A stretch of DNA of 38,461 nucleotides from a virus. Location of the stretch: positions 1 to 38,461 of IMG/VR virus record IMGVR_UViG_3300042885_000686; one strand, written 5' to 3'. A model generated the notes under the pieces. The model did not search any database, was not told the origin of the DNA, and saw only the letters and a program-made list of their open reading frames with translations. The translations under genes were made by a program, and so were the position numbers. Below, one piece after another: positions 1-38,461 of this stretch; position 1 is the first letter of the stretch; every line of letters begins with the position of its first letter.

Positions 1-175
1 GAACAGCTTCTACTACATCTACAGCTTGTTTTCTTACTTCTTTAACGGCTTGAACTAAATCAGAAGTTTCCTCCTTAACTCTTTCAATACGTACTTCAAC
101 AGTTTTTACTGTCTCAATAATCTTTTCATCAATTGTGGTTTTACCCAAGATCCAATTCCAGAATTTCTTTAACAT
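1..175 (-). CDS. Small coiled-coil protein, cut by the window edge
   Basis: An ATG at 175 opens a reading frame running off the left edge, with 58 residues visible. It begins MLKKFWNWILGKTTIDEKI, an aromatic and basic start that could touch a membrane. The rest is rich in Glu, Lys and Val with a regular heptad-like pattern, so a long amphipathic helix or coiled coil is likely. It is the last gene seen on the leftward tail transcript, 23 bases after the preceding gene. Function is not recognisable. A small virion or lysis-accessory protein is possible, but nothing in the sequence decides this. Confidence 0.6.
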   Translation of the reverse strand, partial: MLKKFWNWILGKTTIDEKIIETVKTVEVRIERVKEETSDLVQAVKEVRKQAVDVVEAV

Positions 176-198
176 GATATTTGGTTTTAATGTTTTAT

Positions 199-582
199 TT
201 AGCAATCTACTGCATCTTCATATCCAGCTTGTGCCTTAAGATGAGAATATGCTTGTACAATAATGTCAGCAGCTTCTGCATCAACAACAGCTTCAAAATG
301 AAAATGAGTACGATAAATGGGTTCAGAGTGATTCTCACGAGTCTCTTCAGAAGCGTAAGTTGCTACTTCAAAGTTGCAAAAGTTTTTCTTTACCCAAGAC
401 TCTACAGGTGTTGGCATAGAAACTGGTGGTAGAAGATTACCATCCTCATCTACAGTAGGTTCTGCCGGAGCAGGGTAAGTAAAAGTCTTTTGATCATTAG
501 ACTCATAAGTCAAACGAGCAATTTTGTGATAAGCTTCGGAAAAAGTCATTCCGAACTTATCTACGGTTGCGGTAACAGCCAT
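199..582 (-). CDS. Hypothetical phage protein, 127 aa
   Basis: This compact protein starts MAVTATVDKFGMTFSEAYHKI. It has a Pro-rich middle (about residues 36-60, with PAPAEPTVDEDG) and a C-terminal half that looks alternately beta and helical. There is no signal peptide, membrane segment or known catalytic motif. It lies downstream of the tail-fibre genes, after a 222-base AT-rich gap, in the same direction. The N-terminus is typical of small phage virion-associated proteins, but that is an impression only. The ATG at 582 is the only good start. Confidence 0.6.
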   Translation of the reverse strand: MAVTATVDKFGMTFSEAYHKIARLTYESNDQKTFTYPAPAEPTVDEDGNLLPPVSMPTPVESWVKKNFCNFEVATYASEETRENHSEPIYRTHFHFEAVVDAEAADIIVQAYSHLKAQAGYEDAVDC

Positions 583-804
583 TGTTAAAACGTTTTAATT
601 GTTAATTGTAATTACAGTACTAATATACAAACAAATAGAAGGAGTTACAAATAAATATTTTTATGAAAAATTGTTATTCTTCTACTACCTCTATATGTGT
701 TAAGTTAAATAAGTAAAAAAATTAATATAATATAAATATACTATCATGTTTATAAAATTTATTATAGAACAGAGTTTGCTACTCTTAATAGTATGTTAAA
801 ATTA
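583..804. other. AT-rich intergenic gap with one weak hairpin
   Basis: No gene is visible in these 222 bases. They are strongly AT-rich, with runs such as AATATAATATAAATATA. A short perfect inverted repeat (AGAGT-TTGCT-ACTCT, 771-785) lies just beyond the stop of the 108-aa gene. Read on the minus strand it is not followed by a clean U-run, so it is at best a weak terminator. I found no TAnnTTTG box on the minus strand, so a promoter for the next gene is unproven. Confidence 0.45.
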
Positions 805-1131
805 TCATCCACCTTCTTCATCCAATCCAGGTTCCTCTCCTTCTCCAGGTCCCTCAATCTCTTCCAAGGGATAGTTAAAGCTTGCAGTAAATATATTAGT
901 GGCGGATGCTCCAGTAGCAGCAGAACAACAAACCGCAGAGTGATTATAACTATACCACTCTGACATAGATGCTGGATCTGCTCCTAAAGGAAACGGAGAT
1001 CCACAAGTATTAATTGCACCATATCCTCCATTCTCAGCAGTATCCAAAGAGATAGTAGCAGTACTAGATCTGCCTAACTCTGTATTAATTTGACTCATGC
1101 TTATAGATGAGCCAGATGCAGGTAATGTCAT
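805..1131 (-). CDS. Small phage structural protein, 108 aa
   Basis: The first 60 or so residues follow a pattern common in short phage tail proteins: MTLPASGSSISMSQINTELG, then a Ser/Thr/Gly-rich stretch, then an aromatic SMSEWYSYNH element at about residues 55-64. A paired Cys (CC, about 68-69) follows, and the tail is very acidic (EEIEGPGEGEEPGLDEEGG). It starts one base after the stop of the S74 tail fibre, so the two are probably translated together. A tail-tip or fibre accessory role is inferred from the motif and position; no biochemical function is known to me. Confidence 0.6.
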   Translation of the reverse strand: MTLPASGSSISMSQINTELGRSSTATISLDTAENGGYGAINTCGSPFPLGADPASMSEWYSYNHSAVCCSAATGASATNIFTASFNYPLEEIEGPGEGEEPGLDEEGG

Positions 1132-1132
1132 A

Positions 1133-2023
1133 TTACTTCAATTTAGATCTAAGTTCTTCAATCTGTGCTTGCTGTTCCTTCATACCTTCAATCAGAAGAC
1201 CAATGAGCTTCTCGTAGCGTACTGCAAGAAATCCGGTTTGGTTTGTTCTTACTGCACTTGGAATAACATTCTGCACCTGCTGAGCAATAATTCCGGTATC
1301 ATGACCTTCATATCCATGAGCATCTTTATGTTCTGGTTTCCAATCAAACTCCACACCTGTAAGTGACATTACTTTTTCAAGCGCATTCTGAATAGGTATA
1401 ATGTTTTCTTTAAGTCTTTCATCGGAAGAAGAAAATGCTACAATATCATTACCGGCATCAATACGACCAGCGGTTGCTGACGCTGCTACGTTTACACCCA
1501 AAGAATTAAATCTAACACTATCAGTAGTTCTAAGATTTTGGTTCATTAAGTGAACTTCAGTTGCACCTTGTCCAGTATCAACCGTAGCAAACGTTACTGC
1601 ATCAGTAGTACGAACATACTGGTTCATGTTCCATGCATATATTGCATTAACTGAGTCTAGTACTGTAGCTTGAGTACCCGCACCATAAGCACTTTTATGA
1701 CAATACAATGTTCCATTTTCCCAATAAAACTGCCAACCATATGCGTTATTATGAAATCCAGTTGTATTAGAACTGGGATTTACCATTAACACAACATTGC
1801 CATTAGTGGCAGTAAACTCAATTCCATTCCATCCGCCTCTAGAGCCTTCTATTTTCCAAGAACCGTAACTTCCGTTATTTGGATATATATGAGCACTATT
1901 AGTTCCAGAGTAAAAACCGTAGTGTCCATCAAGTCTCACCCAAGAATTAAACACACCATAGTTAGATCCTCCTGGACCTAAAGAAAATCCATTAGGAAGA
2001 TTAACGTTTAATAAATTTGCCAT
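1133..2023 (-). CDS. Tail fibre with C-terminal S74 chaperone domain
   Basis: Residues 1-130 are Gly/Asn/Trp/Tyr-rich beta sequence. Two copies of a fibre repeat follow, MNQYVRTTDAVTF (about 133-145) and MNQNLRTTDSVRF (about 160-172). The C-terminal ~100 residues are a Peptidase_S74 intramolecular chaperone, starting SSSDERLKENI, with GIIAQQVQNVIPSAV and ending in a coiled-coil helix. In this family the chaperone helps the trimer fold and then cuts itself off just before the Ser of the SD-LKENI motif; here that is near Ser200-Asp201. The protein is therefore probably a short trimeric fibre or spike involved in host contact. It lies at the promoter-distal end of the adhesin cluster and is followed directly by the 108-aa gene. 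Confidence 0.85.
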   Translation of the reverse strand: MANLLNVNLPNGFSLGPGGSNYGVFNSWVRLDGHYGFYSGTNSAHIYPNNGSYGSWKIEGSRGGWNGIEFTATNGNVVLMVNPSSNTTGFHNNAYGWQFYWENGTLYCHKSAYGAGTQATVLDSVNAIYAWNMNQYVRTTDAVTFATVDTGQGATEVHLMNQNLRTTDSVRFNSLGVNVAASATAGRIDAGNDIVAFSSSDERLKENIIPIQNALEKVMSLTGVEFDWKPEHKDAHGYEGHDTGIIAQQVQNVIPSAVRTNQTGFLAVRYEKLIGLLIEGMKEQQAQIEELRSKLK

Positions 2024-2042
2024 GTCATTTATAATTAATGTC

Positions 2043-2909
2043 TTACACTGATAGATATCCTACCGTCACTAATGCCGTGCTTATAATAAGCAAGATCCTA
2101 TAGAGGCTCATATCTAAGTTAAAGTATCTTTTTGTAATAATTAAACATTTATGCGTAGGACTGATTAAATATCCCGCATAACCTAGTGAAAAAAGTAACG
2201 GTAAGTAGTTTATACCAAACATACTTACAAGTAAAGTTGTAATTCCGGCAAACTTACTGCTGGATCCCAGTATAAAACTTGTAACAAAAGAAATTACTCC
2301 AGCCAAAAATATGCCACTATTGAAAGACATAAGGAAGTCTACAATAGTATCTGAGTTCATCTTTATAGCATTTCCAACTAAGATGACCGCTGCTACAAGT
2401 AACACTACATCCCACTTAAAATTCTTAAACGGGCTTACTCTTTCGCCGGTATACTTTACATCCTTAATTACCACATCATCCTCTTTAAGTACAAAGAATA
2501 TGTAATATAGAGTAATACCAATTAGCGTAACAAGCAACGGAGCAATCATTGATATAAACTCAAAGTATGATAGTCCTAATACAGATAAAGGAATTAGCAC
2601 AGTTGCTTCTAATGGAGACCAGAGATAGTAATGATGCGTAGACAGATAGTTTATAACTCCATAGTTTTTTCTTCTACCATCATTAGGGGCAAGTGTATCT
2701 AATGCTCCGGCACTAATTATAGTTCTACCGGGAATAGGTAGTACTCCGGACACCCCGCTTATCAAAGCAATCAACAATCTTTTAGACTTTATCTTACTCT
2801 GTAAAAAGTTGTAAATAGGTATTAGGTATCCTCTGGAGTTAACCAAATTGGTTAGCACCATAATACCCGCTACAAACGGAACAAACCATATTCCTTCTAA
2901 CAACTCCAT
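2043..2909 (-). CDS. DUF401-type integral membrane protein
   Basis: A strongly hydrophobic protein of about 288 residues with around seven to nine likely membrane segments. Two blocks fit my recollection of the DUF401 family of predicted transporters. The first is SGVLPIPGRTIISAGALD (about 54-71) followed by INYLSTHHYYLWSPL (about 86-100). The second is GSSSKFAGIT (about 215-224) followed by GYLISPTHKCLIITKRYF (about 246-263). The usual family length is nearer 400 residues as I recall it, so this copy is short, but both signature halves are kept. The ATG at 2909 overlaps the TGA of the U32/methyltransferase gene (TGATG); a GTG at 2912 is an alternative. The substrate is unknown. Finding it between tail genes in a phage is unusual, and the tight coupling suggests it works with the upstream enzyme. 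Confidence 0.75.
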   Translation of the reverse strand: MELLEGIWFVPFVAGIMVLTNLVNSRGYLIPIYNFLQSKIKSKRLLIALISGVSGVLPIPGRTIISAGALDTLAPNDGRRKNYGVINYLSTHHYYLWSPLEATVLIPLSVLGLSYFEFISMIAPLLVTLIGITLYYIFFVLKEDDVVIKDVKYTGERVSPFKNFKWDVVLLVAAVILVGNAIKMNSDTIVDFLMSFNSGIFLAGVISFVTSFILGSSSKFAGITTLLVSMFGINYLPLLFSLGYAGYLISPTHKCLIITKRYFNLDMSLYRILLIISTALVTVGYLSV

Positions 2910-4534
2910 CACTTCTTAACTACAGCAATAAATAATCCATTCCACCACATGTCTTTATCCTCAACACTATTGAGCATTTTCTTATCGTAAACAATTGTAA
3001 GACCCGCTGCTTCAACACCATCAATAGCACCATCAACAACACCGTCCCAGTTAGCATCATCAAAGACAAGCACACACTCATCTGCAAACGTTGATGCAAA
3101 GTATTGTACTGCTAACTTTGTACTCTCATAAGAATGATCTCCATCGTATAAAAAAAGATCAATATTCTTAATAGAAGTTTTGTCTACATCTATAAAATCA
3201 CAGTTAAAAACTTTAATCTTATTCTCTCCTTTGTAAGGAAGAATATTATCAATAAAGTCTTGTTTTGTAACTCGCATTTCTATCTCTCCGTTCTCAGCAG
3301 CTACACCTTCTTTCCAATTATCTACACCGTAAGTATCAAGCTTATTGCCAGATATAGTACTAGAAAATGTTCTACCACCAAGACAGCCCACTTCCAAATA
3401 AGCCGTTGATATTTTACCAAGCTCGTTTAAAAGCTTATCAACTCTAGGACTAGATATTCCTGGAACCGTTGTTTCAAAGTCTGAATGAACACTTGTTACT
3501 AAAAGATTGGCAACTTGTGTAGCTTTTGTATTAAGTCTATCTGTAGCCTTTCTATCACAGAAGTTACAACTCCAGCACTCAAACTTACAGTTCTTTATAA
3601 TCTTTCTCCACTTACCGGCATCGGAGTCACTTATTCCAAGATTTATATCATAGAGCTTTTCTTTACCCTCTGCATAGTTTCGGACAATTTCCATTGTCTC
3701 ATATATCTTCTTTACGTTCTCTCTACCATGCATCTTAAAGATGTCTACACCAAGAGAAAGGAACTCATCCCAATCTTCTTTCCAAGCTGGAATATCTGCA
3801 GTCTTTAGCACAACAGCCGGATTAGTAAAGTCCCACTTAGGACATGATACTCTACTAATAGGATTATTAAAGTACTGACTATCTGTTGTACGAGTATTAT
3901 TGTACTGATAGTGTTCTGACATTACAGGACACTTACCCAGACAACCTTCATTAGCTAAAAGAACAAGCTTAAACGGCTTCTTTCTTTTAATCTTAACAAT
4001 AGTCTTTATAGTTTCCTGATCTCTCATCAGGGCTCTATCAATACAAACAGAATGAAAACCGCTTGATACTACATTGTAAACATCAGTCGGAGTCTTTGTA
4101 TCCATTAAGATAGAACTACGAACTTCTAGTTCCGGAAATTCTTTTTGTATCTGACCCGTTAATAGCCAGTGATTAAATGGTAAAGTGCATAACCTTACAC
4201 CCGCTGCATATAAAGGTCTAAATGATTCAATCCACAGATCTAAGTTTTCCTGTGTAGGTCTGACCGTGTTATTGTTACAAGTAGCCGATACAGTAATGCC
4301 AGTAATGCTTTGAATAAACAAAGCAGTATCAATCATGTATTGTGCATCATCATCTGTACCAAAAACATCCCCCATTGCATCTTGCGTAAATGGGGGTATT
4401 CTACACGTAAAATATAGATCCGAGATATAGTCTTTGTAAGTTTGACAAAAATCAACAAACTCTACAAACTGTGCCTCTGATAGCTTAGGATTAATAGGTA
4501 GACTAAATATCTTCGCCATCTGTTTTTTCCTCAT
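2909..4534 (-). CDS. U32-like Cys-rich barrel fused to SAM methyltransferase
   Basis: The 541 residues hold two parts. Residues ~5-330 look like a peptidase-U32-type TIM barrel: ANEGCLGKCPVMSEH (194-208), a further Cys in SRVSCPKW (231), and a cluster C316, C320, C323, C326. In studied U32 relatives such Cys hold an Fe-S cluster and the proteins hydroxylate RNA or quinones, so peptidase activity should not be assumed. Residues ~370-541 look like a class I SAM methyltransferase: YLEVGCLGGRTFSS (379-392), DLFLYDGDHSYE (459-470) and VLVFDDANWDG (488-498). The start overlaps the previous gene by 32 bases; a second Met at 4519 (MAKIFSLP) would reduce this to 17. The next gene starts on its stop codon. 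The substrate, possibly a nucleic acid, glycan or small molecule, cannot be told from sequence. Confidence 0.72.
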   Translation of the reverse strand: MRKKQMAKIFSLPINPKLSEAQFVEFVDFCQTYKDYISDLYFTCRIPPFTQDAMGDVFGTDDDAQYMIDTALFIQSITGITVSATCNNNTVRPTQENLDLWIESFRPLYAAGVRLCTLPFNHWLLTGQIQKEFPELEVRSSILMDTKTPTDVYNVVSSGFHSVCIDRALMRDQETIKTIVKIKRKKPFKLVLLANEGCLGKCPVMSEHYQYNNTRTTDSQYFNNPISRVSCPKWDFTNPAVVLKTADIPAWKEDWDEFLSLGVDIFKMHGRENVKKIYETMEIVRNYAEGKEKLYDINLGISDSDAGKWRKIIKNCKFECWSCNFCDRKATDRLNTKATQVANLLVTSVHSDFETTVPGISSPRVDKLLNELGKISTAYLEVGCLGGRTFSSTISGNKLDTYGVDNWKEGVAAENGEIEMRVTKQDFIDNILPYKGENKIKVFNCDFIDVDKTSIKNIDLFLYDGDHSYESTKLAVQYFASTFADECVLVFDDANWDGVVDGAIDGVEAAGLTIVYDKKMLNSVEDKDMWWNGLFIAVVKK

Positions 4535-5213
4535 TGGCTTTTAGTCCAAGAAGTTCACTTTCCGCAAACAACCCTAAGAAGTTACTACCAAGAAGATTGT
4601 TATTTGTATTGATAGCTTCTTCAATCCTATTAATACCAGCTGTAAGCTTCTTAGAATTAAGAAGTGCAGAACCAATAGTTAGAGCTTGATCTTCAGGTGC
4701 CATCATAGCAATTGAATCTAAATTACCGGCACCAATTCTACCTGTGGTTACCATATCTACACTAGCTTGTTTTGCCATTCGATAAATCCAATACTCTCTT
4801 TCAAGCTCGTCATTATGTACTTTATACTTTTCTAGTTCTGTAAAATTAGGAACAATCTCTATAATTAGTTTAGCAAATTGATCTAACTCCTCTTCTACAA
4901 TTCTCAACTTCTTTGTATATACAGAAATGTCATACTGAAGCTGATCAATATCTAAAAGAATAAGTTCTTTTTCAAGATCTTTTGATTCTAATGCATAGTC
5001 CCTTTCTTTAATCTTAAGCTGAACTTCTGATCTTTTACAGTCACGAATAATTTGTTTCTTAGCAGCAAGACGTGTTTCAATTTCTAACAGGGCTTGTCTA
5101 ACTCTCCGATAATCAGTAACTTGTGAGTTTACTACAAAGTACCGACTTTGAAAATCACTCATACTCCACCCACCTTGGGCTTCTGCTATTTGTAAAACGT
5201 CTTTCTTATTCAT
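4503..5213 (-). CDS. Coiled-coil phage protein, 236 aa
   Basis: The protein starts MNKKDVLQIAEAQGGWSMSD and then has a long charged helix from about residue 35 to 135, rich in Leu, Ile, Glu and Lys in heptad spacing (for example RLAAKKQIIRD and LEKELILLDIDQLQYD). The C-terminal third is less charged (MVTTGRIGAGNLDSIAMMAP, then a Leu/Asn-rich segment) and the end is acidic. No enzyme motif is seen. It overlaps the 5' end of the U32/methyltransferase gene, so the two are translated from one message. A virion baseplate or tail-accessory protein is plausible, but the function is not known. Confidence 0.65.
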   Translation of the reverse strand: MNKKDVLQIAEAQGGWSMSDFQSRYFVVNSQVTDYRRVRQALLEIETRLAAKKQIIRDCKRSEVQLKIKERDYALESKDLEKELILLDIDQLQYDISVYTKKLRIVEEELDQFAKLIIEIVPNFTELEKYKVHNDELEREYWIYRMAKQASVDMVTTGRIGAGNLDSIAMMAPEDQALTIGSALLNSKKLTAGINRIEEAINTNNNLLGSNFLGLFAESELLGLKANEEKTDGEDI

Positions 5214-5230
5214 GGTTTTGTTTGGTTTGT

Positions 5231-5773
5231 TTAAAATCCTTTACTATAATCAACAGGTACAATGCGTAATCCTCTTTCATCTAAAAGACCCATATCATTA
5301 GCTTGATATACGGGCATCTCTACACCGAGAAGGTCTTCTCTTAGAATGTTTATATCCCAAATAGATGGACATACGTCAACAGAAGTAAGAATACTCTCTT
5401 TACCCGTTTGATTCTCTCTACGATTAAATTCATCTACAATTCTACGCTTAGTAATTTTTTTCATCAAGCTAAGCGTAACAGCTCTTGTGTGTTCTGTGTG
5501 ATAGACTTTAGTCTTAGATCCACCTTCTTCATCTGGTTCTAAACCCTCTACCGCAGAATAAGCTTTACGATAATCTCTAGAAATAGCATAAAACTTAGGA
5601 CCAATAGTAGCTTCATCTTCAGTAAGTTCTTCCATACTAACATTTAGAGCAAGAAGCTCAGCTTCAGCCTCAGTGGTAAGAGAAAAAATACCATAAGAGT
5701 CAAACCAAGTAAGAGAAATCATTCCAGTAATTTGCGGAACCTCTTTATAAAATCTTACAATAAAGTATTTCAT
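5231..5773 (-). CDS. Hypothetical protein, 180 aa
   Basis: The start MKYFIVRFYKEVPQITGMIS looks like a beta strand pair. An acidic middle follows (SMEELTEDEATIGP and GLEPDEEGGSK), then a basic helix (LMKKITKRRIVDEFNRRENQ, about residues 104-123). The C-terminus ends in RGLRIVPVDYSKGF. No known domain, membrane segment or catalytic motif is visible. It sits 17 bases before the coiled-coil gene and 13 bases after the 239-aa gene, in the same transcript as the tail module. Possibly a small tail or assembly protein; not recognised. Confidence 0.6.
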   Translation of the reverse strand: MKYFIVRFYKEVPQITGMISLTWFDSYGIFSLTTEAEAELLALNVSMEELTEDEATIGPKFYAISRDYRKAYSAVEGLEPDEEGGSKTKVYHTEHTRAVTLSLMKKITKRRIVDEFNRRENQTGKESILTSVDVCPSIWDINILREDLLGVEMPVYQANDMGLLDERGLRIVPVDYSKGF

Positions 5774-5786
5774 TTTTTAATTAATT

Positions 5787-6506
5787 TTAGTTAACTAATG
5801 CTTTAGTAAAACCTTCAGGACAGGTTTTTGTACATATCAAATCTGCAATAACCGGTGCAAATGCAGCTCCAATTGCAATACCAACTCCAGCTGGTGTTGC
5901 CCATAATTCTGCTGAATCTAAACTTTTAGCTAAACAATTTGAAATTATATTTTTTAATAGTGTGTGGTCAATACTATCACTAACATATGGTATTAGTAAA
6001 AATCCATCTGTTATAATTTCAGTCATTGCCATTACTACAGCCACCTTAGCCGCCTTATCAGCAACATAAAGAACGGGAGTTGCCATTAAAGATAAAGTAG
6101 TTGATGTTACTGCACCTTCGGGTTGAGCTGGTGAAAATGCTGCAGCACAACCTAAACCGATTGCAGCAGTTACTGCTATATTACAAGCATTCTTATCTGC
6201 CCATTCGTATGCGTCATGTACACCTTCTTTTACTACTTCATAACCCTCTTTAATGTCAGATTCTATTTCTTTCTCAATTAAGTCAAGTACTGGTGCAACT
6301 TTGTCATTCCACTCGTCACCTACCACATCTTCAAATCTATGATTTATTTCAGGGTGGTCATGAATATATCTTATTGCGCGATCACTAAGTCCCCATGTAT
6401 CACATGTTGAACAATGACCATCACCACCAAAACCATACCATCTTACGTAATTGTCACCGCAATCTGAGCGATGATAAACTATTCCGTCTCCGTTTCTATC
6501 CGCCAT
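5787..6506 (-). CDS. Two-part protein: Ca-loop/Cys head, hydrophobic C-terminal half
   Basis: The first 40 residues hold DRNGDGIVYH, which resembles an EF-hand or dockerin calcium loop, followed by C16, C32 and C35 (HCSTC), which may bind metal. Residues 60-105 are a charged amphipathic helix. The rest has three hydrophobic stretches (about 109-125, 135-173 and 204-224, the last ATPAGVGIAIGAAFAPVIADL), rich in Ala and Gly. These could be membrane segments or a membrane-inserting domain. Cys also occur at 108, 120, 191, 225 and 229. I do not recognise a family. Its position beside tail-adhesin genes would fit a protein delivered to, or acting on, the host envelope, but this is inference. A holin-like or immunity role is equally untested. 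Confidence 0.6.
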   Translation of the reverse strand: MADRNGDGIVYHRSDCGDNYVRWYGFGGDGHCSTCDTWGLSDRAIRYIHDHPEINHRFEDVVGDEWNDKVAPVLDLIEKEIESDIKEGYEVVKEGVHDAYEWADKNACNIAVTAAIGLGCAAAFSPAQPEGAVTSTTLSLMATPVLYVADKAAKVAVVMAMTEIITDGFLLIPYVSDSIDHTLLKNIISNCLAKSLDSAELWATPAGVGIAIGAAFAPVIADLICTKTCPEGFTKALVN

Positions 6507-6529
6507 AATTTCTTATTTTTATTTAATTA

Positions 6530-6556
6530 CAAATATATTACTTAAAAACCAACAAA
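6530..6556 (-). promoter_or_regulatory. Possible Bacteroidota-type promoter before the 239-aa gene
   Basis: Read on the minus strand there is a perfect -7 type box TATATTTG (6530-6537). A TTTG lies upstream (6553-6556), but the spacing is 15 bases, shorter than the usual 19-20. The box is in the only gap of note (35 bases) between the Kelch-like tail protein and the 239-aa gene, so local expression of the downstream group is possible. The short spacing keeps confidence low. Confidence 0.35.
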
Positions 6557-7573
6557 TACTGCAGATCCTGTTGCACAACAACCAGAAGATGCTCCGTCGT
6601 GACCTTTGGGTTGAGTATCACTACCTAGGGCAGTGTATACATCAGTTAAATAATTAAGTCTAGACGAATCATTATTTTGTCCAGCTCCATCATAAGCACC
6701 AAGCATGTATCCCCAGTTTTGACCAATCTGAAAGTTTTCCTCACCATTAGTCTTATCCTTATTTACTGTGGCAAGGTTGGTACCTGTAGCTTCACTAAAC
6801 TTATAGAGAAAAGCAGATCCAGGGTATGACCCAATTCCACCGTATCCATACCCATGTTTACTAGATAAACCTTTTGGTTGACCGTCTGTTGCCCAGCTCA
6901 TTCCTCCGGTAGCCCATGTTTCTGTTACCCAAGTAAATGAAGACCCGGCACCTTGTGATATCCATGCTTTATACTGACCAAATAGAGAACCAAGACCACC
7001 GGCTGTAGCGCCAGCTAATGGAGATGCAGGAGCAGTTCCTGCAGAAAACATAATATCTGTTACGAAATTATGTCTATCCACCGCAGCAGATCCACCCCCA
7101 ACAATATATGCGGATGTTAAAGATGGTGTCATTAATGCTTCACAGTCAGTGCGTGTATTCTTTAAATATCTGGCAGCATCTAGTGAAAACATTGTTTCAG
7201 TAGTCATGCTCATAGCCTCTACAATAGTACCAGAACCTTGAACGGTTCCAGTACTAGGATAGACATAAGAATTAAAATCACTAAACCCTCCACCAATGTA
7301 ACTACTATTGTAAACCAGCTTATCTCCTAGGTTTGTAGTGAGATCTGTGGCATGAATAGTTTTATTTACATTTCTCCAAGGAGAGCCATTTTTATACCCC
7401 CCACTCATATATCCTTTTGTATAAATACTTCTATACAAAAAACTATTAGTAAATGGATTAGATGCTTGTGTATCTCCTATTGTTGTCCAAGTTCCATCCC
7501 ATAGATATATAATACCTGTAGGTGCAACAAATTGAGATCCTGTAGTTGGTGATGATGGAAATGAAAATGCCAT
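6542..7573 (-). CDS. Kelch-like phage tail protein, copy 2
   Basis: This is a paralogue of the gene immediately upstream (7576-8610). It begins MAFSFPSSPTTGSQFVAPTG then YLWDGTWTTIGDT, the short N-terminal tail-attachment motif seen in many phage fibre proteins. The body (about residues 45-320) has several Gly-Gly/Tyr-rich blades such as YMSGGYKNGSPW, YIVGGGSAAVDRHNFVTDIM, TETWATGGMSWATDG and NWGYMLGAYDG, consistent with a beta-propeller-like receptor-binding domain. It ends in TDVYTALGSDTQPKGHDGASSG, nearly the same as its twin. The two bases between the genes suggest coupled translation. Likely part of the host-recognition apparatus. Confidence 0.72.
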   Translation of the reverse strand: MAFSFPSSPTTGSQFVAPTGIIYLWDGTWTTIGDTQASNPFTNSFLYRSIYTKGYMSGGYKNGSPWRNVNKTIHATDLTTNLGDKLVYNSSYIGGGFSDFNSYVYPSTGTVQGSGTIVEAMSMTTETMFSLDAARYLKNTRTDCEALMTPSLTSAYIVGGGSAAVDRHNFVTDIMFSAGTAPASPLAGATAGGLGSLFGQYKAWISQGAGSSFTWVTETWATGGMSWATDGQPKGLSSKHGYGYGGIGSYPGSAFLYKFSEATGTNLATVNKDKTNGEENFQIGQNWGYMLGAYDGAGQNNDSSRLNYLTDVYTALGSDTQPKGHDGASSGCCATGSAVFVGF

Positions 7574-7575
7574 GA

Positions 7576-8610
7576 TTATAGTCCTCCTAATATTAATGCA
7601 CTAGCTGATGCTGTAGCCCCTGATGATGCTCCAGCGTGACCTTTGGGTTGAGCGTCTGATCCTAATACAGTATATACATCCGTAATAGAGTGTACTTTAT
7701 ATGTATTATTATTCTGAAGACCGTTGTAGTGACCTACACAATATCCCCAGTTTTGTCCAGTTTGATAGTTCTCTTCACCAGAGTTATCAAAATTCAAATC
7801 TGTTCTCATCTGAGCACCAGTAGTATCGTTTAGTTTATATGCACCGGTTACAATATTACCTCCGTTTTTAACGTAAGCATGTCCGTGTTTAGTAGATAAT
7901 CCTTTACCCCAACCATCTGTTGCAACGGTTGTTCCTCCAGATGCCCAGGTTTCTGTAGCAAAAATAAAGTTTGCACCTTGACCAGTCTTCCAAATCCAAC
8001 CTTTAGTCTCTCCTTGCCAGGCAGCAACGTTACCATATACATCGCCTACCGTTGGACCAGCCGGAGCAGATCCTAGTACATACATTATTTCTGTAACATA
8101 GTTATGCTTATCTGTAGCGGTAGATCCCCCAGCTGTAATGTAAGCCATTGTTAAAGTTGAATTCATTATACATCCAACATCATCTCGGCTAGTTTTAGTA
8201 TTCCAGTTAGAATCATGTGTACGCTTTACTTCACTACTCATATTAAAAGAAGAGGTGTGCGTACTAGCTCCAGAAAAAGAATCAGCAAGTCCATAGATAT
8301 ACGCATAGTAATCACTATAACCACCATCCACATATGAACCACCATAATCTAATCTATCTCCAAGATTTACAGTAGTATCTGTAGAGTGTACAGTTCTATT
8401 AGCATTTTTCCAGGGTGATGCATCCTTATATCCTCCAAACAAATACCCTCTAGTATAGATAGATCTAAACTTAAAAGGCTTTTCGGCAAACGGATTAGGT
8501 ATTGTAGTATCTCCTTTAGTAGTCCAAGTTCCGTCCCATAAATATAGTCTTCCTGTTGATGCAGGAAACTGATCACCTAATGTCGGAGAAGAAGGAAAGC
8601 TAATTGCCAT
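7576..8610 (-). CDS. Kelch-like phage tail protein, copy 1
   Basis: This twin of the following gene has 344 residues against 343. Its N-terminus MAISFPSSPTLGDQFPASTG plus YLWDGTWTTKGDT matches the twin almost position by position. Blade-like repeats include YLFGGYKDASPW, YITAGGSTATDKHNYVTEIM, TETWASGGTTVATDG and NWGYCVGHYNG. The C-terminal TDVYTVLGSDAQPKGHAGASSG is the best conserved part. It starts one base after the stop of the giant fibre gene. Divergence is concentrated in the middle, as expected of surface loops that contact host receptors. A tail or baseplate receptor-binding role is inferred. Confidence 0.72.
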   Translation of the reverse strand: MAISFPSSPTLGDQFPASTGRLYLWDGTWTTKGDTTIPNPFAEKPFKFRSIYTRGYLFGGYKDASPWKNANRTVHSTDTTVNLGDRLDYGGSYVDGGYSDYYAYIYGLADSFSGASTHTSSFNMSSEVKRTHDSNWNTKTSRDDVGCIMNSTLTMAYITAGGSTATDKHNYVTEIMYVLGSAPAGPTVGDVYGNVAAWQGETKGWIWKTGQGANFIFATETWASGGTTVATDGWGKGLSTKHGHAYVKNGGNIVTGAYKLNDTTGAQMRTDLNFDNSGEENYQTGQNWGYCVGHYNGLQNNNTYKVHSITDVYTVLGSDAQPKGHAGASSGATASASALILGGL

Positions 8611-8611
8611 C

Positions 8612-11600
8612 TTACAAATTATTAAGTTTTTCAGCTAACAAATTCACCATATTCTTAAGTTCCTCAATCTGAAATTGTTGAGCATCAATCTGAGCTTGTT
8701 GCTCTTTAATTGTCTCAACAAGAACGGCAGTTACTCTAGAGTAAGATACTGTTTTGATACCCTCATTAGTTTCTGTAACCAAGTCAGGAATAACAGCTTC
8801 TACTTCTTGTGCAATAAAACCAATCTCTTTTACATTCGGAGTGGCTTTCTTATTAAAAGATACACCCTTCAATTTCATTACTTTATCTAAAGAACTTTCA
8901 AGCGGAAGGATGTTTTCCTTCAATGAAATATCTGAAGTTTCAGTAAGAGTACCCTGAATAAGAGTGTTACCTACTACAGTAAGAGTTTGTTGAATTGCTA
9001 CATCTCCACTAATAGGACCGCCTGCTTTAGCATAGTAAAGAGACATATCTGGAACTGGGGTAGCATCAACCCAAGCAGAAGATGTACCATAGTAAACTTT
9101 AAGCTTACCGGTATCACTCTCCCACCACAGTTTACCATTAACACCAGCTGGTGGATTATCCTGTATAGTAACTACTACAGTAGCAGATGTTGCAGATGTT
9201 GCAGAAGATGCAGAAGATGCAGAACCAGCACTGTTAGCATAGTTAGCATTAGTTGCCGAATCAGCTAAACCAGCATGAGCAACTGATACACCAGCATGAT
9301 AGTTATCACCACTATAACCTTCTAACTTCCAATAAGTTCCAGTCCAATAAGTTTGTACAGAATAATCAGAGTTATCATCTCTACGATAAAGCCTAGTAAC
9401 ACCTCTCGTATTTCTTGAATCTGAATTAAGAGATGAGTTATTAGTAGTTGATACATATCCGCTAAGTGATGCAGCTGTCGCATATCCAGCACTAGCGTGG
9501 TTGCCCCACGAATAAGCAGTATTCCATTGTGTGGAATCTCCATATCCATAAGAGTATACAACAGCAGCTATAAAATTTTCATAAGAACTTCCAGGATTAT
9601 TTCTAATGGCCATCCTGCCACTAGCTTCCATCATGATGCTAGACGCAACTACCCCTGACCAATGGAATGCTAATTGAGGTGCATAAATTTCATTTGTATT
9701 ACTACCACCTCCAGAATTTTCTCTTACTTGATAGTTCGTTGTATAAGATGTTCCTGTTGAAGTAGATTGTATAGAACCAAGTCCAATAAGATTAGTTGCA
9801 CTTGAGGCAGTAGCGGCATTACCAGAAATATTAATCGCCCATGTACCACTTGCTCCTGTTCCTGTTAAAGTTGGAGAATAACTATTATAATTTGAACTAC
9901 TTAATAATTGATAATAAGCTGTCCATGTACCTGCATTTACCCATCTAACTCTTAAATCACCAGGTTGATCATATTGACCAACCATGTGCCATCCCCAACT
10001 ATTACTTGTATTATTAAAGTGACGACAAGCTATTCCGTGTACATGACTCATACCAGAAGGTAAATCACCCCCTGCCCAGTTATCTGTAAATCCAGACATA
10101 CCAGAGGGCATAGAAGCAAATGATGTTGCAGGTGTAACACCAGAACTACCATGAATTTGATCTCCTCTATTTATACCAGAAGGTGCCGTAGTTGCAGTAG
10201 CAGCATTACCTGATATATTTGTCTGATCACCTGTGTTTGTACCACTAGATGACCCACTAAAGTTGGCTGCGGATATGTTTCCACTTGTCCATATACCAGA
10301 ACCCATTGCTGCAGTGGTAACACCATTCTGCATTAATAAAAGTTGATGATTTAATCCTGCTTTAGATTGTGGATTATTTCCCGCACCACCGTAATCGGGG
10401 TTGTAAGACCAAGCCAAACCATATAGACTACCAATAGTACCTGACGCACCCCCATCTGTTAATACATAAGCGGGGCCCATAGCGAAAATAGCTTGGGTCT
10501 GCGCGGCATCATAAACACCTACTAGTCCTTTTCTTCCGTTACTAAAAACAATATTTTGTGAAGTGGAATTACCTCTATTTGTTACTGTACCCAGGGTATC
10601 TGTTTCAGTATAACCAGTAATATATCCACTGTTATTTGTAAACTGTGATATGTTCATAGAGCTTAACGCCCCAGCAGTTGCTACAGTTTGTGAACCAATA
10701 TTACCACTATGAATAAACTCTCTCCAAGTAAACCATCCTGAAGCATCTCTTCTTCTAAAGTAAGCAACATCCGATGCGTAATCAAATGCTAATTGTGTTC
10801 TTCTGTTGTAATCATCGCCAATGTTTATCGTTCTTATATTGGGCGATTGTAAAGGCGGTGTTCCAGATGGTATTGGGTCAAAAGTTTTAAAGGACTGTCC
10901 CCAATCAGCATCAATATTACCAGCACTAGTTCCATTAGCAATAACATAAGAACCGGCAGCTTGAGCACCTATTTCACCTAAAGTCCAAGATACGTTACCG
11001 GTTCCGTCAAAAGTCTTACCGGTTGATCCAATAGTTAAGGTTCTTCCAGTCTGGAGTGCAGTAGCAGTACCAGAATTACCGGTTATATTTGTCTGGTCTC
11101 CGGTGTTAGTGCCTGATAAGTTAGAACCAGTAATTGTACCTGATGCTGAAATATTTCCAGTAAGAACACTAAAGTTCCCACCTTTGGTAAACGTATATCT
11201 TTGAGTCCAGTTATTAGTTGTATATCCTGGTCCAAAATAATATTGTATATCTCCAGCAGAATCCATATGGATTAAGTAATGTGTATCTCCATTACTGCCT
11301 CTAAAAACCATTGACGGATGTGTACCAACAATATTAAAAGCTGCTGTGTAAGGACTTACACCCCAGTTAACATTTAATGTAAGATATCCATTTACAGTAG
11401 AAGATCCAGTTAACGTTGCTGCACTTGTTGCCGTAGCAGCATTTCCACTAATATTAGTTTGGTCACCTGTGTTTGTGCCGCTACTTGTACCACTGAAATT
11501 AGACGCTGTAAATGTTCCAGCAATCTGCATATTGCCATTACCAACATTTAATGCTGCAATTGGTGTTCCTCCATCAACTCCCCAAGTAAATCCTCTAGTT

Positions 11601-14600
11601 GCCCCATTACTATCAATGTTGGTCTTTATAGAATAATCGGTAACTGGACCATAATGATATTCGGCACTGTTACCCATGTGGATTTTATATAAATCAGAAC
11701 CTCCCCAGAATTTTAATCCATTACCTGCGCCAGCTGTTACACCATACGATGCATTTAGATTACTCGCATTTGGTGCGGAACCTGCTGTGGTTGCATAGCT
11801 TACTGATTGGCTACCGATAGTTCCAGAGTGAATCATTTCCACCCAAGCTCTTTTACTGGGCCAAGAACTTCTCCAAAAGAACCTATTATCTGCCTCCCCA
11901 GCACAAGCCATTTGGAAGCCATATACGGTGTTAGTATTTAATTCAGAGTAGTGTATTGATTGAAGACCGATATAGTGAGTTGAGCCTCCCGGTGCATTTG
12001 CTGGACTACTCCAAGAGTCAATAAATCCTGAACCCCAATTAGAAAATATAGTATTAAAATCTGTATTTCCAATACCCATTGTTCCATTACGATAACCGGC
12101 TGACCCGTTATATCTACCAACATAATCTGAATTAGCTGACATTGGATTCATACCATTGTAAGCCATCGTTAGAGTGCTTAATTTAAGCAGGTTAGATGTT
12201 CCGTTGGGGTCTAGGTAAAAGTCGGTGTTATTAGAATCGTAAAAAATTGGGGCTCTTAGAGATTGGTCATTTTGCAAATAGCCGCCATTGTCCATTAGGA
12301 CATTACCGCCATTGAATCTCATCTGCCAAGTGTTATTACCGCCAATATAAAGCTCGTCACCAGCACCAGCTTTTATCATAGAAGCGTTTGTTCCAGCCGA
12401 CGTAAGTGTTACCGTGGAAGTTGCATTTACATTAAATGTTGCAGTAGTTAATACACTATTATCACCAACTGAAAATGCACCAGGAATATTTACAGTGTTG
12501 GGTCCGGGGAATGAAACACTTGCGTAAGAACTATAACTAATAGTAGAAAAATCAAATGAAGGGCTACCTTCTACTTTGACATCTATCCCATTAGAGTTTG
12601 AAGAGTAAACAGGAAGAGAAACGTAACCATTCTCAATAACAAGGTCTCCCAATGCAAGGCTACCTAAAGCCATACCCGTAGCCGAAGTGATATTTACTTG
12701 CGGATAGTATATATTGGTCCCATCACAGTAGTATGAAACATCTGCGGAAATGTAGCCAAAAGCTGCAGCCCAATTCCACGTAGAACTTATCTTAATTTTA
12801 AAAGATACAATTCTAGTTTGTATCGGTTGGAGTCTTATATAAATACGTCCATTACCGTAGTTTGCTCCAGGATATGGTAAAGTAAAAGAATATTGAGAAT
12901 AAGCTCCAATATTTATAGCATTAAAATTTGCTCTATATAAATTAGATGTGCTATTTGGGTCTACATAATATCCCGTATCCTGAGAGTCGTAGAATATTGG
13001 AGCTCTAAAATCACCAGAAGTTTGGTAAGTTCCAGTTCCGCTTGATTTACTTGTTAAGTTATCAAAAGCAACACTTGTTATATAACCAGCAGATGCGTGG
13101 TTACCCCAACCATAAGCTGTATTCCAGTTAGATGAGTTACCACCAGATGCGTTTATTTGTCCTGTAGAAACAAAATCACCATTTACTTTAGCAGCACCAT
13201 ATACTTCAAACTCATATCCGTTACCAGTATATGTACCAAATCTAGCAGAATTAGACCAAACGTTTGCGGCTCCTAATGTTAATTGTACATATAACGGTAC
13301 ACCACCACCTTTATCAAACTTAGCAAGTCTGTGGTTGTACTGACCATTGGTATAGTTACCCATGATTTCAAGACCAAAACCATCTGTAGTTTCAGCAGCT
13401 CCCTGACCACCTTGTACAGTAATGCTACCGGTTGTAGTATTTCCACGAGCGGTTACAGTAGCAAGAGTATCAGATTCACTAGTTAGATATCCTGAGTTGT
13501 TGGTAAACTGAGAGATATTCATTGAAGTCAAAGCTCCTGCGGTATCAGCAAGTCTAGCACTATCAACCCTAACCCCATAAGTTTCACTTCCATTCCACCC
13601 CATTAAAGTAGGGTAAGTTCCAGCCCATGCTATCTGCGAGTTTGCATTGTTTACTGCTCCACCGCTTGGCGATGTGCTATTGGATGCATCAAAAATGGTA
13701 TGGGCGTTACCATAGTTCTTCCACATTAACTGACCAGCAACAGCATTATCAGTAACTCCTTTGTAGTTAGTTCTTCCTGTTGAGAATGTACTAGAAGTTG
13801 CTGCGTTACCAGTAGTATTCTGGTTCCAAGTAGGTACGGTTCCGGTTAATCCAGAATAAGCTACGTTAGTGGCTGTAGCTGCATTACCGCTAATATTGGT
13901 AGCAAGAGCCCCATAAGGAACTGTTTGTATTAGTGTACAATCAGATAAATCGGCATCTGACCAACTCCATCCTGAAGTATACAAATCAGCAGAGTTAGAA
14001 GAATAAACACTCTCTACGTACAACTTGGGCCAATAGTCAGGACCAGGAATATAAATAATTACATATCCATCAGGACTTTTAGCAAGACTGATTGTAGGAG
14101 CCCATGCACCATTAGAAATAGCTGTTCTGTTATAAAATTCATTATTATAATAGTGCCAACCAATAGATAAAGAAACCATCTGTCCGCTTCCATATCTAAA
14201 TCCTTTAATATTTACGGTAAAATCAGAACCTCCATAGTTCCACGGAATACTTGTTTTAATTTTATATTGAGTTGGAGTAACACCTGAATTAAGATCAAGT
14301 ATACCTAAAGAAAGTTTACGTGAATTAGCAGATACAATTCCTGTTACACCTAACCATCCACCAACAGTAGTATTATTACTAATTGTTATTGATGTTCCGT
14401 TTATATTGACAGCAGCACCACTGTAGATAATTAACCCTCCGAGATTATTGTCTTTGATATACTGTCCATTAGCAAAACCAAGACCTACGGGCTGTTGAAA
14501 GTTAAGTGTACCACTCATGGTACCTCCAGCTAAAGGTAAATAGTTTGCTAAACTAGAGGCAGCGGCATAACCAGCACTAGCGTGATTACCCCATCCGAAT

Positions 14601-17182
14601 GCAGTGTTCCATTGTGTACTATTTCCTCCTGTAGCTGTAACAGTTCCGCTTGTTAAAATGTTACCGGTTACTGTAAGACTCTGAAGAATACTAACATCAC
14701 CAGTTATTGCACCACCAGCTTTAGGGTAAAACAAAGTAACATCCGGCAGTGGTAATGCATCAATCCAAGCTGATGCAGCACCATAATATACTTTAAGTAT
14801 ACCAGTATCAGATTCCCACCAAAGTTGTCCGTTAACTCCACTAGGTGGATTATCTTGAGTTTTAACTACACTAATCTGTCCAATGTTGGTAATATTATTA
14901 CCACCCATATCAATGCTACCAGTCATTGTACCACCAGCTAGTGGAAGCTTAGTACCAATTGAAGTTGCAACAGTAGTAGCAAAATTCGGATCATCTCCGA
15001 GTGCAGCGGCTAACTCATTAAGAGTATCAAGAGTAGCTGGTGCAGCGTCTACAAGATTTGAAATAGCGGTATTTACATATGTTTGAGTAGCATATCCTTG
15101 AGAGGCATGGTTACCCCAACCGTATGCAGTATTCCAGTTAGAAATGTTAGTAGAAGTAAAATCTCCACTATGCCATAGACGCTTCCAAGAGGTCCATACG
15201 TCGGAATCCCTTGAGTTTCTTACGTATATACTAGTATCACTACTGTATAGCGCTGTGACTAATTGTGTTCTATAGGCTGCTCCACTTCTATGAAACGAAT
15301 ACTGTGTACCATAAGTATAGTCTGAAGTTGGCGCATTTGTTCCTCCATTTTCAGCAGATAAGAACGCTACATCTGGAAAATCTGTCTGGTTCCAGTTTGA
15401 TATAAGATTAGTTCCTCGTCTATTTCCAGACTGACCATATATAAATCTTGCAGAATCAATTCCATCCAATAAATCAGCATCAAGACCAGAGCCAGAACCA
15501 TCGTTTCCAGCAGTCCATACTTGAGCATTGTCCCAATAGAGAACACCATTAGTACGCATTTCAAGGAACTTGCCTACGTTACCACTAATGTGGAATGCAA
15601 TACCTGTAGTAGTATTACCAAACGATTCAGTCCAAAGAGCAGCAGTAGTATAATTATTATCAGTTTGATTTTTTCTAGCTTGTAAACCGCCAGTAAAAAC
15701 TGAATTAGTTGATGTGCTTGCTCCACGAGCAGTTACTGACGCTAGTGTATCTGTTTCTGTATAAGAAGTAAGATATCCTTGAGATGTAACCCAAGATTGT
15801 GTAGCGGCAAGGTTACCATTCAAGTATAGATTACCACTAGGTAACCAAGCATTACCTGTGCTAGCACCAATTTCAAAACGGGTGTTACCATCATCATCTA
15901 CAAACTGCCAACCTTCATTAGCTGCATTAGCAGCAATAAACTGCATAGTATTAGCAGTAAGTTGATTTCCGTTTTCTACAATAATGTTTCTACCAAGTCT
16001 CCAGTTTGTATCAGTATCAGCAAGAATAAATGAGTATCCGGTTGTGATACTCATATCTCCATTTGCTACTTGTAGTTTGTTAGATGGGCTAGTCGTCCCA
16101 ATGCCTACGTTGCCTCCGGATTTAACGTATAACTGATTCGTTGTATTTCCGCCCGCACCTACTACGATGTCACCATTGGCAGTGAGATAAGAGACGGCAG
16201 CAGTGTGCAAGACAACCACATTCGTGCCATCGCCAATAGCAAACTTGTTCCCACTGTAGCCGGTAGCTCCAACACTGCCAATTTGCAATGTGTTGGCTGG
16301 CGCCGTTGTCCCAATGCCGACGTTGGTTCCGTTGTCAAAGACTTGAGAATTACCAAGAGTAGTAGTTCCTGTAAACTTAGAAAGATAGTTGGTAGTACCA
16401 GAAGCATTAGCAGGAGTGTATCCTAACCAACCAGCAATAGTTTTATTTACCCAAAGGGTTCCGTTATAACCTAATAAATGACCATTTATAGGGGCGGTTG
16501 TAATTAAATCTACATCATGGATTTCCTTTAGTTCAAAACCATTCTGTACCTTAACAAAGATTTCTCCGTTATTTACATTTACTCTTGTTACAATACCAAT
16601 AAACACCAGGTGTGCTGGTGCATATGGTTTATTTGCTAACCCAAAAATTAAATTACCATTTACCCCAAGCCATACTGGTTCACCGGCTGTTTCAGCAGCA
16701 GATGTATTAAGACCGGCTAAAAGACCCTCTGTAATTACACTAGTAAAACCGTTTGCTGCAACTGTGGTATCTATAAGACCCATAGTTTTAGAAGAGGTTG
16801 CTTCTGTTGTATTAGAAGCAAGTCCTACAATCATGTTAGTGCCATCTGCACTTGTAACATAGACAGCCTGACCCTTTGTAATTGCAACTCCTGCTTTTAC
16901 AACATGTTTTAGTGTAGATGTATAATCAGAAGTTGCAATAGTCCAAGCTCTATTTGCTGATAAATCAAATGTAACCCCGTTAATTGTTAATGTTCTACTA
17001 ACCGGTACATAGTTACCTAATGATGTATTAGTAGCATAGTCCTGAGCTTTAACAAAGGCTGTAGTTGCTAGATGAGTTGAATTATCACCAGTTGTACGAG
17101 TGATACCGGTGGCGGTACTAAGTGTTGTAGTACCGTTCACCGTAATATCACCGGTAAATAAATTATGATTTAAAAACTTCAT
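8612..17182 (-). CDS. Giant repeat-rich tail fibre with S74 chaperone, 2856 aa
   Basis: This single reading frame is about 8.6 kb long. Residues ~1-60 are an attachment region (GDITVNGTTTLSTATG, STHLATTAFVKAQDYA). Residues ~95-225 look like a compact DUF2190-like beta domain. The shaft is a mosaic of fibre repeats: four WGNHAS modules (near bases 9500, 13100, 14590 and 15110), three SGTNTGDQTN modules (near 10215, 11100 and 11465), two PIFYDS-type modules (near 12240 and 12990), a GNDGSGSGLDADLLDG element, and a duplicated 62-residue DNPP-GVNG-LWWESDTG block. The last 107 residues are an S74 intramolecular chaperone beginning TSDISLKENI; self-cleavage would be near Ser2750. It is probably the main long trimeric fibre. 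Gene start is the ATG at 17182, after a 42-base gap with a hairpin. Confidence 0.88.
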   Translation of the reverse strand: MKFLNHNLFTGDITVNGTTTLSTATGITRTTGDNSTHLATTAFVKAQDYATNTSLGNYVPVSRTLTINGVTFDLSANRAWTIATSDYTSTLKHVVKAGVAITKGQAVYVTSADGTNMIVGLASNTTEATSSKTMGLIDTTVAANGFTSVITEGLLAGLNTSAAETAGEPVWLGVNGNLIFGLANKPYAPAHLVFIGIVTRVNVNNGEIFVKVQNGFELKEIHDVDLITTAPINGHLLGYNGTLWVNKTIAGWLGYTPANASGTTNYLSKFTGTTTLGNSQVFDNGTNVGIGTTAPANTLQIGSVGATGYSGNKFAIGDGTNVVVLHTAAVSYLTANGDIVVGAGGNTTNQLYVKSGGNVGIGTTSPSNKLQVANGDMSITTGYSFILADTDTNWRLGRNIIVENGNQLTANTMQFIAANAANEGWQFVDDDGNTRFEIGASTGNAWLPSGNLYLNGNLAATQSWVTSQGYLTSYTETDTLASVTARGASTSTNSVFTGGLQARKNQTDNNYTTAALWTESFGNTTTGIAFHISGNVGKFLEMRTNGVLYWDNAQVWTAGNDGSGSGLDADLLDGIDSARFIYGQSGNRRGTNLISNWNQTDFPDVAFLSAENGGTNAPTSDYTYGTQYSFHRSGAAYRTQLVTALYSSDTSIYVRNSRDSDVWTSWKRLWHSGDFTSTNISNWNTAYGWGNHASQGYATQTYVNTAISNLVDAAPATLDTLNELAAALGDDPNFATTVATSIGTKLPLAGGTMTGSIDMGGNNITNIGQISVVKTQDNPPSGVNGQLWWESDTGILKVYYGAASAWIDALPLPDVTLFYPKAGGAITGDVSILQSLTVTGNILTSGTVTATGGNSTQWNTAFGWGNHASAGYAAASSLANYLPLAGGTMSGTLNFQQPVGLGFANGQYIKDNNLGGLIIYSGAAVNINGTSITISNNTTVGGWLGVTGIVSANSRKLSLGILDLNSGVTPTQYKIKTSIPWNYGGSDFTVNIKGFRYGSGQMVSLSIGWHYYNNEFYNRTAISNGAWAPTISLAKSPDGYVIIYIPGPDYWPKLYVESVYSSNSADLYTSGWSWSDADLSDCTLIQTVPYGALATNISGNAATATNVAYSGLTGTVPTWNQNTTGNAATSSTFSTGRTNYKGVTDNAVAGQLMWKNYGNAHTIFDASNSTSPSGGAVNNANSQIAWAGTYPTLMGWNGSETYGVRVDSARLADTAGALTSMNISQFTNNSGYLTSESDTLATVTARGNTTTGSITVQGGQGAAETTDGFGLEIMGNYTNGQYNHRLAKFDKGGGVPLYVQLTLGAANVWSNSARFGTYTGNGYEFEVYGAAKVNGDFVSTGQINASGGNSSNWNTAYGWGNHASAGYITSVAFDNLTSKSSGTGTYQTSGDFRAPIFYDSQDTGYYVDPNSTSNLYRANFNAINIGAYSQYSFTLPYPGANYGNGRIYIRLQPIQTRIVSFKIKISSTWNWAAAFGYISADVSYYCDGTNIYYPQVNITSATGMALGSLALGDLVIENGYVSLPVYSSNSNGIDVKVEGSPSFDFSTISYSSYASVSFPGPNTVNIPGAFSVGDNSVLTTATFNVNATSTVTLTSAGTNASMIKAGAGDELYIGGNNTWQMRFNGGNVLMDNGGYLQNDQSLRAPIFYDSNNTDFYLDPNGTSNLLKLSTLTMAYNGMNPMSANSDYVGRYNGSAGYRNGTMGIGNTDFNTIFSNWGSGFIDSWSSPANAPGGSTHYIGLQSIHYSELNTNTVYGFQMACAGEADNRFFWRSSWPSKRAWVEMIHSGTIGSQSVSYATTAGSAPNASNLNASYGVTAGAGNGLKFWGGSDLYKIHMGNSAEYHYGPVTDYSIKTNIDSNGATRGFTWGVDGGTPIAALNVGNGNMQIAGTFTASNFSGTSSGTNTGDQTNISGNAATATSAATLTGSSTVNGYLTLNVNWGVSPYTAAFNIVGTHPSMVFRGSNGDTHYLIHMDSAGDIQYYFGPGYTTNNWTQRYTFTKGGNFSVLTGNISASGTITGSNLSGTNTGDQTNITGNSGTATALQTGRTLTIGSTGKTFDGTGNVSWTLGEIGAQAAGSYVIANGTSAGNIDADWGQSFKTFDPIPSGTPPLQSPNIRTINIGDDYNRRTQLAFDYASDVAYFRRRDASGWFTWREFIHSGNIGSQTVATAGALSSMNISQFTNNSGYITGYTETDTLGTVTNRGNSTSQNIVFSNGRKGLVGVYDAAQTQAIFAMGPAYVLTDGGASGTIGSLYGLAWSYNPDYGGAGNNPQSKAGLNHQLLLMQNGVTTAAMGSGIWTSGNISAANFSGSSSGTNTGDQTNISGNAATATTAPSGINRGDQIHGSSGVTPATSFASMPSGMSGFTDNWAGGDLPSGMSHVHGIACRHFNNTSNSWGWHMVGQYDQPGDLRVRWVNAGTWTAYYQLLSSSNYNSYSPTLTGTGASGTWAINISGNAATASSATNLIGLGSIQSTSTGTSYTTNYQVRENSGGGSNTNEIYAPQLAFHWSGVVASSIMMEASGRMAIRNNPGSSYENFIAAVVYSYGYGDSTQWNTAYSWGNHASAGYATAASLSGYVSTTNNSSLNSDSRNTRGVTRLYRRDDNSDYSVQTYWTGTYWKLEGYSGDNYHAGVSVAHAGLADSATNANYANSAGSASSASSATSATSATVVVTIQDNPPAGVNGKLWWESDTGKLKVYYGTSSAWVDATPVPDMSLYYAKAGGPISGDVAIQQTLTVVGNTLIQGTLTETSDISLKENILPLESSLDKVMKLKGVSFNKKATPNVKEIGFIAQEVEAVIPDLVTETNEGIKTVSYSRVTAVLVETIKEQQAQIDAQQFQIEELKNMVNLLAEKLNNL
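8975..9160 (-). repeat. Duplicated fibre module, copy A
   Basis: This encodes about 62 residues running from DNPPAGVNGKLWWESDTGKL through SSAWVDATPVPDMSLYY to ISGDVAIQQTLTV. It is closely similar to copy B at 14669-14854 in the same gene, 5.7 kb away. Copy A sits just before the S74 chaperone. The duplication has the form expected of module shuffling in fibre genes. Confidence 0.75.
14669..14854 (-). repeat. Duplicated fibre module, copy B
   Basis: This encodes DNPPSGVNGQLWWESDTGIL, then SAWIDALPLPDVTLFY, ending ITGDVSILQSLTV. It matches copy A (8975-9160) over its whole length with scattered substitutions. It is followed in the protein by a WGNHAS module, so module order differs from that around copy A. 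Confidence 0.75.
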
Positions 17183-17199
17183 CTAAAGCAGTATTTTAA

Positions 17200-17219
17200 T
17201 TTACTATAAAGATAGTAAA
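17200..17219 (-). promoter_or_regulatory. Perfect hairpin in front of the giant fibre gene
   Basis: On the minus strand TTTACTAT-CTTT-ATAGTAAA forms a perfect 8-base-pair stem with a four-base loop. It lies in the 42-base gap between the 658-aa fibre gene and the giant fibre. The following bases (TTAAAATACTGC) are AT-rich but not a U-run, so a weak terminator, an RNA-processing site or a message-stability element are all possible. Confidence 0.45.
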
Positions 17220-17224
17220 CTTAA

Positions 17225-19201
17225 TTAAGCAATTTTAATAACAATAACACGCAAATCAGTTAAATCTTGTGTTGCACAAAATCCAAGTACTACTGCATTT
17301 ACTGTGGTTCGCGTAACATCACACTCTACGGTATCTCCCGTAGAAAGTTGATATATTTGAACGATTACATCCTTACTATTTAAACTGTGAGTTACTGTCC
17401 AAGTAGCCGCTGAACCTGTTCCCGTAACAGCATAACGTAGTGATGCCAAACTAGCAGGAGTAACTGCACGAGCAGTATCCGTTAAAGCATTGGTCTCAGC
17501 ACCCGTAGCAAGCTCTACAATGCCTTTATTTGTAGTTGTGGCATCTTCTCCTGCAACGGTAATAGTTGTGCCCGTATGCGTAACATCCATACCTTCTCCT
17601 CCAAGGATTGAAAATCCGTGGCTAGAAGGTGTAAGAGCTCCAGAATCTGTAGTAACAGTTTTTACTACTGTATCTTCAAGAGTTACTGCACCAGAAGCTA
17701 CATCAAAATCTGCAGCAGCAAAGCTAGCAACACCTTTAGTAGTCGTAGTAGCATCTACTCCAGATACTGCTACAGCATTACCTGCAGAAACTACAGAAAC
17801 ACCGTTAGATCCTACAAACGTAATTACGCCTCCAGTAGGTACAGCATAACCGGTAATAGCATCAAAAAACTGAAGAGTATCAAGCATTCCGCTAAGAGTT
17901 CTCTTCTCAATAACTCCTGATGTTTCAGTAAGAATACTAGTTGAAGTACCGGTAGCAATTGTACCAATATGTAGTTTAGTACCTACAGCAGACCAATAGT
18001 CATTTGTTTCATTCCATAAAAACTGTACGTTCGTATCTGTACCACGCTCAATCTCAAAACCTGCAGATTCTGTAGCAGTGCCCGTAGCATTAGAGTTAAG
18101 AACAATAATGTTATCTGCAATTGTTACAGTCTCAGTAGAAATAGTTGTGGTAGTACCAGATACAGTAAGGTTACCGTCAATTACAACAGAGGTACCAAAC
18201 GTTGCTACTTTGTCTACAATAGTAGCACCAGTAGTATTAAAGTTTAAAAGAGCACCATCAACATCAGCAATTTTAAAAGCATCAGCTCTAGCGTCATTAA
18301 TAGTAAAGGTTCTAGACTCACCAGCATCTACTGAAAGATCATCTGTACCAAGGTTTTGAATTCTACCATCAGCATTAATACCTGTTACTGTGCGATACTT
18401 AAGAACACCACCATTTGAAATTGTAACAAGCTTAGATTCTGTTGTAGACTCAAGCATTCCCTCAAGACGAGCAACATCTGACCCAGAGTTTGAGGTTACG
18501 TCTAGTGCAAATACAGATGCTACAACACCTTTATTAATTTTAAGACCCTTATTACCTGTTGTACCGTCTAATTGAAGAAGTTCAGCACCATTAATTTCAA
18601 ATACAAAGTCTCCAATATTATGTTGGAACTTAATTATACCCGTAGGTGCAGTACCGTCTTCCCAAACAATTCCAGAACCAAGAGCATCTGAAGGAGCATA
18701 AATGTGCAATACACCATGACCACCTGATGCCTGTGCTCCAAGATAAAGCTCATTCTTAATGGTATACTTACCGGTAGAGGTAGCGTCAAAAGTTAGATTG
18801 CTGGTACCAAGAGTTGCAGTACGATTTGAAGAAAAGGTACCATTAGTAGTATAAAACGTTTCAAGATATGCCGCATCTTTAACAACATAAAGATTGTCAG
18901 AGCCATTAATAGCAATGGTTGTAGTGTCTACATTAACGTCAATAGTTGCAGTATAAGCACCACCGTTGCTATTATTTTGAGTAACACTTGCTCCAGCTCC
19001 ACCAGTGAGTGTAACGCTGGTAATATCACCTCGCATTGATTGCCAAACGGTACCATCATAAAAGTACATTTGACCGTCACCAGTGTTAAAATAAATCTGA
19101 CCAGATACCGGTGACCCTGGTGAATCTGGTAAATTGTGAATCCTAGCATTAATAAGTTCACACTTGCTAAGATCAATTGATGTAAAAAATTTCTTTGCCA
19201 T
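17225..19201 (-). CDS. Tail fibre, 658 aa, with shared end domains
   Basis: I place the start at the ATG at 19201 (MAKKFFTSIDLSKCELINAR); an in-frame start at 19252 would add 17 unlikely residues and overlap the preceding gene. Residues ~5-60 (ELINARIHNLPDSPG, IYFNTGDGQMYFYDGTVWQS) match the start of the next gene upstream. The middle is Thr/Val/Gly-rich beta sequence typical of fibre shafts, with elements such as VDTTTIAINGSDNLYV and TTTKGVASFAAADFDV. The last ~65 residues (ATWTVTHSLNSKDVIVQIY to LRVIVIKIA) match the C-terminal domain of the 175- and 200-aa proteins. It is probably an adhesin fibre in the same complex. Confidence 0.78.
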   Translation of the reverse strand: MAKKFFTSIDLSKCELINARIHNLPDSPGSPVSGQIYFNTGDGQMYFYDGTVWQSMRGDITSVTLTGGAGASVTQNNSNGGAYTATIDVNVDTTTIAINGSDNLYVVKDAAYLETFYTTNGTFSSNRTATLGTSNLTFDATSTGKYTIKNELYLGAQASGGHGVLHIYAPSDALGSGIVWEDGTAPTGIIKFQHNIGDFVFEINGAELLQLDGTTGNKGLKINKGVVASVFALDVTSNSGSDVARLEGMLESTTESKLVTISNGGVLKYRTVTGINADGRIQNLGTDDLSVDAGESRTFTINDARADAFKIADVDGALLNFNTTGATIVDKVATFGTSVVIDGNLTVSGTTTTISTETVTIADNIIVLNSNATGTATESAGFEIERGTDTNVQFLWNETNDYWSAVGTKLHIGTIATGTSTSILTETSGVIEKRTLSGMLDTLQFFDAITGYAVPTGGVITFVGSNGVSVVSAGNAVAVSGVDATTTTKGVASFAAADFDVASGAVTLEDTVVKTVTTDSGALTPSSHGFSILGGEGMDVTHTGTTITVAGEDATTTNKGIVELATGAETNALTDTARAVTPASLASLRYAVTGTGSAATWTVTHSLNSKDVIVQIYQLSTGDTVECDVTRTTVNAVVLGFCATQDLTDLRVIVIKIA

Positions 19202-19215
19202 AATATTTAAAAGAA

Positions 19216-19743
19216 TTAGTTGAGATACGCTTTCCCAGAAAACGCACCGCAAAAAGTTATTGTTATTTGATTTAATGAGTTAATTACTACTGCACCCTCT
19301 ACCTCTTCACCAGCAGAACTTACTATTGTAATTGATGGATTTTTATTTAGGTTGTGATTAATAACCCAGATATCTGAGGGTGCTCCCTGATTATAGATAT
19401 AACCACTTCGGTATGTTACAGAAAGATCTGGACTGTTCCTTCGATTAATAGTAAATACACTATCCGTGCCTTGTGTTAAAGTAAAGTCAATAACCGAATC
19501 ATTATAAGCTTGATTCCAGTTATTAATCTGTTGTACAGTTGCACCTACCCTTACCCAATGATCTACGTGCCAGATATACAAACCTTCAAGATCAGTATCC
19601 CATACGGCAAGACCTGTATGGGGAGCACCCAGTGACATAGCGAGACGTTCCGAAGTTGATGTATTTTCAATACGGAAATCTAACAGCTCATTTTTAGCTA
19701 AGCTGAGGTCACTATAAAATATTCTTTTCTTAGGAGTAGACAT
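19216..19743 (-). CDS. Short tail protein, 175 aa, minimal version of the 658-aa fibre
   Basis: The N-terminus (FYSDLSLAKNELLDFRIEN, then GLAVWDTDLEGLYIWHVDHW) aligns with the start of the 658-aa fibre. The C-terminus (SDIWVINHNLNKNPSITIV, ending ITITFCGAFSGKAYLN) aligns with its end domain and with that of the 200-aa protein. Only ~50 residues lie between. The protein thus looks like the two end domains without the shaft. It starts one base after the preceding gene's stop. A tail-tip or adaptor role is inferred. Confidence 0.7.
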   Translation of the reverse strand: MSTPKKRIFYSDLSLAKNELLDFRIENTSTSERLAMSLGAPHTGLAVWDTDLEGLYIWHVDHWVRVGATVQQINNWNQAYNDSVIDFTLTQGTDSVFTINRRNSPDLSVTYRSGYIYNQGAPSDIWVINHNLNKNPSITIVSSAGEEVEGAVVINSLNQITITFCGAFSGKAYLN

Positions 19744-19744
19744 A

Positions 19745-20347
19745 TTAACTCAAGTATGCGTATCCGGCTACTGGTTCACTAAACGTAATCTCAATAGTAT
19801 TATCGTTAATAGGACGAGTAATACCATCAATTTCATTACCGTTAAGATCCGTAATAAGCTCATTACCTGGAACAAATCCAAGGTTATGAGTAATTACCCA
19901 AACAGCCAATGGGGTAAGTTGCTCAAAGGTGAATTCTGATGGAGCACGTCTGTCAATGTTAATAACCGGATTAAGGTTAATACGTGTAACAGCTCCTCCA
20001 GAGTTTACTTCAATAATATTTACATTACCATCACTAGCATATTCATAAGTGACAGTAGCGGATCTGTTAGAAGCAGAACCGGCATAGCGGTAGTGTGAAT
20101 CACTGCTGATTTCTCCACTCTGACCATCAACGAAAATAGGCATATTAGCAAAGTATCTGATCTGAGTATCAGAAAGGTCTTGAGAACCTTTAAGCTGCTT
20201 CCAATCACAAAGATCTTTGCTCATCTCATATTCCTCTAAGGACTTATGATCACAGCAAGAGGTAATACCATATCTAAGCTCTCTGAACTTCTTATATATA
20301 GAATCAGAAAACTTACCGTAAATACCTGCCTTATCTTCGTTAGTCAT
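19745..20347 (-). CDS. Tail protein, 200 aa, with HNL-type C-terminal domain
   Basis: The N-terminal ~60 residues are charged and helical (MTNEDKAGIYGKFSDSIYKK; CC at about 31-32) and unlike the neighbouring fibres. The middle is beta-rich (RYAGSASNRSATVTYEYAS). The C-terminal 65 residues (AVWVITHNLGFVPGNELIT, DLNGNEIDGITRPINDN, ending FSEPVAGYAYLS) are the same domain that closes the 175- and 658-aa proteins. Different N-termini on one C-terminal domain suggest that the proteins attach to different sites but carry a common knob. Only one base separates it from the next gene. Confidence 0.7.
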   Translation of the reverse strand: MTNEDKAGIYGKFSDSIYKKFRELRYGITSCCDHKSLEEYEMSKDLCDWKQLKGSQDLSDTQIRYFANMPIFVDGQSGEISSDSHYRYAGSASNRSATVTYEYASDGNVNIIEVNSGGAVTRINLNPVINIDRRAPSEFTFEQLTPLAVWVITHNLGFVPGNELITDLNGNEIDGITRPINDNTIEITFSEPVAGYAYLS

Positions 20348-20349
20348 AA

Positions 20350-20481
20350 TTATTTCTTTTCTTGAGGTAACTGTTTCTCATATTCAGTTTGGCAATTCTG
20401 ACAAATAGAAGCGCCATTAGATGCTGTACGTTGTTGACAGCCGCAAGAGAGAACAGACCTGCAGTTGGGACAAATAGCCAT
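20350..20481 (-). CDS. Small zinc-ribbon-like protein, 43 aa
   Basis: The ATG at 20481 gives MAICPNCRSVLSCGCQQRT followed by ICQNCQTEYEKQLPQEKK. Two CxxC knuckles (CPNC and CQNC) flank a third CxC (CGC), so the protein very likely binds one or more zinc ions. It fills the gap between two tail genes and ends two bases before the next start. Many Bacteroidota phages carry such tiny Cys-rich proteins, with unknown roles. Confidence 0.7.
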   Translation of the reverse strand: MAICPNCRSVLSCGCQQRTASNGASICQNCQTEYEKQLPQEKK

Positions 20482-20500
20482 TAGTTTTTGGTTTTAAAAA

Positions 20501-21037
20501 TTAGACACAAACTTTCTCTAAACGTCTTAGAGCATATACAAAGAGTTCATAACCCTCTTTAGGGTTGTGGCAATATTCGACTTTTGCTTTTGCTGCATCA
20601 ATCATTGATTTGATTAAACGCATTTCAGCAAGATTCTTTTTAACTTCTTGATCAGGCTCACAAGCTTTTACGTCTAATTGACCAAGCTTTGAGTAATAAA
20701 GATTAAGTGCCGCAGTAACTCTCAAATAGTTATACTCAACAAATACTTGTGTGTTTGGAGACACACTGTAGCGAATAACATAAATACCATCAGCAAGATC
20801 AGCATTTACATCTCCACAACCAGATACTTGAGTACCGAGTGTGCAAGCGTTGAGCACATAGTTAAACCCTGGAATTGCTTCTACATCTTTAGCAACATTA
20901 AAACCAGGTGAAAGAATTTGAAGAGTAGGACACTCTACTGCTAAGTCGTTAGCATAGAAACTGGTATCACTAACTCTAAAAAGTTTAGTGTTAGCAGTTT
21001 CCGGAATTTCTAAACTTAAATGATGTTTCGCTCCCAT
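20501..21037 (-). CDS. Hypothetical structural protein, 178 aa
   Basis: I use the ATG at 21037 (MGAKHHLSLEIPETANTKLF); the reading frame can be extended to a TTG at 21046. Residues ~15-105 look like beta strands (LFRVSDTSFYA, PTLQILSPGFNV, GIYVIRYSVSPNTQVFVEYNYL). The rest is helical with LAEMRLIKSMIDAAKAKVEY and a Cys-containing C-terminus. It is the first gene after the strong terminator and the candidate promoter, so it opens the tail-adhesin transcript. A tail-completion or fibre-connecting protein is plausible from position. No family is recognised. Confidence 0.65.
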   Translation of the reverse strand: MGAKHHLSLEIPETANTKLFRVSDTSFYANDLAVECPTLQILSPGFNVAKDVEAIPGFNYVLNACTLGTQVSGCGDVNADLADGIYVIRYSVSPNTQVFVEYNYLRVTAALNLYYSKLGQLDVKACEPDQEVKKNLAEMRLIKSMIDAAKAKVEYCHNPKEGYELFVYALRRLEKVCV

Positions 21038-21073
21038 AACAGACAAGAATTACGCACATAGTCGTGCTCATAA

Positions 21074-21104
21074 ATAATTTACTAAAAATGATCCATATAT
21101 CAAA
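21074..21104 (-). promoter_or_regulatory. Candidate Bacteroidota promoter of the tail-adhesin module
   Basis: On the minus strand TTTG (21101-21104) is followed after 19 bases by TAAATTAT (21074-21081), close to the -33/-7 pattern TTTG and TAnnTTTG. The TTTG abuts the U-run of the terminator, so transcription would stop and restart at the same place. The start point would be near 21068, about 30 bases before the ATG at 21037. The last base of the -7 box differs from consensus. Confidence 0.5.
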
Positions 21105-21142
21105 GAAAAAAGGGGAGGAGAGTCATAAAACTCTCACTCCCC
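21105..21142 (-). terminator. Strong Rho-independent terminator
   Basis: On the minus strand GGGGAG-T-GAGAGT pairs with ACTCTC-CTCCCC through a TTTATG loop, giving a 12-base-pair stem with one bulged T, followed by TTTTTTC. This is the clearest terminator of the leftward block. It lies 22 bases after the stop of the 376-aa structural gene, closing the head/major-structural transcript. Confidence 0.9.
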
Positions 21143-21164
21143 CAAATTTCTTTACTAAAAAGAC

Positions 21165-22295
21165 TTAATAAGTCTCAACAGTAACACCAGCAGCGTCAGC
21201 AAGATCTGTACAGATTGCGGCAACAGCAGTTGAAGCAGCTGATCCGTCAACAGCATAAACAGTCAACAAGTATTGATCACTGTTATGCATACCTGAAGGA
21301 TTGTAAGAACGAGGAATGCTGTGAAGAATGTTAAAGGCTTTGTAGCTAGCATTACGAGAAACACCAGTCAAAGCAATATCATTCAAAATCTCACGCATTC
21401 TTGGATCAGTCTGAAAATCTTCTTGAGCATATCTGTTAGACAGAATGAACTCACGAAGAACAGTTTCACCAAATCCGTTACCTTGCTCACCACGTTGTAC
21501 TTCAGTAATAACAGTACAAGCTACATTACAAGCGTTACCAGTTTCATCAATCTCAGAAGCAAGAATCTGAACAGGCTCTCTTTCGTAGAAATCGGTTGGA
21601 GAAAATGAGCAATCACCAAACTTAGTATCTACATATGCACCAGTAAGAACAATGCGAAATTTACCGTGGCTAGAAGTAGTTACAGTGTGACCTGCAGAAG
21701 ATACCCAAGCACCTGCTCCTTCATTAGCAGCAGGATTCCACTTCTCTACAACAGCTTGTACAAAGGGAGATACCAAAGCATCACCAGCAATTTGCGTAGC
21801 CCAAGTAGACAATACAGTGTAAGGATCTACAGTAGTTTGACCAGTAACACAGCAGTAGCTGGTAAAGTCACCTACAAAGTAAGCGTTACGACCCAAGAAA
21901 CGGAGTGCAGGCGAACCCTTAATGTCAAGACGAAGGTAACGCTCAACACCACACTTAAAGCAATCACCTTGAGCTTCTACAGTCAAGATAGCATTAGTAG
22001 GAGCAGCAGCGGCTACAGTCCATACTTTGCTGATAAACTTAGGGTTGATACCCTTAGATTTAACAGACTCTTTGTAACCTCCGTGAAAAGGTCCAAGTTT
22101 GTCAGTTGTGTGATAGCTACCTTGTGCCAAGTAGTAAAGACCACCTGCAACGGCACCACCAGCAGCAACTGAGGTAAATGTTTTGTCCAACAGTCCCAGC
22201 TCACCGGCTGACAACTGATGTGACTTTTGTCCTGCAGCTGTTTCAACTGAAGCGGCTACGAACACTTTTTTATACGCATGGGGAAAATATGCCAT
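21165..22295 (-). CDS. Probable major structural protein (tail or head), 376 aa
   Basis: The protein begins MAYFPHAYKKVFVAASVETA and KSHQLSAGELGLLDKTFTSV, a beta-type start. It has an Ala/Gly-rich middle, several Cys (for example DCFKCGVERYL, about residues 109-119, and SYCC, about 145-148), and ends ILHSIPRSYNPSGMHNSDQY and LTVYAVDG. The frame has a codon style typical of highly expressed genes and is isolated between a terminator-like hairpin and a strong terminator. I take it as an abundant virion protein, perhaps a tail tube, sheath or head-decoration protein. I cannot assign which. Confidence 0.6.
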   Translation of the reverse strand: MAYFPHAYKKVFVAASVETAAGQKSHQLSAGELGLLDKTFTSVAAGGAVAGGLYYLAQGSYHTTDKLGPFHGGYKESVKSKGINPKFISKVWTVAAAAPTNAILTVEAQGDCFKCGVERYLRLDIKGSPALRFLGRNAYFVGDFTSYCCVTGQTTVDPYTVLSTWATQIAGDALVSPFVQAVVEKWNPAANEGAGAWVSSAGHTVTTSSHGKFRIVLTGAYVDTKFGDCSFSPTDFYEREPVQILASEIDETGNACNVACTVITEVQRGEQGNGFGETVLREFILSNRYAQEDFQTDPRMREILNDIALTGVSRNASYKAFNILHSIPRSYNPSGMHNSDQYLLTVYAVDGSAASTAVAAICTDLADAAGVTVETY

Positions 22296-22320
22296 GATTA
22301 AATAGAATTTAGGTTAAAAG

Positions 22321-22349
22321 AAAAAACAACTAGCTCAAAAAATAGAGCT
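22321..22349 (-). terminator. Terminator-like hairpin at the end of the 134-aa gene
   Basis: On the minus strand AGCTC-TATTTTTT-GAGCT forms a five-base-pair stem that includes the stop codon of the 134-aa gene. It is followed by AGTTGTTTTTTC. The stem is short, so only partial termination is likely. Its place just before a probable highly expressed gene suggests a partial transcript boundary. Confidence 0.4.
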
Positions 22350-22734
22350 TGTATTTTGTAGTGTTGACTAAGCTTTTAGCTTCATCTAGAACGTTCTTTA
22401 AAGAACTACACATAGTTGCCTGCTGTGCTTCGTCAATAATAATATACAAAGAATTTAGATGATCAACAAATTCTTTTACAGTCTTTAAGCTCGGAGGAGT
22501 CACAATTATAGGTTCAAGAAGCTTAAGATGATGACCTTGATATCCTTCAACAATTGAATCAAGAAATCCGGGAAGAGATTCATAATACTCACCAAGAGCT
22601 TTATGCTGAGAGTAAGAACCTTCACCGGTTACCTTTAAATGCAGCATATGAGCTACTGTAGTAGATGCAAACAAATTGCCAACCAAGGTTGCAAATGCCT
22701 TATCTTCAGACGTTTTGAGTCTTTGTAGTGCCAT
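22330..22734 (-). CDS. Hypothetical virion-connector protein, 134 aa
   Basis: It is largely helical: MALQRLKTSEDKAFATLVGN, then a His-rich helix (HMLHLKVTGEGSYSQHKALG), then FLDSIVEGYQGHHLKLLEP and a helix with DEAQQATMCSSLKNVLDEAKSL. The size and position, two genes after the capsid protein, fit a neck or head-tail connector, but no family motif is seen. Its ATG overlaps the stop of the preceding gene (TAATG). Confidence 0.6.
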   Translation of the reverse strand: MALQRLKTSEDKAFATLVGNLFASTTVAHMLHLKVTGEGSYSQHKALGEYYESLPGFLDSIVEGYQGHHLKLLEPIIVTPPSLKTVKEFVDHLNSLYIIIDEAQQATMCSSLKNVLDEAKSLVNTTKYKLYFLS

Positions 22735-23435
22735 TAGTTGCTGCGTTCAGCTGATTGTGTTCCTCTTTGAAACTGATTAGTAGATTCAATATCACCAGCA
22801 AGTATGCTTGCTGTTTCATCAATAAGAAGTTCTACAATATCATCTTTAAATTCACAGATAATATTTTGAGCAGAAGCAACTCCAGTATAAGGGTCAACAC
22901 AGTTTAGAATTTCAATTCTTTTTGGTTGTCTATAATAAGTAAAACTGCAATCTGATAAATCAAACTTGTTATCAGTATACACTCTTATTCTATTACCAAT
23001 CAACGTGCAAAAAGTCTCACCCCATTCAAAACTTGGTTGACGATACATATCTCTAAGAAATTGTTCAGCATTTGCCTCCTCTGCCAAGTATACTGTAATT
23101 CCTCTTTCAGGACAGCATTCAGATTTAGCATAAGCGTCTACACGCTTGTACTGCAGGTAATTAGAAGGAAGTTCTCTTGATTCAAAGTACTTCTTTCTAT
23201 TATTACCATACAATTTACTCTGAATAAGAAGAATCTGCAGATCATCTACACGTCTCTTAGAGCCTTCATCACCCTCTTTAAATAAGTTATTGCCGTGCAA
23301 TTGACGACGTACCCATTCAACTTGAGCTTTATTAAAAGCCTCTACTATCTGCCAACACTCTATGTTATCATAGTCATTGCTGGCTAGCTTGTTAAGACGT
23401 TGCTTAATCTTAAGCTGTAGAGCTGCATTAGTCAT
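22734..23435 (-). CDS. Putative head-tail connector or adaptor, 233 aa
   Basis: The N-terminal half is helical (LQLKIKQRLNKLASNDYDNI, ECWQIVEAFNKAQVEWVRRQ). A beta-rich core follows, with RVYTDNKFDLSDCSFTYYRQ and PKRIEILNCVDPYTG (about residues 155-190). The C-terminus is a helix, CEFKDDIVELLIDETASILA. A core of this FxYYRxPxRI plus ELLIDETA pattern occurs in conserved neck proteins of Bacteroidota phages as I recall them, possibly related to P22 gp4-like tail stabilisers. This is moderate-confidence pattern recognition only. It overlaps neighbours at both ends by one base. Confidence 0.55.
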   Translation of the reverse strand: MTNAALQLKIKQRLNKLASNDYDNIECWQIVEAFNKAQVEWVRRQLHGNNLFKEGDEGSKRRVDDLQILLIQSKLYGNNRKKYFESRELPSNYLQYKRVDAYAKSECCPERGITVYLAEEANAEQFLRDMYRQPSFEWGETFCTLIGNRIRVYTDNKFDLSDCSFTYYRQPKRIEILNCVDPYTGVASAQNIICEFKDDIVELLIDETASILAGDIESTNQFQRGTQSAERSN

Positions 23436-23569
23436 TACTTCATTCTTTTAAAGCCTTTTTTAACAGACTTGTTATTTGATCCACCACCGTACTTCTTTTT
23501 ATTCAAGCTTTCATCATAAAGCTTCATTTTTCTTGGACCTTTTTCTGGTGATAATTTCTTCTTATTCAT
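23435..23569 (-). CDS. Small basic protein, 44 aa
   Basis: The ATG at 23569 gives MNKKKLSPEKGPRKMKLYDE then SLNKKKYGGGSNNKSVKKGF and KRMK. It is extremely rich in Lys with a Gly hinge, so nucleic-acid contact or a packing role is possible. The stop TAA shares its final A with the next ATG (TAATG), which strongly supports translation. No homologue is recognised. Confidence 0.65.
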   Translation of the reverse strand: MNKKKLSPEKGPRKMKLYDESLNKKKYGGGSNNKSVKKGFKRMK

Positions 23570-23584
23570 GGATTAAACACTTCA

Positions 23585-23695
23585 TTAACTACCACAAGCT
23601 TCACAATCTTCAGGATTGTCAATATTACAGGTCGGTTGGGAAGCTTTTTCAAGCTCCCCTAACCAATCTGCAAATGGATCTTTATCTTCAGCCAT
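23585..23695 (-). CDS. Small acidic Cys-tailed protein, 36 aa
   Basis: The ATG at 23695 overlaps the stop of the 338-aa gene (TAATG). The product begins MAEDKDPFADWLGELEKASQ and ends TCNIDNPEDCEACGS, with three Cys in the last 14 residues. It is acidic and complements the basic 44-aa protein just downstream. The coupling to the upstream gene is the main evidence that it is real. Role unknown. Confidence 0.6.
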   Translation of the reverse strand: MAEDKDPFADWLGELEKASQPTCNIDNPEDCEACGS

Positions 23696-24711
23696 TACTC
23701 GTTCCACATTTTTTCTACTCTTTCCATCAGTCCAATAAGAACATCCTGATTGAGTGGGTTTTTAAGATATTCAATTACAGCCAGCGGGGTCTTTCCAAGA
23801 GCTGTACCAGAATCCATATGGTAAATAAAACCATCAGGTTTAGTTGCAAGGAAGCGGTAATATGTTGCATCCTTTACTACTGATTTAATCTTAATAGTTT
23901 CCATATCTAATCTAGCAGCATCTAAGAACTGTTCAGCAGTTTTTTTCTTGTTCTTTTCTACCGACTCACCGTTAATAAATCTATCCATATTGTCATAAAT
24001 AACATCGTTAGGAGTAGATTTCTTATACTGGGCACTATTAATATCAACAACTTTTGCGACAAGAAAAAGCTTTTGTGGTGATTTATCAAAAAGTTTTTGC
24101 AATTCAGCAAGAGCTTTGTTACGCAACTTCTTAAGTTCAGTTGTAGTAGAAGCTGTGGTTTCTACTTTATCAAGGAAAAACTTAGGTGCAACAGGCATAC
24201 TCTTAGCATGTTGCAAGCTTTTAGCTATAATTGAAAAACCACCAGCTTCAATAGCTCTCAGTTTAATCAGATCATACGGATCTCTTACAGGATCCAAGAA
24301 CAAAGGCTCATTACCACAACGGATAGTAATCCTACCCCAGAACTCATCATTATCTGGACGAAGAAGTTTTACCTTATTCCAGAACTCAGGATCATCTAGG
24401 TTAATGATATTAGAAGCAAGTTCTCTTTCAAGTTGTGCTACAGTCTTGCGAATGTCTTGAATAATAGCATCTCTTTGATCATCCGGAAGAAGTTTAACTT
24501 CTGGAGCAAACTCATTGAGTCCAGTCAAGTAACGCTTAATACCATTAAACTCTAAGCAAGCAAGTTGCTCTTCATGATAAACACCATCCATGAGAGACAT
24601 TCCATATTTCTCAAGACCCATGTTGGTTACGGTTGGTTCAAAGAACGGTTTAACAGCAACTTTGTTGCTCTTAGATTGTTGATACTTTTCAACGATTGTT
24701 ACAGATGACAT
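23695..24711 (-). CDS. Hypothetical structural protein after the capsid gene, 338 aa
   Basis: A mostly helical, charged protein. Residues 1-50 (MSSVTIVEKYQQSKSNKVAV, then PFFEPTVTNMGLEKYG) are followed by a long helix (DDQRDAIIQDIRKTVAQLER, about 77-96). A mixed middle contains DPVRDPYDLIKLRAIEAGGF, and the C-terminal part has TYYRFLATKPDGFIYHMDSG. No known enzyme motif is visible. In head operons of this kind the gene after the capsid often encodes an auxiliary capsid or connector protein. The 188-base structured spacer before it suggests its level is set separately from that of the capsid protein. Confidence 0.6.
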   Translation of the reverse strand: MSSVTIVEKYQQSKSNKVAVKPFFEPTVTNMGLEKYGMSLMDGVYHEEQLACLEFNGIKRYLTGLNEFAPEVKLLPDDQRDAIIQDIRKTVAQLERELASNIINLDDPEFWNKVKLLRPDNDEFWGRITIRCGNEPLFLDPVRDPYDLIKLRAIEAGGFSIIAKSLQHAKSMPVAPKFFLDKVETTASTTTELKKLRNKALAELQKLFDKSPQKLFLVAKVVDINSAQYKKSTPNDVIYDNMDRFINGESVEKNKKKTAEQFLDAARLDMETIKIKSVVKDATYYRFLATKPDGFIYHMDSGTALGKTPLAVIEYLKNPLNQDVLIGLMERVEKMWNE

Positions 24712-24899
24712 AGTGATTATTGTTGGTTAATAATTGTTGGTTTTGGGGTTTATCACTAATTAGTACCTGGAGAGGCTGCCGACCTCTAAACTTGTTCTAG
24801 AAACAAATCTGCTGGCATGCACAGGTGAAGCATCATAAATGATGCACGACAAGGTAAAGGTATAAGGGGGTATTGCTACCCCCTCTACCCTATTTCTTA
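24712..24899 (-). promoter_or_regulatory. Structured RNA spacer between capsid and next gene
   Basis: This spacer contains no gene but several hairpins when read on the minus strand, in order: the GCAA-looped stem (24865-24884); GCATCAT/ATGATGC (24830-24845, 7 base pairs, near-zero loop); TTGTT-loop-AACAA (around 24793-24807); AGAGG-loop-CCTCT (around 24772-24788); and AGTGAT (24752-24757) pairing with ATCACT (24712-24717), which would cover the start of the 338-aa gene. Two direct copies of ATTGTTGGTT, read on the plus strand, lie at 24719-24728 and 24733-24742. The whole looks like a designed leader, perhaps for attenuation, message stability or start-site masking. Confidence 0.55.
24865..24884 (-). 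terminator. GCAA-tetraloop hairpin after the capsid gene
   Basis: On the minus strand AGGGGGTA-GCAA-TACCCCCT forms a perfect 8-base-pair GC-rich stem with a stable GNRA loop, 16 bases after the capsid stop. The following bases (TATACCTTTACC) are only partly U-rich. It probably causes partial termination or protects the capsid message from 3' decay. Confidence 0.55.
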
Positions 24900-26537
24900 T
24901 TAGAATGATCCGCCAGTAATTGGGTTTCTCATAACAATTTTCAACACTTTAGTAGCGTCTTTAACCCACAGAGCAGGCATGTTTTGAGTCATGAATACAC
25001 GGTATCCGTTAAAGTTACCAGAAGACTGGAAACCTTGACTGCGTCCCATGTAGTCCATAGTACCATTCTGATAGAACCACTTCAATTGGTTATCCCAAGA
25101 AAGCTTCAACAAGTAGATGTTGTCATTACCAGTTTCGGTGATGTCAAATACTACAAAGCTGTAAGAGCTCAAGGGGTGACCGTCAATCAATGGGTTTTCA
25201 ATGTCGTTGGTATGCAAGTTGTCAAATGCAGGATTCAAAACAAACTTAACGTTTGCCAAGAATGGAATCACATAGCTAGTGAATGCAAAACCGAAGTTAA
25301 GATCCATTGCACTAGAACCAGAGATCGCATTGATACCAGACTTATCACCATTAACTACCATACCGGTAAGACCAGTTCCGAAAGCTTCTTTCTTAATAGC
25401 CTCGTTAACAAGCTTCATACCACCTAGACCAGTTTGTACAATGATCTGACGCTTGGGGTCTGGACCTTGTAGTTCAACACGACCTTGGTAGAAGTTGTAC
25501 AATTCAGCCTTGAACATATCAAGAGAGAAAGAAGACTTGTTGTATACACGCTTAAAAGAGTTATCAAGCTGCTTCCACAAACCTACAGACAGACGAACAT
25601 CATCTGGACCATCTTGACGTACACGTCCACCATGACCCCACATGAGGTAAGTTTCCATGTCAGTAGCAATCTTAGACAGGTGAGCAGCTTCAAGAGTGGT
25701 CAAGAAAGTACGGTTCAAAGAGCCATTTGCCATAGCTTTCTTTACGTAGTCTTTACCCATGCGGCTAGCCATCATCTCCAAAGAAGTGATAGAAGGATCA
25801 ATGTTCTTGTCAAAGTTTCTCCAGATCTCAGTTACAGGTACAGAACCATCTTGGTTAAGACCACCTTTGATCATCATATCAGCACGTGAAGAAATGCTGT
25901 AGTGTACGTGAGCTTCTGCACCTCCTACGAAGTTGTAGAACTCACGGAATCCAGCACCGAATTCTCCGATATCAGAGAAACGCTCACCGTACTCACCACG
26001 TGCAGAACCTTTACGGAAAACTTTAGTACCGGAAGCCAGGTACTTGTTCTCCAAGAACTTCACGTTGTCATTATTTACAAGCTGTACAGTGTAAATGAAA
26101 CCGTCACCAGCAGGAAGAATATCTTCTGCAGTGATGTACATTTCAGCACCGTTGTACTTATCGTAGGTAATGATATCACCGTGACCGAAAGTACGCTTGT
26201 TAATTTTAATTTTGAAGGTAGTACCGTCAATACCCTTAGAGGTGTTGCCAGTCTCAATGTCTTCAATGATGTAAGGAAGGTCTTGAGTAACAGGAACCTG
26301 CCACTTGTACTCTCCTTTAGCATTGTCAACCATGATAGTATTCTTACCGCCGAAAGAAGCCATTTGATACAAAGGCATCTCTACCTTTTGTGCCATAGCC
26401 CACAAATCAACTGGACCCATGTCCATCGGCTCAGCCGACTTCAACATGTTTACCAGGTGGTAAGAATCTACATGGCTGGATGCCTGATACTGAGTATCTC
26501 TTAAAAAGATACCGTTGTTTAAAACAGGTGTTGCCAT
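24900..26537 (-). CDS. Major capsid protein (HK97-type, probable)
   Basis: At 545 residues, this follows the scaffold-like gene and has the composition of a capsid protein: even, no long coiled coils, many Gly/Asn/aromatic residues. N-terminal region: FLRDTQYQASSHVDSYHLVN, LYQMASFGGKNTIMVDN. Middle: RGEYGERFSDIGEFGAGFRE. C-terminal: MDYMGRSQGFQSSGNFNGYR, ALWVKDATKVLKIVMRNPIT. No protease motif is seen. Assignment rests on order (terminase, portal, scaffold, capsid), size and composition, and on similarity in style to large capsid proteins of Bacteroidota phages. Codon use appears more GC-leaning than its neighbours, as expected for strong expression. Confidence 0.75.
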   Translation of the reverse strand: MATPVLNNGIFLRDTQYQASSHVDSYHLVNMLKSAEPMDMGPVDLWAMAQKVEMPLYQMASFGGKNTIMVDNAKGEYKWQVPVTQDLPYIIEDIETGNTSKGIDGTTFKIKINKRTFGHGDIITYDKYNGAEMYITAEDILPAGDGFIYTVQLVNNDNVKFLENKYLASGTKVFRKGSARGEYGERFSDIGEFGAGFREFYNFVGGAEAHVHYSISSRADMMIKGGLNQDGSVPVTEIWRNFDKNIDPSITSLEMMASRMGKDYVKKAMANGSLNRTFLTTLEAAHLSKIATDMETYLMWGHGGRVRQDGPDDVRLSVGLWKQLDNSFKRVYNKSSFSLDMFKAELYNFYQGRVELQGPDPKRQIIVQTGLGGMKLVNEAIKKEAFGTGLTGMVVNGDKSGINAISGSSAMDLNFGFAFTSYVIPFLANVKFVLNPAFDNLHTNDIENPLIDGHPLSSYSFVVFDITETGNDNIYLLKLSWDNQLKWFYQNGTMDYMGRSQGFQSSGNFNGYRVFMTQNMPALWVKDATKVLKIVMRNPITGGSF

Positions 26538-26588
26538 TTTAAATATAGATTAAGTTAATGAAAAAAAAATTAATAAAAAATTAATAAA

Positions 26589-26601
26589 AACGTATTACGT
26601 T
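26589..26601 (-). terminator. Short hairpin plus U-rich run before the capsid gene
   Basis: On the minus strand AACGT-AAT-ACGTT begins within the stop codon of the scaffold-like gene and leads into TTTATTAATTTTTTATTAATTTTTTTTTC. The stem has only five base pairs, so any termination would be partial. No clear promoter box was found in the following bases up to the capsid ATG. Confidence 0.35.
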
Positions 26602-27868
26602 AGTTTCTTTTAAAGATATTACCCGGACGAGTAATGGTTCTTCTGTTTGGTTCGTCATCTCTTGAATTAGCAGCAGTAGAACTTGTTCTGTTTGATTGCT
26701 CAGTCTTAAGTTGGCGTACAGTCTTTTCAACTGCTTTACTCTTACCAATCTCCTGCACTTTGTTTCTGTATCCTTCTGGATCAGAAAGCAACCATGCAGC
26801 TTCTGCAATCAATCCGTAGTTAGGTTCTACAAACTGATACTTCTCCAAGAGGTGACCTAGGAGGTTAGTCTTTTTACCTGACATGTAAGACGGGTAGTTT
26901 GGTTGTACCAAACCTTGGTAAAGATTAGCTTGAGTTTTCTTATCAAGCTTAATACCATTTACCTCACCCGGCTTAAGAGCTTCATATACATTTTGCATGT
27001 ATTGACGAGCAGCGGCTTCTTGCTGCTTTTTCATTTGCTCTTGCTCTGCAAGTCTATCCATAAGAATTCCTTCTTGCATTGCGTCCAATTTCGGCTTAAA
27101 CTTTTTAGCTTGTTGTTCAAGTTTGCCAAGATCTTTCCAGGTATCAATTTCTTCAGAAATTTCTTCTGAAGTACCAAAACCTGTATTCAAAAGATATTGT
27201 CTAATAATTTCCTCTTGTCCAGACTCAGATTCAACAGACAATTCACGTGTCTCTTCTGCTTCTGCCAAGGCTCTAAACAAACCTTTCATATCTTGACCAC
27301 CATCAGCAACATACTTAGCAGCATATTGGAGCTCTTCAGGTAGTGATTCAAAGAACTGTTGAGGAGTATCCTGCCTCACTTTATTTTCTCTTTCCTGGAA
27401 GTTTGCTTCTAAAAGCTCTTTCCAGTCAGCAACGGTGTACTCATCAAAAGACTTGTCATCATCAAATGGAATAAGAAGTTCTTCTTCTACCAATTTAGAC
27501 ATGACTTCTACAAGTCCTGACTTGTCTACTTTCTTACGACCCGCTTTACTGGGTTCATTATCTTGATTATCAGTGTCGTTCAAGATGTCATCTAAAGTAT
27601 CACCCGTATCAGGGGTGGCTTTAGCGTCATCAGCAACATCCGTGGTATCCTCGGTAGTTGCTTTTCCATCATCAGTATCAGTATCATCATCTTCATCAAT
27701 GAAGGAGAGGTCTACTGATGCCGTAGAAAACATATTTGGTTTCTTTGGCGTAGAGTCAGGAAGAACGATACTGTCAGAACCCGGTGCACCGCCAAATAGA
27801 TCATCAAGATCAATATCTACTTGGTTAACGGTGGTGTGGTCCGTGAGGTTGGTTTTATCGTCGGCCAT
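26600..27868 (-). CDS. Probable scaffolding protein, 422 aa
   Basis: The first ~105 residues are very acidic and probably disordered (for example SFIDEDDDTDTDDGKATTED). A helical, Glu/Lys/Gln-rich centre follows, with coiled-coil segments (LGKLEQQAKKFKPKLDAMQE, LAEQEQMKKQQEAAARQYMQ, about residues 255-298). The C-terminus is basic (about residues 380-422, ending RTITRPGNIFKRN). Acidic disordered N-terminus, helical core and basic C-terminal capsid-binding tail are classic for phage scaffolds. It lies directly between portal and capsid genes, the usual scaffold position. A candidate promoter precedes it. No protease domain is seen. Confidence 0.7.
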   Translation of the reverse strand: MADDKTNLTDHTTVNQVDIDLDDLFGGAPGSDSIVLPDSTPKKPNMFSTASVDLSFIDEDDDTDTDDGKATTEDTTDVADDAKATPDTGDTLDDILNDTDNQDNEPSKAGRKKVDKSGLVEVMSKLVEEELLIPFDDDKSFDEYTVADWKELLEANFQERENKVRQDTPQQFFESLPEELQYAAKYVADGGQDMKGLFRALAEAEETRELSVESESGQEEIIRQYLLNTGFGTSEEISEEIDTWKDLGKLEQQAKKFKPKLDAMQEGILMDRLAEQEQMKKQQEAAARQYMQNVYEALKPGEVNGIKLDKKTQANLYQGLVQPNYPSYMSGKKTNLLGHLLEKYQFVEPNYGLIAEAAWLLSDPEGYRNKVQEIGKSKAVEKTVRQLKTEQSNRTSSTAANSRDDEPNRRTITRPGNIFKRN

Positions 27869-27908
27869 TATGTCAATGTTTTGGTTTATCTCACTAATAA
27901 TATACGGA

Positions 27909-27940
27909 TTGCAAATTAGATAAACTTATAAGATTTGCAA
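27909..27940 (-). promoter_or_regulatory. Candidate promoter within a TTGCAAAT dyad
   Basis: Inverted copies of TTGCAAAT (27909-27916) and ATTTGCAA (27933-27940) are separated by 16 bases; a third partial copy (ATTTGCAG) lies at 27965-27972. On the minus strand TTG at 27938-27940 and TAATTTG at 27912-27918 are 19 bases apart, close to the Bacteroidota promoter pattern, with one base missing from TAnnTTTG. Both promoter elements fall inside the dyad arms, so a regulator bound there could control scaffold and capsid expression. Confidence 0.4.
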
Positions 27941-27986
27941 CCGTTTACTGGTTTAGTCTAAAAAATTTGCAGTAATAAGGCTATAG

Positions 27987-30728
27987 TTACTTTTTCTTTT
28001 GTTGAACATCGTACTTATTCTTATTCTCTCTAGCAACCTGAAGCTGTTTTTCTGCAATTTCACGTTGTGTTTGCAGTCTTTCACGCTCAATACCCATCTT
28101 GTCTTGATGCATGGCACCCTTATTAATTTCTGACTCTCTTTTAATAGTCATTTGTTCTCTATAGCGATCAGTCTCACGGATATCTTTTAATGCATCCTGG
28201 AAGTCTGATACCTCATTCTTATTAATGTCTTGCATAGAACCATATCCAGCAGCTCTAATTTCAGCAACTGTAATATCCTTCTGACGATCTTTATCAGCTT
28301 CTTCTTGCTCAAACTGCATCTTCATCATAGCCTCTTGCTGACGAGCTTGAATTTCTTGCTCCTTCATTTGCTGCATTTGCTGCATTTCTGCTTCTTTCTG
28401 ACCAAGTTGCTTAGTTTCAGCTTCTTTCAGAATACGTGAAACCTCTGCAATGTTATCTGATTTCATAATATTACCCAGGTCATAGATAGTTGCTCCGGTA
28501 GTATTATTAGTCATTGCAAGCTGCTTCATCTGCTCAAGAACTTGTCTATGGTTAGCTTTAGTAGTGCAGAATACATTAAGATCTCTAAGAAGAAGATCTG
28601 TACCGTTTAACTGAAAATTAATCTTCTCATCAGCAGTAGTAATGTACTGAAGACGAACTGAAGGTTTATTACTGTGGTAGTACTGTGACAGGTCTGTACG
28701 CATTTGGTGTACGCGTGGCATTAAGTAATCAGAGTGCTGAATGAAATAGATCTCTGTTTGTGCATATGAGCTTTCAAGAGATGCTTGTACTCCGGTAGCT
28801 GTTTGCTGTTCTAGTGGACTACCCATGCGTTGCATGTTAATACCAATAGACTCAAACGCTTGGTTCTTAAAGTAATTAGCCAGTTGAGTTCTAGACATCA
28901 AACGATTTGTCTGCTCAAGGCTAAGAACTTGATAGTGTTGAAAGTTCAGAGCATTCTCTGTGTTTGTAATAGAAGTATCCAGAGGTAACATCTGGAAGTT
29001 CTTCATTGCCACAAATGCTTTTGCCAGGTTGTTCTTACCCCAGTCTTCTCCCAAAGAGTGACGAGGTAATGCATTTTGGTCCAGTAGGATAACTGTACCA
29101 AGTTCATCTACAAGAATGTCAGCAATCTGATTGTTTACAATGTTATATCCAATCTGGTAAGGCTTCATCAAATCTACCAAAGATGTTGAACGTGTGTTAC
29201 GATCTGAAAATACAGCACCTTCAACCGGTAGTTTACAACCGTACAACGTATTATCACCCTTAAACTGAAACTTAAGTCTTCCAACTTTAGGTTGATTAAT
29301 ACCAATATAGATAGGATCAAGACCAGAAAGATTCTTCTGACCCCAGAATGTAGGAGCATTAGGTCCAATCTTTACACCACCCCAAGTTTCATTAATCCAA
29401 ATCCACTCAATGTGTTCACCAAATACAAGATTCTCTTTAGTCTTGTTTTTGTTAAATGACAAATTGTAAATAGGCTTCTCGGTAACCTTAAAAGTCTCAT
29501 CTACAATATCTTGTAGAATTTCACCTTCCTCAGTAATCTTAGTTAGGTGACCAACTCTACGTTGTGACTTCCAGTAAACAGTAGTAGCACGAAGCATAAA
29601 TGCTGTCTCGTTATCAAACATGTCTTCAGATTCATTAAGAATCTCATTTACTACATCACCTGTGTATGAGCTATTTTGATATGTAGACATAAATTGTCTA
29701 TAACCAAGAGAGCCATTCTCAATACTATTGAACTCGGGGCTCTTAGTAGCGTCATAGTAAGTTCCATCGTTCTGACTTCCTCCAATAGGATATCCTGCAG
29801 AACGTACTGGATAAATAGCCTCCAATGACATAAGCTGATCTTCAGTCATCAGATAACCGTACTTATCAATAATATCAGATACGGTCATCATATCCATCTT
29901 ACCTACCCAGTTACCCTGAGAAATGTAACGGATATCTGGAGACTTGTGATAGAATGTAAGGGCAGGATTCCAAAGTTCAATCTCATAGTCATCCTCATTC
30001 ATCTTGAAGTGCCAGAACTCACGGTCTGCAATAAGCATATCACGGAACCCGCGCTCTTCAAGTTCTTGCATTTTAAATCTTTCCTCGTCAACCTTAAGCT
30101 GGTGCATTGCCCATTCTTCTATAAGATTGCGGTAATCTTTAGAAAAGAAATCTTCAATCTCTGGAAGACTCTTAAGATTATCTCTATTAAGAACTTGCTG
30201 TGCTTCCTCTGATTCAGGATCAAATCCTTGTGCAATCAAATTAGCCATCAGTTTTTGCTCAGCTCGTGAAAGCAATGTTTCTTCAATCATTGCTCTCTTC
30301 ATCTCCATCATTTCATTGTAAGAGATGTCATCTACTGCACGGAATGTTACACGTGAATAGCGTTTAGCAAACTCACCTGTAAGTACGTTAATTACATTAG
30401 GAATAATGGGATAAAACTTAATCTCAAGAGCAGACTGATCCTCTTGGATAAGTGTATCTACAAGATCTGCATATTCATTATCAGGCTCAATGATATAATC
30501 TGTTTTATCAATAATACCTTTTGCAAGCTTATAGTTTTTAAGAATACGTCTTGAATTTCTTCTAAGTTGTTTAATGCCCTGCCACTCATGCCAGTCCATA
30601 TTCCAAGCAGCCCACTCTTCATCTTTTTCTTTTCTAGGAATAAACTGAACAGGCTGAATCAGAGTACCAGTCTTACTGTATTCCGCTTTGGCTCCAGCTT
30701 TAAGATCTAGTGCATTATAAATCTTCAT
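27987..30728 (-). CDS. Portal protein, 913 aa
   Basis: It lies next to the large terminase and before the scaffold-like gene. The N-terminal part has many aromatic and charged residues (DWHEWQGIKQLRRNSRRILK). A core runs through LIADREFWHFKMNEDDYEIE and LWNPALTFYHKSPDIRYISQ (about residues 235-275), which I recognise as the kind of sequence seen in large crAss-like portals. A segment near residues 640-660 (RMGSPLEQQTATGVQASLES) looks like a portal inner-helix region. The last ~170 residues are a long Gln/Glu-rich coiled coil (AEMQQMQQMKEQEIQARQQE), consistent with a barrel extending into the head as in P22-like portals. At 913 residues it is longer than the typical 500. It shares ATGA with the 39-aa gene. 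Confidence 0.82.
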   Translation of the reverse strand: MKIYNALDLKAGAKAEYSKTGTLIQPVQFIPRKEKDEEWAAWNMDWHEWQGIKQLRRNSRRILKNYKLAKGIIDKTDYIIEPDNEYADLVDTLIQEDQSALEIKFYPIIPNVINVLTGEFAKRYSRVTFRAVDDISYNEMMEMKRAMIEETLLSRAEQKLMANLIAQGFDPESEEAQQVLNRDNLKSLPEIEDFFSKDYRNLIEEWAMHQLKVDEERFKMQELEERGFRDMLIADREFWHFKMNEDDYEIELWNPALTFYHKSPDIRYISQGNWVGKMDMMTVSDIIDKYGYLMTEDQLMSLEAIYPVRSAGYPIGGSQNDGTYYDATKSPEFNSIENGSLGYRQFMSTYQNSSYTGDVVNEILNESEDMFDNETAFMLRATTVYWKSQRRVGHLTKITEEGEILQDIVDETFKVTEKPIYNLSFNKNKTKENLVFGEHIEWIWINETWGGVKIGPNAPTFWGQKNLSGLDPIYIGINQPKVGRLKFQFKGDNTLYGCKLPVEGAVFSDRNTRSTSLVDLMKPYQIGYNIVNNQIADILVDELGTVILLDQNALPRHSLGEDWGKNNLAKAFVAMKNFQMLPLDTSITNTENALNFQHYQVLSLEQTNRLMSRTQLANYFKNQAFESIGINMQRMGSPLEQQTATGVQASLESSYAQTEIYFIQHSDYLMPRVHQMRTDLSQYYHSNKPSVRLQYITTADEKINFQLNGTDLLLRDLNVFCTTKANHRQVLEQMKQLAMTNNTTGATIYDLGNIMKSDNIAEVSRILKEAETKQLGQKEAEMQQMQQMKEQEIQARQQEAMMKMQFEQEEADKDRQKDITVAEIRAAGYGSMQDINKNEVSDFQDALKDIRETDRYREQMTIKRESEINKGAMHQDKMGIERERLQTQREIAEKQLQVARENKNKYDVQQKKK

Positions 30729-30844
30729 AATTCTTCAATTGTGTTAAGCACATAAATTGTTGTGTACTCCATATCTGTTAATTCATCTATGTACACGTAC
30801 GAAAAAGATGTGTGATCACTTGTAGAAGTAATAGTCGTAAACAT
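30725..30844 (-). CDS. Small protein between terminase and portal, 39 aa
   Basis: The ATG at 30844 overlaps the terminase stop (TAATG), and the TGA overlaps the portal ATG (ATGA). It starts MFTTITSTSDHTSFSYVYID and ends with an acidic, hydrophobic stretch (TTIYVLNTIEEL). The start repeats the terminase opening MFIT in style, but not in sequence. Two perfect couplings make translation very likely. Role unknown; it may only carry ribosomes across the gap. Confidence 0.65.
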   Translation of the reverse strand: MFTTITSTSDHTSFSYVYIDELTDMEYTTIYVLNTIEEL

Positions 30845-33018
30845 TATCTATAATTTTTGAATGGATTACGAGACTTAGAAATAGATGATGCTCCCATATG
30901 TCTAAACGGGCTCATTTTTAATTTATACAAATTATCTGACTTTTCCAAACCTTTGATGGTAGATTCTTTTCTTTTTGCATATCCGCGATTAGATTGTTGC
31001 ACTTTTGCAAAAGCAATTAATGCAGCAAACGCTACTAATCGGTCAACGTTAAGGCCAGGGTGATATGCCATCATTTCTTTTAACAGCATAGGATCTGAAA
31101 TACGCTCTACCCCATAAGTAGTTTTTACAATACCCCCGTCTGCTTTTGTCACTACATCAATTTCTTCTTTGAGATACTCAATTGCATAAGAAAGCAAATG
31201 ACCCTTAAACAAGTTACCGGTATTCTTCCAACCATATTCTTGAAATACGTTAGCATTAGAACCAATGTCTTTTAAGAAAAGCATCTGACTCTTAGGTACC
31301 AAGTATCTCTGCTTACGTCTAGAGATCATGTATTGAAGAAACAGAGATACGTTGTTCTCCACAACAGTCCATGCGTTATACCATTCAATGATCTTCTCCA
31401 ACATCTGGTGAGTTTTGGTTAGATCATCATATCTACCACACCAAGAGGCTACAATTTTATCCTGCTCAATAAAGCTCTCTATGCCGTTATCTGTCTCACG
31501 GGTAACCTCCACTGGGTTCTTGTACACAAAAATGCTACAGAGAGACTCTGAGGTGGTTGTTTTGCCCTCACCCACGGGGTCAACAGATGCATAGTATGTA
31601 GAAAACTCTGCATTAGCCACCGGTCTTTCATAAACTACAAGAACCCCCGTTTTATCTTCTGTTTTTTTAGAAATAGGAAATTCACGAATCGGCAATTTTC
31701 TTGTGTCTTTTGCTACGATTTTTCCGTCTTCTCCGTATTCTAGTTCTAAAAATTCAAAAGGATACTCTTTTTCTTCAATTCTTTTTAATTGAGCTGTAAC
31801 AAGATTAGTGGGGAATACAGATACTTTTCTAAAAGCAAATGCTTCCTGAATATTAGTTGGCTTCTGAGAAATACGTAGTTGATACTGCTCAGGTGCTAAG
31901 TCCTTCTTCCACCTTTCTCTTTCCAAGTTAATTGCAGCAAGAGCAGATTGCACAAGTGAGTTACCAAACTCATCAATAAAAGGAGGCATGCTCCACTGCT
32001 CAGGAATAAAAAGGCCAGCAGTCCCAATGGTGCCTTGATCATCAATGAGATTAGTCTCAACAGCATAGATATCATTTACTTCGGGGTTTAAAATCATTTG
32101 TTTAAGAGGCTCACACTGATCCAGATCACCCACAGATCCTGCAGCAATAAAAGTACCAGTAGTAATAAAGCCAGACTGAACAGCAGGACGTATATACTCA
32201 TACGTCTTATCCATCTTAGGAGCAATACCAGCTTCTTCATGAAAGAAATAAGTTACAGGTCCACCAACACCGGTTGTTGCATCTTTATCAAATGAAAGAC
32301 CCTGGATCTTAGACATAAGACCTTTTTTACTTATACGACCACCAATCCGTACTTCAATCTTTTGTTCCCACAGCAGAATTTTGTTTGGGTTATTAGGTCT
32401 ATACCACGCGGTGTGTTCATTTACAAAGTTTGCATATTCATCAAGAAACTTCCATGAACCCTTGTCATTAATGTAGTCTTTTAGACTTGCGCCAATCTTA
32501 CAGATAGAACCTTCTTCAAACCAGTATTGGTTGATGAGTTTACCCATATGAAAGTAAGATGATGCAATCTGACGTTTCTTTAAAATAGCAACATGTTTAA
32601 ATGAAAGTTCTGCTAAGATCTCATACATTGCCATGTGATACTGAGCATCACGAACTTTTGCAAAACCGTATTTCTTTTCTTCTTTATCATAGATGGGTAG
32701 GAAGTTAAGCCACATGTAATAATCTCTAGTAAGATACCAGGTGGTTCTTTTACCCACGAATATTACACCATTCCGACACTTCTTTTTCTCTTGATCCCAA
32801 TAGTTTATAAAGTCTTTGGATCTAAACGGAGCATCCGTGTAGTAACCTAAAGAATTAAATTTATCAGATTGTTCTTGAAAAAGTTTAGAACTCTCATCAA
32901 ATTCATACTGCCCCGGTTCTTTAAAAAGTGTAAGCAAAAAATTTCTGAAGTCTTCTCTTGAATCAAAAGAAGTTTCAGTCCACTCACCATTTCTATATGT
33001 AGGTACAGTAATAAACAT
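30844..33018 (-). CDS. terL: Terminase large subunit, 724 aa
   Basis: The packaging motor cuts and pumps phage DNA into the head. The ATPase domain has a Walker A-like segment ILKKRQIASSY (145-155), without the usual GKS/T, and a Walker B-like VTYFFHEEAG (255-264) with the acidic pair EE. The nuclease part shows three acidic sites: SVDPVGEG, VVENNV and NVDRLVAFA. The N-terminal region (YLTRDYYMWLNFLPI, about 95-109) resembles that of long terminases of Bacteroidota phages. Length is at the high end of the family. It is framed by two small coupled genes (59 aa upstream, 39 aa downstream). Confidence 0.9.
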   Translation of the reverse strand: MFITVPTYRNGEWTETSFDSREDFRNFLLTLFKEPGQYEFDESSKLFQEQSDKFNSLGYYTDAPFRSKDFINYWDQEKKKCRNGVIFVGKRTTWYLTRDYYMWLNFLPIYDKEEKKYGFAKVRDAQYHMAMYEILAELSFKHVAILKKRQIASSYFHMGKLINQYWFEEGSICKIGASLKDYINDKGSWKFLDEYANFVNEHTAWYRPNNPNKILLWEQKIEVRIGGRISKKGLMSKIQGLSFDKDATTGVGGPVTYFFHEEAGIAPKMDKTYEYIRPAVQSGFITTGTFIAAGSVGDLDQCEPLKQMILNPEVNDIYAVETNLIDDQGTIGTAGLFIPEQWSMPPFIDEFGNSLVQSALAAINLERERWKKDLAPEQYQLRISQKPTNIQEAFAFRKVSVFPTNLVTAQLKRIEEKEYPFEFLELEYGEDGKIVAKDTRKLPIREFPISKKTEDKTGVLVVYERPVANAEFSTYYASVDPVGEGKTTTSESLCSIFVYKNPVEVTRETDNGIESFIEQDKIVASWCGRYDDLTKTHQMLEKIIEWYNAWTVVENNVSLFLQYMISRRKQRYLVPKSQMLFLKDIGSNANVFQEYGWKNTGNLFKGHLLSYAIEYLKEEIDVVTKADGGIVKTTYGVERISDPMLLKEMMAYHPGLNVDRLVAFAALIAFAKVQQSNRGYAKRKESTIKGLEKSDNLYKLKMSPFRHMGASSISKSRNPFKNYR

Positions 33019-33197
33019 TACTCAATAGTAACTCCTTCAGCAATAGCCTTGATCAAGATTTTAATATCTGGTGCGGATAAAGTCTTTATAGAGGCTCTAT
33101 CACTAAAATAATTATTAGAGTCGTCCCTTGTAAAAACATACCAAAGCTTTTCATAAACATTGTAATGAAAAAGATAGTCGTGAAAGTTATCGTTCAT
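33018..33197 (-). CDS. Small protein upstream of terminase, 59 aa
   Basis: The ATG at 33197 shares ATGA with the stop of the 172-aa gene, and the stop TAA shares its last base with the terminase ATG. It reads MNDNFHDYLFHYNVYEKLWY, then VFTRDDSNNYFSDRASIKTL and a hydrophobic helix (APDIKILIKAIAEGVTIE). The two couplings and the even amino-acid use indicate a real gene. The aromatic-rich first half could be a small fold of its own. No function is known to me. Confidence 0.7.
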   Translation of the reverse strand: MNDNFHDYLFHYNVYEKLWYVFTRDDSNNYFSDRASIKTLSAPDIKILIKAIAEGVTIE

Positions 33198-33712
33198 AAT
33201 TGATCATATGCTAGACCCTGTCCACCACGGACAGTAGTTTTTTGTTCATTTTTCAAATCACTATAAGCTCCCTTAAATGAGTTGCGAATCTGTTCAAATT
33301 TAGCCGCAGCATTAATCAAAGAGTTTATATTACCGTCTCTACCATGCTCAATATCAGTGGTTTCCATGTACCGAGCAAGTCTATCAAGCATACTGGCAAT
33401 ACCCTTGTATGCACGAAATGTAGGAGTTTCATACAACTTTCTACACAAATCCATTGCTTCTAAAATCTCAGGATCTTCTGTAGAGTAATCCATATTAACT
33501 TCTCTAAGAACTAATTCTTCTTTTTCAGACTCCAGTACGTTAAAAAATGGATTGATATCCGGATCTGGGCAAGTCATGTAAAAGATGTACGTATATACTT
33601 TAGGTGCATTTTCATTATACGTATCTATAATCTTCTTCAGACTTTCTAGTGTATAACAGTGCTCAGAGGGAATTACTTTACCGTTCTGTACATCGAAGAG
33701 TCTTATTATCAT
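33194..33712 (-). CDS. Conserved phage protein next to terminase, 172 aa (small terminase candidate)
   Basis: The N-terminal half is mixed (MIIRLFDVQNGKVIPSEHCY, then YTYIFYMTCPDPDINPFFNV). The C-terminal half is helical: DLCRKLYETPTFRAYKGIAS (about 98-117), SLINAAAKFEQIRNSFKGAY, then NEQKTTVRGGQGLAYDQL at the end. The motif TVRGGQGLAYDQ looks strongly conserved. In many phages the small terminase lies upstream of the large one, and this protein is the best positional candidate. Size fits, but no HTH is obvious, so the assignment is a hypothesis. It overlaps genes on both sides (ATGA). Confidence 0.55.
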   Translation of the reverse strand: MIIRLFDVQNGKVIPSEHCYTLESLKKIIDTYNENAPKVYTYIFYMTCPDPDINPFFNVLESEKEELVLREVNMDYSTEDPEILEAMDLCRKLYETPTFRAYKGIASMLDRLARYMETTDIEHGRDGNINSLINAAAKFEQIRNSFKGAYSDLKNEQKTTVRGGQGLAYDQL

Positions 33713-34539
33713 TTGAATTTAGATTTATTATCCTGAAACCACTTGACTAGTGCAAGGACTTCATCTTTAAGATATGGAATATCGTAGTATATAACATCTT
33801 TAATAACAGGATCTCCATCAATGTTTGTCTTTAAAATAGGGTATCCGTTTTGATCTTTACCCTCATCCTGAAACATAATATGCTGAATCATCAATGTACC
33901 AGGCTTAAGCTTTGGGTTATGCTTAAGAATCATGTACATATAGATAGAAAGCTGTAGATTGTAGTGGTTTAGATTGCAATCATCAAGATGGCTGACCGGG
34001 GGGTTCATCTTTTGAGACAAACCCTCCCAGTCTTTGTAGCTCTTACTACGGATTTCTTTGTTGGTTTTATAATCCGTAATGTGAACTACACCATCTACAA
34101 CTTCTACAAGATCTGATTGACCACAAATACCCAAACTTTTCATATAAACAAAATGCTCAGGATACATGCCATCTGTAAGACGTTGGTCTGGAGCAACCTT
34201 AAAACCGGAATTATCAGCCAAGGGTTGCATAATAGGAATAACCTTACCATGACGCTCAATACTATCTAAACCCAAAAGATCTTCTTCTCTTTGGTTGTGG
34301 TACCAGTTTCCAACAGTAATAGCTCTTTCCGATTCTGACTTCCACACAGAAAGAATTTGATCCTTGGTCATACCATACCACTTGGATCTTCTGTTTTTAG
34401 AGGACTTTTCAGCAATCTTTTCAGCCTCAAAAGGCTGCTTAAGTTTACTAATCAATGATGTAACACTCATCCAACTGATATTCTCAGCCGGATCAATACT
34501 AACATATTTGTGATCTTCAGGTAAAAACTTAACGCCCAT
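33709..34539 (-). CDS. PD-(D/E)XK nuclease, RecB/Cas4-like
   Basis: The protein contains the core of a RecB-type nuclease: GNWYHNQ (77-83, the GxxxH helix), QSDLVE (141-146, metal-binding Asp143), DYKTN (156-160, with Asp156 and Lys158) and NHYNLQLSIYMYM (191-203, the Gln-x-x-x-Tyr helix). The N-terminal segment FLPEDHKYVSIDP...MSVTSLI is the usual lead-in. No Cys cluster is visible, so it is not an Fe-S Cas4. Its 276-residue length fits the phage exonuclease group. Likely roles are DNA processing, recombination or end resection before packaging. It overlaps the 172-aa gene by ATGA. Confidence 0.82.
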   Translation of the reverse strand: MGVKFLPEDHKYVSIDPAENISWMSVTSLISKLKQPFEAEKIAEKSSKNRRSKWYGMTKDQILSVWKSESERAITVGNWYHNQREEDLLGLDSIERHGKVIPIMQPLADNSGFKVAPDQRLTDGMYPEHFVYMKSLGICGQSDLVEVVDGVVHITDYKTNKEIRSKSYKDWEGLSQKMNPPVSHLDDCNLNHYNLQLSIYMYMILKHNPKLKPGTLMIQHIMFQDEGKDQNGYPILKTNIDGDPVIKDVIYYDIPYLKDEVLALVKWFQDNKSKFK

Positions 34540-34855
34540 AATTTTTTAAATAAGTTTCTTCCTGCTTATCTGTAAAGTGGGCTTTCCACTTTTCAGCAGG
34601 ACACTCTGAACTTAAAGATCTAAGTTTAAGAGACAAAGAACAACCACATAATGAACAGCAGGGTTGTGTTCCAGGAGCAATGCATTTATAAGACTCCATT
34701 GTTCTATTAGGACAAGTCGCACAGATAGAATGTCTTTTAGCATATACCCTCTCGGTTAATTCAGTTTTGAAAATTTTGTACCTAAGACCTTCAAGAATCA
34801 GTGTCTTGTTCTTCCAGATCGTTTTTAGGTTCTCTATTAGCGTTTTTAATTTCAT
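34529..34855 (-). CDS. Cys-rich probable zinc protein, 108 aa
   Basis: A basic helical N-terminus (MKLKTLIENLKTIWKNKTLI) is followed by a Cys cluster from about residue 45 to 85: ICATCPNR, YKCIAPG, QPCCSLCGCSL and SSECPAEKW. Eight to nine Cys in such spacing suggest binding of one or two zinc ions. The closing CPAEKW is a pattern I associate with small conserved phage proteins. The ATG at 34855 makes a 65-base overlap with the preceding gene, which is large; a later alternative start cannot be excluded. Function unknown; nucleic-acid binding possible. Confidence 0.6.
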   Translation of the reverse strand: MKLKTLIENLKTIWKNKTLILEGLRYKIFKTELTERVYAKRHSICATCPNRTMESYKCIAPGTQPCCSLCGCSLSLKLRSLSSECPAEKWKAHFTDKQEETYLKNYGR

Positions 34856-35207
34856 AATGTTCGGATCTTTCAGTTCGTTCAGTTTCTAACCGTAGAATCA
34901 AAGTCTTCATTCTACTTACTCTTTTAGACAACTCATCAAATATTTGATAGTCTCTATATCTGGTCATATTGAGTTTACCAAGAATTTCCTCGTACTTCTC
35001 AATCTGTTTCTCCATCCTATTATATCTGACTATGAATGTACCAAAATTTGCAATACTAACTCTAGGGTATTCAAGACTAGATATATCTTTTCTTGCTCTT
35101 AACCAAAAGTAGTGCGTTAGATCTGATACAAGCTGCTCACTAACAGTCTCCGCTTGAGCCGTCTTCTTAATTGCTTGTTTAGGCTTTCTTGGATTCAATA
35201 TGAGCAA
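34791..35207 (-). CDS. Hypothetical protein with FGTF motif, 138 aa
   Basis: There is no ATG near the start: the frame opens with TTG at 35207 or TTG at 35198, inside the end of the preceding gene. The sequence contains LTHYFWLRARKDISSLEYPR and then VSIANFGTFIVRYNRME (about residues 48-64). NFGTF is reminiscent of the HU/IHF arm, and a DNA-binding role is possible. A long charged helix follows (YEEILGKLNMTRYRDYQIFD and RMKTLILRLETERTERSE) and an acidic tail. The 29-base overlap suggests a re-initiation or coupled start. The HU-like idea is weak, as the rest of the HU fold is not apparent. Confidence 0.55.
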   Translation of the reverse strand: MLILNPRKPKQAIKKTAQAETVSEQLVSDLTHYFWLRARKDISSLEYPRVSIANFGTFIVRYNRMEKQIEKYEEILGKLNMTRYRDYQIFDELSKRVSRMKTLILRLETERTERSEHYEIKNANREPKNDLEEQDTDS

Positions 35208-35553
35208 ACTTATAGTCCAACAGAATGTTTCCTTCAGTTTGAATATTAATATCAGGGTGAACAGAAATCTTCTTTTTACTCTTACCCTTCTTAATAATCA
35301 AACCTTTCTTCTCTGCTTTTGATAAAGCATTTCTTGCACTTTGCGGAGATTTAAATACCCCCAAGTCTGTAATCTTATTACAGAACTCAGTAAGCTCTGC
35401 CTCTTGATCTACACCAAGATGAGTTAGGCAATCTAAATCAGCACTGCTAACTGAAGTATTACTCAAATAGCAATACACCATGATCTGAAACTGTACAATG
35501 TTCCAGCGGGGTAGTACAACTTTCTTTGCTACTTGATTTACGATTGCCATCAT
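35179..35553 (-). CDS. Winged-helix-like DNA-binding protein, 124 aa
   Basis: Residues ~15-45 are helical (WNIVQFQIMVYCYLSNTSVS). The segment FKSPQSARNALSKAEKKGLI (about residues 67-86) looks like the recognition helix of a winged HTH, followed by a basic wing (KKGKSKKKISVHPDINIQT). The protein may regulate the phage's own transcription or act in replication. It belongs to the promoter-proximal early part of the minus transcript. Start is ATG at 35553 (ATGA overlap) or ATG at 35550 (TGATG). Confidence 0.6.
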   Translation of the reverse strand: MMAIVNQVAKKVVLPRWNIVQFQIMVYCYLSNTSVSSADLDCLTHLGVDQEAELTEFCNKITDLGVFKSPQSARNALSKAEKKGLIIKKGKSKKKISVHPDINIQTEGNILLDYKFAHIESKKA

Positions 35554-35825
35554 TTCTCTCTTTTTAGAGTTCTTTTGAAGGGCTGTTCAGTAGCATCGTC
35601 ATCATCTTCTTCAACTTCTGGTGCCATCATATTAGCCATAGTCACCTGAGCTTGGAGATTCTTCAAACGTGCAATTTCAATAGCTGCACGAAGCTCTTCA
35701 TACTTCAGTTGTTTCTCAAGATGAGGAATAACATCATTATAGAAAGCATCAAGCTGAGCACGTTTTTCCTGCATTTGCTCTGAAGTCATTTCAGGAGTTT
35801 CGTAAGGTTGCTGATCTTCACTCAT
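35550..35825 (-). CDS. Acidic coiled-coil protein, 91 aa
   Basis: This is the first gene of the minus-strand block. The start MSEDQQPYETPEMTSEQMQE is acidic. A helical stretch follows (RAQLDAFYNDVIPHLEKQLK, then YEELRAAIEIARLKNLQAQV). A strongly acidic patch (EVEEDDDDATEQ) precedes a basic end (FKRTLKREK). No known domain is recognised. The candidate promoter at 35879-35908 lies upstream, with a leader of roughly 45-50 bases. Its stop overlaps the start of the winged-helix gene. Confidence 0.65.
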   Translation of the reverse strand: MSEDQQPYETPEMTSEQMQEKRAQLDAFYNDVIPHLEKQLKYEELRAAIEIARLKNLQAQVTMANMMAPEVEEDDDDATEQPFKRTLKREK

Positions 35826-35867
35826 ACTTTAAAGGTTTGTTGGTACACTATAAATATACATTAAAAG

Positions 35868-35898
35868 TTTAAACATTACAAATTTATATTTATATTTG
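35868..35898 (+). promoter_or_regulatory. Candidate promoter of the metabolic operon
   Basis: TTTA (35868-35871) is followed after 19 bases by a perfect TATATTTG (35891-35898), the Bacteroidota -7 box. The first element is one base from TTTG. Transcription would start near 35905, about 14 bases before the ATG at 35919. It overlaps the minus-strand promoter in the same gap, so the two may compete. Confidence 0.6.
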
Positions 35899-35908
35899 AT
35901 ACTGCAAA
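35879..35908 (-). promoter_or_regulatory. Candidate promoter of the minus-strand structural block
   Basis: On the minus strand TTTG (35905-35908) is followed after 18 bases by TAAATTTG (35879-35886), a full match to TAnnTTTG. The start point would be near 35872, leaving a leader of about 47 bases before the 91-aa gene. It overlaps the plus-strand promoter almost entirely. Confidence 0.6.
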
Positions 35909-35918
35909 ACGCTTCTCC

Positions 35919-36284
35919 ATGAACAAGATTTTTCTTATTGATATTGACGGTACTATCTGTAATGACATCAAAAACGAGGATAGTCATCTGTATCTCACAG
36001 CCAACATTTTACCAAATGCTTTAGAAATCATCAACAAGTGGTATGATGAAGGTAATATTATCACCTTCTTTACTGCTAGAGAGTCTAAAGACAGAACCAT
36101 AACTGAGAATTGGCTAAAACAAAATAGTTTCAAGTACCACGGATTGGTAATGGATAAACCTAGAATCAAAGACGGACAGGAGTACGTATGGATTGATAAC
36201 CGAAAGGTAAGAGCAATCACATATCTAGGCACTTGGTCAGAGTTAAAAGAAGTAGACGCTAAAATCCAAGCATTTCAACAATGA
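35919..36284 (+). CDS. HAD-superfamily phosphatase, 121 aa
   Basis: The N-terminus reads FLIDIDGTICND, with the HAD motif I DxDGT (Asp8, Asp10). Motif II is in ITFFTARESKDR (Thr52). A Lys in VMDKPRIKDG (about 77-86) is the probable motif III residue, and motif IV lies in YVWIDNRKVR (Asp near residue 93). The small size with almost no cap domain fits phage nucleotide or polynucleotide 3'-phosphatases and capsule-type HADs. Adjacent ThyA suggests nucleotide metabolism. It opens the plus-strand operon and overlaps ThyA by ATGA. The substrate is not determined. Confidence 0.78.
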   Translation: MNKIFLIDIDGTICNDIKNEDSHLYLTANILPNALEIINKWYDEGNIITFFTARESKDRTITENWLKQNSFKYHGLVMDKPRIKDGQEYVWIDNRKVRAITYLGTWSELKEVDAKIQAFQQ

Positions 36285-37228
36285 ATAAACTAGATAAAGA
36301 CTATCAGAACCTTTTGTCTGACATCATTACAAACGGTAAAGTCAAGAAAGACAGAACCGGTACAGGTACACTTTCTGTATTTGGTCGTCAAATCCGACAT
36401 AAGATGTCTGAAGGGTTTCCACTTCTTACTACTAAGAAGATGGCGTTTAAAACTATAGTAACTGAATTACTTTGGTTTCTAAAGGGAGATACCAACATCA
36501 AGTACCTCATAGACAACGATTGTCATATTTGGAATGGTGATGCTTATAAGAATTATTCAAGTAAAGTTCAAGCATGGGAACCTCATTCAGATCTGAATCA
36601 TTTCATTGAACGAGTTAAAACTAATGATGAGTTTGCTAGGAAGTGGGGTAATTTAGGACCAATTTATGGTAAGCAATGGAGAAATTGGAATGGGGATAAT
36701 TTTATTTATGGTGACCTTAAAAATGGTATAGACCAAATCGCAAACCTAATCAACGACCTTAAAACAAATCCTGATAGCAGACGATTAATGGTATCTGCTT
36801 GGAATGTAGGGGAGTTGGATAAAATGATTCTTCCTCCTTGTCATTACGGATTCCAGGTTTATACAAGACTAACTACCAGAGAGGAAAAGATTGTTAATCC
36901 TGAAAAGTATAGAGCAATCTCTCTAATGTGGAATCAAAGAAGTGTGGATACGTTCTTAGGTTTACCGTTTAACATAGCTTCATACGGCTTACTACTTGAA
37001 ATGATAGCAAATGAGGTTGATATGGTACCTGATGAATTGATTGGTAACTTGGGTGATACTCATTTATATTTGAATCATATCAAACAAGCTAAAGAACAAA
37101 TTGGTAGAAAGCCGATGGAATTACCTACAGTACATGTTAGGGATGGAATCTTCTGTAGTTCACCTGTAGACGTAATATTAAAAAACTATCAATCACACCC
37201 AAGTATTAAAGCACCCTTAAGTAACTGA
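36281..37228 (+). CDS. thyA: Thymidylate synthase
   Basis: The enzyme converts dUMP to dTMP with methylene-tetrahydrofolate, supplying thymine for phage DNA. Key regions are present: DRTGTGTLSVFG near residue 24, SRRLMVSAWNV (166-176, phosphate-binding Arg pair), the catalytic Cys in LPPCHYGFQVY (Cys187), and QRSVDTFLGLPFNIASYGLL, which binds substrate. The C-terminus is complete. At 315 residues it is longer than the 264 of E. coli, with an insertion around residues 85-130. It overlaps the HAD gene (ATGA) and the next gene (TGATG). Confidence 0.97.
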   Translation: MNKLDKDYQNLLSDIITNGKVKKDRTGTGTLSVFGRQIRHKMSEGFPLLTTKKMAFKTIVTELLWFLKGDTNIKYLIDNDCHIWNGDAYKNYSSKVQAWEPHSDLNHFIERVKTNDEFARKWGNLGPIYGKQWRNWNGDNFIYGDLKNGIDQIANLINDLKTNPDSRRLMVSAWNVGELDKMILPPCHYGFQVYTRLTTREEKIVNPEKYRAISLMWNQRSVDTFLGLPFNIASYGLLLEMIANEVDMVPDELIGNLGDTHLYLNHIKQAKEQIGRKPMELPTVHVRDGIFCSSPVDVILKNYQSHPSIKAPLSN

Positions 37229-37704
37229 TGAAAGTAAATAGAGAAGAAGAGTGGATTACTATCCAGAGTGTCTGTAAGGATCTTGAAGAATACGGGATCA
37301 ACCCCTTAAACGGTTTGATTCTAAATATATCTCCAGATTACAGCTCCAGTATCTCCATGCATATAGCACACCATCTAAGCTCTATGGGTGAAATGATGGA
37401 GATGATACCCGTGGATGTACCCTACCCCGATGAAGACCCCCAGCCTTATAGGGATGCTTTTATGAAAAAGCTACCGCTACTGACTAAGACTAAAATCGTA
37501 CTAGTGGAGGCAGGGATAATCACCGGATCTAACTACACCTTCATAGTAAACGTACTAACAAACATCGTAGATAAAGAAGTTATAACTGTAGCTCAGTATG
37601 AGAATATCCACAGCATCTTCAAATGTGATGTAGTGGGAAGATATTACAACTGGGAACAAGAACAACTAGAATTCTACTGGGAAAGAGAAAACAAACACTG
37701 GTAA
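37228..37704 (+). CDS. Phosphoribosyltransferase-like protein, 158 aa
   Basis: The middle contains KIVLVEAGIITGSNYTFIVN (about residues 88-107), which resembles the PRPP-binding loop of type I phosphoribosyltransferases (hydrophobic strand, acidic residue, then TG). The following VDKEVITVAQYENIHSIFKC also fits the next strand and helix of that fold. The usual pair of acidic residues before the loop is reduced to a single Glu, so catalysis is uncertain. The tail (YYNWEQEQLEFYWERENKHW) is aromatic and charged. Together with thyA, a nucleotide-salvage role is likely, though unproven. It is coupled to genes on both sides. Confidence 0.5.
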   Translation: MKVNREEEWITIQSVCKDLEEYGINPLNGLILNISPDYSSSISMHIAHHLSSMGEMMEMIPVDVPYPDEDPQPYRDAFMKKLPLLTKTKIVLVEAGIITGSNYTFIVNVLTNIVDKEVITVAQYENIHSIFKCDVVGRYYNWEQEQLEFYWERENKHW

Positions 37705-38105
37705 TGCAACTAATCACAACACATCCTATTAAAAAGTCGGATTTAGGATTTCATGCTAACCTGTTTGGGGGTAAGCTACTAGCTTGGCTAGATGCAGCTG
37801 CAGCAGCTTATGCTATGGAAGTCTGTAACAATCCCCGGATGGTCACTGTAATGATTGACAAGTGCATCTTTAAGAAGCCCGCAAAGGAAGGTCAGCTGCT
37901 TAAGATCTACGGAAACATCACGCATGTAGGTACAACTAGTATCACTCTGTACATGGAAGCTAGGGCTCACAACGTATACAGTGGCACACAAACTGTTGTT
38001 CTACACACTAACGTACGATTTGTAAGAATCGATGAGATAGGTGATCCTATACCCATTGATGAAAAAGTAAGAATTCAATTCCAACGAGATGAGCCATCAG
38101 AATAA
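37704..38105 (+). CDS. Hotdog-fold acyl-CoA thioesterase
   Basis: The protein has the YciA/ACOT layout: DLGFHANLFGGKLLAWLDAA (13-32), with Asn19 and Asp30 in the expected active-site helix and turn; VTVMIDKCIFKKPAKEGQLL (47-66), the FKKP-G strand; and THVGTTSITLYMEARAH (73-89), the VGTTS strand. At 133 residues it is a single hotdog domain; the family usually acts as a hexamer or dimer of dimers that hydrolyses acyl-CoA to free acid and CoA. Such enzymes are rare in phages to my knowledge, and one in a thyA operon suggests manipulation of host lipid or CoA pools. The start shares TAATG with the preceding gene. Confidence 0.85.
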   Translation: MQLITTHPIKKSDLGFHANLFGGKLLAWLDAAAAAYAMEVCNNPRMVTVMIDKCIFKKPAKEGQLLKIYGNITHVGTTSITLYMEARAHNVYSGTQTVVLHTNVRFVRIDEIGDPIPIDEKVRIQFQRDEPSE

Positions 38106-38199
38106 CTGTGTGATCTGCAAAGAACCGCTACCCGTGTTGTTACCCAATCAATCAATCTGTATAAACTGCCTAACAAATGGAACCAGACCTCTACGGTGA
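38089..38199 (+). CDS. Small zinc-knuckle protein, 36 aa
   Basis: The ATG at 38089 lies inside the end of the thioesterase gene (17-base overlap). It reads MSHQNNCVICKEPLPVLLPN then QSICINCLTNGTRPLR, with two CxxC knuckles (CVIC and CINC) 15 residues apart, a good zinc-ribbon arrangement. Overlap and Cys spacing support a real gene. Role unknown. Confidence 0.62.
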   Translation: MSHQNNCVICKEPLPVLLPNQSICINCLTNGTRPLR

Positions 38200-38227
38200 G
38201 TATTATGAGTGGGATGAAGAAGAGTAA
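38177..38227 (+). CDS. Very short acidic reading frame, 16 aa
   Basis: An ATG inside the 36-aa gene gives MEPDLYGEYYEWDEEE. It overlaps the preceding gene by 23 bases. It may be a real micro-peptide, as these phages pack tiny overlapping genes, but length and composition alone cannot show it. Confidence 0.2.
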   Translation: MEPDLYGEYYEWDEEE

Positions 38228-38283
38228 GTTATTGTAAGTATTTGCATATAGATTCTAAATAACCCCCAGCCATGTCAAGAGTT

Positions 38284-38314
38284 AACCCTGGTAGAAATAC
38301 CGGGGTTTTCTTTT
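38284..38314 (+). terminator. Rho-independent terminator of the metabolic operon
   Basis: AACCCTGGTA-GAAA-TACCGGGGTT forms a 10-base-pair stem (one G-U pair) with a GNRA tetraloop, followed by TTCTTTT. It lies about 85 bases after the stop of the 36-aa gene and closes the plus-strand operon. Confidence 0.88.
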
Positions 38315-38461
38315 ATACCCCCTACCCATATTGTTTTAGGTAATTCAAATTTTACATGTATGACATTGTAGTGGGGTCCTACTACAACCTACCCCGTCAA
38401 CAAAAAGTTAGGTGGGTACCCCCTATGTATGGGTGGGTCCAACCCAGTTAACAATAAAAAC
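38315..38461. other. Non-coding right edge with C/G-rich inverted repeats
   Basis: No gene is visible. The segment has runs of CCC and GGG, unlike the AT-rich genome. TTGTAGT (38366-38372) pairs with ACTACAA (38381-38387) around an eight-base loop GGGGTCCT; the loop GGGGT (38373-38377) can pair with ACCCC (38391-38395), which would form an H-type pseudoknot. Further inverted repeats follow (a GGGTACCC palindrome and TGGGT/ACCCA). It may be a regulatory or replication region that continues beyond the window. Confidence 0.4.

Follow-up and report, generated by a model that had tools for sequence, protein, structure and literature searches.

The window analysed here, the whole 38,461-nucleotide stretch of IMG/VR virus record IMGVR_UViG_3300042885_000686, carries on its minus strand a fusion gene (2909..4534; 541 aa) of the T4-GC 354/phrog_1458 family, in which a U32-like barrel is joined to an O-methyltransferase. 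The gene is a single open frame of 541 codons running from 4534 to 2909. Because an ATG at 4519 (residue M6) has an AGGA upstream and is the start used by most homologues, the true protein probably begins there and has 536 aa. The barrel domain spans residues 1-330 (3545..4534) and the class I SAM O-methyltransferase domain residues 356-541 (2912..3469), both on the minus strand, with a variable linker between them (residues 331-355; 3470..3544, minus strand) in which 0/25 columns are conserved. Upstream on the same strand lie the partner gene GC353 (phrog_1409; 4503..5213), which overlaps the fusion gene, the fast-evolving cassette member GC352 (phrog_1604; 5231..5773), a weak match to a tail-fibre/lysozyme family (5787-6506), two copies of a gene for a phrog_1417 fibre-type protein (copy 1, 6542..7573; copy 2, 7576..8610), and the gene for a 2856-aa tail fibre (8612-17182). 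Downstream, the start of a gene for a DUF401/TIGR00529-like membrane protein (2043..2912, minus strand) overlaps the fusion stop, and a Peptidase_S74 tail protein (1133-2023) is encoded beyond it. The first-pass annotation had placed the fusion amid tail genes, as these neighbours bear out, and we take this setting as the main clue to function.

The fusion protein matched phrog_1458, a family of unknown function, over its whole length (E=3.6e-130); this is the family of the fusion itself, and its PHROG 1458 and T4-GC 354 annotations give neither function nor domain. A tblastn search of 50,697 phage records found the fusion in 123, full-length and in cyanophages without exception; many of these records are near-identical isolates, and the independent number is much smaller. 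In annotated records the product is called a hypothetical protein, with the tag T4-GC 354 in Syn19 and P-HM2. Two scans of IMG/VR recovered 124 and more than 580 relatives. The 80 loci of the first scan carry the full-length fusion, L072 being cut at its C-terminus, and in the second scan barrel and methyltransferase are joined in 79/79 loci. Viral forms with the barrel alone or in another fusion were considered and rejected, since many matches ended near residue 328 and yet all 79 of these loci encode both domains. A copy in Prochlorococcus phage P-SSM3 (L092 8001-9688) is broken by a stop and lacks annotation; phrog_36869, which consists of the barrel only, may be a broken copy of the same kind. 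No match to the fusion family was found on plasmids. A contig within a metagenome-assembled genome (L084) bears the fibre cassette, and is therefore probably a phage contig rather than of cellular origin; among genomes of the phylum to which the L085 MAG belongs, L085 was the sole relative found.

An assembly or frameshift artefact, which would have undermined the original claim, is excluded by the unbroken fusion in 125/125 distinct viral sequences and in the 123 annotated phage records, and we regard it as virtually certain that this is a real fused gene. In the alignment of these 125 distinct sequences, 30% of barrel columns and 11% of methyltransferase columns are conserved at the 95% level, compared to none in the linker, which implies that both halves are selected as enzymes, the barrel more strongly. 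Residues invariant in all 125 include D166, R167, N195, E196, C198, C202, M205, E207, H208, C231, K267, H269, G270, R271, C316, C320, C323, and C326 in the barrel and G383, G387, D405, Y463, D464, D492, D493, and N495 in the methyltransferase. The suggestion that no such phage system had been described stands insofar as the family is unnamed and no paper linking U32 proteins to cyanophages turned up among the open-access papers searched; the gene itself, as PHROG 1458, is widespread. Thus, the fusion is not rare, but defines a conserved, unnamed cyanophage family.

A barrel-only model built from 61 sequences (pLDDT 90.7, pTM 0.90) had the U32 protein Mk0906 (5d88) as its top match in a separate fold search (Foldseek, VIA-align; Z 17.9, rmsd 3.1, 227 residues), in agreement with the U32-like barrel first proposed. 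MTHFR, the next barrel family, reached Z 13.7, leaving Mk0906 a lead of ~4 Z units. The full-length fusion model (pLDDT 84) also matched 5d88, which has the same fold at 12% identity and whose solved chain has no fused methyltransferase. By sequence, the phage barrel had no direct Pfam match over the cut-off to Peptidase_U32 (PF01136), its profile had zero matches in the PDB, and hhalign of phage against canonical U32 barrels was weak (prob 35%). The same profile found stand-alone Chloroflexota proteins of ~410 aa (E 1e-30 to 2e-34) and a bacterial bridging protein, L099 (E=1e-12), which itself matches PF01136 (E=1.4e-15). In hhalign comparisons, phage barrels aligned with the Chloroflexota barrels at E 1e-29, the two together with L099 at 5e-15, and canonical U32 proteins with L099 at 4e-8. 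Because the Pfam U32 model is silent, the U32 link rests on the fold and the L099 bridge, and the bridge together with the weak direct match implies a remote U32 branch. We conclude with high confidence that the barrel belongs to the U32 superfamily.

The GC-x3-C signature noticed earlier is present as G197-C198-x3-C202, and seven cysteines are identical in 125/125 sequences. The C198-x3-C202 pair lies in an invariant NEGC-x3-C(P) motif (3929..3943; this and the following motifs are on the minus strand) equivalent to the U32 'GxxC...C', and aligns via L099 to the C170/C177 region of TrhP. The third invariant cysteine, C231 (3842..3844), is present in the stand-alone bacterial barrels too. The invariant K267-M-H269-G-R271 (3722..3736) is the counterpart of the U32 K-I-E-G-R and aligns with the KIEGR of TrhP, RlhA, and UbiU, so that the K-x-x-G-R after the cysteine region is retained. 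It is followed by an invariant C316-x3-C320-x2-C323-x2-C326 (3557..3589), whose cysteines probably ligate a second, auxiliary Fe-S cluster, and this four-cysteine set recurs in the stand-alone bacterial barrels and in L099. Shared with canonical U32 proteins are R167 (of the U32 'LxRELS'), the C198 pair, and KxxGR. The check proposed at first was an alignment with the cysteines of UbiU, UbiV, and RlhA; only the first pair aligns with the canonical U32 pattern. The canonical four-cysteine pattern (CX6CX15-16C... in TrhP, RlhA, and UbiU) is not found, its third and fourth cysteines are missing from their place in the alignments, and the other five barrel cysteines form a separate set outside that pattern. 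The essential glutamate of TrhP (E162) and RlhA (E161) is likewise without a counterpart at that place in the sequence alignment; E196 lies near the position of the missing TrhP E162 in sequence. With its own cysteine set and TrhP's essential glutamate missing from the alignment, the barrel is, as judged by sequence, a divergent branch of U32. The pattern of three barrel cysteines plus a ferredoxin-like four suggests two Fe-S clusters, and binding of Fe-S by the barrel is probable.

A class I SAM methyltransferase in the same chain had been predicted and was recovered by both sequence and fold. It is the only part of the fusion protein matched in Pfam (Methyltransf_24, residues 380-493, E=1.2e-7; 33 bits against a cut-off of 26.3, which places it in that family). 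Among the SAM-binding residues, G383, G387, and D405 are invariant and E381 is present in 121/125 sequences. The best PDB sequence match was B. subtilis YrrM/TrmR (E=0.006), and COMT/catechol-type O-methyltransferases led the matches to the model fold (Z 16-17), with Methyltransf_24 and SpnH/MycF-type sugar O-methyltransferases within ~1-2 Z of them. The invariant D492-D493-A-N495 (3050..3061, minus strand) forms, with D464 (3143-3145), a candidate divalent-metal site that aligns with the 'DN' and 'FIDAAK' of TrmR. The metal of COMT is held by two Asp and one Asn (PMC6543040). The phage enzyme matches the COMT/TrmR (Methyltransf_3) fold and lacks the Asp-Asp-Asn plus Lys base of that group: D464 and D492 are kept, D493 replaces the Asn ligand, and H467 replaces the Lys base. 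These residues point to a likely O-methylating enzyme of a subfamily other than COMT/TrmR; that this half is a SAM O-methyltransferase we consider probable.

The fusion is the last gene of a cassette ordered phrog_1417 fibre-type protein, GC352, GC353, fusion. The first-pass annotation had named recurrence as support, and the fusion recurs (125/125 distinct sequences) together with its neighbours: among distinct loci with sufficient flank, 84/84 have GC353 upstream of the fusion on its strand and 82/84 have a phrog_1417 gene there, and after clustering at 60% identity both are found in 17/17. For the fusion, GC353, and phrog_1417 alike, the count of phage records is 123, and the organism breakdown is identical. 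Two contigs, L064 (1-13713) and L075 (1-13051), carry the whole cassette as a tandem duplicate, complete with a second GC353 and fusion. In the window, the two phrog_1417 genes (6542-8610) are tandem paralogues beside one enzyme gene, and 2-3 copies are common in relatives. The phrog_1417 protein has no Pfam domain, and we infer that it is a fibre protein from its place among tail-fibre genes; in its core, Y60, W66, H74, Y92, Y289, and Y294 are invariant or nearly so. The DUF401 gene lies within 2.5 kb downstream of the fusion in 37/93 loci and is an optional neighbour. This transporter-like protein (DUF401/TIGR00529) occurs in only 9 phage records, and is distant from the fusion in S-CAM4.

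The cassette is common to T4-like and crAss-like cyanophages. In region 24900-33018 of the window, the portal is 32% identical to that of Leptolyngbya phage Lbo-JY46, followed by crAss-like phages, and the head, portal, and terminase families are unlike those of T4-like phages; the window belongs to a crAss-like phage that probably infects cyanobacteria. A T4 portal is encoded by 15 of the 40 long fusion-bearing contigs, and a crAss-like portal by 1. In the tree, both crAss-like fusion copies are nested inside the T4-like ones (support 99/97, midpoint root), which implies that the cassette probably moved as a unit between unrelated phages. Because it moves as a whole, trees of the cassette genes do not separate a substrate from a linked gene.

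U32 proteins whose roles have been tested take part in hydroxylation, and pairing of a U32 barrel with O-methylation is known from other systems. In B. subtilis, yrrM-yrrN-yrrO makes tRNA ho5U and then mo5U, with TrmR, encoded in an operon with the U32 genes, capping the new hydroxyl, and TrhP and RlhA hydroxylate RNA in a prephenate-dependent manner (PMC6599085). TrhP1/TrhP2 and TrmR (YrrN/YrrO and YrrM) resemble the fusion in combining a U32 hydroxylase factor with a subsequent COMT-fold SAM O-methyltransferase, but are separate proteins of one operon acting on tRNA, whereas the fusion is one phage chain in a fibre cassette, with divergent cysteines and a methyltransferase of the Methyltransf_24 type. 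UbiU and UbiV are O2-independent quinone-ring hydroxylases with one [4Fe-4S] each (PMC6747719). Like the fusion barrel, they are U32 barrels with cysteines, which in their case ligate [4Fe-4S] for aromatic hydroxylation without O2; they differ in being a heterodimer with a quinone substrate and in cysteine layout (UbiU CX6CX16CX38C, UbiV CXnCX12CX3C, fusion barrel C-x3-C...C...C-x3-C-x2-C-x2-C). In the UbiU/UbiV pathway, hydroxylation is followed by O-methylation. The stand-alone Chloroflexota barrels (L095-L098, L100) have the same C-x3-C-P, C, KxxGR, and C-x3-C-x2-C-x2-C as the phage barrel but no fused methyltransferase; their neighbours are RdhA-like genes and, in two cases, also an O-methyltransferase gene. 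At L102, L103, L104, L105, and L106, stand-alone Chloroflexota barrels are near reductive-dehalogenase-like genes; in L105 and L106, the barrel gene and the reductive-dehalogenase-like gene flank an O-methyltransferase gene, which is adjacent to the barrel gene and on its strand. Thus, U32 barrels and O-methylation are coupled in three arrangements: the B. subtilis operon, the Chloroflexota neighbours, and the phage fusion.

We propose, tentatively, that the fusion is an O2-independent hydroxylase and O-methyltransferase, a one-chain analogue of TrhP1/2 plus TrmR, that acts on a protein of its own cassette; this grading applies to all steps together, taken as correlated. The barrel would bind one [4Fe-4S] via C198, C202, C231, and another ligand, and an auxiliary cluster via C316/C320/C323/C326. 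It would add a hydroxyl group without O2, as do TrhP, RlhA, and UbiU/V, probably on an aromatic ring and possibly using prephenate or a metabolite related to it, and the COMT-like half (D464/D492/D493 plus metal) would O-methylate the new hydroxyl. The target would most simply be phrog_1417, whose core is rich in invariant Tyr, Trp, His, and Asn, and the enzyme's role, late in infection, would be the maturation of a structure that recognises the host. Taken singly, hydroxylation by the barrel is slightly favoured, and a cassette protein as substrate has about an even chance. The strict tie of the enzyme to the fibre gene and GC353 (with GC352), and their joint duplication, favour a cassette protein; the linkage to fibre genes is an association and not proof that the fibre is the substrate. 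The conserved aromatics of phrog_1417 are compatible with aromatic hydroxylation followed by O-methylation. Fold and fusion are well supported; the chemistry and substrate are inferred. The most specific form of the proposal, an O2-free, one-chain maturation of the phage's own fibre in which, for example, an invariant fibre Tyr becomes methoxy-tyrosine, is improbable as it stands.

Other readings fit parts of these data. A one-chain TrhP plus TrmR might make 5-methoxyuridine at the wobble position of phage or host tRNAs during infection, given that the domain pair is identical to that of B. subtilis yrrM/yrrN/yrrO, that TrmR is the best PDB sequence match of the methyltransferase, and that many cyanophages encode tRNAs. 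However, the fusion sits in, and is duplicated with, the fibre cassette, unlinked to tRNA genes; zero tRNAs were found in the window, and one copy per fibre copy would be pointless for a tRNA enzyme. We therefore consider a tRNA substrate improbable, and the cassette proteins are more probably the target. Somewhat less unlikely is that a sugar, lipid, or quinone of the host envelope is hydroxylated and O-methylated, for example in a superinfection block or in receptor tuning. This would suit the receptor theme of a fibre locus, the closeness of Methyltransf_24 and SpnH/MycF sugar enzymes to the COMTs in fold score, the small-molecule-type Methyltransf_2 O-methyltransferase beside Chloroflexota relatives, and a DUF401 membrane protein that could take part where it lies nearby. 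Against it, DUF401 is missing beside most copies while GC353 is constant, and the fusion overlaps or closely trails a cassette gene, as expected of a partner of those proteins.

The barrel might also perform other Fe-S chemistry (dehydrogenation, epimerisation, or sulphur transfer), or serve a structural or peptide-binding role, with the methyltransferase alone modifying the target. The differing cysteine set and the non-conserved position of TrhP E162 allow this, and the reductive-dehalogenase-like neighbours of the bacterial barrels mean that the chemistry of those barrels may be reductive; full conservation of R167, C198, C202, K267, G270, and R271 argues instead for retained active-site chemistry, and we consider this alternative rather unlikely. 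That the barrel belongs to a different TIM-barrel family, with its cysteines there by chance, is highly improbable. Such a family would account for the silence of Pfam U32 and for the Z of 13 reached by MTHFR and other barrels, but is largely refuted by the 4-unit lead of Mk0906, the bridge from L099 to PF01136, and the invariance of the seven cysteines.

The O2-independent hydroxylation and O-methylation proposed here would supply a likely chemistry for the cyanophage family T4-GC 354/PHROG 1458, which is widespread and unnamed and is tied to one fibre cassette that passes between phages of the T4-like and crAss-like groups. Should the fibre be the target, very abundant marine phages would have enzymatically modified receptor-binding proteins, which has apparently never been looked for, and U32 enzymes would reach beyond RNA and quinones. 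Fibre maturation, if true, would establish a class of protein modification that is new, with the fusion as the first U32 enzyme to act on a protein. Cyanophage S-SM1, for which a virion proteome is published, lacks the fusion gene. At the matching place before denV, it has two 2OG-Fe(II) oxygenase genes (L117 33496-34724), which may mean that one hydroxylase type has taken the place of the other.
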